From Diphasiastrum complanatum (Eukaryota > Streptophyta > Lycopodiopsida > Lycopodiales > Lycopodiaceae): a DNA stretch of 64,000 nt. This document shows, piece after piece, positions 1 through 64,000 of this stretch (within the stretch, counting starts at the first letter, position 1; each line of letters starts with the position of its first letter). The stretch lies in NCBI GenBank assembly GCA_029204225.1, contig CM055104.1, positions 54,168,538 to 54,232,537 on the forward strand, in the 5' to 3' direction. The notes under the pieces are model-generated. The model saw only the letters and a list, made by a program, of their open reading frames with translations, had not been told where the DNA came from and did not search any database. The translations under genes and the position numbers were made by a program.

Positions 1-788
1 TGAGCAGATGGCGAATAACCAGGTGCAATAGTTCTTAAGTTTCACAGGAAAAAAAGTGAATGGTTCTATCGAACAATTTGCAAGCTCAGTAGCATACAGT
101 GCATATTGAACCCTGCCTTAATTGTTTTCGAGTCCCTGTAATGGGAGTTTTGATGGTGGTGAAATGGTAGCATTGCCTTTAGTTCGTTTGGGTATGTGGA
201 ATCCAAAATTTTGTCTTGATAGAATTTTTCATTACCGTATTCTAAAAGGCATTTTCTGGTGCATCATTATGGGGGTGATGAAACAGTTTAAAACGTGTCT
301 GCCTGATGTGTGTCAAGTCAGTAAGTTGTTATTTATGTCTGGATTGTGTGATATAGTATTGAGCAAGTAGATGTGCACAAGTTGATTGCAAAAAGTGAGG
401 GAAAGAGTTCATGCCACTGAGTTGCCTTGAAGATCACTAGCCATGGTAAGTGAAAAAGAAAGTGCTTCTGTATTTTCATCATTTTCTTGCAAGGATTCTT
501 AAGATGCAAGCTTGGCTCTTGTGCAAGAGCTTTGAAGCATCTATACACTGGTGGTTGTAGGCATAACACATCTCCTTCCAGTCTATCTGGTCTTGGGTTT
601 CGAACAGACCCCAAAGTGTAGTTTGTTTGTATGCTATGGACATCTATGTTCAAACTAGGCATATACTTCAAAAGTGCATTTATTCAAAACTAGTTTTTTT
701 TTTCATTTTCATAAATTCAATCTAGATTATCATAACATAGATTTTTTGTGCATTCTTTAGTGAGTTCTGTGTGTATTTGTGCTCTCAG
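1..788. other. No gene seen upstream of kinase exon
   Basis: AT-rich sequence with only short chance reading frames. The last bases end in a pyrimidine-rich TGCTCTCAG, a plausible splice acceptor for the kinase-like exon that follows, so part of this stretch may be an intron of that broken gene. I see no repeat, RNA gene or transposon signature here. Confidence 0.4.
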
Positions 789-1158
789 ATCTTCCTCCTG
801 ATAAAGAACCTCGATTGGACGACCAGCATGAAACATGTTGCCGGTTCTGCACAGGGTTTGGAGTATTTGCATGACCAAGCAAATCCGCCTGTTATTTATA
901 GAGACTTTAGGTTGTCAAACATTCTTCTAGATGAAGCCAAAGTTGTCTGATTTCCGGCTTGCCAAGCTTTGTCGTGTAGGAGATAAGACACATGTGACGG
1001 GGACTCATGGATACTGTGCTCCGGAGTATGCCATGACAGGACAGTTGACACTGAAATCAGACGTTTCCAGCTTTGGAGTTGTTTTACTTGAGCTGATAAC
1101 TGGGAGAAAAGTGATTGATAATTTGAGGCCTGCAGGAGAACACAACTTTGTTGCTTGG
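789..1158 (+). pseudogene. PBS1-like receptor-like cytoplasmic kinase (RLCK VII) exon, frameshifted
   Basis: The stretch reads as the middle of a plant PBS1/PBL-type cytoplasmic kinase, a family that relays immune and developmental signals at the plasma membrane. Seen in order: [24 protein letters not shown] (catalytic loop), SNILLDE, PKLSDF, the activation segment [19 protein letters not shown], then LLELITGRK and NFVAW. Two frameshifts break it, one near 814 (between the LPPDKE and DW parts) and one near 933 (between LLDE and PKLSDF, where a few residues are also missing). The Mg-binding DFG reads DFR. The segment is bounded by a TCTCAG acceptor and a GTATGT donor after VAW, where I recall an intron in this family, so it is a decayed intron-bearing gene copy and not a retrocopy. 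No following exon was found with confidence. Confidence 0.85.
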
Positions 1159-4100
1159 GTATGTGATAATTATTACATTTTTAACTAGTTTAATCTAGAT
1201 GAAGATATTGTTGTTTTATAATATGATGTCTCTCACTGTGTTGAGGAATATTTATTTCAAGAACCAATACCATGTTTTGAGCTATTATTCAATCTATATA
1301 TTCATGCATACCTGAAAGATGTGCAATTCTAAACCTCAAGGCAAGGAAAAGGATTGCATTGCCAATAGTCCCTTTATCGTTAGATATTATATTTTGTTGT
1401 TGGACATGCTTCGAGATTTTTAGAGAAGTGTGCCTTTTGCACATTTGAATAAAGATCAGCTCACCTTAATCTGCATATAATTTTTTGAGCTGTAGTTTAA
1501 CTTTGTGAATTCAAAGTCAACTTTTTGTTATCCCAACTGTTTGTGTGATGTCTTAATTTGCTTTGAGCTTCCAACAGGTGTGTGTCTGGAATTCTCTTCG
1601 TCTACTTTAAGGTTGTGCATAATGCTAGTCATTTGAGCTCCAGGCATAGTGCACTAGAAGACATATGTAGCATATCAGATTGAATGTTCCAGAACATGAA
1701 CATTCTTCTAGCCCCAATGATCCAATCAAAGGCTGATTCAAGACACCCTAGCGAGGTTGATTGGTCAGAACATGTCAGCAGGCAGGGAGAGACGGAGAGC
1801 CAAAGTAAGGGATATGGAGCACTTAAAAGACTAGGATAGCATTTTTACAAGATATTTTGAGTGCTTACTAGCCTTGTGTGGAGGATGGAGAAAGATAAAC
1901 AATTAATGCATGTAATGGAAACTAAGTTTCTAGGTCCTTATCGAGGAATTGTAAGAACTTGATTCAACAAAGGCAGTAGCATCTAAATGCATCTAATTGA
2001 TAATAGGTTGGGAGGTGATAAAAACTCAGTTCGTTTGGTCTGATGCACAAACCACAAGAAATCTTATATGGATAAAAGTTTGGGCATGTGATTTTGCACT
2101 TTAAAAGAGTAGGAAGCGTTTGATCTTTGCTACAAAAACAAATTTATACATAAGAGTTTGAATATTTATTAGCTTTGTGTGGTGTGGAGGATTTAGAGTG
2201 AAGCAAATGTATTATGCTCTGATACAAGTAATTGAAAGTTTCTTGGAAGTGATAATAATCCGGTTCAAGGGTCTTTTGCACAAATTCATAAAAGCCTACA
2301 TGGATGAATGTTTTGGGCATGTGACTTTGCACTTAAAGGAGTGGGAAAACATTCAATCTTTTTTATATTAGCAAATTTTTAAGAGTTTTAGTGTTTACGA
2401 GCCTTGTGCCAAGGATGGAGAGAGAAAATAAAGGCACTAGGTTCTCAATGCATGTTAATACAAACTAGGTTTTATTTTCTATTATATTGCAATTGCACTG
2501 GGCAAAGCTTCAAGAGTACATGGCGCCTGGAAGAATGTCTACAGGGAGCGGATTTGTAAAAGGACTCAAAATCCTTGATTTTAAATGCAGAAATTTGTGT
2601 GTTTGTTGATATGTGGTGGTCGAATTGAAGATTAAGCTACAGGATCCCAAAACACAGGTGTGTAACTAGTGCTATGTGGGTGTCAATATTGACAGCTAAA
2701 GTGTTAGTGCATAAAAGAATCTGTGACTCAACAATGCAGCCTGAATGTTTTGCATTTTCAGATGAAGTTAATGAGATCCTTCTGGATGGTTGCCAAAAAC
2801 AGTACCAAATCATGTTGATCAGGTCGGTGGCTCTTTCATCTCACTGATACTGCTAAGACATTCTGTTTCTTACTTTGAAGAGAGAATTTGTTAATTGTGA
2901 GTCTTACTCTCTATTTGAATGCTGTGTTTGCAGTGTCAGACAACAGTTCTTGAAAAGGTCCCATTACTCTTGGCGAACTTGAAGACTGTTCTCGATCCTA
3001 ACGTTCTCTTGTGCAAAATTAGGAGCTTGTCTTGCAGTCCCTGGAGCTTTTTCTACTACGAGTCAAGATTCCCAGACCCATTTGTAGGATTTCTACAATC
3101 CTCATAGGCTTTCCATATTAAATATGGTATTATGTGATTCTTCCAGTTGATTGCCAATAGTGAATAATTGTTTTGGACATCTTTCTGATTTGTGTCCTGT
3201 AAAATTGTCTAGATATGTGTAATTCTTCAATTGATTAGATCATTTACAAGAAATAGTGCTATCCAGTAAACTTTTCTCTTGTTGATCTTTATTGGTTTAA
3301 GGTCAGTAGCTAGCTATAATTTACTGTCTATTTTTGTGGAGAATTAATTTGGCACAGCAGAGACTTACATGTCTCATCATTTCTGCTCTATGTATTTTAT
3401 GTGCGAGTTTTGTGCGTTGTGGTTTGTCATTTAATATGATTGGATTGCTAATATAGTTCCTTTCCTGATAATTTTCAAATTTTGATGAATTAACTTGGTC
3501 TCATGATGTGCTTTATTGTGGAAACTTTGCTGCATGGAAACATTCCAATAATTCATGAGACATTTGTTGAAACGTAAGAAAATAGCTTCAAACAGTTTTT
3601 ATAACTTGGTTATTGTTGAGATGTGCAAAATACATGTGAAGTACATTCATATTTGCATTTTTTGGATGGAAGTAAAGACAACCCTCAGCTGCAATGCGGG
3701 GAGGATTGTAACTTTAGCTATCAATATGCACATCAATTGAAATGTTGCAGAAATCTGCAACCCCATGTTATCAAGCTGAACACTCCCTACTTATTGGACT
3801 ATGCATCTCTAAGAACACAAGTTATACAAGCTAGAATTACCATGCTACTTTATAAACTAACAAGATTACACTAATGTAGTTCATGTTATTTCAATAGATT
3901 TTTTCTCTCTTTGAATATTTATAATTAGAGTGCACCTGTTATCGGGCAATGATGGCTTCATAATGTTGATGGCAATGGCAATAAAGCTAACACTGCTCAA
4001 GATAGTTACTTGATTGAAGTACAAGGGTCTTAGTACAATACCCCCTTCAATGTAATTTGTACTTTCATTTGAAGGTACCTACTTTTCCTCTACATTTTCA

Positions 4101-4414
4101 AAGTTCATTTGTTACTCCATTAAGGGTATCTTTGAATCTTCAGAGTTCAAAATTTTCAGTGGCAAACATCCACGTGTTTGCTTTATCTTTTCTACTTATA
4201 TATGGAATATTATAATGCTTCTTGTGTTCCTTTCAATACATGGATTCATATTTGACCAAATGCGAGTTCATTCACAATCTATCTGCCCAAAGCCTTGTTT
4301 TACAATTGAAGGGTTCATTCAATAATTGATGTTTACTACATTAATGTTGGAAAGAATGATATTATACGAGGACTACATACTCTCTCAATAAGAAAGAGAT
4401 GCTTTCCACGAGAA

Positions 4415-4418
<4 letters not shown>
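1159..4418. other. No confident gene; possible exon scraps
   Basis: No convincing gene is visible over 3.2 kb. About 1720-1850 reads ADSRHPSEVDWSEHVSRQ and on to KGYGALKRLG in one frame; this could be the decayed tail of the upstream kinase, but that is a guess. About 2761-2821 (after TTTTCAG, before a GT) and 2934-3107 (after GTTTGCAG) look like small exons (VLEKVPLLLANLKTVLDPNV in the second), but their phases do not join cleanly and I recognise no family. The remainder is AT-rich with short chance frames. Confidence 0.3.

Positions 4419-4490
<72 letters not shown>
4419..4490. repeat. (CT)n microsatellite
   Basis: An essentially pure CT dinucleotide run of about 72 bases, the same GA/CT class as the other long tracts in this window. 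Confidence 0.97.
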
Positions 4491-4493
<3 letters not shown>

Positions 4494-4829
4494 GCATCAT
4501 CAATATTGCTAGTTCTAGTCACGAGTATGATGTACTAAAATCACACAAGATCTTCTTTCGATGCCCATTATGTGATTGATTTCAGTGCTTAGAATCGGTT
4601 GCATATTTATTTCGGTATGCCAAAACATTCAATTCCTTATGAACCCAAGTCATTATTGCCTTTAGAAACCGCGGTGCATTTGAAGAAGTTACTGAAGGAA
4701 GTCATGTATGTATGACAGACAACATAGCATGGACCAAATCATGTACAATATATTCGCTATACATCACGCACTAAGGTCAAACTCAACTTATTGCTTGTAT
4801 TAGACTTCCAGACTCGCCAGATCGTTAGC

Positions 4830-4980
4830 AGGGCAAGAAAAATTGCCCTACCATAGAGCAAAATTTGTTTGCCCTGCCAACTATTTGTCAGGGCAAATTT
4901 TTTTGCCCTACAAGTGAGCTATAGGGGGGTTTTTTTTCGTCGACAAATTACTGGTAAGGCAAAAGAAAAGTTGCCCTACC
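4830..4980. repeat. Cluster of short inverted repeats of AGGGCAA / TTGCCCT
   Basis: Three hairpin-capable inverted repeats lie close together: AGGGCAA..TTGCCCT at 4830-4849, GGGCAA..TTGCCC at 4891-4909, and AGGCAA..TTGCCCT at about 4956-4977, plus an unpaired TTGCCCT near 4868. Arrays of short motifs in both orientations are typical of subterminal regions of CACTA-type DNA transposons, so this may be the end of a non-autonomous element. No CACTA terminus or target duplication was identified. Confidence 0.5.
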
Positions 4981-5194
4981 GTAGGGGAAATTTTTTAATG
5001 GGGGGCTCAAACACGTTTTTGTGTCACAATACCATCATATGTGCTAAAGTTAGCATCATATGAAAATTAGAAAATTGGACATTAGAAACAATCACTTCCC
5101 TCAAATGCAGTCACATGACTTGAGGCATGCTATTTTGTTGAAGAACCTTGAGAGGTTTGATTTGCCAATTCGTTGGAGAGAGAGAAACAACTTG

Positions 5195-6773
5195 AACTTT
5201 ACAAAAGTATCAAATACTTGAAACTTGAAGGAAAGTAAGAACACCCAACAATATCTTGAGTAGTCATCAATGAAGGTTAAAAACATGGATGAACCTCCAT
5301 TAGATTTGGTGCTAGCAATGTGCACATCCGAGTGTATGAGTTCAAGAGGATGAGGTGACTTTGTGATGGAGTTAGGAAACACCTTCTTATGTGTCTTGGA
5401 TAAAGCACAAGCTTCACAAACCTTGTCTTCCTTCCCAATAGACATTGGTAGGCCTAAAGCATACTCCTCCTTGATCATTAGCCTCCATGGAAACCGAGTT
5501 GACATGTCCAAGTCTTTTGTGCCATAAAGTAAAGGTAGATATCTTGCTCTTCTCGGCCAACATGACAACATTAGTATCCACAAATGCATCCAACTTATAA
5601 AGTTTGCCAAGTCTAGTGCCCCTTAGCCACTATCTTACCATTCTTCTTGATGAAACATTCATTCACCTTATATGTTGATCTTTTTGGAAGATCCTAAGCA
5701 AAGGGGAATGCTACCAACTCCTTCAATCTTACAAGCTTCATCATTTGCTGTATAGATAGACTTTATAGGTCCATCATAAGATAAGAGAGAAGAGAAAAAC
5801 TCCCTTTTGCTAGTCATGTGTGAACTAGCACCCGAGTCAATCCACCAAGGACCTTCTCCTTTGAAGCTTGTTGAAGAAAATATGGACATCATGAGAGAGT
5901 CCTCCTGTGAACTCTCCTCCTCCTCTTTTCTCATGTTGGCTTGACTTTTATCTTGCTTCCTCTTGAAGCATTTCGAGGCATAATGCCCCATCTTGCTACA
6001 ATAGTAGCACTTCACCTTTGATTTGTCCTTCTTGACTTTGGTGGTTGATGGAAATGCCTTTGAGGGTCCTTCTTGATCCTCAAGCTTTGAAGACTTCTTG
6101 AATGTTGATCCTTTGCCTTTGGACTTGCCTTTGCCTTTGGTGAAGAGAGCTTGGTCATCTCCACCTTGGATGAATAGCCTATCCATCCTCTCTTGAATTT
6201 GGCTATTTCTTGATTCCTCGGCCATGAGTGTGCCTTGGAGTTCTTCAAGTATGGGTAGCTTACCCATAATTGCATATCCCTAAACCAAATTGTCAAATTC
6301 AAAGTTAGTCCATTCAATATGAGTTGAACAAGCTCTTCATCCTTGATAGGATCACCTATGAAGGCTAGCTCTTTGTTCAATTCCTTTACTCTTAGGACAA
6401 AAGTATGTGCACTCTCTCCTTTCTTTTGATAGCTTTTATAGATTTGATTCTTCAAAGCTAACATTCTAGTTTGGTTCTTGGATTCATAGACCTTTTGCAA
6501 AGTCTCCCAAGCATCTTGAGCCGAAGTGCAATCTCCTACCTCTCTTAAGAGTTCATTTGCAACATTCATTTTTATGCAATGTAGTGCAACATTGCACCTT
6601 TTGATGTATTTGGCTTTTTCTTGAGGATGAATAGGTTCACCCTCCTTACCATTTACAATTTCCATCAGATCTTGCATGATCATGATGGATTTTGTTCTAA
6701 CTTTCCATATGGAATAGTTAGTTTTGTTGATCCTTTCATTAGTATCCAAAAGATATGCATTTATAGATGCCAT
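5195..6773 (-). pseudogene. Copia gag-protease-integrase remnant (copy C)
   Basis: Reading starts at MASINAYLLDTNER (6773), the same start as the intact 1322-residue polyproteins. The gag region is followed by a Lys/Gly/Ser-rich linker, the zinc knuckle CYYCSKMGHYASKC and the protease motif WIDSGASSHMTS. A frameshift lies in gag around 6270. About 90 bp are missing after SSKKINI relative to the intact copies (near 5610-5680). The frame then resumes in the pre-integrase zinc region (EDKVCEACALSKTHKK) and first integrase Asp (LIHSDVHIAS) before the truncation. It cannot make a functional polyprotein. Confidence 0.9.
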
Positions 6774-7572
6774 CTAGTCTCCTAATCAAGGACTTGACAC
6801 AAATGAAGGTTACTTCTATTGATTTGATTGAAGATCTACCTTGTCCCACTTCTTAGGGACCTGAAAAGATCAGTAATAGACTTCCTATAAAGATCTAAGA
6901 ATGATCTTTAACAAAATCAAATCATAGAATACTAGAAACAATGCACTTGCTTGATTGAAGTAGACAATACTAGTAGAATTGCCCCTCTTTCTATAAAAAA
7001 CATAAAAGCTTCCAAATGATCTGATCAAGAGTGAATTTCAGCAACCTAATATACTTCCAAAATCACTTGTAAAATATCTAAATGGAACTTAATGTGGATG
7101 CAACACAATCTACTATCCAATCACAAGCAAAAATTGATCAAAATTGATGAAAAATTGATCTAATTTGATGCATAAGTCAAGCAATGGTTGGACTGAACCT
7201 AAATCACTTTAGGAGGTGTCCTCTACACCTTAGAACAGCCTTTAAGAGTCCCCAAAACTTTTATCTTCCCTATCCTTGAATGCTAGAAAGCCTCCTCTAT
7301 GAAATCGCCTCCAAAACTCGCTTAGAAATCAATGCTTGGAGCAAGCAAAACTTGCTATCTTGGTAATGTGAATTGAATTCAACTTTGCCTATGGTTTTAG
7401 ACACCTAAACACCTACAAATGAAGTCACACAACACCAATCTCCAATGTATTTGACACACTTTGAGTTCTAGAATCAATGCTAGATGCTAAGATCCAATCT
7501 ACACAAGATTTGGATAAAAAATTGTGATCAAATTGAATGAAAACCAAGGATTTAGCTCATTTCAGCCTTTAG

Positions 7573-7584
7573 GCTCTGATACCA
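7573..7584 (-). other. Primer binding site (tRNA-iMet), copia copy C
   Basis: On the minus strand this is a perfect TGGTATCAGAGC, the usual plant copia priming site complementary to initiator Met tRNA. It directly abuts the inner end of the LTR. Confidence 0.9.
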
Positions 7585-8252
7585 TATAAAAATTATAGCA
7601 AATAAGGATCCTAAAACACTTGAAATGATGAGGAAAACAATAGATTATGCTCTCATAAGATTAGCACAAGTTGAGCCATCAAAATCCATAAAAAATCTAT
7701 GCTTGAACCTCACTAAATGGCCCAAATCCTTGAAGAAGGCTTCACACGTGTGAAAGTACAGCCTCCCACAGTCTGAGTACTGTACACAAGACCTACATTC
7801 AATCCTATAATCATTAGTAATCACAAGAACTCAAACAATTATGAACATAGAGAGCAATTGCACCATTATGAGAGAAAAATCATAAAATTGCTTGATTGAT
7901 TTTGGTGAGATATCATCACCTATATATACATGATCCATCACGGTTTTGGGCAGGTATGAGTAGCCTTAAACCTATCCCTAATGCTAATTTTGGTGGATCT
8001 TTCATCCCTACCAAGCTAGGGTTGGAATCTTGAAGATCCCTCAACAATGCAAAAATTACCCAAATAGCTCCTATTTTTTTTCTCTTGTATCTAAGCATTC
8101 CAAAGGTTCTAACACTTAGGTCTACTTGAGAACATCCTTATGAATGGAATCCTATGCTATTTGGCACGTGTGACAAGCCACATCATGACTATCTAACTAT
8201 TTACAAGTCATATGACCAAAACTAGTCAAGCTAGAATTGTGAATTTTTAACC
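7585..8252 (-). repeat. 5' LTR of copia copy C
   Basis: Colinear with the 682-bp LTRs of the intact copies over its whole length, including the palindromic ACACGTGTG block and the TATATATA promoter box, but with many substitutions and small gaps. The outer end reads GGTTAAAAATTC in place of TGTTAAAAATTC. Confidence 0.92.
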
Positions 8253-9784
8253 GTTTTTTAATAAAGAGGCCTCCTATTATCATGTAAGAGGTGGAACCCA
8301 AATCTTTATAGAATGGGGTTCACTCAGTTGTAAGAGGTGGAATCCAACTTATGATAGAGTTGGATTCACCAGCTCATGGGTATACATAGCACGAATTTCA
8401 AAGAATGTGTAATGTGCTGAAATGCTGTTGCTTTTTGAATTGAAGATCCTACTACTTCCACTTCCTTCCATGCTCCATCTTCATGCATTTAGTTTGGGTA
8501 TTGATGTATGAATGTGCTTGTTCATTCTTTTCTTAAAAATTGATTTGGGATTAGTATCAGGTAGATGTGCAGGACTTGGAGACTGATCCATCATTGCACT
8601 TAGTTAAGCTCCTTGAGGAGTTTTTGTTACAAGTGTTGAGTGACAGTTGTAGCAAGCACTTTGTAGGATTTTCATTGCTTCAGTTTAGAGTTTGTGTTGT
8701 TGTTTTGTGATTCCAGTAGATTAGATTTGATTATATTCCATGTTTCTTGTGTAAATTAGATTAGGAATAATCTACATTCTGTAAAAATAAAGAAATAACT
8801 AAAACCGTTTGTAAAACCATAGAAAAACGAGTTCTTGACAGATCTTATAACCAAGATGAGTTACCATTGTCAATTAAAGATCGAAATCAGGTCATAGGTG
8901 TGCCAGTCGACAGGCGGGACACACTACCATTATACTACAAAACAGAACCCGTGACTGAGCCATAGCCAAATAGATTTGTAGTAACATGAACCATTGCCGA
9001 GCTAAAACTCTATCATGCAGAGAATAAGCGCAAACAGAGAAGTAGAATCAGCGCTAGCATTGGCTCGTTGTGAAGCAAGTTCTGTGTCAAATGGAAGCTC
9101 AGGAATGGTGGCGCTAATTGAGAAGTAGAATCCCAACAAACATTAACTAGAAAAGCGCCAAACACTTGACAATCGATATGTTGGTTCTTATCTATATTTA
9201 CTTAACTATTTCTAATGAATTAGAAAATAACACGTGTACAAGTCTTATGTGGCATCCTAGTCACACGACTTTGTTCCAATGAGAAACAAGCACGTGGAAG
9301 CTTGCAACGTTTTCATGAGGTGTGAACAAACTGAATCATTAGGAATATTCTCTTTTAGGGTTAGCCTTCTATTTAAGGTGTGTGTCATTTCATAACTGCC
9401 CTTTGTTTAATGGTCCTTCCTTTAGATTCATTTAGTTGCATATCTTTTCTTCAATATATCATTGAATAAGATTATTTTTGCTACATCCATTAGATATTTC
9501 TTCTTATTCGGATGTTGCCTTCAACATTTGAATAGGTTAAATGGGCTTCTGGATCATAATAATAACAATTCACAAAAAAATGCCTGTAATAGGTCATTAC
9601 AACTAAATTACAATTTTGAAAAAAACAAGGGTTATCTAGATATGCATAGCCAAAGCCAAAGTCAAAGGCCACTCTACAGTATGCAGAAAAATTTATCCTT
9701 TGGTCTTGATACATTAATGTGCTTATATATAGCAACTTCAAGAAAATCAAAGAGACAATTTTTCATTAAACTAAAAGTGAAGGT
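8253..9784. other. No gene seen
   Basis: AT-rich sequence without a recognisable coding region, repeat family or RNA gene. Short open frames around 9462-9794 (both strands) show no similarity I recognise and are likely chance. Confidence 0.4.
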
Positions 9785-9866
9785 CGTCACTTGAGAGATT
9801 CGAACTCTCGTGGGGAAACCCCATGTGCTTAGCAAACGCACGCCTTAACCACTCGGCCAAAGTGAC
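9785..9866 (-). tRNA. tRNA-Ser (GCU)
   Basis: On the minus strand the sequence folds as a class II tRNA of 82 nt. The acceptor arms GTCACTT/AAGTGAC pair perfectly with G as discriminator. The D-arm region carries GGCCGAGTGGTTAAGGC (A box TGGCCGAGTGG), the anticodon loop is TTGCTAA with anticodon GCT, a long variable arm GGGG/CCCC is present, and the T arm is GAGAG-TTCGAAT-CTCTC. A TTTT run (plus-strand 9773-9776) lies about nine bases past the 3' end as a pol III terminator. One C.A mismatch sits in the middle of the anticodon stem (C29.A41). It decodes AGC/AGU serine codons. It is isolated from other tRNAs and could be functional or slightly decayed. Confidence 0.93.
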
Positions 9867-10139
9867 CTTCCTTTGTATCAATTGCTTTACTCATGCAAGA
9901 GATAACATTCATATTAACAACCACTATAAAATGATCAAAATAAACTTCTGTAAATTACATGTTTTAACGTTTTATGTTTACAAAATTTTGACATGACATC
10001 ATTGTAATAATATCCTTAGGAATGTTATAGTTATAATTTGAAATCAATGGTTGTGATGATAAGGAGCAACTTATGTGAGTATTGTGAAAAAATAGTTTTG
10101 GAAAAAAAAAAAAAAGAAGGAATGTCAAGATATAGTATT
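9867..10139. other. No gene seen
   Basis: AT-rich spacer between the tRNA and a gypsy fragment, with an A-run near 10100. Nothing recognisable. Confidence 0.4.
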
Positions 10140-10281
10140 ATACCCAACTTGTATGCTCGATTTCATAAATGAAACCAACATCAAGAAGCTTCTAAATATC
10201 TTCTTGTATCTTCTCAAAATATGTTGGATTGGTGCGATAAGGTTTTGCGCAGATAGGTAGGGCACCATCTTGCAATGGGAT
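10140..10281 (-). pseudogene. Ty3/gypsy reverse transcriptase N-terminal fragment
   Basis: The minus strand reads DGALPICAKPYRTNPTYFEK, then IQEDI, a stop, KLLDVGFIYEIEHTSWV. This matches the conserved start of the gypsy RT domain (PYR-x-NP..K..I-x-KLL-x-VGFI-Y..S-x-W). It is a short scrap with an internal stop and no visible flanking gag or integrase. It is independent of the copia elements around it. Confidence 0.8.
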
Positions 10282-10334
10282 TTGCTAATTGTTGGATCTG
10301 AATGTTATTGAGATTGTATGTTCTTATGCTTTTT

Positions 10335-10449
<115 letters not shown>

Positions 10450-10778
10450 GCATCGAGGACCAGATCCAGACCTTCTTAAAGCAACATCTGCATGAGTCCT
10501 CTCGTGGTGGATGAGTTCTGAAATTTAAGACCTCGGAGATCGAGGCCGACAAAGAATTGGACAAAATACCTGCACTGGGAGAGCAGCCTGTTGGTTTAGG
10601 CATGTCTCAAAGTGGCTCATGTGATGATGGGTGGGGGAAGGCAACAATAGCTACAATAGAACCAAGCACAGAAGGTTAAAAAAATAAAAGATTATTCAAC
10701 TCAACATGTTGAGGGGATCACTACTATTGATGACAATTTTTGAAATGTTAATGCTCTAATTAATGCATTGTTAGCTAT

Positions 10779-12349
10779 TCATGATATGTGGCTTCAGCTA
10801 GTTTTAGCATAGATTTTGATAGTACTCCAAGTGATGTTATATGCTTCATAAACAAGTCCTTTCCCAATGCTTTGGTGAAGATATCAGCCACACACTTCTT
10901 TGATGAGACATGCTGTAGCTCCACTTCCTTTGCCATGACTTGATCTCTCACAGAATGATAAGCCACTTCGATATGCTTGCTCCTTGCATGAAAAACAGAA
11001 TTGCTTGCTGAAAGGTTACCAGAAAAGATGATTGGACACTTTTGAAAATCCAGCAAGTTGAGATCCATTACCATTCTTTTGATCCAAAGCATCTCCTTTG
11101 TGCATGAAGTCAAGGCTTTGTACTCAACATCACTAGAAGATAATGAGATTGTTGCTTATTTCTTCGACATCCATGAGATAGTCCCATCACCTATAAAAAT
11201 AGCATGAGCATTTCTGGATTTCCTATCCATTTGATCTCCAGCAAAGTCCGAATCTGAAAAACCATACAAGTTAGGTGATGATCCTCTATAAACAATGCCA
11301 AAGTCTCTAGAATCTGAGATCTACCTCAAGACTCTCTTGCCTAGCTTTCAATGCTCCACACTAGGATCATGCATAAATTGACTTTATCTATCAACACAAT
11401 AGCTAAGATCAGGTCTTGTGATGGTTAGATAAATGAGTGAACCAACTAGCTTCCTAGAGAGAGTAATGTCCTCGAAGGATCTTTCACTACCTCTTATAGT
11501 GAGCTTTACATTTGACTCCATTGGCGTATCAATAGACTTTGCATTACCATATAAAATCTTTCTAGAATAGAATAAACATACTTCTCTTGACAAATGAAAG
11601 TAAATTGAGAAGTTCCAAATACCTCTACTCCCAAGATATAATGCAAAAGGCCAAGATCATGCACCTCAAACTCCTTTTTGAGTGTTATCTTGATATCATG
11701 AATATCTTGATTGTTGCCTCCACTCAAAATGATATCATCCATATAGATTACAAGAATGGTAGCATCATTTCCAACAAATATGTAGTAAAGTGAATGATCA
11801 TACTCACTCATTATGAATTTATGAGAAAGTAGAAAAGTGTTAAGCTTAGCATACCAACTCCTTGGTGCTTGCTTAAGCCCACACGAACTCTTTTTGGAGA
11901 AAACACACATGATTTGGCTTGCCATGAGAAATGTAGCCCTCAGGTTGCTCCATAAAAACTTCTTCCTCAAGATCTCCATTAAAGAATGCATTAGTGATGT
12001 CCAATTGCCATAGATCCCATCCATAAAGTGTTGCAAGAGAAATAATGAATAACCAACAAATATACCTTTCTTTGAATATGGATCCTCCTTTGTCCTCATC
12101 AAGAGTAATGTTGATATATCAAATGCATCCAAAAGTTTTGAAAAACTTGAGACTCGGACTCCTACCAAACAAGACCTCAAAAGGTGTTTTCTCATCCAAT
12201 ACAACACTTGGCCATCTATTGCATAGAAAATTGTCACACAACAAAGCTTGGTCCCAAAAAGATTTAGGAAGATTTGCACCTAACCTCATTGCTTTGGCTC
12301 CTTTACATAAGGTTCTATTCTTTCTCTCGACCACTCCATTTTTTTGTGA
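10779..12349 (-). pseudogene. Internally deleted Ty1/copia pol (integrase fragment, RT, RNase H)
   Basis: A copia family distinct from family 1. In minus-strand order: integrase C-terminal core (NGVVERKNRTL, LPKSFWDQALLC, KTPFEVLFG, FKTFGCI), then RTKEDPYSKKGIFVGYS. Roughly the next 0.8 kb expected in a copia is missing, so the integrase tail is joined to the middle of reverse transcriptase (frameshifted NAFFNG..EQPEGY, then GLKQAPRSWYAKL, VIYMDDIILSGG, LHYILGVEV). RNase H follows with LVGSLIYLTITRPDLSYCV and FHARSKHIEVAYH, ending near 10779. Multiple frameshifts. No LTR was found. Its upstream side ends precisely where plastid 16S sequence begins (about 12346). Confidence 0.88.
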
Positions 12350-12540
12350 TGATCAGCTCGTGCCATAAGGTGTTGGGTTAAGTCCCGCAACGAGAGTAAC
12401 CCTCGTGTTCAGTTGCCATCACTAGGTTTGGAACTCTGAATAGACTGTCAATGATAAGCCGGAGGAAGGTGAGGATGACGTCAAGTCAGCATACCCCTTA
12501 CGCCTTGGACAACACACGTGCTACAATGGCCGACCTAATT
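12346..12540 (+). rRNA. Plastid 16S rRNA fragment in nuclear DNA (NUPT), decayed
   Basis: About 195 bases follow the conserved 3' third of bacterial-type 16S rRNA: CAGCTCGTGCCATAAGGTG, TTGGGTTAAGTCCCGCAACG, CCGGAGGAAGGTGAGGATGA, CGTCAAGTCAGCAT, ACACACGTGCTACAATGG. Chloroplast-type details (GTAAGG-like TGCCATAAGGTG, CCTCGTGTT, GCCATCACT..GTTTGGAACTCTGAA) place its origin in the plastid. It carries numerous substitutions, including in the otherwise invariant CAACGAGCGCAACCC block (here CAACGAGAGTAACCC). It is therefore a non-functional nuclear copy, not an rRNA gene. Confidence 0.92.
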
Positions 12541-12694
12541 GGCAATAAACCAAGTGGAGGGCCTCATCAATTTTTTGATAGCCTTTCCAGTTGACCACAC
12601 TAGAGGCCACATCCTCCAAGGGCAAGCCAAAAAAGACCATGCATGAAGATAAGGACTAGAAATAGACAGTCCCCAATGTCTTTCAATCCAATCA

Positions 12695-14890
12695 GTGGTA
12701 CAAGCCACACCCAGCTCACCTCCTCAAGATTTTTCGGCTCAGCTGAAATCCATATTATTGGAAGAGGCTTCCACCCCATATGTGTCGTCTGTTAATATCG
12801 CGACCATCCCTTCCAAAAAAAGCAGCTGGATACATGACTTACTCAAAAGAAAGCCATCATTCAAGCTTCCATCTGCCACAGATACCAGAGGCAATTATCT
12901 CACCACCAAGAGACACAATAGAAGGGGGCCAACAAAAGGATCAACTAGCTACCACAACAGATCAAGGGGCACATGACATTCAAGGGGGCAAAATAATCAT
13001 CTTGTCGCCAAGGTGAGCATACGTCAAGTCATCTTGTCGCCACAACACACATATACGACATACCCTGATGGAGTCCATTTCTCAAATGTCTATGACAAAG
13101 GGCCATCTCTCAACACAATAGCCCAAGAGTAGTTCGCATTGCCAGATACCGCTACGGGCCCTTCATCCTTGCGCATTCCAGTAGTGCCAGATTTTGCCGG
13201 AGGAAGTGGATATCCCCACATCCAACGCCCTTTCACATGCCCATGACCTCCTCAAAGATTTAAAATGGCTGCTTAGGGATTGGCTTCATCACCATCACTT
13301 GTCCATAAAATAGAAACAAGCCAAGGAAGCAGCAGATCTCCAGAACACACGATTGCGACAAGAAGCTAATCAAGCCAAGCAACAAATAGCAAATATGAAA
13401 CAAGAAATGGATGTCATTAGGGCTATCATCCAATCCTATCAAGACATGGTCCCTACTCTACAACATTATCAAAAGTACCTCCAAGCCCAACTCCATGTAG
13501 AGAAGCAGAGGAAAGAGCGACAAATCAACGTAATGCTCGAAAAGGAGACGATCATCAAGGCCTGGCAGGAATGGTGTGCGGACCATCAGAAGACAATTGA
13601 ATTCTATCTGGACATTCCACCACTACCAGACTCATCTCCTGTCTCCATGGAAAAGTATAATGTAGTCATCGCCAAACTCAAAACCTGTAAAAAGATGTTG
13701 CAAGAGTTTGAAGCAAACTTGCAAGTCGAGTATACAAAACCTTTTATCGATGTAATCAACAAGCTAGAACAATAGAATGACGAGTTGAAAAAAAAATTGG
13801 ATGACTTGTTAGCAGCTCGAGAGCCTCCAACTACTACTCAAGGCATCCAACCGACCACCACAAGCAAAGGGGACCAGTTCAAAATTGCTTGCACGCAAGC
13901 CTCCATTCCGGCCGAGCTTGAGTTCCGCACCTCTTTTTCCATAGAACAGATGGACTCTTACACGGTGAGTCATATGGTGCTGCCACTTCACAAGAAATCC
14001 CGTCCCCCAGTGAATCATGCTCAAGGGAGCCAAGAAAAGGCACAACCACACCAAGTGCCAAAACCATCTTCAAAAAGATGAAGACTCTTGAGCCAGCAAA
14101 GAAGAAGGCAAAGTATGAAGGCAATCCAACAAATGAAAATATTGATACACCACCAAATGGAGCTCTCCTTATCGCAAATGGATTAACACCAAATGGAGAT
14201 GCTACGATCCATAATGGTGTAGTATCAAACTAAAATTCAGCCGTACGCAAATCTGGCAATTGCGAATGGCTATCTCACAAATGGGATAATACCCTTACCG
14301 ACAACTATTTGCAAAATAGAAATAATTATGCTACCAAATCTACAGCCTATGATGGCTATTCCTTGACAAAAAGCAATGGTTACACGATGATTGGAAACAT
14401 TGCTGAACAGATAAATCCTACTGAGAGAGGCAATTTTATGCTGGGTAACAGCAACGTTGCCCCATATGACGACGCTTGGATGCTTAGAGAAAGAAACAAA
14501 TCGATACATAATGGAAATTTCAGTGCACCTATGACTAATATCGTCCACAATGGAGGAGAGCAGCTGATTAATAGCACAAAATTTGTGCACCAAATGGCTA
14601 CGTGTCGAATGCAAGTCCTCTATGCAAGAATTATTTTGCACCTTATGTGGATCCCGCGACTGCCACCTGTTATGAACAGATTGTAGATCCAAATGCGCTG
14701 GCCTCGCAACAATAGCAACAACGATCGCCATCTGGAATCGTCCACGAAAATGAATGTCATCATATCCTTGAAGGCTACTCCTATGGAACAAACTGCCAGT
14801 TAAAAAATGGCACTGCTGGTTCTTACTATTCCTTAACGTTGAGTTCTTTGCACATTAATCTTAGCATAGACGATGAGAAACGTAACTGAT
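12695..14890 (+). pseudogene. Decayed gene of unknown function: coiled coil followed by Asn-Gly-rich tail
   Basis: A coding-like reading can be followed for about 2 kb through several frames. First is a Ser/Pro/Lys-rich part (12695-12976), then DLLKDLKWLLRDWLHHHH (about 13250). A long Gln/Lys/Glu coiled coil follows (13353-13775, 140 codons, e.g. QAKQQIANMKQEMDVIRAI), with one stop at 13773 before NDELKKKLDDLLAA. The frame shifts near 14070 into MKTLEPAKKKAKYEG, and then a tail rich in NG dipeptides runs to a stop near 14888 (LLIANGLTPNG, NGYLTNG, KSNGY, HNGNFSAP, HNGGEQ, NGYVSN). At least three frameshifts and three stops. I do not recognise the family. The coil could belong to a gypsy gag-like protein, since gypsy scraps occur nearby, but no gag motif is visible. 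Confidence 0.5.
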
Positions 14891-14922
14891 ACTCTTTCTA
14901 CTAACTACTAAGCTCCAAAACA

Positions 14923-15845
14923 TCAAGCAAACAACTTCTCAGCAAATGAGTGATCCAAAGATCGTTGGTTCGTGAAAAGTGAGGTGCGTTGGATATTTTT
15001 ACTCTCTATCCAATACATAGTATTTTTGCCCCAAATGTACCCGATGTCATCAATTACAAAATTGTCGAGATTCACTGCATCACCCTCAAACTCAAGGATT
15101 TGCTCTTGGTTGACCATATGCCCTTTGTCGTCTGAGACATCATAATAAGAACCAAATTGCATTCTCGATCGATCCACTCTCAGCTCCAAGGGCCTTTTTC
15201 CGGCTGTCCCAACAGCTTTTGCAGTTTCTCTTCCAATTTGAACCTCACGACTTTCTCTTCTAGGTCCTGAAGTAGTTACTTTTTTCCTTCATTTCAAAGC
15301 CTATTTTTTTGGTTCTTTTGGAGGGATTTGTTTCTATACATAGAACAATTTCCATTCATGTTACATCTTCAATCATAGAAGCAACACAAGACCCAATAAT
15401 TGCAACATCAGAAAAAACACTTTCTATTCATCCATCAATAGCTTATGTTTGCTACAGAGGGCCATCAAGCCATTGAAGAGAAAACCCTCGTAGTTCAGAA
15501 TAACATCATTTGATTCGTGAGTTGGTGGGTCAGCAATAAAATGTGTGGTGTCCGCACAAGACAAAATAACATGACATTTAGAACCATCTTGGTTGCGAGT
15601 CATAAACTCAGCTTTGTCGAAAGCAAATTCGTCTTGAAGGTAGATACTGCGGATGATACTAAGACTTTCAACATTGTCCATGGAGAATTCAGGATCGCTA
15701 GTTGATTTAGTGGATATTACCACAAAGGCTTTCACATGAGGTCCACTTGAGCTTGGTTTTTGAAGTATCTTCCAACCTCTACTAAGATATAATGGAGAGG
15801 CATTATCGGAGGGCCTGAAAACGGTCTGGTCAACAGTGTAAAAGG
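14923..15845 (-). pseudogene. Possible two-exon gene remnant, unknown
   Basis: Two minus-strand open stretches. 15845-15424 follows a good acceptor (TATTTTTTGCAG) and reads FYTVDQTVFRPSDNASPLYL, GPHVKAFVVISTKSTSDPEF, SLSIIRSIYLQDEFAFDKAEF and ends in a stop after HKLLMDE. 15189-14923 reads QILEFEGDAVNLDNFVIDDI, GYIWGKNTMYWIESK. Composition is protein-like (mixed hydrophobic and acidic, FVIDDIGYIWG) and not chance-like. The two parts are separated by about 230 bases without a clear intron. No family recognised. Confidence 0.35.
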
Positions 15846-16042
15846 CCTGCAAAAAATACAGTTCAAATATAAAATCAAATAACGTATCAAAAAAGTCTTA
15901 ATGCAATCTAAGTTTGAGGGCCTAACATTAGAGTCCTCCTCCGGCCGTGCCGGGAGGAGAAGCCCAAAAAATAATTGTATGTTTTTTGAGTTTTTAGATT
16001 TTATTGGTTCTTGTAAGTCTTCCCAAAAACATGATAATAAAT

Positions 16043-16298
16043 CTGATCAGTTTTCATTTTGAAGACACCTCAGAACCTCCCGCCGCGATGAGAGGTTCTG
16101 ATCAGTTTTCATTTTGAAGGCACTTCAGAGCCTCTCACCATGGCGGGAGGTTCTGATTAGTTTTCATTTTGAAAACACCTCAGAACCTTCCGCCACGACG
16201 GGAGGTTCTGATCAGTTTTCATTTTGAAGACTCATCAGAACCTCCTGCCGCGACGGGTGATTCTAACCAGTTTATCATTTTGAAGACACCTCAGAACA
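16043..16298. repeat. 55-bp tandem repeat, 4.6 copies, each with an internal hairpin
   Basis: Copies begin at 16043, 16098, 16153, 16208 and 16263 (the last partial), giving an exact 55-base period. Each unit starts CTGATCAGTTTTCATTTTGA and ends with an inverted repeat whose consensus arms are AGAACCTCCCG and CGGGAGGTTCT around a short C/G-rich loop. A related palindromic block (CTCCTCC..GGGAGGAG) occurs at about 15932-15961. The GC-rich hairpins stand out from the AT-rich surroundings and resemble subterminal repeats of CACTA-like transposons. Confidence 0.92.
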
Positions 16299-16601
16299 TT
16301 GGTGGAAAAATACCATTGAAAACTTTTCTTAGGAAGAAAATTGATGTTTGTAAATTTTGTTGATGGGGATAAGCATACAAAATTCAAAATTTAAATTACA
16401 ATGTGAAATCTAGAGAGGGGACGAGGTTTACTTATACTTTTTTTGATGAAAAAAATACACTGTACGTATGGGATTTACAATTACATATGAAATGATGTTT
16501 CTTCTAGTAGTTTTATAAGCGATACACTAAATTTATATATAAGAATTTAAAATTGAGTGCATTTAAATATGTGGTCAATGTGGAAGCAAATTTCATTTCC
16601 A

Positions 16602-16603
<2 letters not shown>

Positions 16604-16674
<71 letters not shown>

Positions 16675-16675
16675 A
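16604..16675. repeat. (GA)n microsatellite
   Basis: About 70 bases of GA repeat with a single interruption (GAAAGA), directly upstream of a copia fragment. Confidence 0.97.
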
Positions 16676-16734
16676 GGGAGGGGGGGTGGGCTAAATCCTA
16701 AAAAAAGTCCAATTGTTTTGCCAAAGTCCAAAAT

Positions 16735-17127
16735 TAATTGGTACTATGTTAAAGGTGTGTTTGTTGGCTATACTTAGGTAAGCAAGGCTTACAAAGTTTT
16801 TATTCCTTCAACTAAGAAAGCGGTCATTGGAAGAGATGTCATTTTTTAGGAGGAAAACTTTCCAAAAGTGTCTTCAAGTGGTAATGTGGATGTTGGATCT
16901 AACATTCTTGATGATGGAATTGTTGATGATACTTTGGATGTTGTTGTTGAAGAGCCTACTTCAAATCAAAATCCAAGGAGTATATCAAGGCAAAGGGAGC
17001 AACCTTTGAGACTCACTTATGATGATAAGGGTAAACAAGTGGAAGTTACTCATTTTGCATTTCTCACATATTTTGGTGAATTTTTTTGTGTAGATGATGC
17101 TATGCAAGTGGATGGTGGTTTTTATTG
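16735..17127 (+). pseudogene. Copia integrase C-terminal / linker fragment
   Basis: Reads KGVFVGYT (stop) VSKAYKVFIPSTKKAVIGRD, VIF (stop) EENFP, then EPTSNQNPRSISRQREQPLR, LTYDDKGKQVE. This is the conserved end of copia integrase (G-x-F-x-GY...KAY+V..P....v.+RDV-F-E) followed by the usual variable linker before reverse transcriptase. Three in-frame stops. The reverse transcriptase that should follow is not there. Confidence 0.8.
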
Positions 17128-17242
17128 AATGGATGCAACTAATGGATCTGGAAAAAAGTTTTGTTCAATGGCTTTGATGGTAAGCTAAAGATCAAAGGTT
17201 GATCTCAAAGGGCTTCAACAACACAAAACAAAAGGTGACAAT

Positions 17243-17968
17243 TTGGAGCTAATCAAGAGCATAAAAGAAAAGTCAAGTGGCAAAGATACTTTGAATATGT
17301 TTTTGCAAGTTATTGAAGACTCAAGTAAGGTCAAGGGAGAGTCTAGGAAGTGTTTTTCAAGTTTACTTTACTTTTTCTATATCACGTTTGAGCAATTTCA
17401 TGTGAGTGTGTGCAAATTGTCAAGATATGGTGAAGCTAGCTACATTGTTTTGCATCATTTTGATGTCGGAGTGGTACTAGCATTCTTGGATGGTTTTGCT
17501 GATGGAAATGAAGCTAAAGGACGCTCATTATATCACTCATTCATGATCAAGTCATCAAGGGTTGATGATATCTTATGGCAAGATGGAAATGGAGGCTCAT
17601 TCATTGATTTTCATGGTGAAGACATATCAAGAAAGGACAAAGATGGAAGAGATATGCAAGCATTGGTTGATTACTCACATTTATTGTTTGGTTGCTGTTA
17701 TTTTCTTGAGAGTTTAAAGTTGGAAGCATGGATGAATCATTACATTTATATTCTATTTGATTCTTCATGTTCTAGTTACATCTTGATATGTAAAATTGAT
17801 GTAAGAAATAGTGAAGCATTGAATTTGGACACCATTATCTATATCATTTATGAAAGTTACTATAAAACCATAGAAATGAGGTCTACACTTAGGATGGAGA
17901 TCATTCTTAAGATGTATCAAAGTAGTGTGGTTAAATCTATGCTAAAATTAGTTGAAGAGGGAGTGTGA
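17243..17968 (+). CDS. 241-codon ORF of unknown function inside a copia remnant
   Basis: An uninterrupted 726-base frame lies between the copia linker (ending 17127) and an LTR-like sequence beginning at 17964, where RT and RNase H would be expected. Features seen: Lys-rich start (MELIKSIKEKSSGKDTLNMF), hydrophobic stretches (FSSLLYFFYITFEQFH; LFGCCYFLESLKLEAWMNHY), the segment GRSLYHSFMIKSSRVDDILW followed by DGNGGSFIDFHGEDISR, and an end at KLVEEGV. I find no RT (YVDD), RNase H or other copia signature and recognise no family. The stop codon overlaps the putative polypurine tract/LTR junction, as pol stops often do in copia elements. It could be captured or strongly diverged sequence; the start may lie elsewhere. 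Confidence 0.45.
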   Translation: MELIKSIKEKSSGKDTLNMFLQVIEDSSKVKGESRKCFSSLLYFFYITFEQFHVSVCKLSRYGEASYIVLHHFDVGVVLAFLDGFADGNEAKGRSLYHSFMIKSSRVDDILWQDGNGGSFIDFHGEDISRKDKDGRDMQALVDYSHLLFGCCYFLESLKLEAWMNHYIYILFDSSCSSYILICKIDVRNSEALNLDTIIYIIYESYYKTIEMRSTLRMEIILKMYQSSVVKSMLKLVEEGV

Positions 17969-18387
17969 AATATTGTCAACTAGTTTGGTTCTTATTTGGT
18001 ATTTTTGGAGGCCAAAATGGAATCTCAAGTTAGATATAGTTTAATATTTGTCAATAAAGGCCTAAATAGTGGTTTTACTATTTTTGGCAAGGAGATAAGT
18101 GGATGAGGTCATTTTTGGACCCATTCTAATTGGCTAATTTTAGTACATTGCATTTTGGAGTAGTTTTTCTAGGTTTTTGGTTAAGTACCTAGAAGTTGCC
18201 ATTTTAGGGCATACTATTGGCAAATGGCCAAATGACATTTTGGAAGCTATAAATAGTAGTATCAGCATGGAGAAAATATCATTTTATTCCCATTTCATAT
18301 GGAGAATTCATCTCTTGATATTTTGATTTTCTATGTGTAGAATGTTGAGTCCAAGTCTACATCTAGGGTCCTAACCCTAAGGAGGCA
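17964..18387 (+). repeat. Probable LTR of a copia remnant
   Basis: After a purine-rich tract (GAAGAGGGAG) the sequence begins TGTGAAATATTGTCAACTAG, a start typical of plant copia LTRs, and includes GGCTATAAATAG-like sequence (AGCTATAAATAGTAG near 18246). The right limit is uncertain; copia gag-like coding resumes at about 18388. No second LTR copy was found, so the call rests on position and sequence style. Confidence 0.5.
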
Positions 18388-18555
18388 AATTTTTTGAAGT
18401 CTTCAAAAGAAAGACGAAGGTAATCAACTTTTGTTTTGAGAGTTAAAGCTTTGAGTGATGAACTATCATGCATTAGTAAAATCATTAAGGATGTAGAGCT
18501 TGTTCAAGTTGTTCTTAATGGCTTGTTGGATGATCACACTAATTTGGTACACTAG
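18388..18555 (+). pseudogene. Copia gag fragment
   Basis: Reads SLQKKDEGNQ, then after a one-base shift FVLRVKALSDELSCISKIIK and DVELVQVVLNGLLDDHTNLV, then a stop. This matches the copia gag (UBN2-type) segment seen in the intact family-1 elements (SYQKKGESAHTFVLRVKELN, DEELVQLILNGL). It lies 3' of an LTR-like sequence, as gag would, but the usual leader and gag start are missing. Confidence 0.75.
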
Positions 18556-21480
18556 CTTTGCTACTACCTACTCTAAAACGAATTACAATCAGATCCTAAA
18601 CATTCTACACTGAAGCTACACCTGCATTAATCCATAGAACTTAAACAAGAAACTAATCTACAACATTTTAGAAGTCCAAGAATCAAGAAAACAACCAGTC
18701 TTTTGATTCTTGGACATCCCAAGAACATCAAGAACAGGGTTATAAGAAGATATGCAAGAACTACACCACAAACCCAGTCTATTTAGTTTACCTGAATGCT
18801 AATTCCTACATTAATCCACAAACAAGAAATGAAATCTAATCCACTCTACGAACCACAACCACACACAAAGGAGGGAAGGGCAAGATCATGAATGCATTCA
18901 CTCAAGAAACAAGCATGATCAAGGAGCTCAATGGATGCACCAAAACTCATGGAGGCTCTTCTCATTTCAGCATGGAGTAGGTACATTTACAAAAAGCTCC
19001 TCTTCACAAAGAGGGAGTCTCTTAAATAAGCAAGAGAGCTCCTTAGGTGTCATCCTAGTGGCATTTCCACATTACACGAACTACAAGTGGATTAATGCTC
19101 TCCACTAGAGGCCCCATCAAAAGGTGGCTCACTCTACTTTCTTCAAGAGGGGTCTACTTGCATTTATTACTTTGCCTAGAAATACTAGTTCCTACATGGT
19201 CATTCCATCTTTCAGGATTCACCATGAGGCTTACACAGTTTCTACTTGATAGTACTGACTAGTATTCCTTGGCTCTCATACTCGGCTCTCAGTCTTCGTT
19301 CGTCTCATCTTCTCAGAGACGTCCTCAGTCTAAGGTGAGAGGTGCTCTTAGGTAGCTCTAGCCGAGCATCTTGGGGATTCGTCAGAATCAGCCAACATCA
19401 TCCCACCCCTAATGTGTTGCAGGACCCACTGCAGCTGATATTGAATGATGTCGCTCTACTTTGCATTGACATTTTTGATTGTCACTTGGAAAAGTGTAGA
19501 TCCTCGTTCGCTTGCATAAAACTAAGTGTTTATTGTTGCCGGTCTTTATCAAAAACTATTTTTGCAACTTGCTACAATGTAATCAGAATGTCTTATTGCT
19601 GCAAGTGTTTGACATTCTCAAAATTGGAGAGCTCCCGACAGCTTCACAACTTGCATGCTCGAGTGCTTTCCATGTATCTCTTTGTTTTATCACTTATATT
19701 TGCCATGGATGGTTTCACTTTTAATTTCTGGACAGATTCTAACTTCTGGGAGGTCTGTATTCTCCATTTGCTTCAGTCTCAAGGGGATGGACTCATCAAG
19801 AAATTGTTGGTAGGAATAGATTGGGGTGGACTGCTTGGTAATGGTAAGGAAACATGATGAACGCTTGGTGGGTGGGTGAAGGAACTGATAGTTCTACAGT
19901 TGCAGCCTTGGACCCTTGCAACGTCGAGCTTTGACCATCACTTGTTGGGTGAAGAGCTCACTTTATTTACAGGTTCACGGTTGTCTTCATCTTTTGTTTT
20001 TCTGCAGCTCTTTCTTTTGTTCCATTACTTTTGGATCTCTTTGGGCTTCATAAGAGGGGATTCAACTATCATTGCTCCAGAGAGTCTCTTTTGATCAAGA
20101 TCAATTTGACTTATCTGTTGTTTAAGTTTTGTCCTTTCCTCCTCAGCTTTTTGGATTTTTCTCTTTATTTCTTCTAGCTGCTTTGTTTGCTTCTTAGATC
20201 TTCTTTTGGCTGATTAACCATTGTAGGTGGTAGTTAGTCTCCACAAGACATTTACAATGATCTTTTAGCTATTTCGGTAAGACTATAAAAAACTGGGAAT
20301 TTCACAGAAGAACAGTAAAATGATGATAAATAAATAGATGGAAGGTAGGGTGGAGGTGGTGACATCTACAGATGCTATGAATGATAGGCATGGGGATGGG
20401 TGCAGATGTATGACAAGAGGCTGGTTGAAGAAGGAGACTGATTTTCCAATGCTTGTGTTTATCTTTTCTGAAGGATTTTCATCGTGACTGAGATACTTCT
20501 TCTAATTGAGTTATTTTGGATTGCCCATATGCTTGCTTAGCCTTGTCTTTCTCCTCTTTGATTCGTGACCTTGGTTGTCAATCTTGTTGATGGTGTTGCT
20601 GGTAATGTGGCTATTCCAATGGATGCCTGCATATCCACTCTCTCCCCTCCCCAAAATCTGTTGGAATGTTGTTGCTGGTAACTATTCATGCTCAAGATTG
20701 GATCGACGTGTGGAACACGTAGTTGAGACACATTGAACATGCGACTGGACTAAAGATTGAACAAATTTTAACTAAATTTGTTTCGATCTTGCTGTAGTTG
20801 CCTCGAAAATGAATATGACGATGAGATGCAGGAATCAACTCTAACATGATATGTACTTTGCAGATTTTCAGTATGCTCAAAGATCGTAAACTCTGTGCAA
20901 GTTGAGCTGAAGATGGATAGGTGAATGAAATGTGTCCTAGAGATGCTCTACGGAGGACTCTCGTGCAATAGCTATTTCTCATACAAAAATCAATCACACA
21001 AAATAGGTGAAGAGAAACAAGGAAATAAACAAAGGGTACAGAGAGTGAGAACTGTATGGCACCTGTCGAGAACAAAACTTGCATTCATCAACATTGATAA
21101 TTTGTCTTGACAATTGCAATTTTCCATTTGTTTTGTAGAGTAATGAGACTTACTCTGATATGCCCTTGTAAAAAACAAAGCAGGTTTGTTGACACTAAGT
21201 CTACCATCGTTGATAGTAGATGTTGTAAGATATAGCTTAAGATGCAATTATAGTTGAGGTACTATGTGCTGAGTACTTCTTTGAGCCAGAGATTCAGAAC
21301 TGAATCTCAATCTGAAATTCCGATTGCTAGATTTATTGTGTATTGGCACATTGGAAATCTTATCAACATGTGGAAAGACAAATAGATTTGAGGTTGTAGA
21401 AGAGAAGAAAAACTGTCAATTCTCTGTGGAGGTTGCTCTTGGTTGGACATTGTAGCAGATGACGGAATATCGATTTCACT
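18556..21480. other. No confident gene
   Basis: Nearly 3 kb without a recognisable gene. 18880-19340 has the look of a minus-strand retroelement LTR or leader (TATA-like CTTAAATAAG near 19020) but no partner was found. An open frame at 19342-19857 (171 codons, +) and smaller ones up to 21250 show no family features and no splice context that convinces me. Confidence 0.35.
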
Positions 21481-23380
21481 TTCTTTCTACAAGGACTCAT
21501 TTTATATTAGTGTCTTTTTGCATTATAGAGCTCGTGTATTGTGCGATGATGTAGAAGTTTGCAAAAAACTTCTCAATGAGCAGCAGGTTGATCGGTTGGG
21601 TGCTATAGTGCTCGTGTTGTGTTGTCGTGAGGATCCTATCGGGAGTGATAACTAACGTGACGGACAGATAGGATCTCAGTTGGTTGCTTTGGACAGTCTT
21701 TGAAACTGTGTTTTCTGATATAGTCAAGACACTCAGCATGGTACTGTGTCTTAACTGAACAATCAACCATGAAGTGACCGGTCTCACCATAGATAAAACA
21801 TCTGGTGTGCAATGGCCCTTGTATAACAGCATAACCATCTTGTATGGCTAGTGGTTCTGGACTTTCAGATGGATGGATATACATGATAAGACAAGGCATT
21901 TCCAGACTATGATGGTTGTTCTTCATATTGTTGAACTGTATGTGCTTGGATAAGTCGATATGAAGGACAAGCATCAATCGGATGTGTAGCCCTATAGTGT
22001 GGGCACCATATTGTTTTTCGTTTATAAGGTACCTATGCAGGGTTTGGCTGACCAGACATACTGCTTTGGATAGACTTCAAGGTAGTTTGAAACTCATTGG
22101 TGAGTTTCTCCATCTGTAGCTGATGTTGCTTATTAAGCAACTCTAACTGGGATTTCCAAAGCTGATCTCTGGTGTCCTCGATGGGCTTCGACTCATGGAT
22201 AGGAGCATGTGGTGCTCGCCTTTCCCTGGATTCGTCAACATCTGATCCCTCATCTTTTTCTTTGATGGCGTCAGACATAACTAATTTGAGGCTAATTTAG
22301 ATTGGTGTCTTTTTGCATTATGGAGCTGGTGAATTGCGTGATAATGTAGAAGTTTGCAAGAAACTTCTCAAGTGAGCAGCAGATTGAGCGGTTGGTTGCT
22401 ATGGTGCTCATGTGGGGTAGTCGTGAGGATCCTATCAGAAGTCATAAATGACGTGTTGGGCAGGCAGGTAGCCCGAAAGTGTGGGCACCATATTGATTTT
22501 CGTCTATAAGATACATGTGCAGGGTTTGGCTGACCAAGCATACTTCTTTGGATAGACTTCAGGGTAGTTTGAAACTCATTGGTGAGTTTCTCCATCTGTA
22601 GTTGATGTTGCTTGTTAAGCAACTCCAACTGGGATTTCCAAAGCTGATCTTGGGTATCCTTGGTTGGCTTCGACTCATGGACAAGAGCACGTGGTGCTCG
22701 TCTTTCTCTGGATTCATCAAGATCTGATCTTTCATCTTCCTCCTTGATGACATCAGACATAGCTAGCTTTAGGCTCATATATTCATCATTGAATTTAAGC
22801 TCTCGTCTGATCCATCTTGGAAGGCCGACTAAAAACCAGATGATGAGCATTTGTTTAGAGGGTTGTTCTTGTACTTGACTTTTTGAGGTGTTTGAAATGC
22901 TCGATATAGTCTCGTACACGTTCATCTTTTGCCATTTTGATGTTACTTAATTTGACAATAGGACTCTCGATCAAGCAAAAGAGCTTAAGACGCTTGATAA
23001 AGGACTCTTTCAAAATTGACCAGTCTGTCTTATTTTCATGATCAAGGTTGAAAAACCAATCACGTGCTTTAGCGATCATGGTCATCGAAAATAGTTGGAC
23101 CATAGCGTCAGGAGATGTTTCGCCATACATATCACATGCATTCTCAAAGATTTGCAAACATCTTTGAGGGTCCGAACTACCGTCAAACTTGAGAAGATCT
23201 AGCTTGGGTGTTCTCTTCTCAAGATGAGCTCCGTGAGTGGCAGAAGCTCCATTCAAGTGTGTTCTGACGTGTGATGCTTCAACACCAGAAAATTGGGCTT
23301 GTGCTCGTGACGACTCGACTATATCAAACTTTTGTTCCTCGAATGGGTTTGCGGATGATCCATGTATTTGGGCCCGCATT
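21480..23380 (-). pseudogene. Ty3/gypsy gag remnant with partial tandem duplication
   Basis: From 23379 leftwards the frame reads a retrotransposon gag domain: TPKLDLLKFDGSSDPQRCLQ, IFENACDMYGETSPDAMVQL, AKARDWFFNL, W-x-ILKESFIKRLK, then DYIEHFKHLKKSS. After a frame change (about 22870) comes WFLVGLPRWIRRELK, followed by a charged linker with a Gln-rich helix (QLELLNKQHQLQMEKLTNEF). This helix region occurs twice, at about 22510-22790 and 22033-22278. A further repeated block is at 21531-21665 and 22326-22460. A degenerate zinc knuckle (RCFIYGETGHFMVDC, second Cys lost) lies at about 21800. Stops and shifts throughout; no pol seen downstream. Confidence 0.8.
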
Positions 23381-23504
23381 CAGTAGAACTTGTGACATTT
23401 GATTTGTTCAGCTATAGGGGACCTGATCTCGTATGGATAATCTTCTGGAATTTTAAAATCTGTATGTTGGTGTATTGGGTATTGTTGTGTCTTTTTTGTG
23501 TTGT

Positions 23505-23612
23505 GTATGAGTTTTTGGTGTTTTTGGATTTTTTAGGATTTTTTTAGGTTTTTGGTGTTTTTGGATTTTTTTTAGGATTTTTGGTATTTTTGGATTTTTT
23601 AGGGTCTTAAAG
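23505..23612. repeat. T-rich imperfect tandem repeat
   Basis: Several imperfect copies of a roughly 20-base unit GTTTTTGGATTTTTTAGGAT give a strongly strand-asymmetric (T/G on the plus strand) stretch. Confidence 0.75.
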
Positions 23613-24001
23613 AAAGTCAAGAGGGAGACTCAATATGAAAAGAGCTTTTTATTGATATGAATTTTATTTTTGAATTTTTTTTTCAGACTCAGACTCTGGA
23701 AAGATAGTGGTTTGATTGAAATGGTAATCAGAGGTCTCATTTAAAAGTTATGTGGTATAGGGTTTAGAGCCGGTCTAGTCGAGATGGGAGTGGATTGATC
23801 TAGTCGAGAATTGACCTAATTGCCTCGATCGAGATCTGATCGCACCCGTCGGCCGAGATCTGAACCAGAACCTTCAGTCAAGATGCCAACCGAAGCCTCA
23901 CAATCGCACAAATTTCGACGTCTGCATCCGACGTATGCTCCAAAGTTTCATAATCCGTCGCAATCCGACATGTCAAGTTCTGACGTCTCAGTAAAAAATC
24001 C

Positions 24002-25816
<1,815 letters not shown>

Positions 25817-25818
<2 letters not shown>

Positions 25819-26315
25819 GTGTGTGTTTGTGTTTTGATTAAGATTTATAGTAGTAGATGACTAGATAGTGTTTGATGGTAATTGTATGTTTGAATTTGTT
25901 TATAAAGATGGTTCAATTGTGTAATATAATGTTATTTTGTAATTGCTTGTGCATGTGACAATAATATTCAAAAAAAAGAGAACAAGTGTTTAAAGAGCGA
26001 GCAATTGCACGTTTGCACTTAAGCTTTGAGTGAGTTTACTGGTGAGTTTGTGTTGTTTCAACTTGTTTTATTATTAGAATATGTTATCTAACATAGTAAG
26101 AAATTAAATGTAATTCATAATTTTCATTTTGTTCAAAGCAATATCGTATTCTATTGCATACACTAGCAATTAATTAATATGCAAAGGTGAAATGTAGATA
26201 ATTAAAATTCCCAATTCTAGGAAGGTGTGTAGCCCTTACTTTTCTCCCGTTAAAGGCGAGGTTCTAATCTTTCCAACTTGCATGGAAAAACCTACACGCC
26301 GCAGGGAGGGAATAT
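25817..26315. other. No gene; target side of copia copy A
   Basis: AT-rich sequence up to the target duplication of the copia element. The last 100 bases (GGTGTGTAGCCCTTAC.., CACGCCGCAGGGAGGGAATA) continue across the insertion into the CACTA-like region at 32484 and may be the end of that DNA transposon. No terminal CACTA motif was found. Confidence 0.4.
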
Positions 26316-26320
26316 GTGGC
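26316..26320. repeat. Target site duplication GTGGC (left), copia copy A
   Basis: GTGGC directly precedes the 5' LTR and is repeated exactly after the 3' LTR at 32479-32483, the 5-bp duplication made by copia integrase. Confidence 0.95.
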
Positions 26321-27002
26321 TGTTAAAAATTCACAATTCTAGCTTGACTAGTTTTGGTCATATGACTTGTAAATAGTTAGATGGTCATGATGTGGCTTGT
26401 CACACGTGCCAAATATCATAGGATTCCATTCATAAGGATGTTCTCAAGTAGACCTAAGTGTTAGAACCTTTGGAATGAGTCCAAATTATGCTTAGATACA
26501 AGGGAGAAAAAATAGGAGCTATTTTTGGTAATTTTTGCATTGTTGAGGGATCTCCAAGATTCCAACCCTAACTTGGTAGGGATGAAAGATCCACCAAAAT
26601 TAGCATTAGGGATAGGTTTAGGGCTACTCATACCTGCCCAAAACCGTGATGGATCATGTATATATAGGTGATGATATCTCACCAAAATCAATCAAGCAAT
26701 TTCATGTTTTTTCTCTCATAATGGTGCAATTGCTCTCTATGTTCATAATTGTTTGAGTACTTGTGATTACTAATGATTATAGGATTGAATGTAGGTCTGG
26801 TGTACAGTACTCAGACTGTGGGAGGCCGTACTTTCACACGTGTGAAGCCTTCTTCAAGGATTTGGGCCATTTAGTGAGGTTCAAGCATAGATTTTTGATG
26901 GATTTTGATGGTTCAACTTGTGCTAATCTTATGAAATCATAATCTATTGTTTCCCTCATCATTTCAAGTGTTTTAGGATCCTTATTTGCTGTAATTTTTA
27001 CA
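26321..27002 (+). repeat. 5' LTR, copia copy A
   Basis: 682 bp, starting TGTTAAAAATTC and ending TAATTTTTACA. It contains TATATATA at 26659-26666 as the likely U3 promoter, an ACACGTGCC box near 26401 and a palindromic CACACGTGTG near 26836, both G-box-like sites that plant bZIP/bHLH factors bind. Confidence 0.97.
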
Positions 27003-27014
27003 TAGTATCAGAGC
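27003..27014 (+). other. Primer binding site, copia copy A (one mismatch)
   Basis: TAGTATCAGAGC directly after the LTR. The canonical iMet-complementary sequence is TGGTATCAGAGC, present intact in copy B; here position 2 is G to A. Confidence 0.92.
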
Positions 27015-27813
27015 CTAAAGGCTGAAATGAGCTAAATCCTTGGTTTTCATTCAATTTGATCACAATTTTTGATCTAAATCTTGTGTAGATTGGATCTTAG
27101 CATCTAGTATTGATTCTAGAACTCAAAGTGAGTCAAATACATTTGAGATTGGTGTTGTGTGACTTCATTTGTAGGTGTTTAGGTGTCTAAAACCAGAGGC
27201 AAAGTTGAATTCAATTCACATTACCAAGATAGCAAGTTTTGCTTGCTCCAAGCATTGATTTCTAAGCGAGTTTTGGAGGTGATTTCATAGAAAAGGCTTT
27301 CTAGCATTCAAGGAGAGGGAAGATCAGAGTTTTGGGGACTCTTCAAGGCTGTTCTAAGGTGTAGTAGACACCTCCTAAAGTGATTTAGGTTCAGTCCAAC
27401 CATTGCTTGACTTATGCACCAAATTAGATCAATTTTTCATCATTTTTGATCATTTTTTGCTTGTGATTGGATAGTAGATTGTGTTGCATCCTCATTAAGT
27501 TCCATTTAGATCTTTTACAAGTGATTTTGGAAGTATATTAGGTTGCTGAAATTCACTCTTGATCAGATCATTTGGAAGCTTTAATGTTCTTTATAGAAAG
27601 AGGGGCAATTCTACTAGTATTGTCTACTTCAATCAAGCAAGTGCATTGTTTCTAGTATTCTATGATTTGATTTTGTTAGAGATCATTCTTAGATCTTTAT
27701 AGGAAGTCTATTACTGATCTTTTCAGGTCCCTAAGAAGTGGGATAAGGTAGACCTTCAATCAAATCAATAGAAGTAACCTTCATTTGTGTCAAGTCCTTG
27801 ATTAGGAGACTAG

Positions 27814-30800
27814 ATGGCATCTATAAATGCATGTCTTTTGGATACTAATGAAAGGCTCAACAAAACTAACTATTCCATATGGAAAGTTAGAATGGAATCT
27901 ATAATGATCATTCAAGATCTGATGGAAATTGTAAATGGTAAGGAGGGTGAACCTATTCATCCTCAAGAAAAAGCCAAATACATCAAGAGGTGCAATGTTG
28001 CACTACATTGCATAAAAATGAATGTTGCAAATGAACTCTTAAGAGAGGTAGGAGATTGCACTTCAGCTCAAGATGCTTGGGAGACTTTGCAAAAGGTCTA
28101 TGAATCCAAGAACCAAACTAGAATGTTAGCTTTGAAGAATCAAATCTATAGAAGCTATCAAAAGAAAGGAGAGAGTGCACATACTTTTGTCCTAAGAGTA
28201 AAGGAATTGAACAAAGAGCTAGCCTTTATAGGTGACCCTATCAAGGATGAAGAGCTTGTTCAACTCATATTGAATGGACTAAGCTTTGAATTTGACAATT
28301 TGGTTCAGGGATATGCAATTATGGGTAAGCTACCCATACTTGAAGAACTCCAAGGCACACTCATGGCCGAGGAATCAAGAAGGAGCCAAATGCAAGAGAG
28401 GATGGATAGGCTTTCCATCCAAGGTGGAGATGACCAAGCTCTCTTCACCAAAGGCAAAGGCAAGTCCAAAGGCAAAGGATCAACATTCAAGAAGTCTACA
28501 AAGCTTGAGGATCAAGAAGGACCCCCAAAGGCATCTCCATCAACCACCAAAGTCAAGAAGGACAAATCAAAGGTGAAGTGCTACTATTGTAGCAAGATGG
28601 GGCATTATGCCTCAGAATGCTTCAAGAGGAAGCAAGATCAAAGCCAAGCCAACATGAGCAAAGAGGAGGAGGAGGAGAGTTCACATGAGGACTCTCTCAT
28701 GATGTCCATATTTTCTTCAACAAGCTTCAAAGGAGAAGATCCTTGGTGGATTGACTCGGGTGCTAGTTCACACATGACTAGTAAAAGGGAGTTTTTCTCT
28801 TCTCTCTTATCTTATGATGGACCTATAAAGTCTATGTATACAGCAAATGATGAAGCTTGTAAGATTGAAGGAGTTGGTAGCATTCCCCTTTGCTTAGGAT
28901 CTTCCAAAAAGATCAACATAGAAGGTGTTTTGTACATTCCTACAATAACAAAGAATCTACTAAGTGTTGGCCAAATGGTAGACAATGGTTTCAATGTTGA
29001 CTTTGCTTCAAATGAATGTTTCATCAAGAAGAAGGGTAAGATAGTGGCTAAGGGCACTAGACTTGGCAAACTTTATAAGCTGGATGCATTTGTGGATACT
29101 AATGTTGTCATGTTGGCCGAGAAGAGCAAGATATCTACCTTTACTTTATGGCACAAAAGACTTGGACATGTCAACTCGGGTTCCATGGAGGCTATGATCA
29201 AGGAGGGGTATGCTTTAGGCCTACCAAGGTCTATTGGGAAGGAAGACAAGGTTTGTGAAGCTTGTGCCTTATCCAAGGCACATAAGAAGGTGTTTCCTAA
29301 CTCCATCACAAAGTCATCTCATCCTCTTGAACTCATACACTCGGATGTGCACATTGCTAGCACCAAATCTAATGGAGGTTCATCCATGTTTTTAACCTTC
29401 ATTGATGACTACTCAAGATATTGTTGGGTGTTCTTACTTTCCTTCAAGTCTCAAGTATTTGATACTTTTGTAAAGTTCAAGTTGTTTGTGGAAAAGCATC
29501 ATAATCATAGCATCAAGATTCTTAGAAGTGACAATGGTGGAGAATTCATCTCCAATGAGTTCAAGGCCTTTTGTGAGGAGGAAGGGATCAAGAAAGAGAC
29601 TTCTTGTCCTTACACTCCTCAACAAAATGGAGTTGCTGAAAGAAGGAATAGAACATTATGTGAATGTTCTAAGGCTTTAAGAATAGATGCTTGTTTGCCC
29701 AAATCCTTTTGGGGTGAGTCTCTTGTATGTGCAAACTACTTGATGAATAGGGTGTCTTGCAAAGCAATTGAAGGCAAAACTCCTTATGAGATGTTGTATG
29801 GAAAGAAACCCAATCTTAATCACTTGAAAGTTTTTGGGTGTATATGTTATGTGCATGTGCCATTGGAAACAAGAACCAAGGAGGATCCATCTTCCACAAG
29901 AGGGATCATGCTTGGATATGCAAGCTCAAGCAAGGGCTACAAAGTCTATCTCCCATCCTTGAACAAATTTGTTGTTTCAAGGGATGTCATCTTTGATGAA
30001 CATCATATGCATATGCTTGAAGAAGGCTCAAGTGCTCCAAAAATCAAGAAGAAGATGGCCGAGGAGCAAGATCTTGGTTTTGAGGAGGAGCTCATGGAGG
30101 AGCAAGCACCAAACCCACCTATCACACCAAGGAAATCTTCAAGGGCAAAAGTGGAGCCATCAAGGCTCACATATCAAGGCAAAGGACAGCAAGTTGAGGG
30201 TATCTCATCCACTTCTTATGCTTTATCTAGTTTTGAAGAACCGTCTAATGTTGAAGATGCATTGAACTCCAAAGAATGGTATAAAGCTATGTTGGATGAG
30301 TATGATGCCTTGATTGAGAATGAAACTTGGTTGCTTGTTGAGAGACCTCAAAGGAATGTAATAGGATGCAAGTGGGTCTTCAAGCTTAAGATGAATACAA
30401 ATGGGAGTGTTAACAAACATAAAGCAAGATTAGTTGCAAAAGGTTATGCTCAAGAGAGAGGGATAGACTATGAGGAAACTTTTGCACCCGTGGCCAAGAT
30501 GGTCACAATAAGACTAATCATTGCACTTGCATCACATTTTGGATGGATTCTATGTCAAATGGATGTCTCTAATGCTTTCTTGAATGGTTTTTTGGAAGAG
30601 GATATCTATATGGAGCAGCCACAAGGGTTCATCAAGCATGGAATGGAGAACAAAGTATGCCATCTCCAAAGAAGCATCTATGGCTTGAAGCAAGCCTCGA
30701 GATCTTGGAATTCAAGACTACATTGCTATCTTATTTCACTTTCTTTTGTTCAAAGTGAATATGATCCCACTCTTTACATTAAGTTTGATGATGTTGGTAT

Positions 30801-31782
30801 TGTACTTTTACTCATTTATGTAGATGACATCATCATTAGTGGAAATAGTGTTGATGGTATTGAAAAAATCAAGATAGATCTATCCTTAGAGTTCAAGATG
30901 GTAGATCTAGGGTGTCTTCACTTCATCTTAGGCATAGAAGTACTTAGAGGGTCTGATTTTATCTTTATAAGTCAAGTAAACTATGCTCAAAGTCTTTTGA
31001 AGAAGTTTAAGATGGAAGTATGCAAAAGTGTTGACACACCAATGGAGCAAGATGTAAAAGTGCCAAATGAAGATGATGAAAGATCCTTCATGGACATCAC
31101 TTTGTTTAGGCAGCTTATAGGTTCCTTAATGTGGATCACTATAACTAGACCAGATCTTAGCTTTAGTGTATGTAGGTTGAGCCAATCCATGCAAAAGCCA
31201 TTGAATATCCATTGGAAAAAGGCTAAGAGGATTCTAAGATACATCTCGGGTACATTGGATTTTGGGATTCTATATAGAGGAGATGTGATTAACCTTCATG
31301 CATTTAGTGATTCAGATTTTGCAGGGGACAAGAGGGATAGGAAATCAACAAGTGCCTATTCAACTTTCATAGGAGAAGGTGTGGTTTCATGGCTTTCAAA
31401 AAAGCAAGAAACTATATCTCTATCTTCAACCGAGGCCGAGTACAAAGCTTTGACAACCACTACAAAGGAGGTACTTTGGATCAAGAGATTATTGGTGGAA
31501 CTAAATATCATGGATTCAGAGGAGGCACCAATCATCTACAATGACAATATATCAGCCCAACACCTTGCATCTAACCCAATCTTCCATGCAAGATCTAAGC
31601 ACATTGAGATATGCCATCACTTTGTGAGAGAAATGGTGCAAGCCAAGGAGATTGCTTTGGAGCATGTTCCAAGCAATGAATGTGTAGCTGATCTACTTAC
31701 TAAACCACTTCAAAAGACACCTTTTATGAAGTTCAGATCATCACTTGGAGTGATTAGTAAAGCAATGATTGAACCAAGCTAG
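27814..31782 (+). CDS. Copia gag-pol polyprotein (copy A), intact
   Basis: One 1322-residue frame in the normal copia order. Gag (about 1-250, UBN2-like, DAWETLQKVYESKNQTRMLA) ends in the zinc knuckle C256-x2-C259-x4-H264-x4-C269. Protease has DSGASS with catalytic D314. The pre-integrase zinc domain includes H447 and CEACALSKAH. The integrase triad is D511, D573, E609 with exactly 35 residues between the last two. Reverse transcriptase has YVDD (D1004, D1005) and GLKQASRSWNSR. RNase H starts with D1166 in FSDSDFAGD, followed by SSTEAEYKAL and HARSKHIE. All catalytic residues looked for are present. It copies element RNA into DNA in cytoplasmic particles and inserts it in the nucleus. Start chosen at the ATG of MASINACLLDTNERLN, conserved in all three copies; the stop is 14 bases before the 3' LTR. 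Confidence 0.97.
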   Translation: MASINACLLDTNERLNKTNYSIWKVRMESIMIIQDLMEIVNGKEGEPIHPQEKAKYIKRCNVALHCIKMNVANELLREVGDCTSAQDAWETLQKVYESKNQTRMLALKNQIYRSYQKKGESAHTFVLRVKELNKELAFIGDPIKDEELVQLILNGLSFEFDNLVQGYAIMGKLPILEELQGTLMAEESRRSQMQERMDRLSIQGGDDQALFTKGKGKSKGKGSTFKKSTKLEDQEGPPKASPSTTKVKKDKSKVKCYYCSKMGHYASECFKRKQDQSQANMSKEEEEESSHEDSLMMSIFSSTSFKGEDPWWIDSGASSHMTSKREFFSSLLSYDGPIKSMYTANDEACKIEGVGSIPLCLGSSKKINIEGVLYIPTITKNLLSVGQMVDNGFNVDFASNECFIKKKGKIVAKGTRLGKLYKLDAFVDTNVVMLAEKSKISTFTLWHKRLGHVNSGSMEAMIKEGYALGLPRSIGKEDKVCEACALSKAHKKVFPNSITKSSHPLELIHSDVHIASTKSNGGSSMFLTFIDDYSRYCWVFLLSFKSQVFDTFVKFKLFVEKHHNHSIKILRSDNGGEFISNEFKAFCEEEGIKKETSCPYTPQQNGVAERRNRTLCECSKALRIDACLPKSFWGESLVCANYLMNRVSCKAIEGKTPYEMLYGKKPNLNHLKVFGCICYVHVPLETRTKEDPSSTRGIMLGYASSSKGYKVYLPSLNKFVVSRDVIFDEHHMHMLEEGSSAPKIKKKMAEEQDLGFEEELMEEQAPNPPITPRKSSRAKVEPSRLTYQGKGQQVEGISSTSYALSSFEEPSNVEDALNSKEWYKAMLDEYDALIENETWLLVERPQRNVIGCKWVFKLKMNTNGSVNKHKARLVAKGYAQERGIDYEETFAPVAKMVTIRLIIALASHFGWILCQMDVSNAFLNGFLEEDIYMEQPQGFIKHGMENKVCHLQRSIYGLKQASRSWNSRLHCYLISLSFVQSEYDPTLYIKFDDVGIVLLLIYVDDIIISGNSVDGIEKIKIDLSLEFKMVDLGCLHFILGIEVLRGSDFIFISQVNYAQSLLKKFKMEVCKSVDTPMEQDVKVPNEDDERSFMDITLFRQLIGSLMWITITRPDLSFSVCRLSQSMQKPLNIHWKKAKRILRYISGTLDFGILYRGDVINLHAFSDSDFAGDKRDRKSTSAYSTFIGEGVVSWLSKKQETISLSSTEAEYKALTTTTKEVLWIKRLLVELNIMDSEEAPIIYNDNISAQHLASNPIFHARSKHIEICHHFVREMVQAKEIALEHVPSNECVADLLTKPLQKTPFMKFRSSLGVISKAMIEPS

Positions 31783-31796
31783 ATAGTGAGGAGGAG

Positions 31797-32478
31797 TGTT
31801 AAAAATTCACAATTCTAGCTTGACTAGTTTTGGTCATATGACTTGTAAATAGTTAGATGGTCATGATGTGGCTTGTCACACGTGCCAAATAGCATAGGAT
31901 TCCATTCATAAGGATGTTCTCAAGTAGACCTAAGTGTTAGAACCTTTGGAATGAGTCCAAATTATGCTTAGATACAAGGGAGAAAAAATAGGAGCTATTT
32001 TTGGTAATTTTTGCATTGTTGAGGGATCTCCAAGATTCCAACCCTAACTTGGTAGGGATGAAAGATCCACCAAAATTAGCATTAGGGATAGGTTTAGGGC
32101 TACTCATACCTGCCCAAAACCGTGATGGATCATGTATATATAGGTGATGATATCTCACCAAAATCAATCAAGCAATTTCATGTTTTTTCTCTCATAATGG
32201 TGCAATTGCTCTCTATGTTCATAATTGTTTGAGTACTTGTGATTACTAATGATTATAGGATTGAATGTAGGTCTGGTGTACAGTACTCAGACTGTGGGAG
32301 GCCGTACTTTCACACGTGTGAAACCTTCTTCAAGGATTTGGGCCATTTAGTGAGGTTCAAGCATAGATTTTTGATGGATTTTGATGGTTCAACTTGTGCT
32401 AATCTTATGAAATCATAATCTATTGTTTCCCTCATCATTTCAAGTGTTTTAGGATCCTTATTTGCTGTAATTTTTATA
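31797..32478 (+). repeat. 3' LTR, copia copy A
   Basis: 682 bp, colinear with the 5' LTR without gaps; the last dinucleotide is TA in place of CA. It is preceded by the polypurine tract GTGAGGAGGAG. Confidence 0.97.
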
Positions 32479-32483
32479 GTGGC
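32479..32483. repeat. Target site duplication GTGGC (right), copia copy A
   Basis: Exact repeat of the five bases before the 5' LTR. Confidence 0.95.
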
Positions 32484-32639
32484 GACATTCTGAAATAGGA
32501 CATAACCGCAAGGTTCGGGTATTATAATTATCAAATTCAACTCTATCTATAACAATATACATAAAAAATATTGCGATGAATATAAAAAAAAGAATGATAG
32601 ATAATCATAGATCATTCTCATCATTTACATCATTTTCGT

Positions 32640-35600
32640 CATCACACAAGTCTTGACACTCATCTGAATCTAGGTCTAGGTATAATCGTAAATTTCCGAT
32701 CATGTCTCTTTCATGATGTGAGTTACCCTCATTCAATCTCCTCTTCTTCTAATTCTATTTCATCCAAAAGTGGGGACCTCAAATTACCCCCAATTTGGTC
32801 TTGTATGATCGTAGGAATCTCATCATTTTCATTTGTACTTTCTTCTCCCATCATTTTGACATCATTTCGAGTTTGGATGAGTGGTTTAGGTTCTTCCAAA
32901 ACGTCGCCAAAATTGGGTGGTGGTTCGTCGTGTGTATCCAATTCAACAATATCTTTTCTTTCAAACACGCGTCGTTTTCTTGCATTAAGTTGGATCACAT
33001 ACCACCATCTTGGGTCTATTCGATCTGGATGGAATATAATTTGCCAAAGAATTTAAAAAAATTAAGTTAGTATTATAAGATTGATACATAAATAATTGGA
33101 TTGCGAATATTAATGACATTGAAATTTTAGAGTCTTACTTGTTCGCAATGTCGTGGCAATACTAAAGTGTCAGGAGAGTCCATCGATATACATTTTGTTG
33201 AGTCAATTTGAGAAAACTTTGAGTTATCATTTCTAATTGTGGCGTTGCTTCCATGATAGATGACCTTAAACCATTTTACGTCAAAATTAAAGTATTTGCC
33301 GTTAGTCTCGTAATCGACTTCATAAATATGTTGCAATGTGCCGACATAGTCTAGGTCATCCGAAATGACATTAGGGTCTCTCGCACTAGAACGACTCTCT
33401 TTTTGAAAGTTGGCCATTATACCACAATCATATGTACGTCGCTTGTTGTCAACTCTCTCAACACGGTAATGGTGTCCATATGCCCACATGGCAGTGTATG
33501 ATGTATACTAAAACACAAAAAAACAAACAAACGTGTGTAATTAGAAATACTATTCATATATTGAGTAGTACAAAAATAAAACTTTACATAAACAATATTA
33601 CACTAACCTTTCATCTACATCCGCGAACAAATTTCCATTCTAATTCGGTCACTTCTTCTCCTTTTTTGGATGCTTTTAGCATTGTATCAAAAATCCATTC
33701 ACGAGAGCATTTTGAAGGTAAAGGCTCCAAAGGTTCGTCGTTCTCAAACGCCCTTCTTCTTCTTCGATTGATATTTCTTCTTCATTTCAATGTTATGTTT
33801 CTTTCCTTTTTGGCTTCTTCATACCTTGAAATCCAATTTTCCATTTGTCCAAAATTATATAATATAAATGTGTCAATTTTCTCTTTTAATTGAGGTGAAA
33901 GTCTTTTTTGCACACCATTTCCTTGTGGTACTTCACCCTTAACACGTTCATCTTCTTCTTCACACCACATCTTTGGACTTGCAGGATGCAATTGTGAGAT
34001 TATTTCGGTGATATAAAACAAAGATTCCTGTACAAGCCAACTTTCTGCAATGCTACCTTCTAGCCTTGCCTTTTGTCTCACAAAGCCCTTCAAAACTTTC
34101 ATAAAGCGCTCGAGGTAGAACATCCATCTCGTGTGCACAGGTCCTGTAATTGATACTTCTTCGACCAAATGCACTAGAAGATGAACTTGTCTATCCAAAA
34201 AGGAAGTTGGAAAATCTCTTTTCAACAAACATACCATTTCAATCATTTGGATTTTCATAGAATCCAATTCACTATTTTTTATTTCTTTTGAGGAAATCCA
34301 CCTGCAAGATTGATAGTACATTAGGTTGTTTAACACATACAAAAATTGAAATATGACATATTTATACAAGTGCTTAAAAAAATATACAAACCTAATCATT
34401 GATGACAAATTGTAAAACGTATTTCATACGTCATCATTGAAGAAACCTCGAATAGAAAGTGGAAGTATGAATTGCAACATCTTATGCCAATCATGTGATT
34501 TCAATCCACTTAATTTACCATATTTGGTAAATGACTTGCATAAAGAATGTGCATAGCCTGTTGGAGTTCTCATTTGTTTTATGATATGTTTAACATATGA
34601 GAGTTGCTCTTTTGTAAGAATCCACGGCACGCTAGGTAGAATCTCATCTCCACCTTCGGTGTATTGAATCCAATAGGGTCTTTTCACATCGGCCGCTTGT
34701 AGATCTTTACGAGCTACGAAGTTGTCTTTTATGCCAATGATGTAGTTCCATAGGGATTCACCAACATTTTTGAATATGTGCATAGGATCCAATAGATGGT
34801 TTATCAATAAATTCCTCCATTACGGTAATTTATGAAAAATAGACAACCGTTTCATACCATCAATGGATTCATTCCATGAAGAATTAACGTCGTGATGTTT
34901 AAGCCATTCACCATGCCATTCTGCTACTCCCATGCTTGGGGGTGGTGGTGTAGTTAGAGGATTATCTCCTCGCCGTCCAAAAACTCGCCTATTCAACCTT
35001 CGAAAAGGATGATCAGGCGACAAGTATTTGCGATGATTTTTGTACACCACTTTTTTTAACATATTTGTGCTATGTCGAGCCTCCAAAAGTGGTCCACAAA
35101 TATAACATGTGTTGTACCCGATGTGGTTAAACCTGCATAGTTCATAAACCAAATTAAACATAAGCTTAGTTAAATATACTCAAACGTCAAACCCTAAAAT
35201 GGATTAGATTCATTATATAGATATCTGAACATTCGCTTAAACCAGGGTAGTCATGCATCGTCCACATTAGAATTCCACGAACAACGAAGTTTTGTTGTTG
35301 TAAAGGTCTTGAGATGTCGTAAGCATGAATACCATTCCAAAGAATGCACAATTCATCGATCAAAGGTGCAAGATACACATCCATGTTTTTGGCCTTGTAC
35401 TTTTCTGGAATCAATAAAGCCAATAACAAGTGTCCCGTTTTAATATTCAACCATGGAGGTATGTTGTAATTAACGAGCACAACTGGCCATGTGGACCAAT
35501 GTGAGTTGTCAGAAAAGAGCAATGTGAGTTGTTAGAAAAGAAATTAAATCAACTTAATGTAAATATGCTATAAAGTATAATAATTGTGTTATGCGTTAAG

Positions 35601-36290
35601 TACTCGAATAAAGATTTCACACTACAATCACTCCATTTGTATGTTGCTTGAAGGTTTAGAATAAGAATTGATGTAGCTAGTCTCAAAATGGATGCCCCAA
35701 GATATAGATGAGTGTCTGTCTCTTTGCGCAATAGGATCTTGTCTTCATCCATCTCAAATTGTTCGTGATCTTCGTTTTCATTAGAAGATGCATGCATATC
35801 ATCATTCCCATTTGTTTCAAAGTAAGATTCAAAGATGTTATGCATTGCTTCATCGTGTTGCACCTCATAATCATAATCATTAGAATCAAGTTGATTATTC
35901 TCTTTTCCAATTGTGTTTGTCTCTTCAATTTGTTTCATTCTTTGTTTTCTCATGTCTATCAAAACTTGACGTTGATTGTAACTAAACACAGATGGATCAA
36001 TTCTGTGGAATGACATTCGATGTATTGGCTACACACGTGAAACAAATTTCATAAGTGACATATATAGATTGACGAAGATTATAATAAAAAACAATCATAT
36101 AACAAACCTCAACGTCTTCCAAATTCGATGGTTGACCTTCTTCTTTTCGTCCATACTTCCACAAATGATTTTCAACAATACGTCTTTCACGCATCTTTTG
36201 TCCATCACACTTGAAGCATGTGCACCATATTTTATTTTGAAAATAATTTCTCTACGAGAAACAAAAATCAAGTACATGTCACTTTAGCAC
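32640..36290 (-). pseudogene. CACTA (En/Spm) transposase, tnp2 type, decayed
   Basis: Minus-strand exons follow the plant tnp2 transposase order. A transposase-associated zinc region (CTCFKCDGQKMRERRIVENH, about 36220) is followed by a GT donor after NLEDVE. An acidic stretch (35550-36020) comes next, then the tnp2 core STWPVVLVNYNIPPW, LLIPEKYKAKNMDVYL, LIDELCILWNGI (35190-35490). CYICGP, HRKYLSPDHPFRR, WHGEWLKHHDVN, LLDPMHIFKNVGESLWNYI follow (34420-35160). A DUF4218-like part is at 33780-34400 (HLLVHLVEEVSITGPVHTRW) and a DUF4216-like part at 33130-33490 (YVGTLQHIYEVDY, FNFDVKWFKVIYH), with an acidic C-terminus ending near 32730. There are stops and short frameshifts between blocks, and the first catalytic segment between 35550 and 35490 appears deleted. 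The enzyme would excise and insert CACTA elements; this copy is dead. Confidence 0.88.
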
Positions 36291-36708
36291 AATATTTTAA
36301 CTTATAATAACAAAGTTTTTATGAACAAGAACACATGCATGTTTATTACTTACCCTGTTAACTTGAGTACTTCTTCATCGCTAGATTGATCTGAATGTAA
36401 TTCATCTCGTTGTGATAAACTGCATATATGCACAACTACAAAACACAAATAACATAAAATTACTGTATGATTCTAATGTTTTAATTTTTAGATATACCTA
36501 TTCTTATACATTGTCGCTTACATGATTCTTATGCCAATCTTGGTGCAGGTTCGAGCTCTACATGCATATCTCTCTCTTTTTGTTAACACAGCTATGAAAG
36601 TTTCACTTCAATATGCATTAAAGTTCTGTAATCGATTTTCTTTTCTACTTCATTTCAATATATTAGCGTTTATTGTAATGTATTGTATGTTTATGAATGT
36701 AGTAATCA

Positions 36709-37740
36709 TGTCGAGGTCAGGCAGTGGTGAAAGCTCGAGAGACTTTGTAAAAAATTTATATGAATTATCAACTCCCGAGCAAAGAACACAACTGCAAAAT
36801 ATGCTTAGCCAAAATAAGGGTGGTCCCTCACAAGAGGCCGCGGCTCCCACCCCCATCGAAGAGTCATCCACAAATCCTTATTATGACGTGGATCCTCAAG
36901 ACAATATAATTGCCAATAGAAAAGAAAGGGTGGTTTTGGACCGACTCTATTATTAATGCCAACGTCATTTTGGCGACAGATTATTTAGTAAATGGTCCGA
37001 ACAACCTGGCACCGATAAACGACAGGTTATTGGTACTCTTTGTGACGAATTCCAACAAAAAGAGGAATTCGAGGAGAAGCAAATTCATAAGAATATGAGC
37101 TTATGGATTAGGCATCGTCATGATATGGCATGACAAGCTTATAGGGACGGGAAATCCAAGCCTTCTTGGTGTTCAAGAAGTGATTGGAACCGTGTAAAAG
37201 CGGATGAACGAACACCAGATAAATACAAGATTCAGAAAGATGCTGCGGCCGTTAGGATGCATGGGATAGGCAACCCTAGGCTGGGCTCGAGCAGAAAGAC
37301 GGGATTGCAAGCAAGTATGGTAAGTTAATTTACACTACTCTTATAGTTTATCTTTGATTTTATATGCTTTTATTATTTAATATGCATTATGACTAGCTGC
37401 TTCAACGTAGCCCTAAATTAATTTCAACTTCAATTGAATGCATGGATAATTGGCGGACTATGGACGTCTGCCAACTAAGGAGGAGTACGAATTTGCCTTC
37501 AGGGAATCGTACGACGCATTAGTCGACAAACTAAAGAGCGAGGGTCATCCTCCAAATATAAATACTAGTTTTTGTATTTATAATAATGTGGTTTGTATTT
37601 CGACATCAATTTTATTTAATTTAATATGATCAAACATTAAATATTAATGTAGTTTGTTTGCTTGTGTTCATGCAGACTGGACGTCACAACGACGATGAGT
37701 AGATTAGGTTTATAAGTTTTAGTTGATGTTAGATCTAGAA
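36709..37740 (+). pseudogene. Second CACTA protein (TnpA/Transposase_24-like), divergent from tnp2
   Basis: Begins at MSRSGSGESSRDFVKNLYEL (36709) with STPEQRTQLQNMLSQNKGGP, runs to PYYDVDPQDNI, then shifts frame. The new frame reads GDRLFSKWSEQPGTDKRQVI, GTLCDEFQQKEEFEEKQIHK, NMSLWIRHRHDMA, a stop, then KSKPSWCSRSDWNRVKADER, AAVRMHGIGNPRLGSSRKTG before a GTAAGT donor near 37320. A last exon around 37455-37560 reads DYGRLPTKEEYEFAFRESYD, ALVDKLKSEGHPPN. The pattern (basic DW..V / RMHG.GN / SSRK.. / P.kEEYe..f) resembles the accessory protein paired with tnp2 in plant CACTA elements. Frameshifted and therefore non-functional. It is transcribed away from tnp2, with about 420 bp between the two 5' ends. 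Confidence 0.65.
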
Positions 37741-38249
37741 AGACTCGTGCGATATTAAAACACCAATTTTGTAATACATTAATTCATATCATCAAAAATA
37801 TTATTATTGAAAATGATCGTGCTATATTGCCATTGTTTTTATATGTGCAATGTTTTTTTTTTCAAAAATTGCAATGTCAAATTTAGGGATGTGGATTGAC
37901 CTAATAATCAACTAAGAAATGTCGGATTTTAAAACAACAATCAATATTATATCTAAAAATCTAAATGAAATTATGATGTGCATAAAGCAATGCAATAAAG
38001 TATTGTCATTCATAATGAACATGAAGTAATGCAATAAAATATAAAATGAAAAGTATTTTAAGAATGAAAAGTACCTCATGCTTAGTTTGTTGTTTGATCC
38101 AAATGTTGAATGCAACTCAAAAATATTGTTTTAAAAACAATTCATGAACATCGCTTCTCCAAGAACTCAACTCCAAGAATAGTCCGAGAAAAATGCACGC
38201 GCTGTTTTTCTACGCATTTTTTTATTTTTTTTACCTAATTTTGGACGTC
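37741..38249. other. AT-rich spacer, no gene
   Basis: Very AT-rich, with no coding similarity. It would be expected to contain the right end of the CACTA element, but I could not find a CACTA terminus or matching inverted repeat. Confidence 0.4.
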
Positions 38250-39060
38250 GGAATTAAATTTGTAAATGACTTTGTAGTTATTCTTCTCATCTATATAGAT
38301 GATATCATTCTTAGTGGAAACAATGAGGAGCTAGTTGAAGGAACTAAACATGCACTTGATAGTGAATTTAAGATGCAAGATCTAGGAGTTCTTCACTACA
38401 TTTTAGGTCTAGAAATTTTGGAAAGATCATGCTTTCATAAGTCAAAGTAGATATGCACTTTCCATGCTTAGGAAATTTCAAATGGAAAACTGTAAAGGCA
38501 TAGATACACCAATGGAGCACATTGTAAAAGTTCCTATAAAAGATGATGAAAGATCCTTCGAGGACATCACTCTTTATAGGAGTCTTATTGGCTCCCTTAT
38601 ATGGTTAATTGTGACAAGGCCTGATCTAGGCTTTAGTGTGCATAAGCTAAGTCAACACATGCAGAATCCAAAGATATATCATTGGAATTAGGCTAAAAGA
38701 ATTTTGAGATATGTATCTTCTACCTTAGACTTTGGATTGATCTACAAAGGAGAAGATCTAACTTTGGTTGCTTTTTCAGACTCATATTTTGAAGGAGACA
38801 GGTTGGATAGGAAATCCACAAGTGCCTATACAATTTTTCTTGGAGGGAATCTAGTTTCTTGGCTATCAAAGAAGCAAGCAACTATATTCCTATCATCCTG
38901 TGAAGCTGAGTACAAATCTCTTACAACCACCACAAAGGAAGTTTTATGGATCAAGAGGCTACTATTGGAACTAAAGTGTTTTGGAGATGAAGACCTTCCA
39001 ATTATCAAGAATGATAATATCTCGGCTCAGGCTCTTGCAAACAATCCTGTGTTCATGCAT
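38250..39060 (+). pseudogene. Copia reverse transcriptase/RNase H fragment
   Basis: Starts inside RT at FVVILLIYIDDIILSGNNEE, LGVLHYILGLEIL, then one frameshift, then SMLRKFQMENCKGIDTPMEH, SLIGSLIWLIVTRPDLGF, a stop at 38689, and RNase H with DRKSTSAYTIFLGGN, SSCEAEYKSLTTTTKEVLW and ALANNPVF, where similarity ends abruptly. The RNase H catalytic FSDSDF reads FSDSYF. Related to, but distinct from, family 1. Neither LTR is present. Confidence 0.88.
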
Positions 39061-39545
39061 GCAACATGCAAAGTAGCTTACTTGATCTACACATGTCTAG
39101 GTAATTTTGAGAGTTGACATGCAGTACATGCAATATCCATGCATGCAGTTTTACATGTGGATCCTTGATAGTTGAGTTAGCTAAGTAAAGTGGACTTTCC
39201 ATGCAATTCGAACCTCTTTGATATAGGAAAACTTTGGCTTGTTTTGCCACATTGTGAATATTGAGATTTTGGTGATTTTGGCTCATTCTCTCTCTAATTG
39301 AGTTTTTGGTGTTGATTTTCTCTCTCTACCTGAGAGCAAGCTGTTTTCTCCATAGTGAGCACTTAGAATATTTTCTGCTATCCATTTCTCATCGTAAAGA
39401 GTTAGTTTTCTCAGTCTGTTGTATGCCATTGTGCTTTTGACTTGGAAATTTCGAGTAATCTATTCATTGGTCAATCTTGTACAATCATAACACCTCATAA
39501 AGATCCAGTAAGGTGTGGTGAAGTTCACACATGCTAAAAACTTCA
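39061..39545. other. No gene seen
   Basis: Spacer between the copia fragment and the downstream end of the minus-strand transposase-like gene. Nothing recognisable. Confidence 0.4.
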
Positions 39546-40880
39546 CAAAGAGTCCAAACATGCACATTTTTCAAGGGAATAGACAATACTGGCTTCCAGT
39601 TTGGATTTGCATTTTCTCTAGTAATTTTTGTATTTCTAGTTACATCTTTTGTCATTTTCATGCAGTATAAACAAGGATGTTTAGATGTAGCACTGTGAGA
39701 GACATTATACATGTATTTCAATGTTTTTAAATTACCTACTAAGTGCCATTCAACTTTGAAGTCTCCAACTCCTAGAACATTGAGAAATCCTCCTTCCATA
39801 TGGTCCTTGATGATCCTAGGGTAAGATGTCCTAGAGAATATATCGTGATTCTCCTTCAGTACCTGTCCAATGAATAAAACCAACTTAGTTAATAAACCTA
39901 GGTAAGGAATAAAACTTAGTTAATAAAGAAAATAATTACCTGAAAAGCTGCCAACCACCATATATCATTTTTGGACTAGACACTAAATCTGAAGTCTCCT
40001 TGTTCCACTGTTTGTGATAGTGCACCATTCATGAGAGTTATACTAACTCTCTCCATCTTTTGCCCTTTCACAATCTCTGACTCATCTAACTTAAGTACTA
40101 TGATTATTTTACCATTCACCTTTTTTAAGGTTATATCATAAAATGTGACCATGTATTTTAACAAATGATTTAGATCAACAAAGAAGTTGTTTGATGAATT
40201 ATATGATATGGATCTTCCATCAGTTTCATACACTTCCTCAATATGAAATGGAGTACCAATGCTTTTATGCATACTTAAGTTTAATGTATTTCTCTCTGTC
40301 TTCAAGTGATATGACCTAGAGATAGGGACTTTTCTAATTTGAACTTGCTTAAAAGCATCCCTAATAAGTTGAAATATTGTTGAATATGCTTCTTTGCTAA
40401 TACTAGCAAAATCACAGGCACCCTGAACTATAGTCTTATCTAAATTTTTTTGAATGTCTAGCATCAAAGACTCTGGAATTTTGGACTTTACATTGGAACT
40501 CCTATTGTTCATCATGATACACTCAATGGATTTGCTTATCAATATTGAGCCCAACGACATTCCAATTGATGCATTGTCCTTTATATTCTGATGAGCTACT
40601 AATGCAAATCTAGAAAAAAAACAAGATAGTGAGCATAATAGCACATTAGTAGATATAAAACCATATGTCATTAATCAAGTTACAAAAAATCAGAGTATGC
40701 TTGAATGTTTAAATTCTTCTATTTTGATAACCTCCTTTTGAAAGGGTCTGAATATCCTTGCAACTTTGCTGCTTTCGCTTCTTACTCCTAGTCTCCTTCT
40801 TAGCCTCTTCCACATCCTTCAATAATTGCAAGTTTTCCATATGCATAGATTGTAAGATTAATTGCATTTGATCTAGTTAT
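39546..40880 (-). pseudogene. Transposase-like gene of unnamed family, copy 1
   Basis: Minus-strand exons. About 40860-40725 carries a Lys/Glu/Gln-rich helix (MHMENLQLLKDVEEAKKETR, SKKRKQQ). 40671-39976 is a 231-codon frame, including FFVDLNHLLKYMVTFYDITL, IIIVLKLDESEIVKGQKMER, VSITLMNGALS, then a stop (TAG) before WWLAAFQ. An intron of GT..AG type (about 39944-39866) is followed by 39865-39546: VLKENHDIF, VEWHLVGNLKTLKYMY, ATSKHPCLYCMKMTKDVT, NPNWKPVLSIPL. Copy 2 at 54.4-56.1 kb matches it closely at protein level and has the intron at the same place. The G-x-LK / CLYC pattern recalls DDE-like transposase ORFs of animals and plants, but I cannot name the family. Similarity to copy 2 ends at about 39546. 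Confidence 0.65.
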
Positions 40881-41150
40881 GATTTGATATCAAACATTGT
40901 TTTCTATGATGATTCATTATTCTTCTGTAATGATTCATTATTTTTTTCCAGTTACGATCAGCAGTAGATATTGGAACTCCTTTGCCTCCTTGTTTTTGTA
41001 TAGGTGCCAAATCATTAGGGATATCCATATGTAGATGATACAATATCGTCATTAGATAAAACAAGACAAAACAAATCAGTACAAAACAAAACAATACAAA
41101 ACAAACTACTTGTCTTTAATTATATTATATACTTTGTTTGATTCAAATTT
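40881..41150. other. No confident gene
   Basis: Contains runs of ACAAAACAAA-type repeats (about 41058-41105) and no recognisable coding. It might hold further 5' exons of the minus-strand transposase-like gene. Confidence 0.3.
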
Positions 41151-41345
41151 GGAGATGGCGCTTATATTTTCAGTTCAATGTGGAGATGACATTCATATTT
41201 GGAGATGACGCTCATATTCTCAGTCCAATGTGAAGATGAAGTTCATATTTGGAGATGGCGCTCGAATTTTCATTCCAATGGAGGGATGCTTTTTTTTTTT
41301 TGATTTGAATTTGGGGATGGCGGTCATATTCTAGATCCAATGGAT
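41151..41345. repeat. 50-bp tandem repeat, about 3.5 copies
   Basis: Copies begin at 41151, 41201 and 41251, each starting GGAGATGRCGCTYRTATTYT and continuing with CAGTYCAATG. A fourth, separated by a T-run, begins at about 41313 (GGGGATGGCGGTCATATTCT). Position upstream of the minus-strand transposase-like gene suggests a subterminal or promoter repeat of that element. Confidence 0.85.
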
Positions 41346-41700
41346 GGAATGTAGTTTCTAATTTTGACAAATTAGATTGTGAACACAGTTTAGAGTTGTT
41401 AACTATGACTATAGACACTATGGTTAGATCATTGGGAGTTGGAGAGGCCTCGGGAGTGGTGGGGGCAAGCAAATAAGCATTATTCTTTTTTTTATTTTAT
41501 ATTTTTCTTTATCCTACATGGCATTCCTTAAACGGTCTTTTTGATATTGAGAACTCCTCTAATGCTCATTTATTTGAATTTATTTCTTGCACTTATTACC
41601 TCAACAGGGTTGCATTTTCTAAAAATATCTTTTATTGCTTGCAGCAATTATCCCAATCATATCCTCAATGTCTCGTGACACATCTCCAAGTCACAAATCT
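41346..41700. other. No gene seen
   Basis: AT-rich spacer. The bases around 41505-41550 (CCTACATGGCATTCCTTAAA, CGGTC) resemble part of the LTR at about 56235-56270, so this may be a scrap of a related copia LTR. Confidence 0.3.
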
Positions 41701-41702
41701 GA

Positions 41703-43244
41703 ATGCAGTCGTGTGTCATCCCGTTTTCATCCATGAGTGAAGATGAGGTCCTCAGTTATATGGATGGGATTTCTCCCTTGCGTGCAGACAAAATCATGGA
41801 GAGACTACGTGCTCATTGGGATACACAGAGTTCTAGTAGGTTGTCCACATCATCTCATTATGAAGAGATCCATTCCCCACAACTCTCCGACCGAGGTGTT
41901 TTCCTCTTTCACGAGGGTCTATTCGGCGAGAGTCCCTCTCCCACACACTCTAATGCTAATGCCTCTTCTTGACATTTCGGCCAGGAAAAGAGAGATCGTA
42001 GGAGGAGTCACCTCAGCGGCAGCTCTTGTTGTGGCAATGACACCGATGGCTAGGCTTCACACCTCTTGTGTATCCGCTATCCTTGATAGTGGATCAGGCT
42101 TAAACAAAATTGCTTTGTCACTAGCAAAGTCATGGGGGTTCCATACCTTAAATCAGCCATGTTACAAACTTCGTATGGCCGATCAACGAGTCATAGACCC
42201 TACAAGTCACTTATTGAATATACCAGAGTGCATTGTAGGTGTCAAATTTATCATCGATTGCATCATTCTTGATCTACCAAATGATGCAAATACTTATAAA
42301 CTCCTTCTTGGTACACCCTGACTACAGATGACAAGTGTTGTCCAAGATTGGAAGAGAAACAAGATAACCTTCAGCAATAACAAAAAATGAGTCACTGTTG
42401 ACTCGACTGGCCATATCAAGCCTGCCAAGGTTTACGATGATTGGTCATCAACAACTTATGATGAATCAGATAGTGTCCCGATCCAACCAAAAGGTCACTA
42501 TACGAGATCAACTGATATTATAAATTGGGGTCAAGCACTAGCCACTGTGGACTGTGCTGATTCTGACAGATGTCGTATTGAAACCACTGTCGAAGAAGTG
42601 TATCTTCTCCCAACTTCTATGGACATTGATACACCCATCATTCCCCTTATGATGATAGACCCAATTCCCATAGCTTGGTGCCCAGGAGAACCTAGTGTCT
42701 CTGTCGCACAAGTTTCGGAAGAAGATATTCTTTCGATGAATGATGTTGAAATGACAGATGAACATGTGCTCCTTTATCTAGATAACACACGTTATCTGCC
42801 AAAATCGATTCCACAATAGATCAAGTCATCAGGGCCTTTGGCTCATATGCAACTGAGCTCCAAAGTACCCAACACACCAACATATAAGCCCAAACCCAAA
42901 GTATACACATGAGACATGTATCCAGACGAAGTCTGGGATACAATAGATGAAGACCTAATTCGAGAGGCAACCACACCGCCTCCTCAAAATCATAAAATCT
43001 CAGTCTCAAAAAAATTCCATACTTGACAGAAAATTAACCGAGCGACAAAAATAGGTGTGCGATAATCTTAAGCAACCTATTAAGCCACTGTTTGAAGAGA
43101 CAAAGGACAACCCATCCGATCAAGCTTTCACATCTAGTAGCGCATCCACACAAGTGATTCCCAAAGTTTTGGAGAACTTTGTGGCACCACCTTTTGATCT
43201 ACCAAGCAAGTTTAAGGACTTCGCACTTGATGACGTAGTCATCC
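41703..43244 (+). pseudogene. Ty3/gypsy-type gag-protease remnant
   Basis: The 5' part reads DEVLSYMDGISPLRADKIME. A frame change follows into a retropepsin-like domain: SCVSAILDSGSGLNKIALSL, AKSWGF, LRMADQRVIDP, LLNIPECIVGVKFIIDCIIL, LLLGTP (about 42055-42321). The D-S/T-G motif is DSGSG and the closing I-L-G-x-x is LLLGTP, as in gypsy proteases. Further coding-like stretches follow at 42547-42819 (acidic, Pro/Ile/Asp-rich) and 43055-43255, with stops between. The frame is interrupted at 43245 by a copia LTR. No gypsy RT is found here; the RT scrap at 10.1 kb may or may not be the same family. Confidence 0.65.
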
Positions 43245-44260
43245 TGTTGGATTAGTCTCCTTCTTGCTAATCGACTAATCGATTTAATCTTCATCCATTG
43301 TTTATCCAGTTCTACGGATTTTCCCGTGTTCTTTTACAATCTGCATATTTACAAGTGTTTTTACATAGTCTGTAGAAATACACGAAGTTTGACTACAGTG
43401 TGGCATTTCATTTTCTCTCACTTCAGCTTTTTCGTTTGTTAAGAATCTCGTGTAAAATCACAGTGTCATATTTTTTGCATTTCTGCGACACTGTCACTTG
43501 TGGCTGTTTTAGTTCATTTCTATAGAAGTGACAGTTTGGTTCATTTATATAGACAGACTGTTTACGGCCAATTTCCACCACTTATCAAGCAATCAATGAC
43601 AAGGAACCAGATGGATGTCAGCGGACACCAGCCAACGGGCAATCATAATTGATGACCTAAGTTTTTAGTATAAATAGCTGTCCATATTCATACATTTTTA
43701 TTATCAGAAGAAGCATTTGAATAGTTAGTTCTCTCTCTCTCAAGCCTGCGAGCTTGATACTCCTGAGCATTCTAGCTCACTTCTTAGAGTTGTTTTAGAG
43801 ATTATTGCGCTAGTGGTTATCATCATTGCGCTTAATTCAGACTCAGTCGTTTAGAGATAGCATAGAGTATGCGACTTCGATCTGCAACTTACAGTACCCA
43901 TTTACTTCTGTTTCGTTTTTCATACTGAATCAATACTATCTTTTATTGCGTTCAACTTCGTCTCAGAATGTATGTGTTTTTGTAGTTCTTCGTGACAAAT
44001 TATTTGTCTGATAATTCAATGCATTATTGTTTGGCTACGTAATCACTATAGTACTGATGATTTCAAAGTTAGTTATATAAGATCAAACATGATTTCTATC
44101 ACTATTGTTTTGTTTGAAATTGGTAGGTGTAGTCATGCATAGAGAAAGAGGAAGATAGTTTATTCTACCACACACAAAAAGTTTTTCTTTCTAGACACTC
44201 GAATTATTTTCATTCATTTCTTTTCGAGTTTGACCTTCTTCTGCACACCTCTTTCCGACA
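43245..44260 (+). repeat. 5' LTR, copia family 2
   Basis: 1016 bp, beginning TGTTGGATTAGTCTCC and ending TTTCCGACA. A TATAAAT box lies at 43669-43675. Confidence 0.93.
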
Positions 44261-44272
44261 TGGTATCAGAGC
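44261..44272 (+). other. Primer binding site (tRNA-iMet), copia family 2
   Basis: Perfect TGGTATCAGAGC immediately after the LTR. Confidence 0.95.
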
Positions 44273-44424
44273 CAAATCTCTAATACTTGATATATTTTGT
44301 GATATCAAGTTGATAATGATACTCTTCAGTTCTTTTTCAACCTTTCAGTATCATAGAATTGATTTCCTATTGTTGGCATTATTGCTTCTTAGCGTCATCG
44401 ATACAATCGACAGACTAAGTTCTA

Positions 44425-47400
44425 GATGGATTCTCAAAGTAAACCTGGTCTTGTCGCAGACAAGCTGCATGGATCCAATTATCATTTGTGGATATTTAAG
44501 ATGAAGACCTTTCTAATCACCAATAAATTATGGGATGTTGTTATAGGTACAGAAGTAAAACCTGAAGACGATGACTCAAAGTGAAAATAAAAAAAAGTTA
44601 AAGCTTTCGCGCTTATTATCCTCAATATATCAGATACACAGATTGGACACATACAATCACATTAGCCAATTTAAGAATCTCTTGCAATAGATGGCTACTA
44701 TCGGATCAGTCATAGATGATCAAGACACAATTATGACATTGCTTTCAAGCTTGTCCTCTACATATGAGAACTGGGTGATGATTATATAAACACACTCAAA
44801 TCTATGATCTCTTACTAGAGTTATCACTATGTTGCTACAAGAAGATAATCGAAGAAGTCAGAACATTTTGTCTACTTTCTTCTCTCAGGCTCTATATGTC
44901 AACAAGGGCTCTAAGCAACAGAAGCAGAAAAGCTCCAAGAAGGCTGCAACGAATTAGAAGCAAACTCAAAGTCAAGCACAATCATCAGATCCACAATCGA
45001 AAAAGATGTTTTGCAAGTATTGCAAGCACAATAACCATGAGATCAAGCATTGCCGAATTCTCCAAGCAAAGAACACAGCCAAGCAACCTGATCAACAATC
45101 AAACACAGTTTCATCATCTACCCAAGTCGAAGTGGACAAAGGTGCATTTATGGTCAACAATCAAAGCCCATTTTTGGATGATTCATGGTTTCTGGATTTT
45201 GGAGCAACTCAACATATGACCAATCAATGTGAGATTTTCAACTCCTACATGCCTTACAGCAAGAAGAAATTTGTTCATCTTGGTGACAATAGTACTCACA
45301 TAATTGAAGGTTAAGGTACTGTAAGATTGCGATTTCAACATGATCAATTCAAATTACTATCAAAGGCCTTATATGTTCCTTAACTCTCTACAAATCTGTT
45401 ATCAGTAAGTAGAATTACAAATTTAGGTCGTAAGGTAGAATTTGAATATGATCAATGCAAAATTAGTGATAGGAGTAATCAGATCCTTGCACTCGGTAAG
45501 AGGCGGAGTTACTTATATAGATTGGCACATTGTTATTCTGAGTTTAGTCAAGCATTGAAAATCTCTGTTCTAGTCAATAAAGCATTACTATGGCATCATC
45601 ACTTAGGACACTTGAATTATGCATCTGTTTTGAACATGTCCAGACAATCCATGGTTCTTGATTTCGACTATCCTTCTGGTAAGGTCGATCTCCCTGTCTA
45701 TCATAGCTGCATCTTTGGAAAGCAGGCTAAAATTCCTTTTAGATCAAACCATAGGCATGCAGCAAAAGATCTGTTAGATGTTGTTCATACAGATATATGT
45801 GGATCTATGAAAACCCCTTCATTGCTAGATGCAAAGTATTTCATTACTTTTATTGACAACCAGAAGAACAGTTGTTTATTTCAGACAATTCAAAGAGCAT
45901 GCTGAGAATCAAATTGGCAAAAGAATCAAAGCACTAAGGTCAGATAACGGGGGAGAATACATCTCCACCAAATTCAAGGAGTATTGCCTTAACAACGACA
46001 TTGAGCAACAATACGTTACCTCATATTCGCCTTAGTCAAATGGTCTTGCTGAGAGAAAGAACATAACCTTAGTTGAATCGACAAAGTGCATGTTATCAAA
46101 TGCGACACTTCCAAAGTCCTTCTAGGCTATAGGTATTTCAATAGCAACCTATATTCAGAATAGATGTCCTACTAAAGGCCTCTCAGACAAAACACCATTC
46201 GAAGTTTGGACAGGTACCAAACCTTCTTTATCAAACTTACGAGTTTTTGGATGTACTGCTTTTGCACAAATTCCTCGCGATCTCAGGATAATGCTTGACT
46301 TCCAAAGTATAAAATGTGTTTTCATCAGCTACACTACTTCAGATCAAGCCTACAAGTTGTTTGATCTCATCGAGTCGAAGATGTTCACTAGTCGGGATGT
46401 CATCTTCATCGAAGATCAGTTTCAAGACCTCAAAAGAAAGGGCAGTCCCCATGTAGCCGACCTATTAGATTCTCCTGACACATTGAACTTTCCAGTTCCT
46501 CAGTCGACTATTCCCATAGAATATTCAAGCTCTTCTACTTCCGACGAACAACACAAATCAACGGCAAATCAGAAAATGATATTGTTGCAGTTCAACAACT
46601 ACAATATGATGGAAATGATCAACCTCCTCTATTATCCAGAAGATCATCAAGATCTAGCAGACCACCTCACAGGTATATCGACGAATTTGTAGCCTACCTT
46701 GTTCAGGAACCCACGTCTATCCAAGAGACACTCAGTCAACCTGATTCAGATCTCTAGAAAGAAGCTATGGATAAAGAGTATTCATCTCTTATCAAGAACC
46801 AGACATGGACAATTGTCAAATTACCTGCTAGCAGAAATGTAGTTGATTGCAAATGGATTTTTAAAGTCAAGTACAATGAAGATGGAAGCATCAACAAAAG
46901 AAAGGCACAACTTGTCGCCATAGGATTTTCTCATGTATACAACGTCGATTACACTGAGACCTTTAGTCCTGTGATCAAACATTCTTCTATTCGACTTTTG
47001 CTATCATTTGTCGCTGCATCAGATTTGGAAATATATCAAATGGATGTACAGACACATATCTCAATGGAGTTATCGAAGAAGACATTTACATGGTGCAACC
47101 TGAAGGTTATATTATCGAGGGTAAACACAATCATGTGTGTAAACTCCATAAGGCACTTTATGGCTTGAAGCAATCTGCTCGAGCATGGTTTCAAAGGATC
47201 AATACGTTCCTCATTGATCAGGGCTACATAACTAGCTCTTTAGACTCAAACGTTTACTTCAAAGTAGTACAACAATCTTTTATCTTTATCACTTTATACG
47301 TGGATGATATATTACTTTTCAGCAAAAGTACCGATCTGATGAAAGAGGCCAAGACAATGCTATCTTCCGAATTCGACATGGCTGATCTGGATGAAGCTCA

Positions 47401-48293
47401 TTTCTGCCTCGGTATACAAATCCACAGAGACAAAATAAAAAGTGGTTTACATTACACAACATAGGTACATCTACAACATGTTAGTCAGATATAATTTAAT
47501 TAATTGCAAGTTAGCTCTCTCACCAATGGAACTAGATCTCAAATTGTCAAAGGACTAGTGTCCCCAAACAATTCATGAGAAACAACAGATGCGTGAGTAT
47601 CCTTACCATTATAGTATAGGATATCTTATGTACGCCATGATCTGTACCAGGCCAGACATAACTTTTGCAGTCAGCTCTCTCAGTCAGTTTATGACTAATC
47701 TTGGTGTTACACATTGGAAGGCTCTTATCAGAGTCATGAGATATCTTCGAGCTACTATGGACTTTTTCATTTGTTATGGAGGAGTCAGCAACGACAAACT
47801 CAATTTACATAGTGGTTACACAGACGCAAGTTGGGCAGGAGAGGTAGACACTCGTAAATCTACTTACGGATTTACATTCTTCCTCAACAATGGTCCAATT
47901 TCTTGGAACAGTCGTAGGCAACCTTCAATAGCTCTGTCTTCCACTGAATTAGAGTATATCGCAGCCTCTCAAGCTACAAAGGAAGCAATTTGGTTGAGGA
48001 ATTTGCTCTCAGATATCTGTTTGAATCAATATGCCCCGACGACATTATTTTGTGATTATCAAAGTGCCATCGCTTTATCAGCCAGCCCTAGATTTCATTC
48101 TAGGAGTAAGCACATTGAAATGAAGTATCATTTCATCAGAAGCAAAGTTTTCAATGAAGAAGTCAGATTGCAGTACTGCAAAACACAAGATATGACAACA
48201 GATATATTTATCAAAGCATTAAGTTTGGATACACACAAAAGATTCTGTGTAGAAATAAGTTTGAAGGTCAAGGCATTCAAGGATTCAGATTAA
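44425..48293 (+). pseudogene. Copia family 2 gag-pol, decayed
   Basis: Domains in order across frames. Gag starts MDSQSKPGLVADKLHGSNYH (44426), with many stops. The zinc knuckle is CKYCKHNNHEIKHC (about 45012). The protease motif reads LDFGATQHMT, so the DSG of the active site is DFG. The pre-integrase region is LWHHHLGHLN, followed by integrase HTDICG, RSDNGGEY, and AERKN after an in-frame stop in YSP-stop-SNG. RT has WIFKVKYNEDGSINKRKAQL, a frameshift after YQMDVQT, then ALYGLKQSARAWFQR and YVDDILLFSK. RNase H has YTDASWAGEVDTRKST, SSTELEYIAASQATKEAIWL and FHSRSKHIEMKYHF. At least a dozen stops or shifts. RNase H and the RT C-terminus are the best preserved. Confidence 0.92.
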
Positions 48294-48300
48294 GGGGAAG

Positions 48301-49254
48301 TGTTGGATTAGTCTCCTTCTTACTAATCAAGTAATCGGTTTTAATCTTCATCTATTATCTATCTAGTTCTGCAGATTTTTTTATGTTCTTTTACAGTCTG
48401 CAAATTTACAAGTGTTTTTACACAGTCTGCAGAAATACACGGAGTTTGACTATAGTGTCGCATTTCATTTTCTCTCACTTCGGCATTTTCGTCTGTCAAG
48501 AATCTTGTGTAAAATGACAGTGTCGTATTTTTTGCATTTTAGCGATACTGTCGTCTATCAAGATTTCCTAGCAAATATGCAAAGTCACATTTTTTGTTTT
48601 TTTCAAAGTGCATATTAAGGAAATGACTCTGGCAAAGTGTAGGGCTACTCTAAATGGGATTTAAGGACACTGTCAATTTTTTCGCAAAAAAACCAACACT
48701 ATCACTTTTTGCGACACTATTGCCTATGGCTATTTTACTTCATTTCTGCAAAAGTGACAATTTGGTTCATTTATGCAGACAGACTGTTTACGACCAATTT
48801 CCACCACTTATCAAGGAACCGGATGGATGCCAACGGACACTAGCCAACTGGCAATCACAATTGATGACCTAATTTCTTAGTATATAATAGTTGTTCATAT
48901 TCATACATTTTTATTATCAAAAGAAGCATTTGAATAGTTAGCTCTCTCTCTCAAGCCTGCAAGCTTGAACACTCACGAGCATTCTAGCTCACTTCTTAGA
49001 GTTGTTTTAGAAATTGCTATTGCGCTACTGCTTTATCAACATTGCGCTTAATTTAGACTTAGTCACTCAGAGATAGCATAGAGTACGCGGCTTCGATCCA
49101 CAACTTACACTACTCATTTAGTTTTGTTTTGTTTTTCATACTGAATCAATACTATCTTTTATTGCATTCAGCTTCTCTCAAAATGTATGCATTTCTGTAG
49201 CTCTTCGTGACAAATTATTTGTCTAATAATTCAATGGATTATTGTTTGGCTACG
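48301..49254 (+). repeat. 3' LTR, copia family 2, truncated and with internal insertion
   Basis: Matches the 5' LTR from TGTTGGATTAGTCTCCTTCT. At about 48550-48705 it carries roughly 150 bases absent from the 5' copy, and similarity ends at GTTTGGCTACG (49254). The 5' LTR continues for about 225 more bases to its CA end, so this end was lost. Confidence 0.88.
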
Positions 49255-49922
49255 TTGAAGAAACAAAATGTTTCTAGTGCCAAAGCTTTGCTAGCTTTCA
49301 ATCTTGAGTTTTTGACAAAAGATGACACGACACGAAATCAGTCGTGCTCCATGAACAACTAAGAAGGTCAGCCAAATACCATAGGGTACAAATATTTGAT
49401 CAAATATCATGACATCAACAGAAGTACTCTAGATCATGGCTAATCTGTCACTCTTGTAATTCGTGATTAGTTGCAGATGTTTAATCTTTCTAATCTGTAA
49501 GTTACACGACACGGTAGAAAAAATTCGCAAACTATATACTTTTTGTTTGATGCATAATACTAAGCTAGTAAGAAAGACAAGAAGTCAGAAGACGAAAAAT
49601 ACAGAATACATGTCCGTCTATGAGCGAGACAATTTTGTAGAGGATCTGTAGATCTAGAAGTCCGCTAGTAAGCAAGACATTATTCGTGAGATAACTGTAT
49701 TTCTCTCATGCCAATGCACTGCGTGGATTTGTCATGCAGTGCTTGAAAAATAAAAAAATCAATAGATAATATTGTAACTGTTATGCACATATTAATCTTT
49801 ATGATTGTATGATCTCGAATGTATTTTTGTCTGTTACTATTCGTGTGTCTGATTCACTTGTTCATTCAATTTCGCACATTGGTTTGATATTGTTGAATGT
49901 TATATTAATCTGTTAATGTAGA
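49255..49922. other. No gene seen
   Basis: Unrelated sequence beginning exactly where the truncated LTR stops, running to the 3' end of the histone-like gene. It includes a near-repeat AGATCTAGAAGTCCGCTAGT / GTCTATGAGCGAGAC and nothing coding that I recognise. Confidence 0.4.
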
Positions 49923-51956
49923 TCAGCAGTGTCTATCTACTATAATCTCGCCTTCCTCTGTTTCGGGAAGGGCCTCAATGCCTTTTAAGACAAGAGGACT
50001 CTCTGTTATAATATCACCTTCCCAGTGTATTAGGAAGGACTTCTATTCCTTTTTTATCATATATAATAAGATCTGCATCCTGAGCAATCTGAAAGGCTGT
50101 TAAAGTAGGAGCAGCTTGCCTTTGAGGGCCCTCGATCTCAAGTGCAACGCTTACACCGTTCTGGGCATAGGTTCTGATCAACTCTTGCCGAAATATATAT
50201 ACATCGTCAGGAGTATACGCCTCAAGAGTGAACTGTCAACACAAAACACGAGAATCAGCAAATTACAAACAATGATAGTAAAAAAATATGAATCAGAATG
50301 AAATGAACTACAAATGAGCAGAATATCACATTTTTAATATCTACATCCACTTGTAAATTATACCACTCAAAAAATAACTTTGTATTGTATAGGACGAACC
50401 ATGCAAAACTAAAAATGTTTTTTTGTTGTACACACTGCATATATAGAACAAAAACTAGTAATATTATATTAGAAAATTTATTTATGCTATGATGATAGAT
50501 TTGAACTAAAAAGAAATACATGCATATCAGAGATAAATTGAATATACCTTGAGAGATCTAATGGTTATCTCTCCAATTGAGGTTGCCGTTGTTGGTATCC
50601 CAAACAACATTATGAAGTAGAGAATCAAATTCTCTGTGTATTTGCAGCTGAGTTTAATTTTACACATAAAAAATTTGATACTCCCTCCTTATTTATCTTT
50701 ACAGAAAGAATGTTCAGGCTCCAATGCCGACTACAACAACCAAAATACAAATATCAATAAATCCATACTTATAAAAGCAATGCTGCATGCAACAATCCAG
50801 ATTAAAGCAACAAAAATAAAAGAGCAATCCTTACTTATTTTCATATGGAATCAAATAAAATTTCGCCATAGGTTTGCATTCGATAAAATATACAGCCTTC
50901 TCAAAATTGGCTTCTTTTGCCTTTATCGCTCCCATGAAAAAAGGACTAACAACAAAAACTATACCATGGGAATCGGAACTAATACTATTCTGCAAAAAAG
51001 ATACTTCGGCTTCTACTATTACATTTTAATTTATGAAGTTTTACCTTTTAGCTCGGCACAAAATTTGGACCTAATCTAAAGCTTTTACGTGAATTCGGAA
51101 GAAAAAAATCAAAAAAATTGTTGAGAAGATCAATTTTATTAGCTAGGTAGGCCTCGTACTGGTTATAATGGTCAGAATCAAAATAAACTTCGACATGATC
51201 GTATGGAATTCTTACAACAAGATTATGTAAAGGAACAAAAGAAGTAGATACAATATTTATAGATTTCTCTGTTATTTTGTCGAGCTCCTCTTGGGTAATC
51301 AACACTTTTGGTGAAGAAATCTGCTGAGGAGCTAGACGAATAACAGGAAGAGGAAGGGGCAAAGATTCTCGATCTGAATCAGATTCTCCAACATCTGACT
51401 CAGAGCTCAGAACGATCCGGGGTCTCTTGGCTGGGATAACTCTAGGAGGAAGGGAAGCAACTGGCCTTTGAGATCCAGCCTTCTTGGGGACAGGCTGCTT
51501 CCTCTTCCTCCTAGAGGTAGTCAACAAGTTGGTTCTATTTAGAGGCATGTCTTTTGAAGTGTTGGCGTTATCAACATGTAGACTAGAAAAACGGTCCCTA
51601 AGTCTTCGAAGAATGACGAAATCTTTTGGCATGATGGTGACACACTTACCATGCATTGTCAAAAGACAAGTATCCTCAAAAAACTGGGATACAAAATCTT
51701 CTGCAGCACTTTGTAAGGCCTGTATGGCTGTCACGGCAAACCGAACATTCAGCCCAAGTGACAGAGTGACATTCCTTACAAATCGGCTGAAAGGTGCTCT
51801 AGGGATCAACAGTTCAGTTGATCTCTGAAGTTTTCTAATCTCCCTCAGCCAAACCTGCTTTCTGCCATGTCTACGGCCAGTACCAGGGGAAACACGAGCA
51901 TGGGATAGCTATACAGTGGTTATGGCATGGGTAGTGGATTCTGTTCTGGCCATCAT
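49923..51956 (-). pseudogene. Histone H3-fold protein (H3/CENH3-like) with a long novel C-terminal extension, recently broken
   Basis: Inferred exon 1 (51956-51045) starts MMARTESTTH. Counting from the second Met, residues 36-121 align with the H3 core: LREIRKLQRSTELLIP (alpha-N), FSRFVRN (alpha-1), LNVRFAVTAIQALQSAAEDF (loop 1/alpha-2), FFEDTCL, HGKCVTIMPKDF, RRLRD. LLIP, AAED and KDF recall CENH3; FEDT, TIMPKD and the short loop 1 recall canonical H3. A tail of about 180 residues follows in the same exon: RRKRKQ and PAKRPR (NLS-like), SSESDVGESDSDRE, then VVRIPYDHVEVYFDSDHY. Inferred exons 2 (50989-50835), 3 (50647-50548) and 4 (50232-49923) join in phase: NSISSDSHGIVFVVSP, NLILYFIMLFGIPTTATSIG, FTLEAYTPDDVYIFRQELIR, ending in a twofold KGIE..LP..GE.II repeat. 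Defects: TAG at codon 15, TAA two codons before the exon 1 donor, one frameshift near 50018. Intron 1 would be only 55 bp. A strong acceptor (TTTTTTTCTTCTCAG) precedes the start. Function of the extension unknown. Confidence 0.75.
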
Positions 51957-52020
51957 TCTGAGAAGAAAAAAATAACAAATTTTTTTTAAACAAAAGCGTA
52001 GGGAATAAATACCAGAATTG

Positions 52021-52175
52021 AATATCGGTTTCGAGCGCAAGATATACACAGAATATTTTAAGAAATGAGATGCGCGCTCGAAAGCAATATTGGACTATCA
52101 GCGGTATCGGTCTCGAGTGCACTATGAGAAGGCAGACGATTAAACGGTGAGAGGGCATGTTTGAGAGCGATATTG
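52021..52175. repeat. Two ~80-bp hairpin repeat units, left of the palindrome core
   Basis: A 20-base motif close to AATATCGGTTTCGAGCGCA occurs at 52021-52040 (+), 52071-52092 (-), 52103-52122 (+) and about 52156-52175 (-). Each +/- pair forms an inverted repeat spanning about 72 bases, and the two pairs are 82 bases apart. They lie in the presumed 5' untranslated part of the minus-strand H3-like gene. Confidence 0.85.
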
Positions 52176-52547
52176 AGAGCAAAAACCAAAAATCTTGCGA
52201 AAAAAATTGAAAATTCTGAGGTCTTCTATATACGAAATTTTTGCACGTGTGAAAAGACGGTCGAAGACACGTGTCGTCATCTGATTGGTCCATGTGGAAT
52301 GTCCGTATTGACAATGATGACCTGATTATGAGGCCACGTGGGTTGGAACGCATGCACGAAGCCTTTTCGACGCGTGTCATTCTCGCACGTGACAGATGTC
52401 AGATCAATCATTGTCTGTATGACGTATCAATTCTGACCAATCATACGTCAACATGTGTTCCTTTGTAACTCCTCCACACGTGCAAATTTTTTATAAACAG
52501 GTCATTTTCGGCTAGGATTTTCATGCAAAATTATGATTTCTTGGCCG

Positions 52548-52777
52548 AATATCGATTTCAAGTGCGCCATTTGCACTGATTACCCTTTGTTGACTAACTT
52601 GCATCTGGAACCGATACTGCCTCGGCCGGATCACATTCAGACGTGCCTTACATCTGGTTTCTTGTCTGATTTTTGTCACGCGCTCGGAGCCGATACTCTA
52701 ATTTTTAATATCTCTTTCGAGCACACATTGCCTTGAGTTTCTTGTTTGACCTGCAATTTGCGCCTGAGAGCGATATT
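52548..52777. repeat. Three ~80-bp hairpin repeat units, right of the palindrome core
   Basis: The same motif occurs at 52548-52568 (+), 52599-52618 (-), a degenerate copy about 52629-52648 (+), 52677-52698 (-), 52708-52727 (+) and 52758-52777 (-). Again each +/- pair spans about 70 bases and successive pairs start about 80 bases apart. They lie in the presumed 5' leader of the plus-strand gene, mirroring the left-hand units. Confidence 0.85.
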
Positions 52778-53025
52778 TGGAATTTTACATTTGTATTTTT
52801 TGTTTGAAATATCTAATTTGGATTCTAGTTTGCTTTCTTTTTTTCATGAATTTGGTATTACTGATAGTTTGGAGTATTTCAAATCTCTTTTTTCTCCTTT
52901 TCTTTTTATTTTTCCTTCTATTAGGGTCCTGGTGTGGAGGCATTTTTTGAAATAATCTCAAATTTAAGTCCCTGCTCAGTACTCCATTATTCAGATCTCA
53001 AAATAAGGACATGATTCATTATTAG

Positions 53026-54313
53026 GACCTGGTGGCAATCGACAAGCATATCTATAAAGCTAAGTTTGACAGAATGTTCACCAAGTTACATAATAATTTC
53101 AAGTCTGTCAATGAGTGCCCAATTCACAATAAAAAATGTAGATTTGTTGATTTTCAGTCTACATTTGTTTTTTTTCTTTTGTTAAATATTTCTGACGATT
53201 TAGAAGCTGTCCCTTCAACTTTTGAAGTTGCTTCTTCCAGTGGTACAAAGTCTAAAAAGTCAAAGATTGTAAATATAGATACTTTTTTTTTATTGATACG
53301 AGTATTAATTTAGATGATTGTTTAGATTTTAATCCTGCTCGACATAGGGCATCGTTTATAGGCCCTAGAACACCCACTACCCTTTCTCCTTCTGATAAAT
53401 CTTTAATCACTTTGCCTACTTATAATATAGATAATAATTCTTTTTTGACAATATCAGATCTTTTTTATTCCATTGAAGGTGAGACTCTTTGCATTTTGAG
53501 CAAAGAGCTTGATGAATTTTTGGATATAATTGATTTTGATGCTGATGATCTTCTCCTTGGTGTTGACGCTGTACATAATGATAAGTTTTATTCAGGGAAA
53601 GATTGCTTGAAAATGGCTGTGGAGGAGATGCGCAACAAAGAAGATGATCTACCTTCTAAGGAGGAGTTTCTCAGAATCCAAAGTAAACTTGGTTTTCCAC
53701 AACCAACTGTCTATTCACCAACAATATTGACATCGAAAGGTGGACATAATATTGATGGAGAGATAGGTAATCAGGGAAGACAAAGCCGAATGCGTAAGTT
53801 TTTGTATCTTATCATGTACTAGTACATACGTTATGTCAGATTATATACTGGATCTTACTTTGTTTTTTATCATTTCAGAAAATAATTTTCTTTGATGATT
53901 TCGCAATTCGTCGAGGAGGACAGGGATCTTCTATTGGAGACTTTTCAAGAGATCATGCACTGGAGCATCTGAAGTTCTTCAAGAATAATGAGATAAGTGT
54001 TGCCCATTCAAAGTTTCATCAACATGGTGAGACTATGATTATGGCAATCAAGGCACTATCTCATTTTCTTGGAGGACATAATTTCAATAAGGTGCATAAA
54101 ATAATTTTTGTAAAGAAAACCATTGTGGTTAGAATTTTAGGATATGGACCAGTGAAATTCATGTTCAGATAATCTCATTTTGTATTATATGCTGCTTACG
54201 TTGATCCGAGTAAGCATGGAAACTATGAGCTGTTGGATCCATACAAAAGAAAAATATTGTTGCATGATTCTAAGTTGCAACTTTCATTGGAAAAATTATC
54301 GGAAGCAATCTAG
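53026..54313 (+). pseudogene. Unrecognised gene divergently paired with the H3-like gene, broken
   Basis: A frame opens after TTATTAG (acceptor-like) at 53026 and reads DLVAIDKHIYKAKFDRMFTK, HNKKCRFVDFQ, then SSGTKSKKSKIVNIDTF. A T-run near 53284-53292 shifts the frame by one base; it continues SINLDDCLDFNPARHRASFI, GPRTPTTLSPSDKSL and then an acidic stretch LSKELDEFLDIIDFDADDLL to SRM (53793). A GTAAGT donor and TTTCAG acceptor (53794-53878, 85 bp) follow. The last part reads IIFFDDFAIRRGGQGSSIGD, HALEHLKFFKNN, HSKFHQHGETMIMAIKALSH, a stop, then YVDPSKHGNYELLDPYKRKI, ending at 54313. The phase across the intron does not fit, another sign of decay or misjoin. No family recognised. Any 5' exon between 52790 and 53026 was not found. 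Confidence 0.45.
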
Positions 54314-54374
54314 ATACTGCTGAATTGTACTTTGTAAATATTTTTATTTAATATACAAAATTTTATTGTGTGTC

Positions 54375-56139
54375 TATTGCCTACTAGCTTGTATAAATTT
54401 GCATGTTTTTTGAATTTTTTTATAATCCGTCGATTTTGTATTATGACGAATTTGGATTCTTTTGTAAGACCATTGAAAAAGTTGTAGTATATAGCTGTTT
54501 TTTATGCTAGTCCCACCATGTTGTGTACTTTTATGAAATGCCGCGCTTACTTGCCAATGAGAAATTTCCATTCCTTGTGATGACCATATCCTAAGACTTT
54601 CACTATGTCTTGCAAAGAATGTCGAATGATGTCGTAATATGTGTTGCATGTCATAAAAACATAATCTAAATCAGTACCAAAAGTGTCTAATTTAATTGCA
54701 CATATTTGTCTATCGTAGTGTAACATCGAAATCTTACCATATAATGTGTTATATGATCAACACCCCATGCACTTTGAACTGCATCCAAAAATTCACTGGT
54801 TGTTTCCTGTATCATTTGTACATCAGCATTTGAAGATTTATTTTTTCTCAAGTATTTCACCATGTTGTCTAACTTTTTCCAAACTTCTACTTTGTGTATA
54901 CGAGTAGAACCTTTTTCTTCAAAATCTTGAGTTGCTGCAATAATTTCTTTCCAAACCGTGTATTGAATCTTGGATTGTTTGCCAGAATAATTTGATAAAA
55001 ATCTTTGAGCTTTTGGATCCTCCAATGCTTGGCTTGCATGAAATATTTCCCGTTTTACCTGATAGCTTGTCATCTTTTTAACGTGGCCTTTATGTAAGTC
55101 TATTTTGGACAACACATCCTCTAATATGAAAATAGCTTCCTTCGTAGAACCCTTTGACTCGGAATTCCATGCAAACAAGATGTGAAGATATATTATTTTT
55201 TCTATAATATGCACCTCCGCATGCAATGTACAGATATGAACATTTCGAAGAGGAATCGGTAGTAGAGGTTTCCAATTAGGATCTTCTCGATCTCTTGATA
55301 TTCTTGTACTCCTTGTCATGTCTTTTGCTATTTTCATGCAGTACAGACAAGGGTGTTTAGAGTTAGCGCCTCTAATGCACAGAACATATATTTTATGGTC
55401 TTCAGATCTCCTCCTAAATGCCATTCAATGTTGAAAGTGCCAATTCCAAGAATATTGAGTGGAACTCCCTCCATGTGATTTTTTATGGTGGCAAGATATG
55501 ACATTCTATTAAATATCCATGAGAGAATGTCATGGTCTTCTTTCATCACCTATAAGAGAATACAAAAACGTGATTAGCCTCATAATATTAACATAGAGAA
55601 GATTTCCCAAATGGAATCCATATTCAAATGATTATCCCTATTTATTATGTGAAGGAACTGCTATACTTGAAATGCTGCCAACCACCAAATCTCATTTTCT
55701 GATTGAACACTGAAATTGAGGCCTTCTGAGTCTTCTGAATTTGAAAGTGCTCCATTCATGATCGCAAGACTGACTCTTTCTATTTTTTGTCCTTTTATAA
55801 TTTCAAACTCATCTAACTTGAGAACAACTATCAACTTGTTATTGACATTCTCATTTGTAATACCGTAAAAATTTATGATGAATGTTAGTAACTGATTAAT
55901 GTCAATAAATAAACTGTTGGAATTCTTATAAGCTAGACTTTCTCCTTTTGAGCAATACACTTCATTGATATGAGATGGATTACCAACTATTGTCTACATA
56001 ACTTGGTTTAACATGTCTTTTTTTTTTTTTAAGATGAAATGGTCATGGGATTGGAAACTTTTTAATATTTACCTATGCAAATGTCTCCTTTATCATCTTA
56101 AACATTGTTGCATATGCTTCCCTACGCACCAGTGAAGTT
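54375..56139 (-). pseudogene. Transposase-like gene of unnamed family, copy 2
   Basis: Paralogue of the gene at 39.5-40.9 kb, extending further 3'. In minus order: degraded 5' part up to 56139, where similarity to copy 1 stops at a copia LTR; LFIDINQLLTFIINFYGITN, VVLKLDEFEIIKGQKIERVS, IMNGALS, NEIWWLAAFQ, GT donor at about 55663. The intron ends at AG before VMKEDHDIL (about 55549), then FNIEWHLGGDLKTIKYMF, one frameshift, NSKHPCLYCMKIAKDMTR, NPNWKPLLPIPLRNVHICTL, HAEVHIIEKIIYLHILFAWN. A long helical part and GVDHITHYM follow before a GTAAGA donor (54737), then a last exon with DIIRHSLQDIVKVLGYGHHK and stops. The intron position is the same as in copy 1. A DDE-type transposase is my best guess for the family. 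Confidence 0.65.
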
Positions 56140-56670
56140 TGATGTGACTAAACTAAGGTGCATTCATTTACATGGAAAGTAGTGGAGACAGATGCGTAAA
56201 AAAGCTAGAAAATGATATTATAACTACTTTATAGTTATTTTCTCTCTCCTGCATGGCATTTATTTTACGGTCGTCTTTGGGCCCATATTTTCTCTAATGT
56301 TTGTTTCGTTTCATCTTGTCTCGTTGGAGAGGCTGATTGATCTTGTCGTGAATTCTTTCACTTTGTTTCACGATCTCTATGCTCCCAACATGAATCAATG
56401 TCAGAGCTCATTTAAGTTTCGCTTCGCTTCGCTTTGTTTCATTTTCATCTAGATTTTGTCTCGTTTCATTTCGTTGTGTTACAGAGCCTGATTGATCTCA
56501 GAGGCTCCCTTCAGTGTGATAAATGGAACCAAATCCAACATGATTTTTTTCTCGAACAGAAATAATTCAAGTTTTGCAAAACTGTTGGTGAATCGTTCGA
56601 GAGACCTTTCATCAGTTTATCACCAGAGTTCTAGCTAGAATTTGCATTTTTGGGCGTATTTTTTGCATCA
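56140..56670 (+). repeat. 5' LTR, copia family 3 (inferred)
   Basis: 531 bp bounded by TGATG and CATCA, with a PBS-like sequence one base downstream. No second LTR is in the window, so the limits rest on these signals and on the break in the flanking gene. Confidence 0.65.
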
Positions 56671-56671
56671 G

Positions 56672-56683
56672 TGGTATTAGAGC
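56672..56683 (+). other. Primer binding site, copia family 3
   Basis: TGGTATTAGAGC, differing from the iMet-complementary TGGTATCAGAGC at one base. Confidence 0.75.
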
Positions 56684-56786
56684 ATACCTTGTCATAATAT
56701 GACATAGCCAAAAAGCTATCAGATCCAAGGGGCTAAGCATTCAAACAAACAATCATCAACAAATGAACACAAATTCAGAAGCAATG

Positions 56787-56818
56787 GCTTCAATCAGCAA
56801 CATACAATCCAAGATCTG
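56787..56818. repeat. First copy (left part) of a 75-bp in-frame duplication in copia family 3 gag
   Basis: GCTTCAATCAGC... up to the copia insertion; its right part resumes at 62982-63024. The second copy is 63025-63099. The two copies differ at one base (TTTCTAGC against TTTTTAGC). Confidence 0.9.
56814..56818. repeat. Target site duplication ATCTG (left), copia copy B
   Basis: ATCTG precedes the 5' LTR and is repeated at 62977-62981. Confidence 0.97.
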
Positions 56819-57500
56819 TGTTAAAAATTCACAATTCTAGCTTGACTAGTTTTGGTCATATGACTTGTAAATAGTTAGATGGTCATGATGTGGCTTGTCA
56901 CACGTGCCAAATAGCATAGTATTCCATTCATAAGGATGTTCTCAAGTAGACCTAAGTGTTAGAACCTTTGGAATGAGTCCAAATTATGCTTAGATACAAG
57001 GGAGAAAAAATAGGAGCTATTTTTGGTAATTTTTGCATTGTTGAGGGATCTCCAAGATTCCAACCCTAACTTGGTAGGGATGAAAGATCCACCAAAATTA
57101 GCATTAGGGATAGGTTTAGGGCTACTCATACCTACCCAAAACCGTGATGGATCATGTATATATAGGTGATGATATCTCACCAAAATCAATCAAGCAATTT
57201 CATGATTTTTCTCTCATAATGGTGCAATTGCTCTCTATGTTCATAATTGTTTGAGTACTTGTGATTACTAATGATTATAGGATTGAATGTAGGTCTGGTG
57301 TACAGTACTCAGACTGTGGGAGGCCGTACTTTCACACGTGTGAAGCCTTCTTCAAGGATTTGGGCCATTTAGTGAGGTTCAAGCATAGATTTTTGATGGA
57401 TTTTGATGGTTCAACTTGTGCTAATCTTATGAAATCATAATCTATTGTTTCCCTCATCATTTCAAGTGTTTTAGGATCCTTATTTGCTGTAATTTTTACA
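56819..57500 (+). repeat. 5' LTR, copia copy B
   Basis: 682 bp, TGTTAAAAATTC to TAATTTTTACA, with the same TATATATA and CACACGTGTG boxes as copy A. Confidence 0.97.
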
Positions 57501-57512
57501 TGGTATCAGAGC
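57501..57512 (+). other. Primer binding site (tRNA-iMet), copia copy B
   Basis: Perfect TGGTATCAGAGC directly after the LTR. Confidence 0.97.
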
Positions 57513-58311
57513 CTAAAGGTTGAAATGAGCTAAATCCTTGGTTTTCATTCAATTTGATCACAATTTTTTATCTAAATCTTGTGTAGATTGGATCTTAGCA
57601 TCTAGTATTGATTCTAGAACTCAAAGTGAGTCAAATACATTGGAGATTGGTGTTGTGTGACTTCATTTGCAGGTGTTTAGGTGTCTAAAACCAGAGGCAA
57701 AGTTGAATTCAATTCACATTACCAAGATAGCAAGTTTTGCTTGCTCCAAGCATTGATTTCTAAGCGAGTTTTGGAGGTGATTTCATAGAGGAGGCTTTCT
57801 AGCATTCAAGGAGAGGGAAGATCAAAGTTTTGGGGACTCTTCAAGGCTGTTCTAAGGTGTAGTAGGCACCTCCTAAAGTGATTTAGGTTCAGTCCAACCA
57901 TTGCTTGACTTATGCACCAAATTAGATCAATTTTTCATCAATTTTGATCATTTTTTGCTTGTGATTGGATAGTAGATTGTGTTGCATCCTCATTAAGTTC
58001 CATTTAGATCTTTTACAAGTGATTTTGGAAGTATATTAGGTTGCTGAAATTCACTCTTGATCAGATCATTTGGAAGCTTTAATGTTCTTTATAGAAAGAG
58101 GGGCAATTCTACTAGTATTGTCTACTTCAATCAAGCAAGTGCATTGTTTCTAGTATTCTATGATTTGATTTTGTTAGAGATCATTATTAGATCTTTATAG
58201 GAAGTCTATTACTGATCTTTTCAGGTCCCTAAGAAGTGGGATAAGGTAGACCTTCAATCAAATCAATAGAAGTAACCTTCATTTGTGTCAAGTCCTTGAT
58301 TAGGAGACTAG

Positions 58312-61300
58312 ATGGCATCTATAAATGCATATCTTTTGGATACTAATGAAAGGCTCAACAAAACTAACTATTCCATATGGAAAGTTAGAATGGAATCTAT
58401 CATGATCATGCAAGATCTGATGGAAATTGTAAATGGTAAGGAGGGTGAACCTATTCATCCTAAAGAAAAAGCCAAATACATCAAGAGGTGCAATGTTGCA
58501 CTACATTGCATAAAAATGAATGTTGCAAATGAACTCTTAAGAGAGGTAGGAGATTGCACTTCAGCTCAAGATGCTTGGGAGACTTTGCAAAAGGTCTATG
58601 AATCCAAGAACCAAACTAGAATGTTAGCTTTGAAGAATCAAATCTATAGAAGCTATCAAAAGAAAGGAGAGAGTGCACATACTTTTGTCCTAAGAGTAAA
58701 GGAATTGAACAAAGAGCTAGCCTTTATAGGTGACCCTATCAAGGATGAAGAGCTTGTTCAACTCATATTGAATGGACTAAGCTTTGAATTTGACAATTTG
58801 GTTCAGGGATATGCAATTATGGGTAAGCTACCCATACTTGAAGAACTCCAAGGCACACTCATGGCCGAGGAATCAAGAAGGAGCCAAATGCAAGAGAGGA
58901 TGGATAGGCTTTCCATCCAAGGTGGAGATGACCAAGCTCTCTTCACCAAAGGCAAAGGCAAGTCCAAAGGCAAAGGATCAACATTCAAGAAGTCTACAAA
59001 GCTTGAGGATCAAGAAGGACCCCCAAAGGCATCTCCATCAACCACCAAAGTCAAGAAGGACAAATCAAAGGTGAAGTGCTACTATTGTAGCAAGATGGGG
59101 CATTATGCCTCAGAATGCTTCAAGAGGAAGCAAGATCAAAGCCAAGCCAACATGAGCAAAGAGGAGGAGGAGGAGAGTTCACATGAGGACTCTCTCATGA
59201 TGTCCATATTTTCTTCAACAAGCTTCAAAGGAGAAGATCCTTGGTGGATTGACTCGGGTGCTAGTTCACACATGACTAGTAAAAGGGAGTTTTTCTCTTC
59301 TCTCTTATCTTATGATGGACCTATAAAGTCTATCTATACAGCAAATGATGAAGCTTGTAAGATTGAAGGAGTTGGTAGCATTCCCCTTTGCTTAGGATCT
59401 TCCAAAAAGATCAACATAGAAGGTGTTTTGTACATTCCTACAATAACAAAGAATCTACTAAGTGTTGGCCAAATGGTAGACAATGGTTTCAATGATGACT
59501 TTGCTTCAAATGAATGTTTCATCAAGAAGAAGGGTAAGATAGTGGCTAAGGGCACTAGACTTGGCAAACTTTATAAGCTGGATGCATTTGTGGATACTAA
59601 TGTTGTCATGTTGGCCGAGAAGAGCAAGATATCTACCTTTACTTTATGGCACAAAAGACTTGGACATGTCAACTCGGGTTCCATGGAGGCTATGATCAAG
59701 GAGGAGTATGCTTTAGGCCTACCAAGGTCTATTGGGAAGGAAGACAAGGTTTGTGAAGCTTGTGCCTTATCCAAGGCACATAAGAAGGTGTTTCCTAACT
59801 CCATCACAAAGTCATCTCATCCTCTTGAACTCATACACTCGGATGTGCACATTGCTAGCACCAAATCTAATGGAGGTTCATCCATGTTTTTAACCTTCAT
59901 TGATGACTACTCAAGATATTGTTGGGTGTTCTTACTTTCCTTCAAGTCTCAAGTATTTGATACTTTTGTAAAGTTCAAGTTGTTTGTGGAAAAGCATCAT
60001 AATCATAGCATCAAGATTCTTAGAAGTGACAATGGTGGAGAATTCATCTCCAATGAGTTCAAGGCCTTTTGTGAGGAGGAAGGGATCAAGAAAGAGACTT
60101 CTTGTCCTTACACTCCTCAACAAAATGGAGTTGCTGAAAGAAGGAATAGAACATTATGTGAATGTTCTAAGGCTTTAAGATTAGATGCTTGTTTGCCCAA
60201 ATCCTTTTGGGGTGAGTCTCTTGTATGTGCAAACTACTTGATGAATAGGGTGTCTTGCAAAGCAATTGAAGGCAAAACTCCTTATGAGATGTTGTATGGA
60301 AAGAAACCCAATCTTAATCACTTGAAAGTTTTTGGGTGTATATGTTATGTGCATGTGCCATTAGAAACAAGAACCAAGGAGGATCCATCTTCCACAAGAG
60401 GGATCATGCTTGGATATGCAAGCTCAAGCAAGGGCTACAAAGTCTATCTTCCATCCTTGAACAAATTTGTTGTTTCAAGGGATGTCATCTTTGATGAACA
60501 TCATATGCATATGCTTGAAGAAGGCTCAAGTGCTCCAACAATCAAGAAGAAGATGGCCGAGGAGCAAGATCTTGGTTTTGAGGAGGAGCTCATGGAGGAG
60601 CAAGCACCAAACCCACCTATCACACCAAGGAGATCTTCAAGGGAAAAAGTGGAGCCATCAAGGCTCACATATCAAGGCAAAGGACAGCAAGTTGAGGGTA
60701 TCTCATCCACTTCTTATGCTTTATCTAGTTTTGAAGAACCGTCTAATGTTGAAGATGCATTGAACTCCAAAGAATGGTATAAAGCTATGTTGGATGAGTA
60801 TGATGCCTTGATTGAGAATGAAACTTGGTTGCTTGTTGAGAGACCTCAAAGGAATGTAATAGGATGCAAGTGGGTCTTCAAGCTTAAGTTGAATGCAAAT
60901 GGGAGTGTTAACAAACATAAAGCAAGATTAGTTGCAAAAGGTTATGCTCAAGAGAGAGGGATAGACTATGAGGAAACTTTTGCACCCGTGGCCAAGATGG
61001 TCACAATAAGACTAATCATTGCACTTGCATCACATTTTGGATGGATTCTATGTCAAATGGATGTCTCTAATGCTTTCTTGAATGGTTTTTTGGAAGAGGA
61101 TATCTATATGGAGCAGCCACAAGGGTTCATCAAGCATGGAATGGAGAACAAAGTATGCCATCTCCAAAGAAGCATCTATGGCTTGAAGCAAGCCTCGAGA
61201 TCTTGGAATTCAAGACTACATTGCTATCTTATTTCACTTTCTTTTGTTCAAAGTGAATATGATCCCACTCTTTACATTAAGTTTGATGATGTTGGTATTG

Positions 61301-62280
61301 TACTTTTACTCATTTATGTAGATGACATCATCATTAGTGGAAATAGTGTTGATGGTATTGAAAAAATCAAGATAGATCTATCCTTAGAGTTCAAGATGGT
61401 AGATCTAGGGTGTCTTCACTTCATCTTAGGCATAGAAGTACTTAGAGGGTCTGATTTTATCTTTATAAGTCAAGTAAACTATGCTCAAAGTCTTTTGAAG
61501 AAGTTTAAGATGGAAGTATGCAAAAGTGTTGACACACCAATGGAGCAAGATGTAAAAGTGCCAAATGAAGATGATGAAAGATCCTTCATGGACATCACTT
61601 TGTTTAGGCAACTTATAGGTTCCTTAATGTGGATCACTATAACTAGACCAGATCTTAGCTTTAGTGTATGTAGGTTGAGCCAATCCATGCAAAAGCCATT
61701 GAATATCCATTGGAAAAAGGCTAAGAGGATTCTAAGATACATCTCGGGTACATTGGATTTTGGGATTCTATATAGAGGAGATGTGATTAACCTTCATGCA
61801 TTTAGTGATTCAGATTTTGCAGGGGACAAGAGGGATAGGAAATCAACAAGTGCCTATTCAACTTTCATAGGAGAAGGTGTGGTTTCATGGCTTTCAAAAA
61901 AGCAAGAAACTATATCTCTATCTTCAACCGAGGCCGAGTACAAAGCTTTGACAACCACTACAAAGGAGGTACTTTGGATCAAGAGATTATTGGTGGAACT
62001 AAATATCATGGATTCAGAGGAGGCACCAATCATCTACAATGACAATATATCAGCCCAACACCTTGCATCTAACCCAATCTTCCATGCAAGATCTAAGCAC
62101 ATTGAGATATGCCATCACTTTGTGAGAGAAATGGTGCAAGCCAAGGAGATTGCTTTGGAGCATGTTCCAAGCAATGGATGTGTAGCTGATCTACTTACTA
62201 AACCACTTCAAAAGACACCTTTTATGAAGTTCAGATCATCACTTGGAGTGATTAGTAAAGCAATGATTGAACCAAGCTAG
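58312..62280 (+). CDS. Copia gag-pol polyprotein (copy B), intact
   Basis: 1322 residues, colinear without gaps with the copy A polyprotein and differing at a small number of residues (for example A/I to Y/M in the first 40 residues, V to D in VDNGFNDDFAS, E to G in VPSNGCVAD near the C-terminus). The zinc knuckle at 256-269, protease D314, integrase D511/D573/E609, RT YVDD at 1002-1005 and RNase H D1166 are all kept. Same conserved ATG. The stop codon lies 14 bases before the 3' LTR. Gag and Pol are in one frame with no visible shift or stop between them, so protease must release all products from one precursor. Confidence 0.97.
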   Translation: MASINAYLLDTNERLNKTNYSIWKVRMESIMIMQDLMEIVNGKEGEPIHPKEKAKYIKRCNVALHCIKMNVANELLREVGDCTSAQDAWETLQKVYESKNQTRMLALKNQIYRSYQKKGESAHTFVLRVKELNKELAFIGDPIKDEELVQLILNGLSFEFDNLVQGYAIMGKLPILEELQGTLMAEESRRSQMQERMDRLSIQGGDDQALFTKGKGKSKGKGSTFKKSTKLEDQEGPPKASPSTTKVKKDKSKVKCYYCSKMGHYASECFKRKQDQSQANMSKEEEEESSHEDSLMMSIFSSTSFKGEDPWWIDSGASSHMTSKREFFSSLLSYDGPIKSIYTANDEACKIEGVGSIPLCLGSSKKINIEGVLYIPTITKNLLSVGQMVDNGFNDDFASNECFIKKKGKIVAKGTRLGKLYKLDAFVDTNVVMLAEKSKISTFTLWHKRLGHVNSGSMEAMIKEEYALGLPRSIGKEDKVCEACALSKAHKKVFPNSITKSSHPLELIHSDVHIASTKSNGGSSMFLTFIDDYSRYCWVFLLSFKSQVFDTFVKFKLFVEKHHNHSIKILRSDNGGEFISNEFKAFCEEEGIKKETSCPYTPQQNGVAERRNRTLCECSKALRLDACLPKSFWGESLVCANYLMNRVSCKAIEGKTPYEMLYGKKPNLNHLKVFGCICYVHVPLETRTKEDPSSTRGIMLGYASSSKGYKVYLPSLNKFVVSRDVIFDEHHMHMLEEGSSAPTIKKKMAEEQDLGFEEELMEEQAPNPPITPRRSSREKVEPSRLTYQGKGQQVEGISSTSYALSSFEEPSNVEDALNSKEWYKAMLDEYDALIENETWLLVERPQRNVIGCKWVFKLKLNANGSVNKHKARLVAKGYAQERGIDYEETFAPVAKMVTIRLIIALASHFGWILCQMDVSNAFLNGFLEEDIYMEQPQGFIKHGMENKVCHLQRSIYGLKQASRSWNSRLHCYLISLSFVQSEYDPTLYIKFDDVGIVLLLIYVDDIIISGNSVDGIEKIKIDLSLEFKMVDLGCLHFILGIEVLRGSDFIFISQVNYAQSLLKKFKMEVCKSVDTPMEQDVKVPNEDDERSFMDITLFRQLIGSLMWITITRPDLSFSVCRLSQSMQKPLNIHWKKAKRILRYISGTLDFGILYRGDVINLHAFSDSDFAGDKRDRKSTSAYSTFIGEGVVSWLSKKQETISLSSTEAEYKALTTTTKEVLWIKRLLVELNIMDSEEAPIIYNDNISAQHLASNPIFHARSKHIEICHHFVREMVQAKEIALEHVPSNGCVADLLTKPLQKTPFMKFRSSLGVISKAMIEPS

Positions 62281-62294
62281 ATAGTGAGGAGGAG

Positions 62295-62976
62295 TGTTAA
62301 AAATTCACAATTCTAGCTTGACTAGTTTTGGTCATATGACTTGTAAATAGTTAGATGGTCATGATGTGGCTTGTCACACGTGCCAAATAGCATAGTATTC
62401 CATTCATAAGGATGTTCTCAAGTAGACCTAAGTGTTAGAACCTTTGGAATGAGTCCAAATTATGCTTAGATACAAGGGAGAAAAAATAGGAGCTATTTTT
62501 GGTAATTTTTGCATTGTTGAGGGATCTCCAAGATTCCAACCCTAACTTGGTAGGGATGAAAGATCCACCAAAATTAGCATTAGGGATAGGTTTAGGGCTA
62601 CTCATACCTGCCCAAAACCGTGATGGATCATGTATATATAGGTGATGATATCTCACCAAAATCAATCAAGCAATTTCATGATTTTTCTCTCATAATGGTG
62701 CAATTGCTCTCTATGTTCATAATTGTTTGAGTACTTGTGATTACTAATGATTATAGGATTGAATGTAGGTCTGGTGTACAGTACTCAGACTGTGGGAGGC
62801 CGTACTTTCACACGTGTGAAGCCTTCTTCAAGGATTTGGGCCATTTAGTGAGGTTCAAGCATAGATTTTTGATGGATTTTGATGGTTCAACTTGTGCTAA
62901 TCTTATGAAATCATAATCTATTGTTTCCCTCATCATTTCAAGTGTTTTAGGATCCTTATTTGCTGTAATTTTTACA
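62295..62976 (+). repeat. 3' LTR, copia copy B
   Basis: 682 bp, TGTTAAAAATTC to TTTTTACA, following the purine tract GTGAGGAGGAG. Confidence 0.97.
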
Positions 62977-62981
62977 ATCTG
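62977..62981. repeat. Target site duplication ATCTG (right), copia copy B
   Basis: Exact copy of the five bases before the 5' LTR. Confidence 0.97.
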
Positions 62982-63024
62982 TACAGTTCTAGATTCATCA
63001 GGATCTAACTTTCTAGCATGGAAA

Positions 63025-63099
63025 GCTTCAATCAGCAACATACAATCCAAGATCTGTACAGTTCTAGATTCATCAGGATCTAACTTTTTAGCATGGAAA
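63025..63099. repeat. Second copy of the 75-bp gag duplication
   Basis: Begins GCTTCAATCAGCAACATACA and ends TTAGCATGGAAA. At 75 bp (25 codons) it keeps the reading frame. Copy B inserted into the first copy, so the duplication predates that insertion or at least carries an untouched second copy of its target site. Confidence 0.93.
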
Positions 63100-64000
63100 G
63101 TTAAGACCTCGATGATACTAAAGGCTGAAAGATTATTCCCCTGAGTAGATGGCACTGAGGAAATGCCTACAACAATAGGCAAAGAGCTACGCAAATGGAG
63201 GGAGAAGAATGACAAGGCAGTAGCCTTGTTATTGTCATCCATCGAGGATAGCCTCACACTTGACCTAGCTACACTCTCCAAAGCAAAGGAGATGTGGGAT
63301 ACACTACTTACAAGATTTCAAACGAAATCACGTAGTCAAATAATGATTTTGGAAGATCAGCTGACAAACCTACAGTGGGATGGCAAAGACCTCACTTCTT
63401 TTGTAAGGAAGATGAAGGATCTATTCCTTTCACTACACAATTCTCGAGTAGAAAATGTAGTGTCAACGGAAAATCATCTCACTTATCTATTGAGAGCCTT
63501 ATGTAGATCTTTCCAGACAACCACAACCCTGCTAGCAAAGGATCCTACAATGACTCTCAAAAAGGCAATTGTCGAGATTCGAGAGGAAGTCCAGGCTAGA
63601 GAGCACCTTGATCACAAGGATGCTTCTGACCAAGCCCTCTACAGCAACAAAGAAAATTCAAGCCTAAGAGAGAGTCAAATCGAAAACATGATCATGATCA
63701 ACAAGCAGAAGGGACCAGCAAAGGCAAATGGAAGAACAAAGTGAGGTCGAAACAGCAAAGTGGAGACAAGAAGACCTGCGTGAGATGCAGACACAAAGGT
63801 CACACATTTGATTTGTGCTGGCTCAATCCAAAAATTGAGTGTATCCACTGCCACAAGAAGGGTCATGCAACCATGGACTATCACCTAAACCAAAGAAACA
63901 AATCAGCACAAAGCAGACAGGAGAACAACAGTAATTCGTCCTATGTTGAGCAGCTAGAGAGCTCAAAAATGGGCGAAGAAAGATCGAATAGAAATAATTC

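Follow-up and report, generated by a model that had tools for sequence, protein, structure and literature searches.

A strongly diverged H3-type histone fold with a coding-like 181-codon C-terminal extension in Diphasiastrum complanatum

Analysis of a 64,000-nucleotide stretch of the Diphasiastrum complanatum genome (the window) revealed, on the minus strand, an H3-type histone fold that passes in one open frame into a coding-like C-terminal extension of 181 codons, together with an in-frame TAG that cuts the fold off from an H3-like start and an inverted duplication of the 5′ flank. The explanation that we favor, at about even odds when taken as a whole, is that this is a strongly diverged, lineage-specific variant of H3 that gained an extension of ~181 residues and would be transcribed from one half of a duplicated promoter, the copy in the window itself being more probably inactive than active. 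H3 is among the most constrained of proteins. A coding tail of 181 residues on a plant H3 would, if true, mean that the C-terminus of H3 can bear a module, and it would raise the question of whether that module works for centromeres, for gametes or for a selfish element. Even a dead copy would be a fossil of such a protein, whose intact relatives one should be able to find.

Histone fold and C-terminal extension

The minus strand from 51908 to 51051 translates as a single open frame of 286 codons, which ranks third among the stop-free stretches of the window, behind two copia ORFs. Its histone fold (51597..51875, minus strand) was recognized by Pfam, PDB and Foldseek searches, alignments and AlphaFold2. 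Residues 12–104 of the ORF match the Pfam family Histone (PF00125) with E 2.2e-24 and 86.5 bits (cut-off 26.4), while a match to CENP-T_C stayed under the cut-off of that family. Searching the PDB with phmmer gave 178 sequences at E ≤ 0.001, and the 60 listed were all H3 or CENP-A chains or chimaeras of them, with H3.3 at the top (79.9 bits) and CENP-A close behind (79 bits). Judged by these matches, the fold is of the H3 type and does not belong to the core of H4, H2A or H2B. This bears out the first-pass annotation, which had aligned the frame to the H3 core (FEDT, VTIMPKDF) from the letters of the DNA and had named PF00125 as the family in which a histone match might be sought.

The fold is identical to plant H3 at 49 of 92 aligned residues and to five CENH3s at 44–49 over 89–98 residues, and the highest identity among the alignments made is 55/92 (59.8%), to protein P0146. 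When the window sequence is aligned with 31 chosen H3 rows, 24 columns of the resulting 32-row alignment are invariant, including His86 and Asp96, which we take to be H113 and D123 of the H3-H3′ interface; the position of H3 Arg116 is presumably the one occupied here by Cys. With the same alignment AlphaFold2 predicts the aN, a1, a2 and a3 helices at medium confidence (whole-model mean pLDDT 56.9), and a single-sequence model (pLDDT 39.9) was discarded as too poor. The top six Foldseek matches in the PDB are nucleosomal H3 or CENP-A chains, three of them at E ≤ 0.001. The codon-model score of the fold itself is weak (−4.3 to +2.3).

The C-terminal extension (51051..51593, minus strand) is coding-like by three measures. 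Not one of 5000 dinucleotide shuffles of the tail was free of stops (mean, 10.5 stops); the GC content falls from the first to the third codon position in the tail (0.50/0.39/0.33) and likewise in the fold (0.53/0.45/0.39); and the codon log-likelihood, from a model trained on the other ORFs of the window, is positive for the tail frame in each 120-base bin from 51640 to 51100 and negative for the other two frames, although this score is not independent of openness because stops are penalized in it. Hence the shuffles, the codon-position GC and the frame-specific scores together indicate that translation continues, or once continued, from the fold into the tail in the same frame. The tail contains two basic patches (51414..51515, minus strand), SRRKRKQPVPKKAGSQRP (51515–51462; ORF residues 132–149) and PAKRPRI (51434–51414; residues 159–165), which we take from their motif to be nuclear-localization-like, and an acidic Ser/Asp/Glu patch, SSESDVGESDSDRES (51363..51407, minus strand; residues 168–182), which is presumably CK2-site-like. 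Basic NLS-like and Ser/Asp-rich acidic patches had already been pointed out when the DNA was first read, and both are present. Toward the end of the tail, AlphaFold2 suggests at medium to low confidence (block pLDDT 36–74) a possible small folded module with the order helix-strand-strand-helix (residues 206–269; 51102..51293, minus strand).

Relatives of the tail were sought in several collections. None was found in Pfam above cut-off, in NCBIfam with the full ORF, in PHROGs at E ≤ 0.1, or in a protein database searched with the tail region (proteins of ~157–500 residues), where 210 candidates included none at E ≤ 10. Two PDB matches to a phycobilisome linker (E 0.12 and 0.35) and a weak Pfam match to PTN13_u3 were treated as noise. 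At E ≤ 0.001 the full ORF gave 3679 protein matches and the fold 4878, and the best 120 of each were listed. All of these 240 listed matches have an H3 fold. Only two have at least 60 residues beyond the last detected fold, and in both of them this piece begins with further histone sequence, the longer non-histone end (P0154) being ~36 residues. P0001, which scored far above the rest in the full-ORF search, consists of several H3 copies in tandem. No orthologue, with or without the tail, occurs among the best 120 of the 4878 fold matches. Likewise, titles and abstract beginnings on H3 and CENH3 tails, fusions and captured histones showed no plant H3 that is greatly extended at its C-terminus, which is a weak absence because this literature was mostly non-subscription.

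The window sequence resembles plant H3.1 and H3.3 in its H3 fold, MART start, loop-1 length, VTIMPKD and His113/Asp123, and it differs from them in its 49/92 identity, in a short N-tail that contains a stop and in the extension of 181 residues at the C-terminus. To our knowledge, it is mainly in H2A that histones bear large additional domains, in the form of macroH2A, where the extra domain is C-terminal. In the passage available of PMC3380720, macroH2A is given as a histone with a large extra domain; unlike the window ORF, in which the Pfam scan found no macro domain, it combines a member of the H2A family with a macro domain. The same source, as far as available, describes the H3 variants of Lilium generative cells as divergent plant H3s that cannot be clearly told apart from cenH3s (PMC3380720); in contrast to the window sequence, no long C-terminal module is mentioned for them there. 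A C-terminal extension is borne by the 167-residue H3 of the dinoflagellate A. monilatum (PMC4751559, in the part available), but this extension comes to ~30 residues by subtraction, the N-terminal part of the protein is mostly normal and the lineage is another one. It is the only H3 C-terminal extension of stated length in the passages of the literature that were seen.

The in-frame TAG and the state of the copy

The minus-strand reading from 51956 to 51048 starts with MMARTESTTHAITTV (51912..51956), an H3-like N-terminus that retains the MART start of H3 with Glu in place of Lys4, then meets TAG (51911–51909), continues as LSHARVSPGTGRRHGRKQVWLREIRKLQRSTELLIPRAPFSRFVRNV... (LSHARV...) and ends at TAA (51050–51048), with no other stop. 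The TAG (51909..51911, minus strand) separates MARTESTTHAITTV from the H3 fold, leaving no continuous frame from the Met start to the fold, and because the first in-frame Met 3′ of it falls inside the fold (LLTMHG), no in-frame ATG yields an intact fold. The first-pass annotation had described a frame open from MARTES through the core and for about 180 further codons, all in one exon. For the fold and the tail this is correct, while the MARTES start is severed from them. Its proposal of a divergent H3 variant with a novel C-terminal module agrees with the fold, with the signs that the tail is coding and with the lack of a related tail among the listed matches. As the TAG severs this start, the choice between a pseudogene and a small intron becomes the first question.

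Because the start is cut from the fold, the copy in the window is probably inactive as written. The main competing view, that the gene is alive and that a tailed H3 variant is made today, the TAG being spliced out, read through or a sequencing error, seems to us rather unlikely. It has in its favor that a mechanical GT-AG search found a weak candidate intron of 60 nt (51855..51914, minus strand) and an alternative of 57 nt (51914–51858), either of which would drop the TAG and restore MARTESTTHAITT(Q)VWLREIRK in frame, that the TAG is the one stop between the start and the TAA, and that the TAG is followed by CTA, a 3′ context that is leaky for other stop codons. However, the candidate intron is short, is not AU-rich by eye and holds ARVSPGTGRRHGRK, which resembles the basic sequence of a histone N-tail and runs into WLREIRKLQ as RRRQG runs into WLKEIRKLQ in human CENP-A, and the divergent neighboring gene likewise shows a frame change. 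Directly upstream of the histone start, TTATTTTTTTCTTCTCAG looks by eye like a good splice acceptor, so a leader intron is possible.

Further coding-like pieces, recognized as ORFs and by codon scores, follow in changing frames on the minus strand (49926..51025; pieces 50834–51025, 50017–50235 and 49926–50042) and are candidates for a link to the histone gene. The two pieces 50235–50017 and 50042–49926 seem to form a single frame interrupted by a one-base shift, because GIEVLPNT..EGDII and GIEALPETEEGEII repeat each other across the break. Family scans gave nothing above cut-off for those of the downstream pieces that they covered, and the PDB matches of 50017–50235 were no better than E 1.4. 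The frame changes suggest either decay or assembly errors, and both the TAG and the broken frames further downstream are as compatible with decay as with a living gene.

Affinity to H3 and CENH3

A second alternative concerns the origin of the fold, which would be that of a diverged CENH3, working or retired, with a tail that recruits parts of the kinetochore. This we consider quite unlikely, although the fold has features of both groups. Its H3 marks are NVRF in loop 1, FEDT and VTIMPKD. LLIP, APFSR, AED and KDF are as in plant CENH3, and W and KLQ (in WLxEIRKLQ) and LLTxH are as in human CENP-A. Its ~50% identity to H3 is that typically found for cenH3 folds (PMC8015243 and PMC3156773, in the parts available). 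In contrast to CENH3 and CENP-A, its loop 1 is not longer, a long N-tail is absent and the extension is C-terminal. The length of loop 1 is that of H3, the five CENH3 folds being 1–3 residues longer, as the absence of the longer plant-CENH3 loop noted at first reading implied. This missing insertion is not an absolute argument against CENH3 because the loop 1 and N-tails of cenH3s are said to be "typically" longer than those of H3 (PMC8015243, in the part available).

The residues shared with CENH3 are more numerous than expected, since 16 of the 42 differences from plant H3 agree with one of the five CENH3s (6.6 expected; z 4.19). Such enrichment is real against this simple null, yet it is not specific because, among 40 other divergent H3s (those of 120 that align gap-free over at least 84 residues with at least 12 differences), one scores higher (4.34) and others come near (3.78 and 3.71). 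Nor do the phmmer scores separate H3.3 from CENP-A (79.9 and 79 bits). In a tree of 38 rows no branch is longer than that of the window sequence (2.4), which joins CENP-A, itself on a long branch, without starred support and lies on the same side as the five CENH3s, with forks of 93/80 and 50/85, neither of them starred. Its branch measures 2.4–3.2 changes per column across the trees and the tree program warns of long branches meeting. No starred set contains it. Once CENP-A is removed, it is placed nowhere in particular. AU tests reject neither a grouping with plant CENH3 (p 0.353) nor one with plant H3 (p 0.361). Of the early suggestion that the gene is possibly derived from CENH3, there remains a residue enrichment that is not specific to this sequence, and the AU tests reject neither origin.

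The duplicated 5′ flank and the surroundings

The histone-like gene lies head to head with a coding-like region on the plus strand, and the two flanks, aligned outward from 52362/52363, are similar, with a local score of 146 against a null of 55.6 ± 9.0 (maximum 88, 300 shuffles). The left arm (51950..52362, minus strand) comprises CCAAT, ACACGTGT and TATA-like sites (52290–52226) and the leader, and the right arm (52363..52855, plus strand) reads outward; the set of TATA-like, CACGTG-type and CCAAT sites at 52226–52290 (minus strand) recurs in identical order at 52435–52500 (plus strand). The signal in the first 150 bp is 215 against 108.7 ± 14.5 (maximum 166, 300 shuffles), it is weaker at 150–330 bp (196 against 133.8 ± 16.1, highest shuffle 203) and at 330–420 bp (124 against 96.9 ± 12.7, maximum 139), and at 420–900 and 900–1500 bp it is at null level. 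An alignment of the whole arms (865 against 667 ± 34, maximum 757, 100 shuffles) is attributed to the inner part. We take this similarity to reflect an old duplication, in inverted orientation, of promoter and leader, from which the head-to-head gene pair would have arisen. Homology of the two genes past the 5′ flank was rejected, as similarity is at null level beyond 420 bp and the best peptide match has E 0.53. The promoter-like duplicated stretch that separates them spans 52219–52505. In the leaders a short GCGCTCGAAACCGATATT-like motif occurs in both orientations (52018–52039, 52073–52121, 52545–52566, 52679–52725 and 52759–52775), and some copies are ~80 bp apart; the motif might allow the leader RNA to fold into hairpins.

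The divergent coding-like region (53140..54101, plus strand) was delimited by codon scores, with a GTAAGT donor near 53796, an acceptor and an exon at ~53880–54101. Its frame changes near 53260–53296, at a run of nine T near 53284. No Pfam or NCBIfam family matched it above cut-off, and no PDB match was better than E 1.4. EF-hand_7 (0.046) and RNA_bind (0.018), which pieces of it matched in Pfam, and phrog_30162 (E 0.034) were treated as noise.

The favored explanation, a lineage-specific H3 variant with a gained tail, would work as follows. One half of the old head-to-head duplicated promoter would drive transcription of the histone-like gene and the other half that of the unrelated neighbor. 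In the intact protein the H3 fold would serve for pairing with H4 and for entry into nucleosomes or into assemblies of H3 with H4. The tail of ~181 residues, with its NLS-like basic patches, its Ser-rich acidic patch and perhaps its small folded module, would leave at the end of alpha-3, close to the site where CENP-A exposes its own C-terminal tail, and would tether a further nuclear factor. A bolder form, in which the extension is a folded, lineage-specific effector module on the nucleosome, making the protein a macroH2A-like H3 that is co-expressed with a partner protein from the duplicated promoter, is speculative and, in our judgment, unlikely to be right.

An improbable alternative is that the locus belongs to a mobile element, or to an integrated virus, that had captured an H3 gene and has since decayed, with the divergent plus-strand gene as its partner. 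The surroundings are rich in transposable elements, the pair is divergent with inverted 5′ flanks, its proteins have no known family and frames are broken on both sides. A 31-nt direct repeat, 71% alike (49784–49814 and 54697–54727), brackets the pair, but it is short and weak and may be due to chance, and no other repeat listed does so. Moreover, a second copy was not found within the window, and the CCAAT, CACGTG and TATA sites of the 5′ flank we take to be those of a plant nuclear promoter. Histones, some of them long-tailed, are encoded by DNA viruses (PMC9145170, in the part available), whereas scans of IMG/VR, which detect close relatives only, found no relative of the histone-tail ORF or of the plus-strand ORF. 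A resemblance of the neighboring ORF 54690–55424 to viral L001 (27% over 63 residues) was put down to chance, as the ORFs of that contig look unrelated. Finally, the view that an ordinary H3 pseudogene is followed here by no more than UTR or chance readthrough, as the want of a homologue of the tail might suggest, is highly improbable and was dismissed on the shuffles, the codon-position pattern and the frame-specific codon signal.

Several other features of the window were recorded. Two near-identical Ty1-copia elements (~26320–32478 and 56818–62974) each have an intact ORF of 1322 codons and are flanked by 300-bp repeats that are 99–100% identical, and hence they are probably recent; a partial, inverted third copy lies within 5185–8251. 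One coding family (SKHPCLYCMK...) is present in two minus-strand copies (39485–40671 and 54690–55993), 73–75% identical in two DNA pieces, which perhaps represent a mobile element; a Pfam scan gave no family above cut-off for the ORFs that it covered. The minus-strand ORF at 33785–34423 matches DUF4218 (E 3.9e-29), which we take to be part of CACTA-type transposons. At 12347–12484 there is a 16S rRNA fragment (98.7 bits to the bacterial SSU model), plastid-like by eye with some changes, which is probably plastid DNA in the nucleus; like the Ty1-copia and DUF4218 parts, it points to a plant genome. A cluster of long GA/AG microsatellites occupies 24005–25815, the bin 24001–26000 having a GC skew of 0.875, and at 16042–16297 a 55-bp minisatellite is repeated 4.6 times, its unit containing the inverted repeat CCTCCCGCCACGACGGGAGG.
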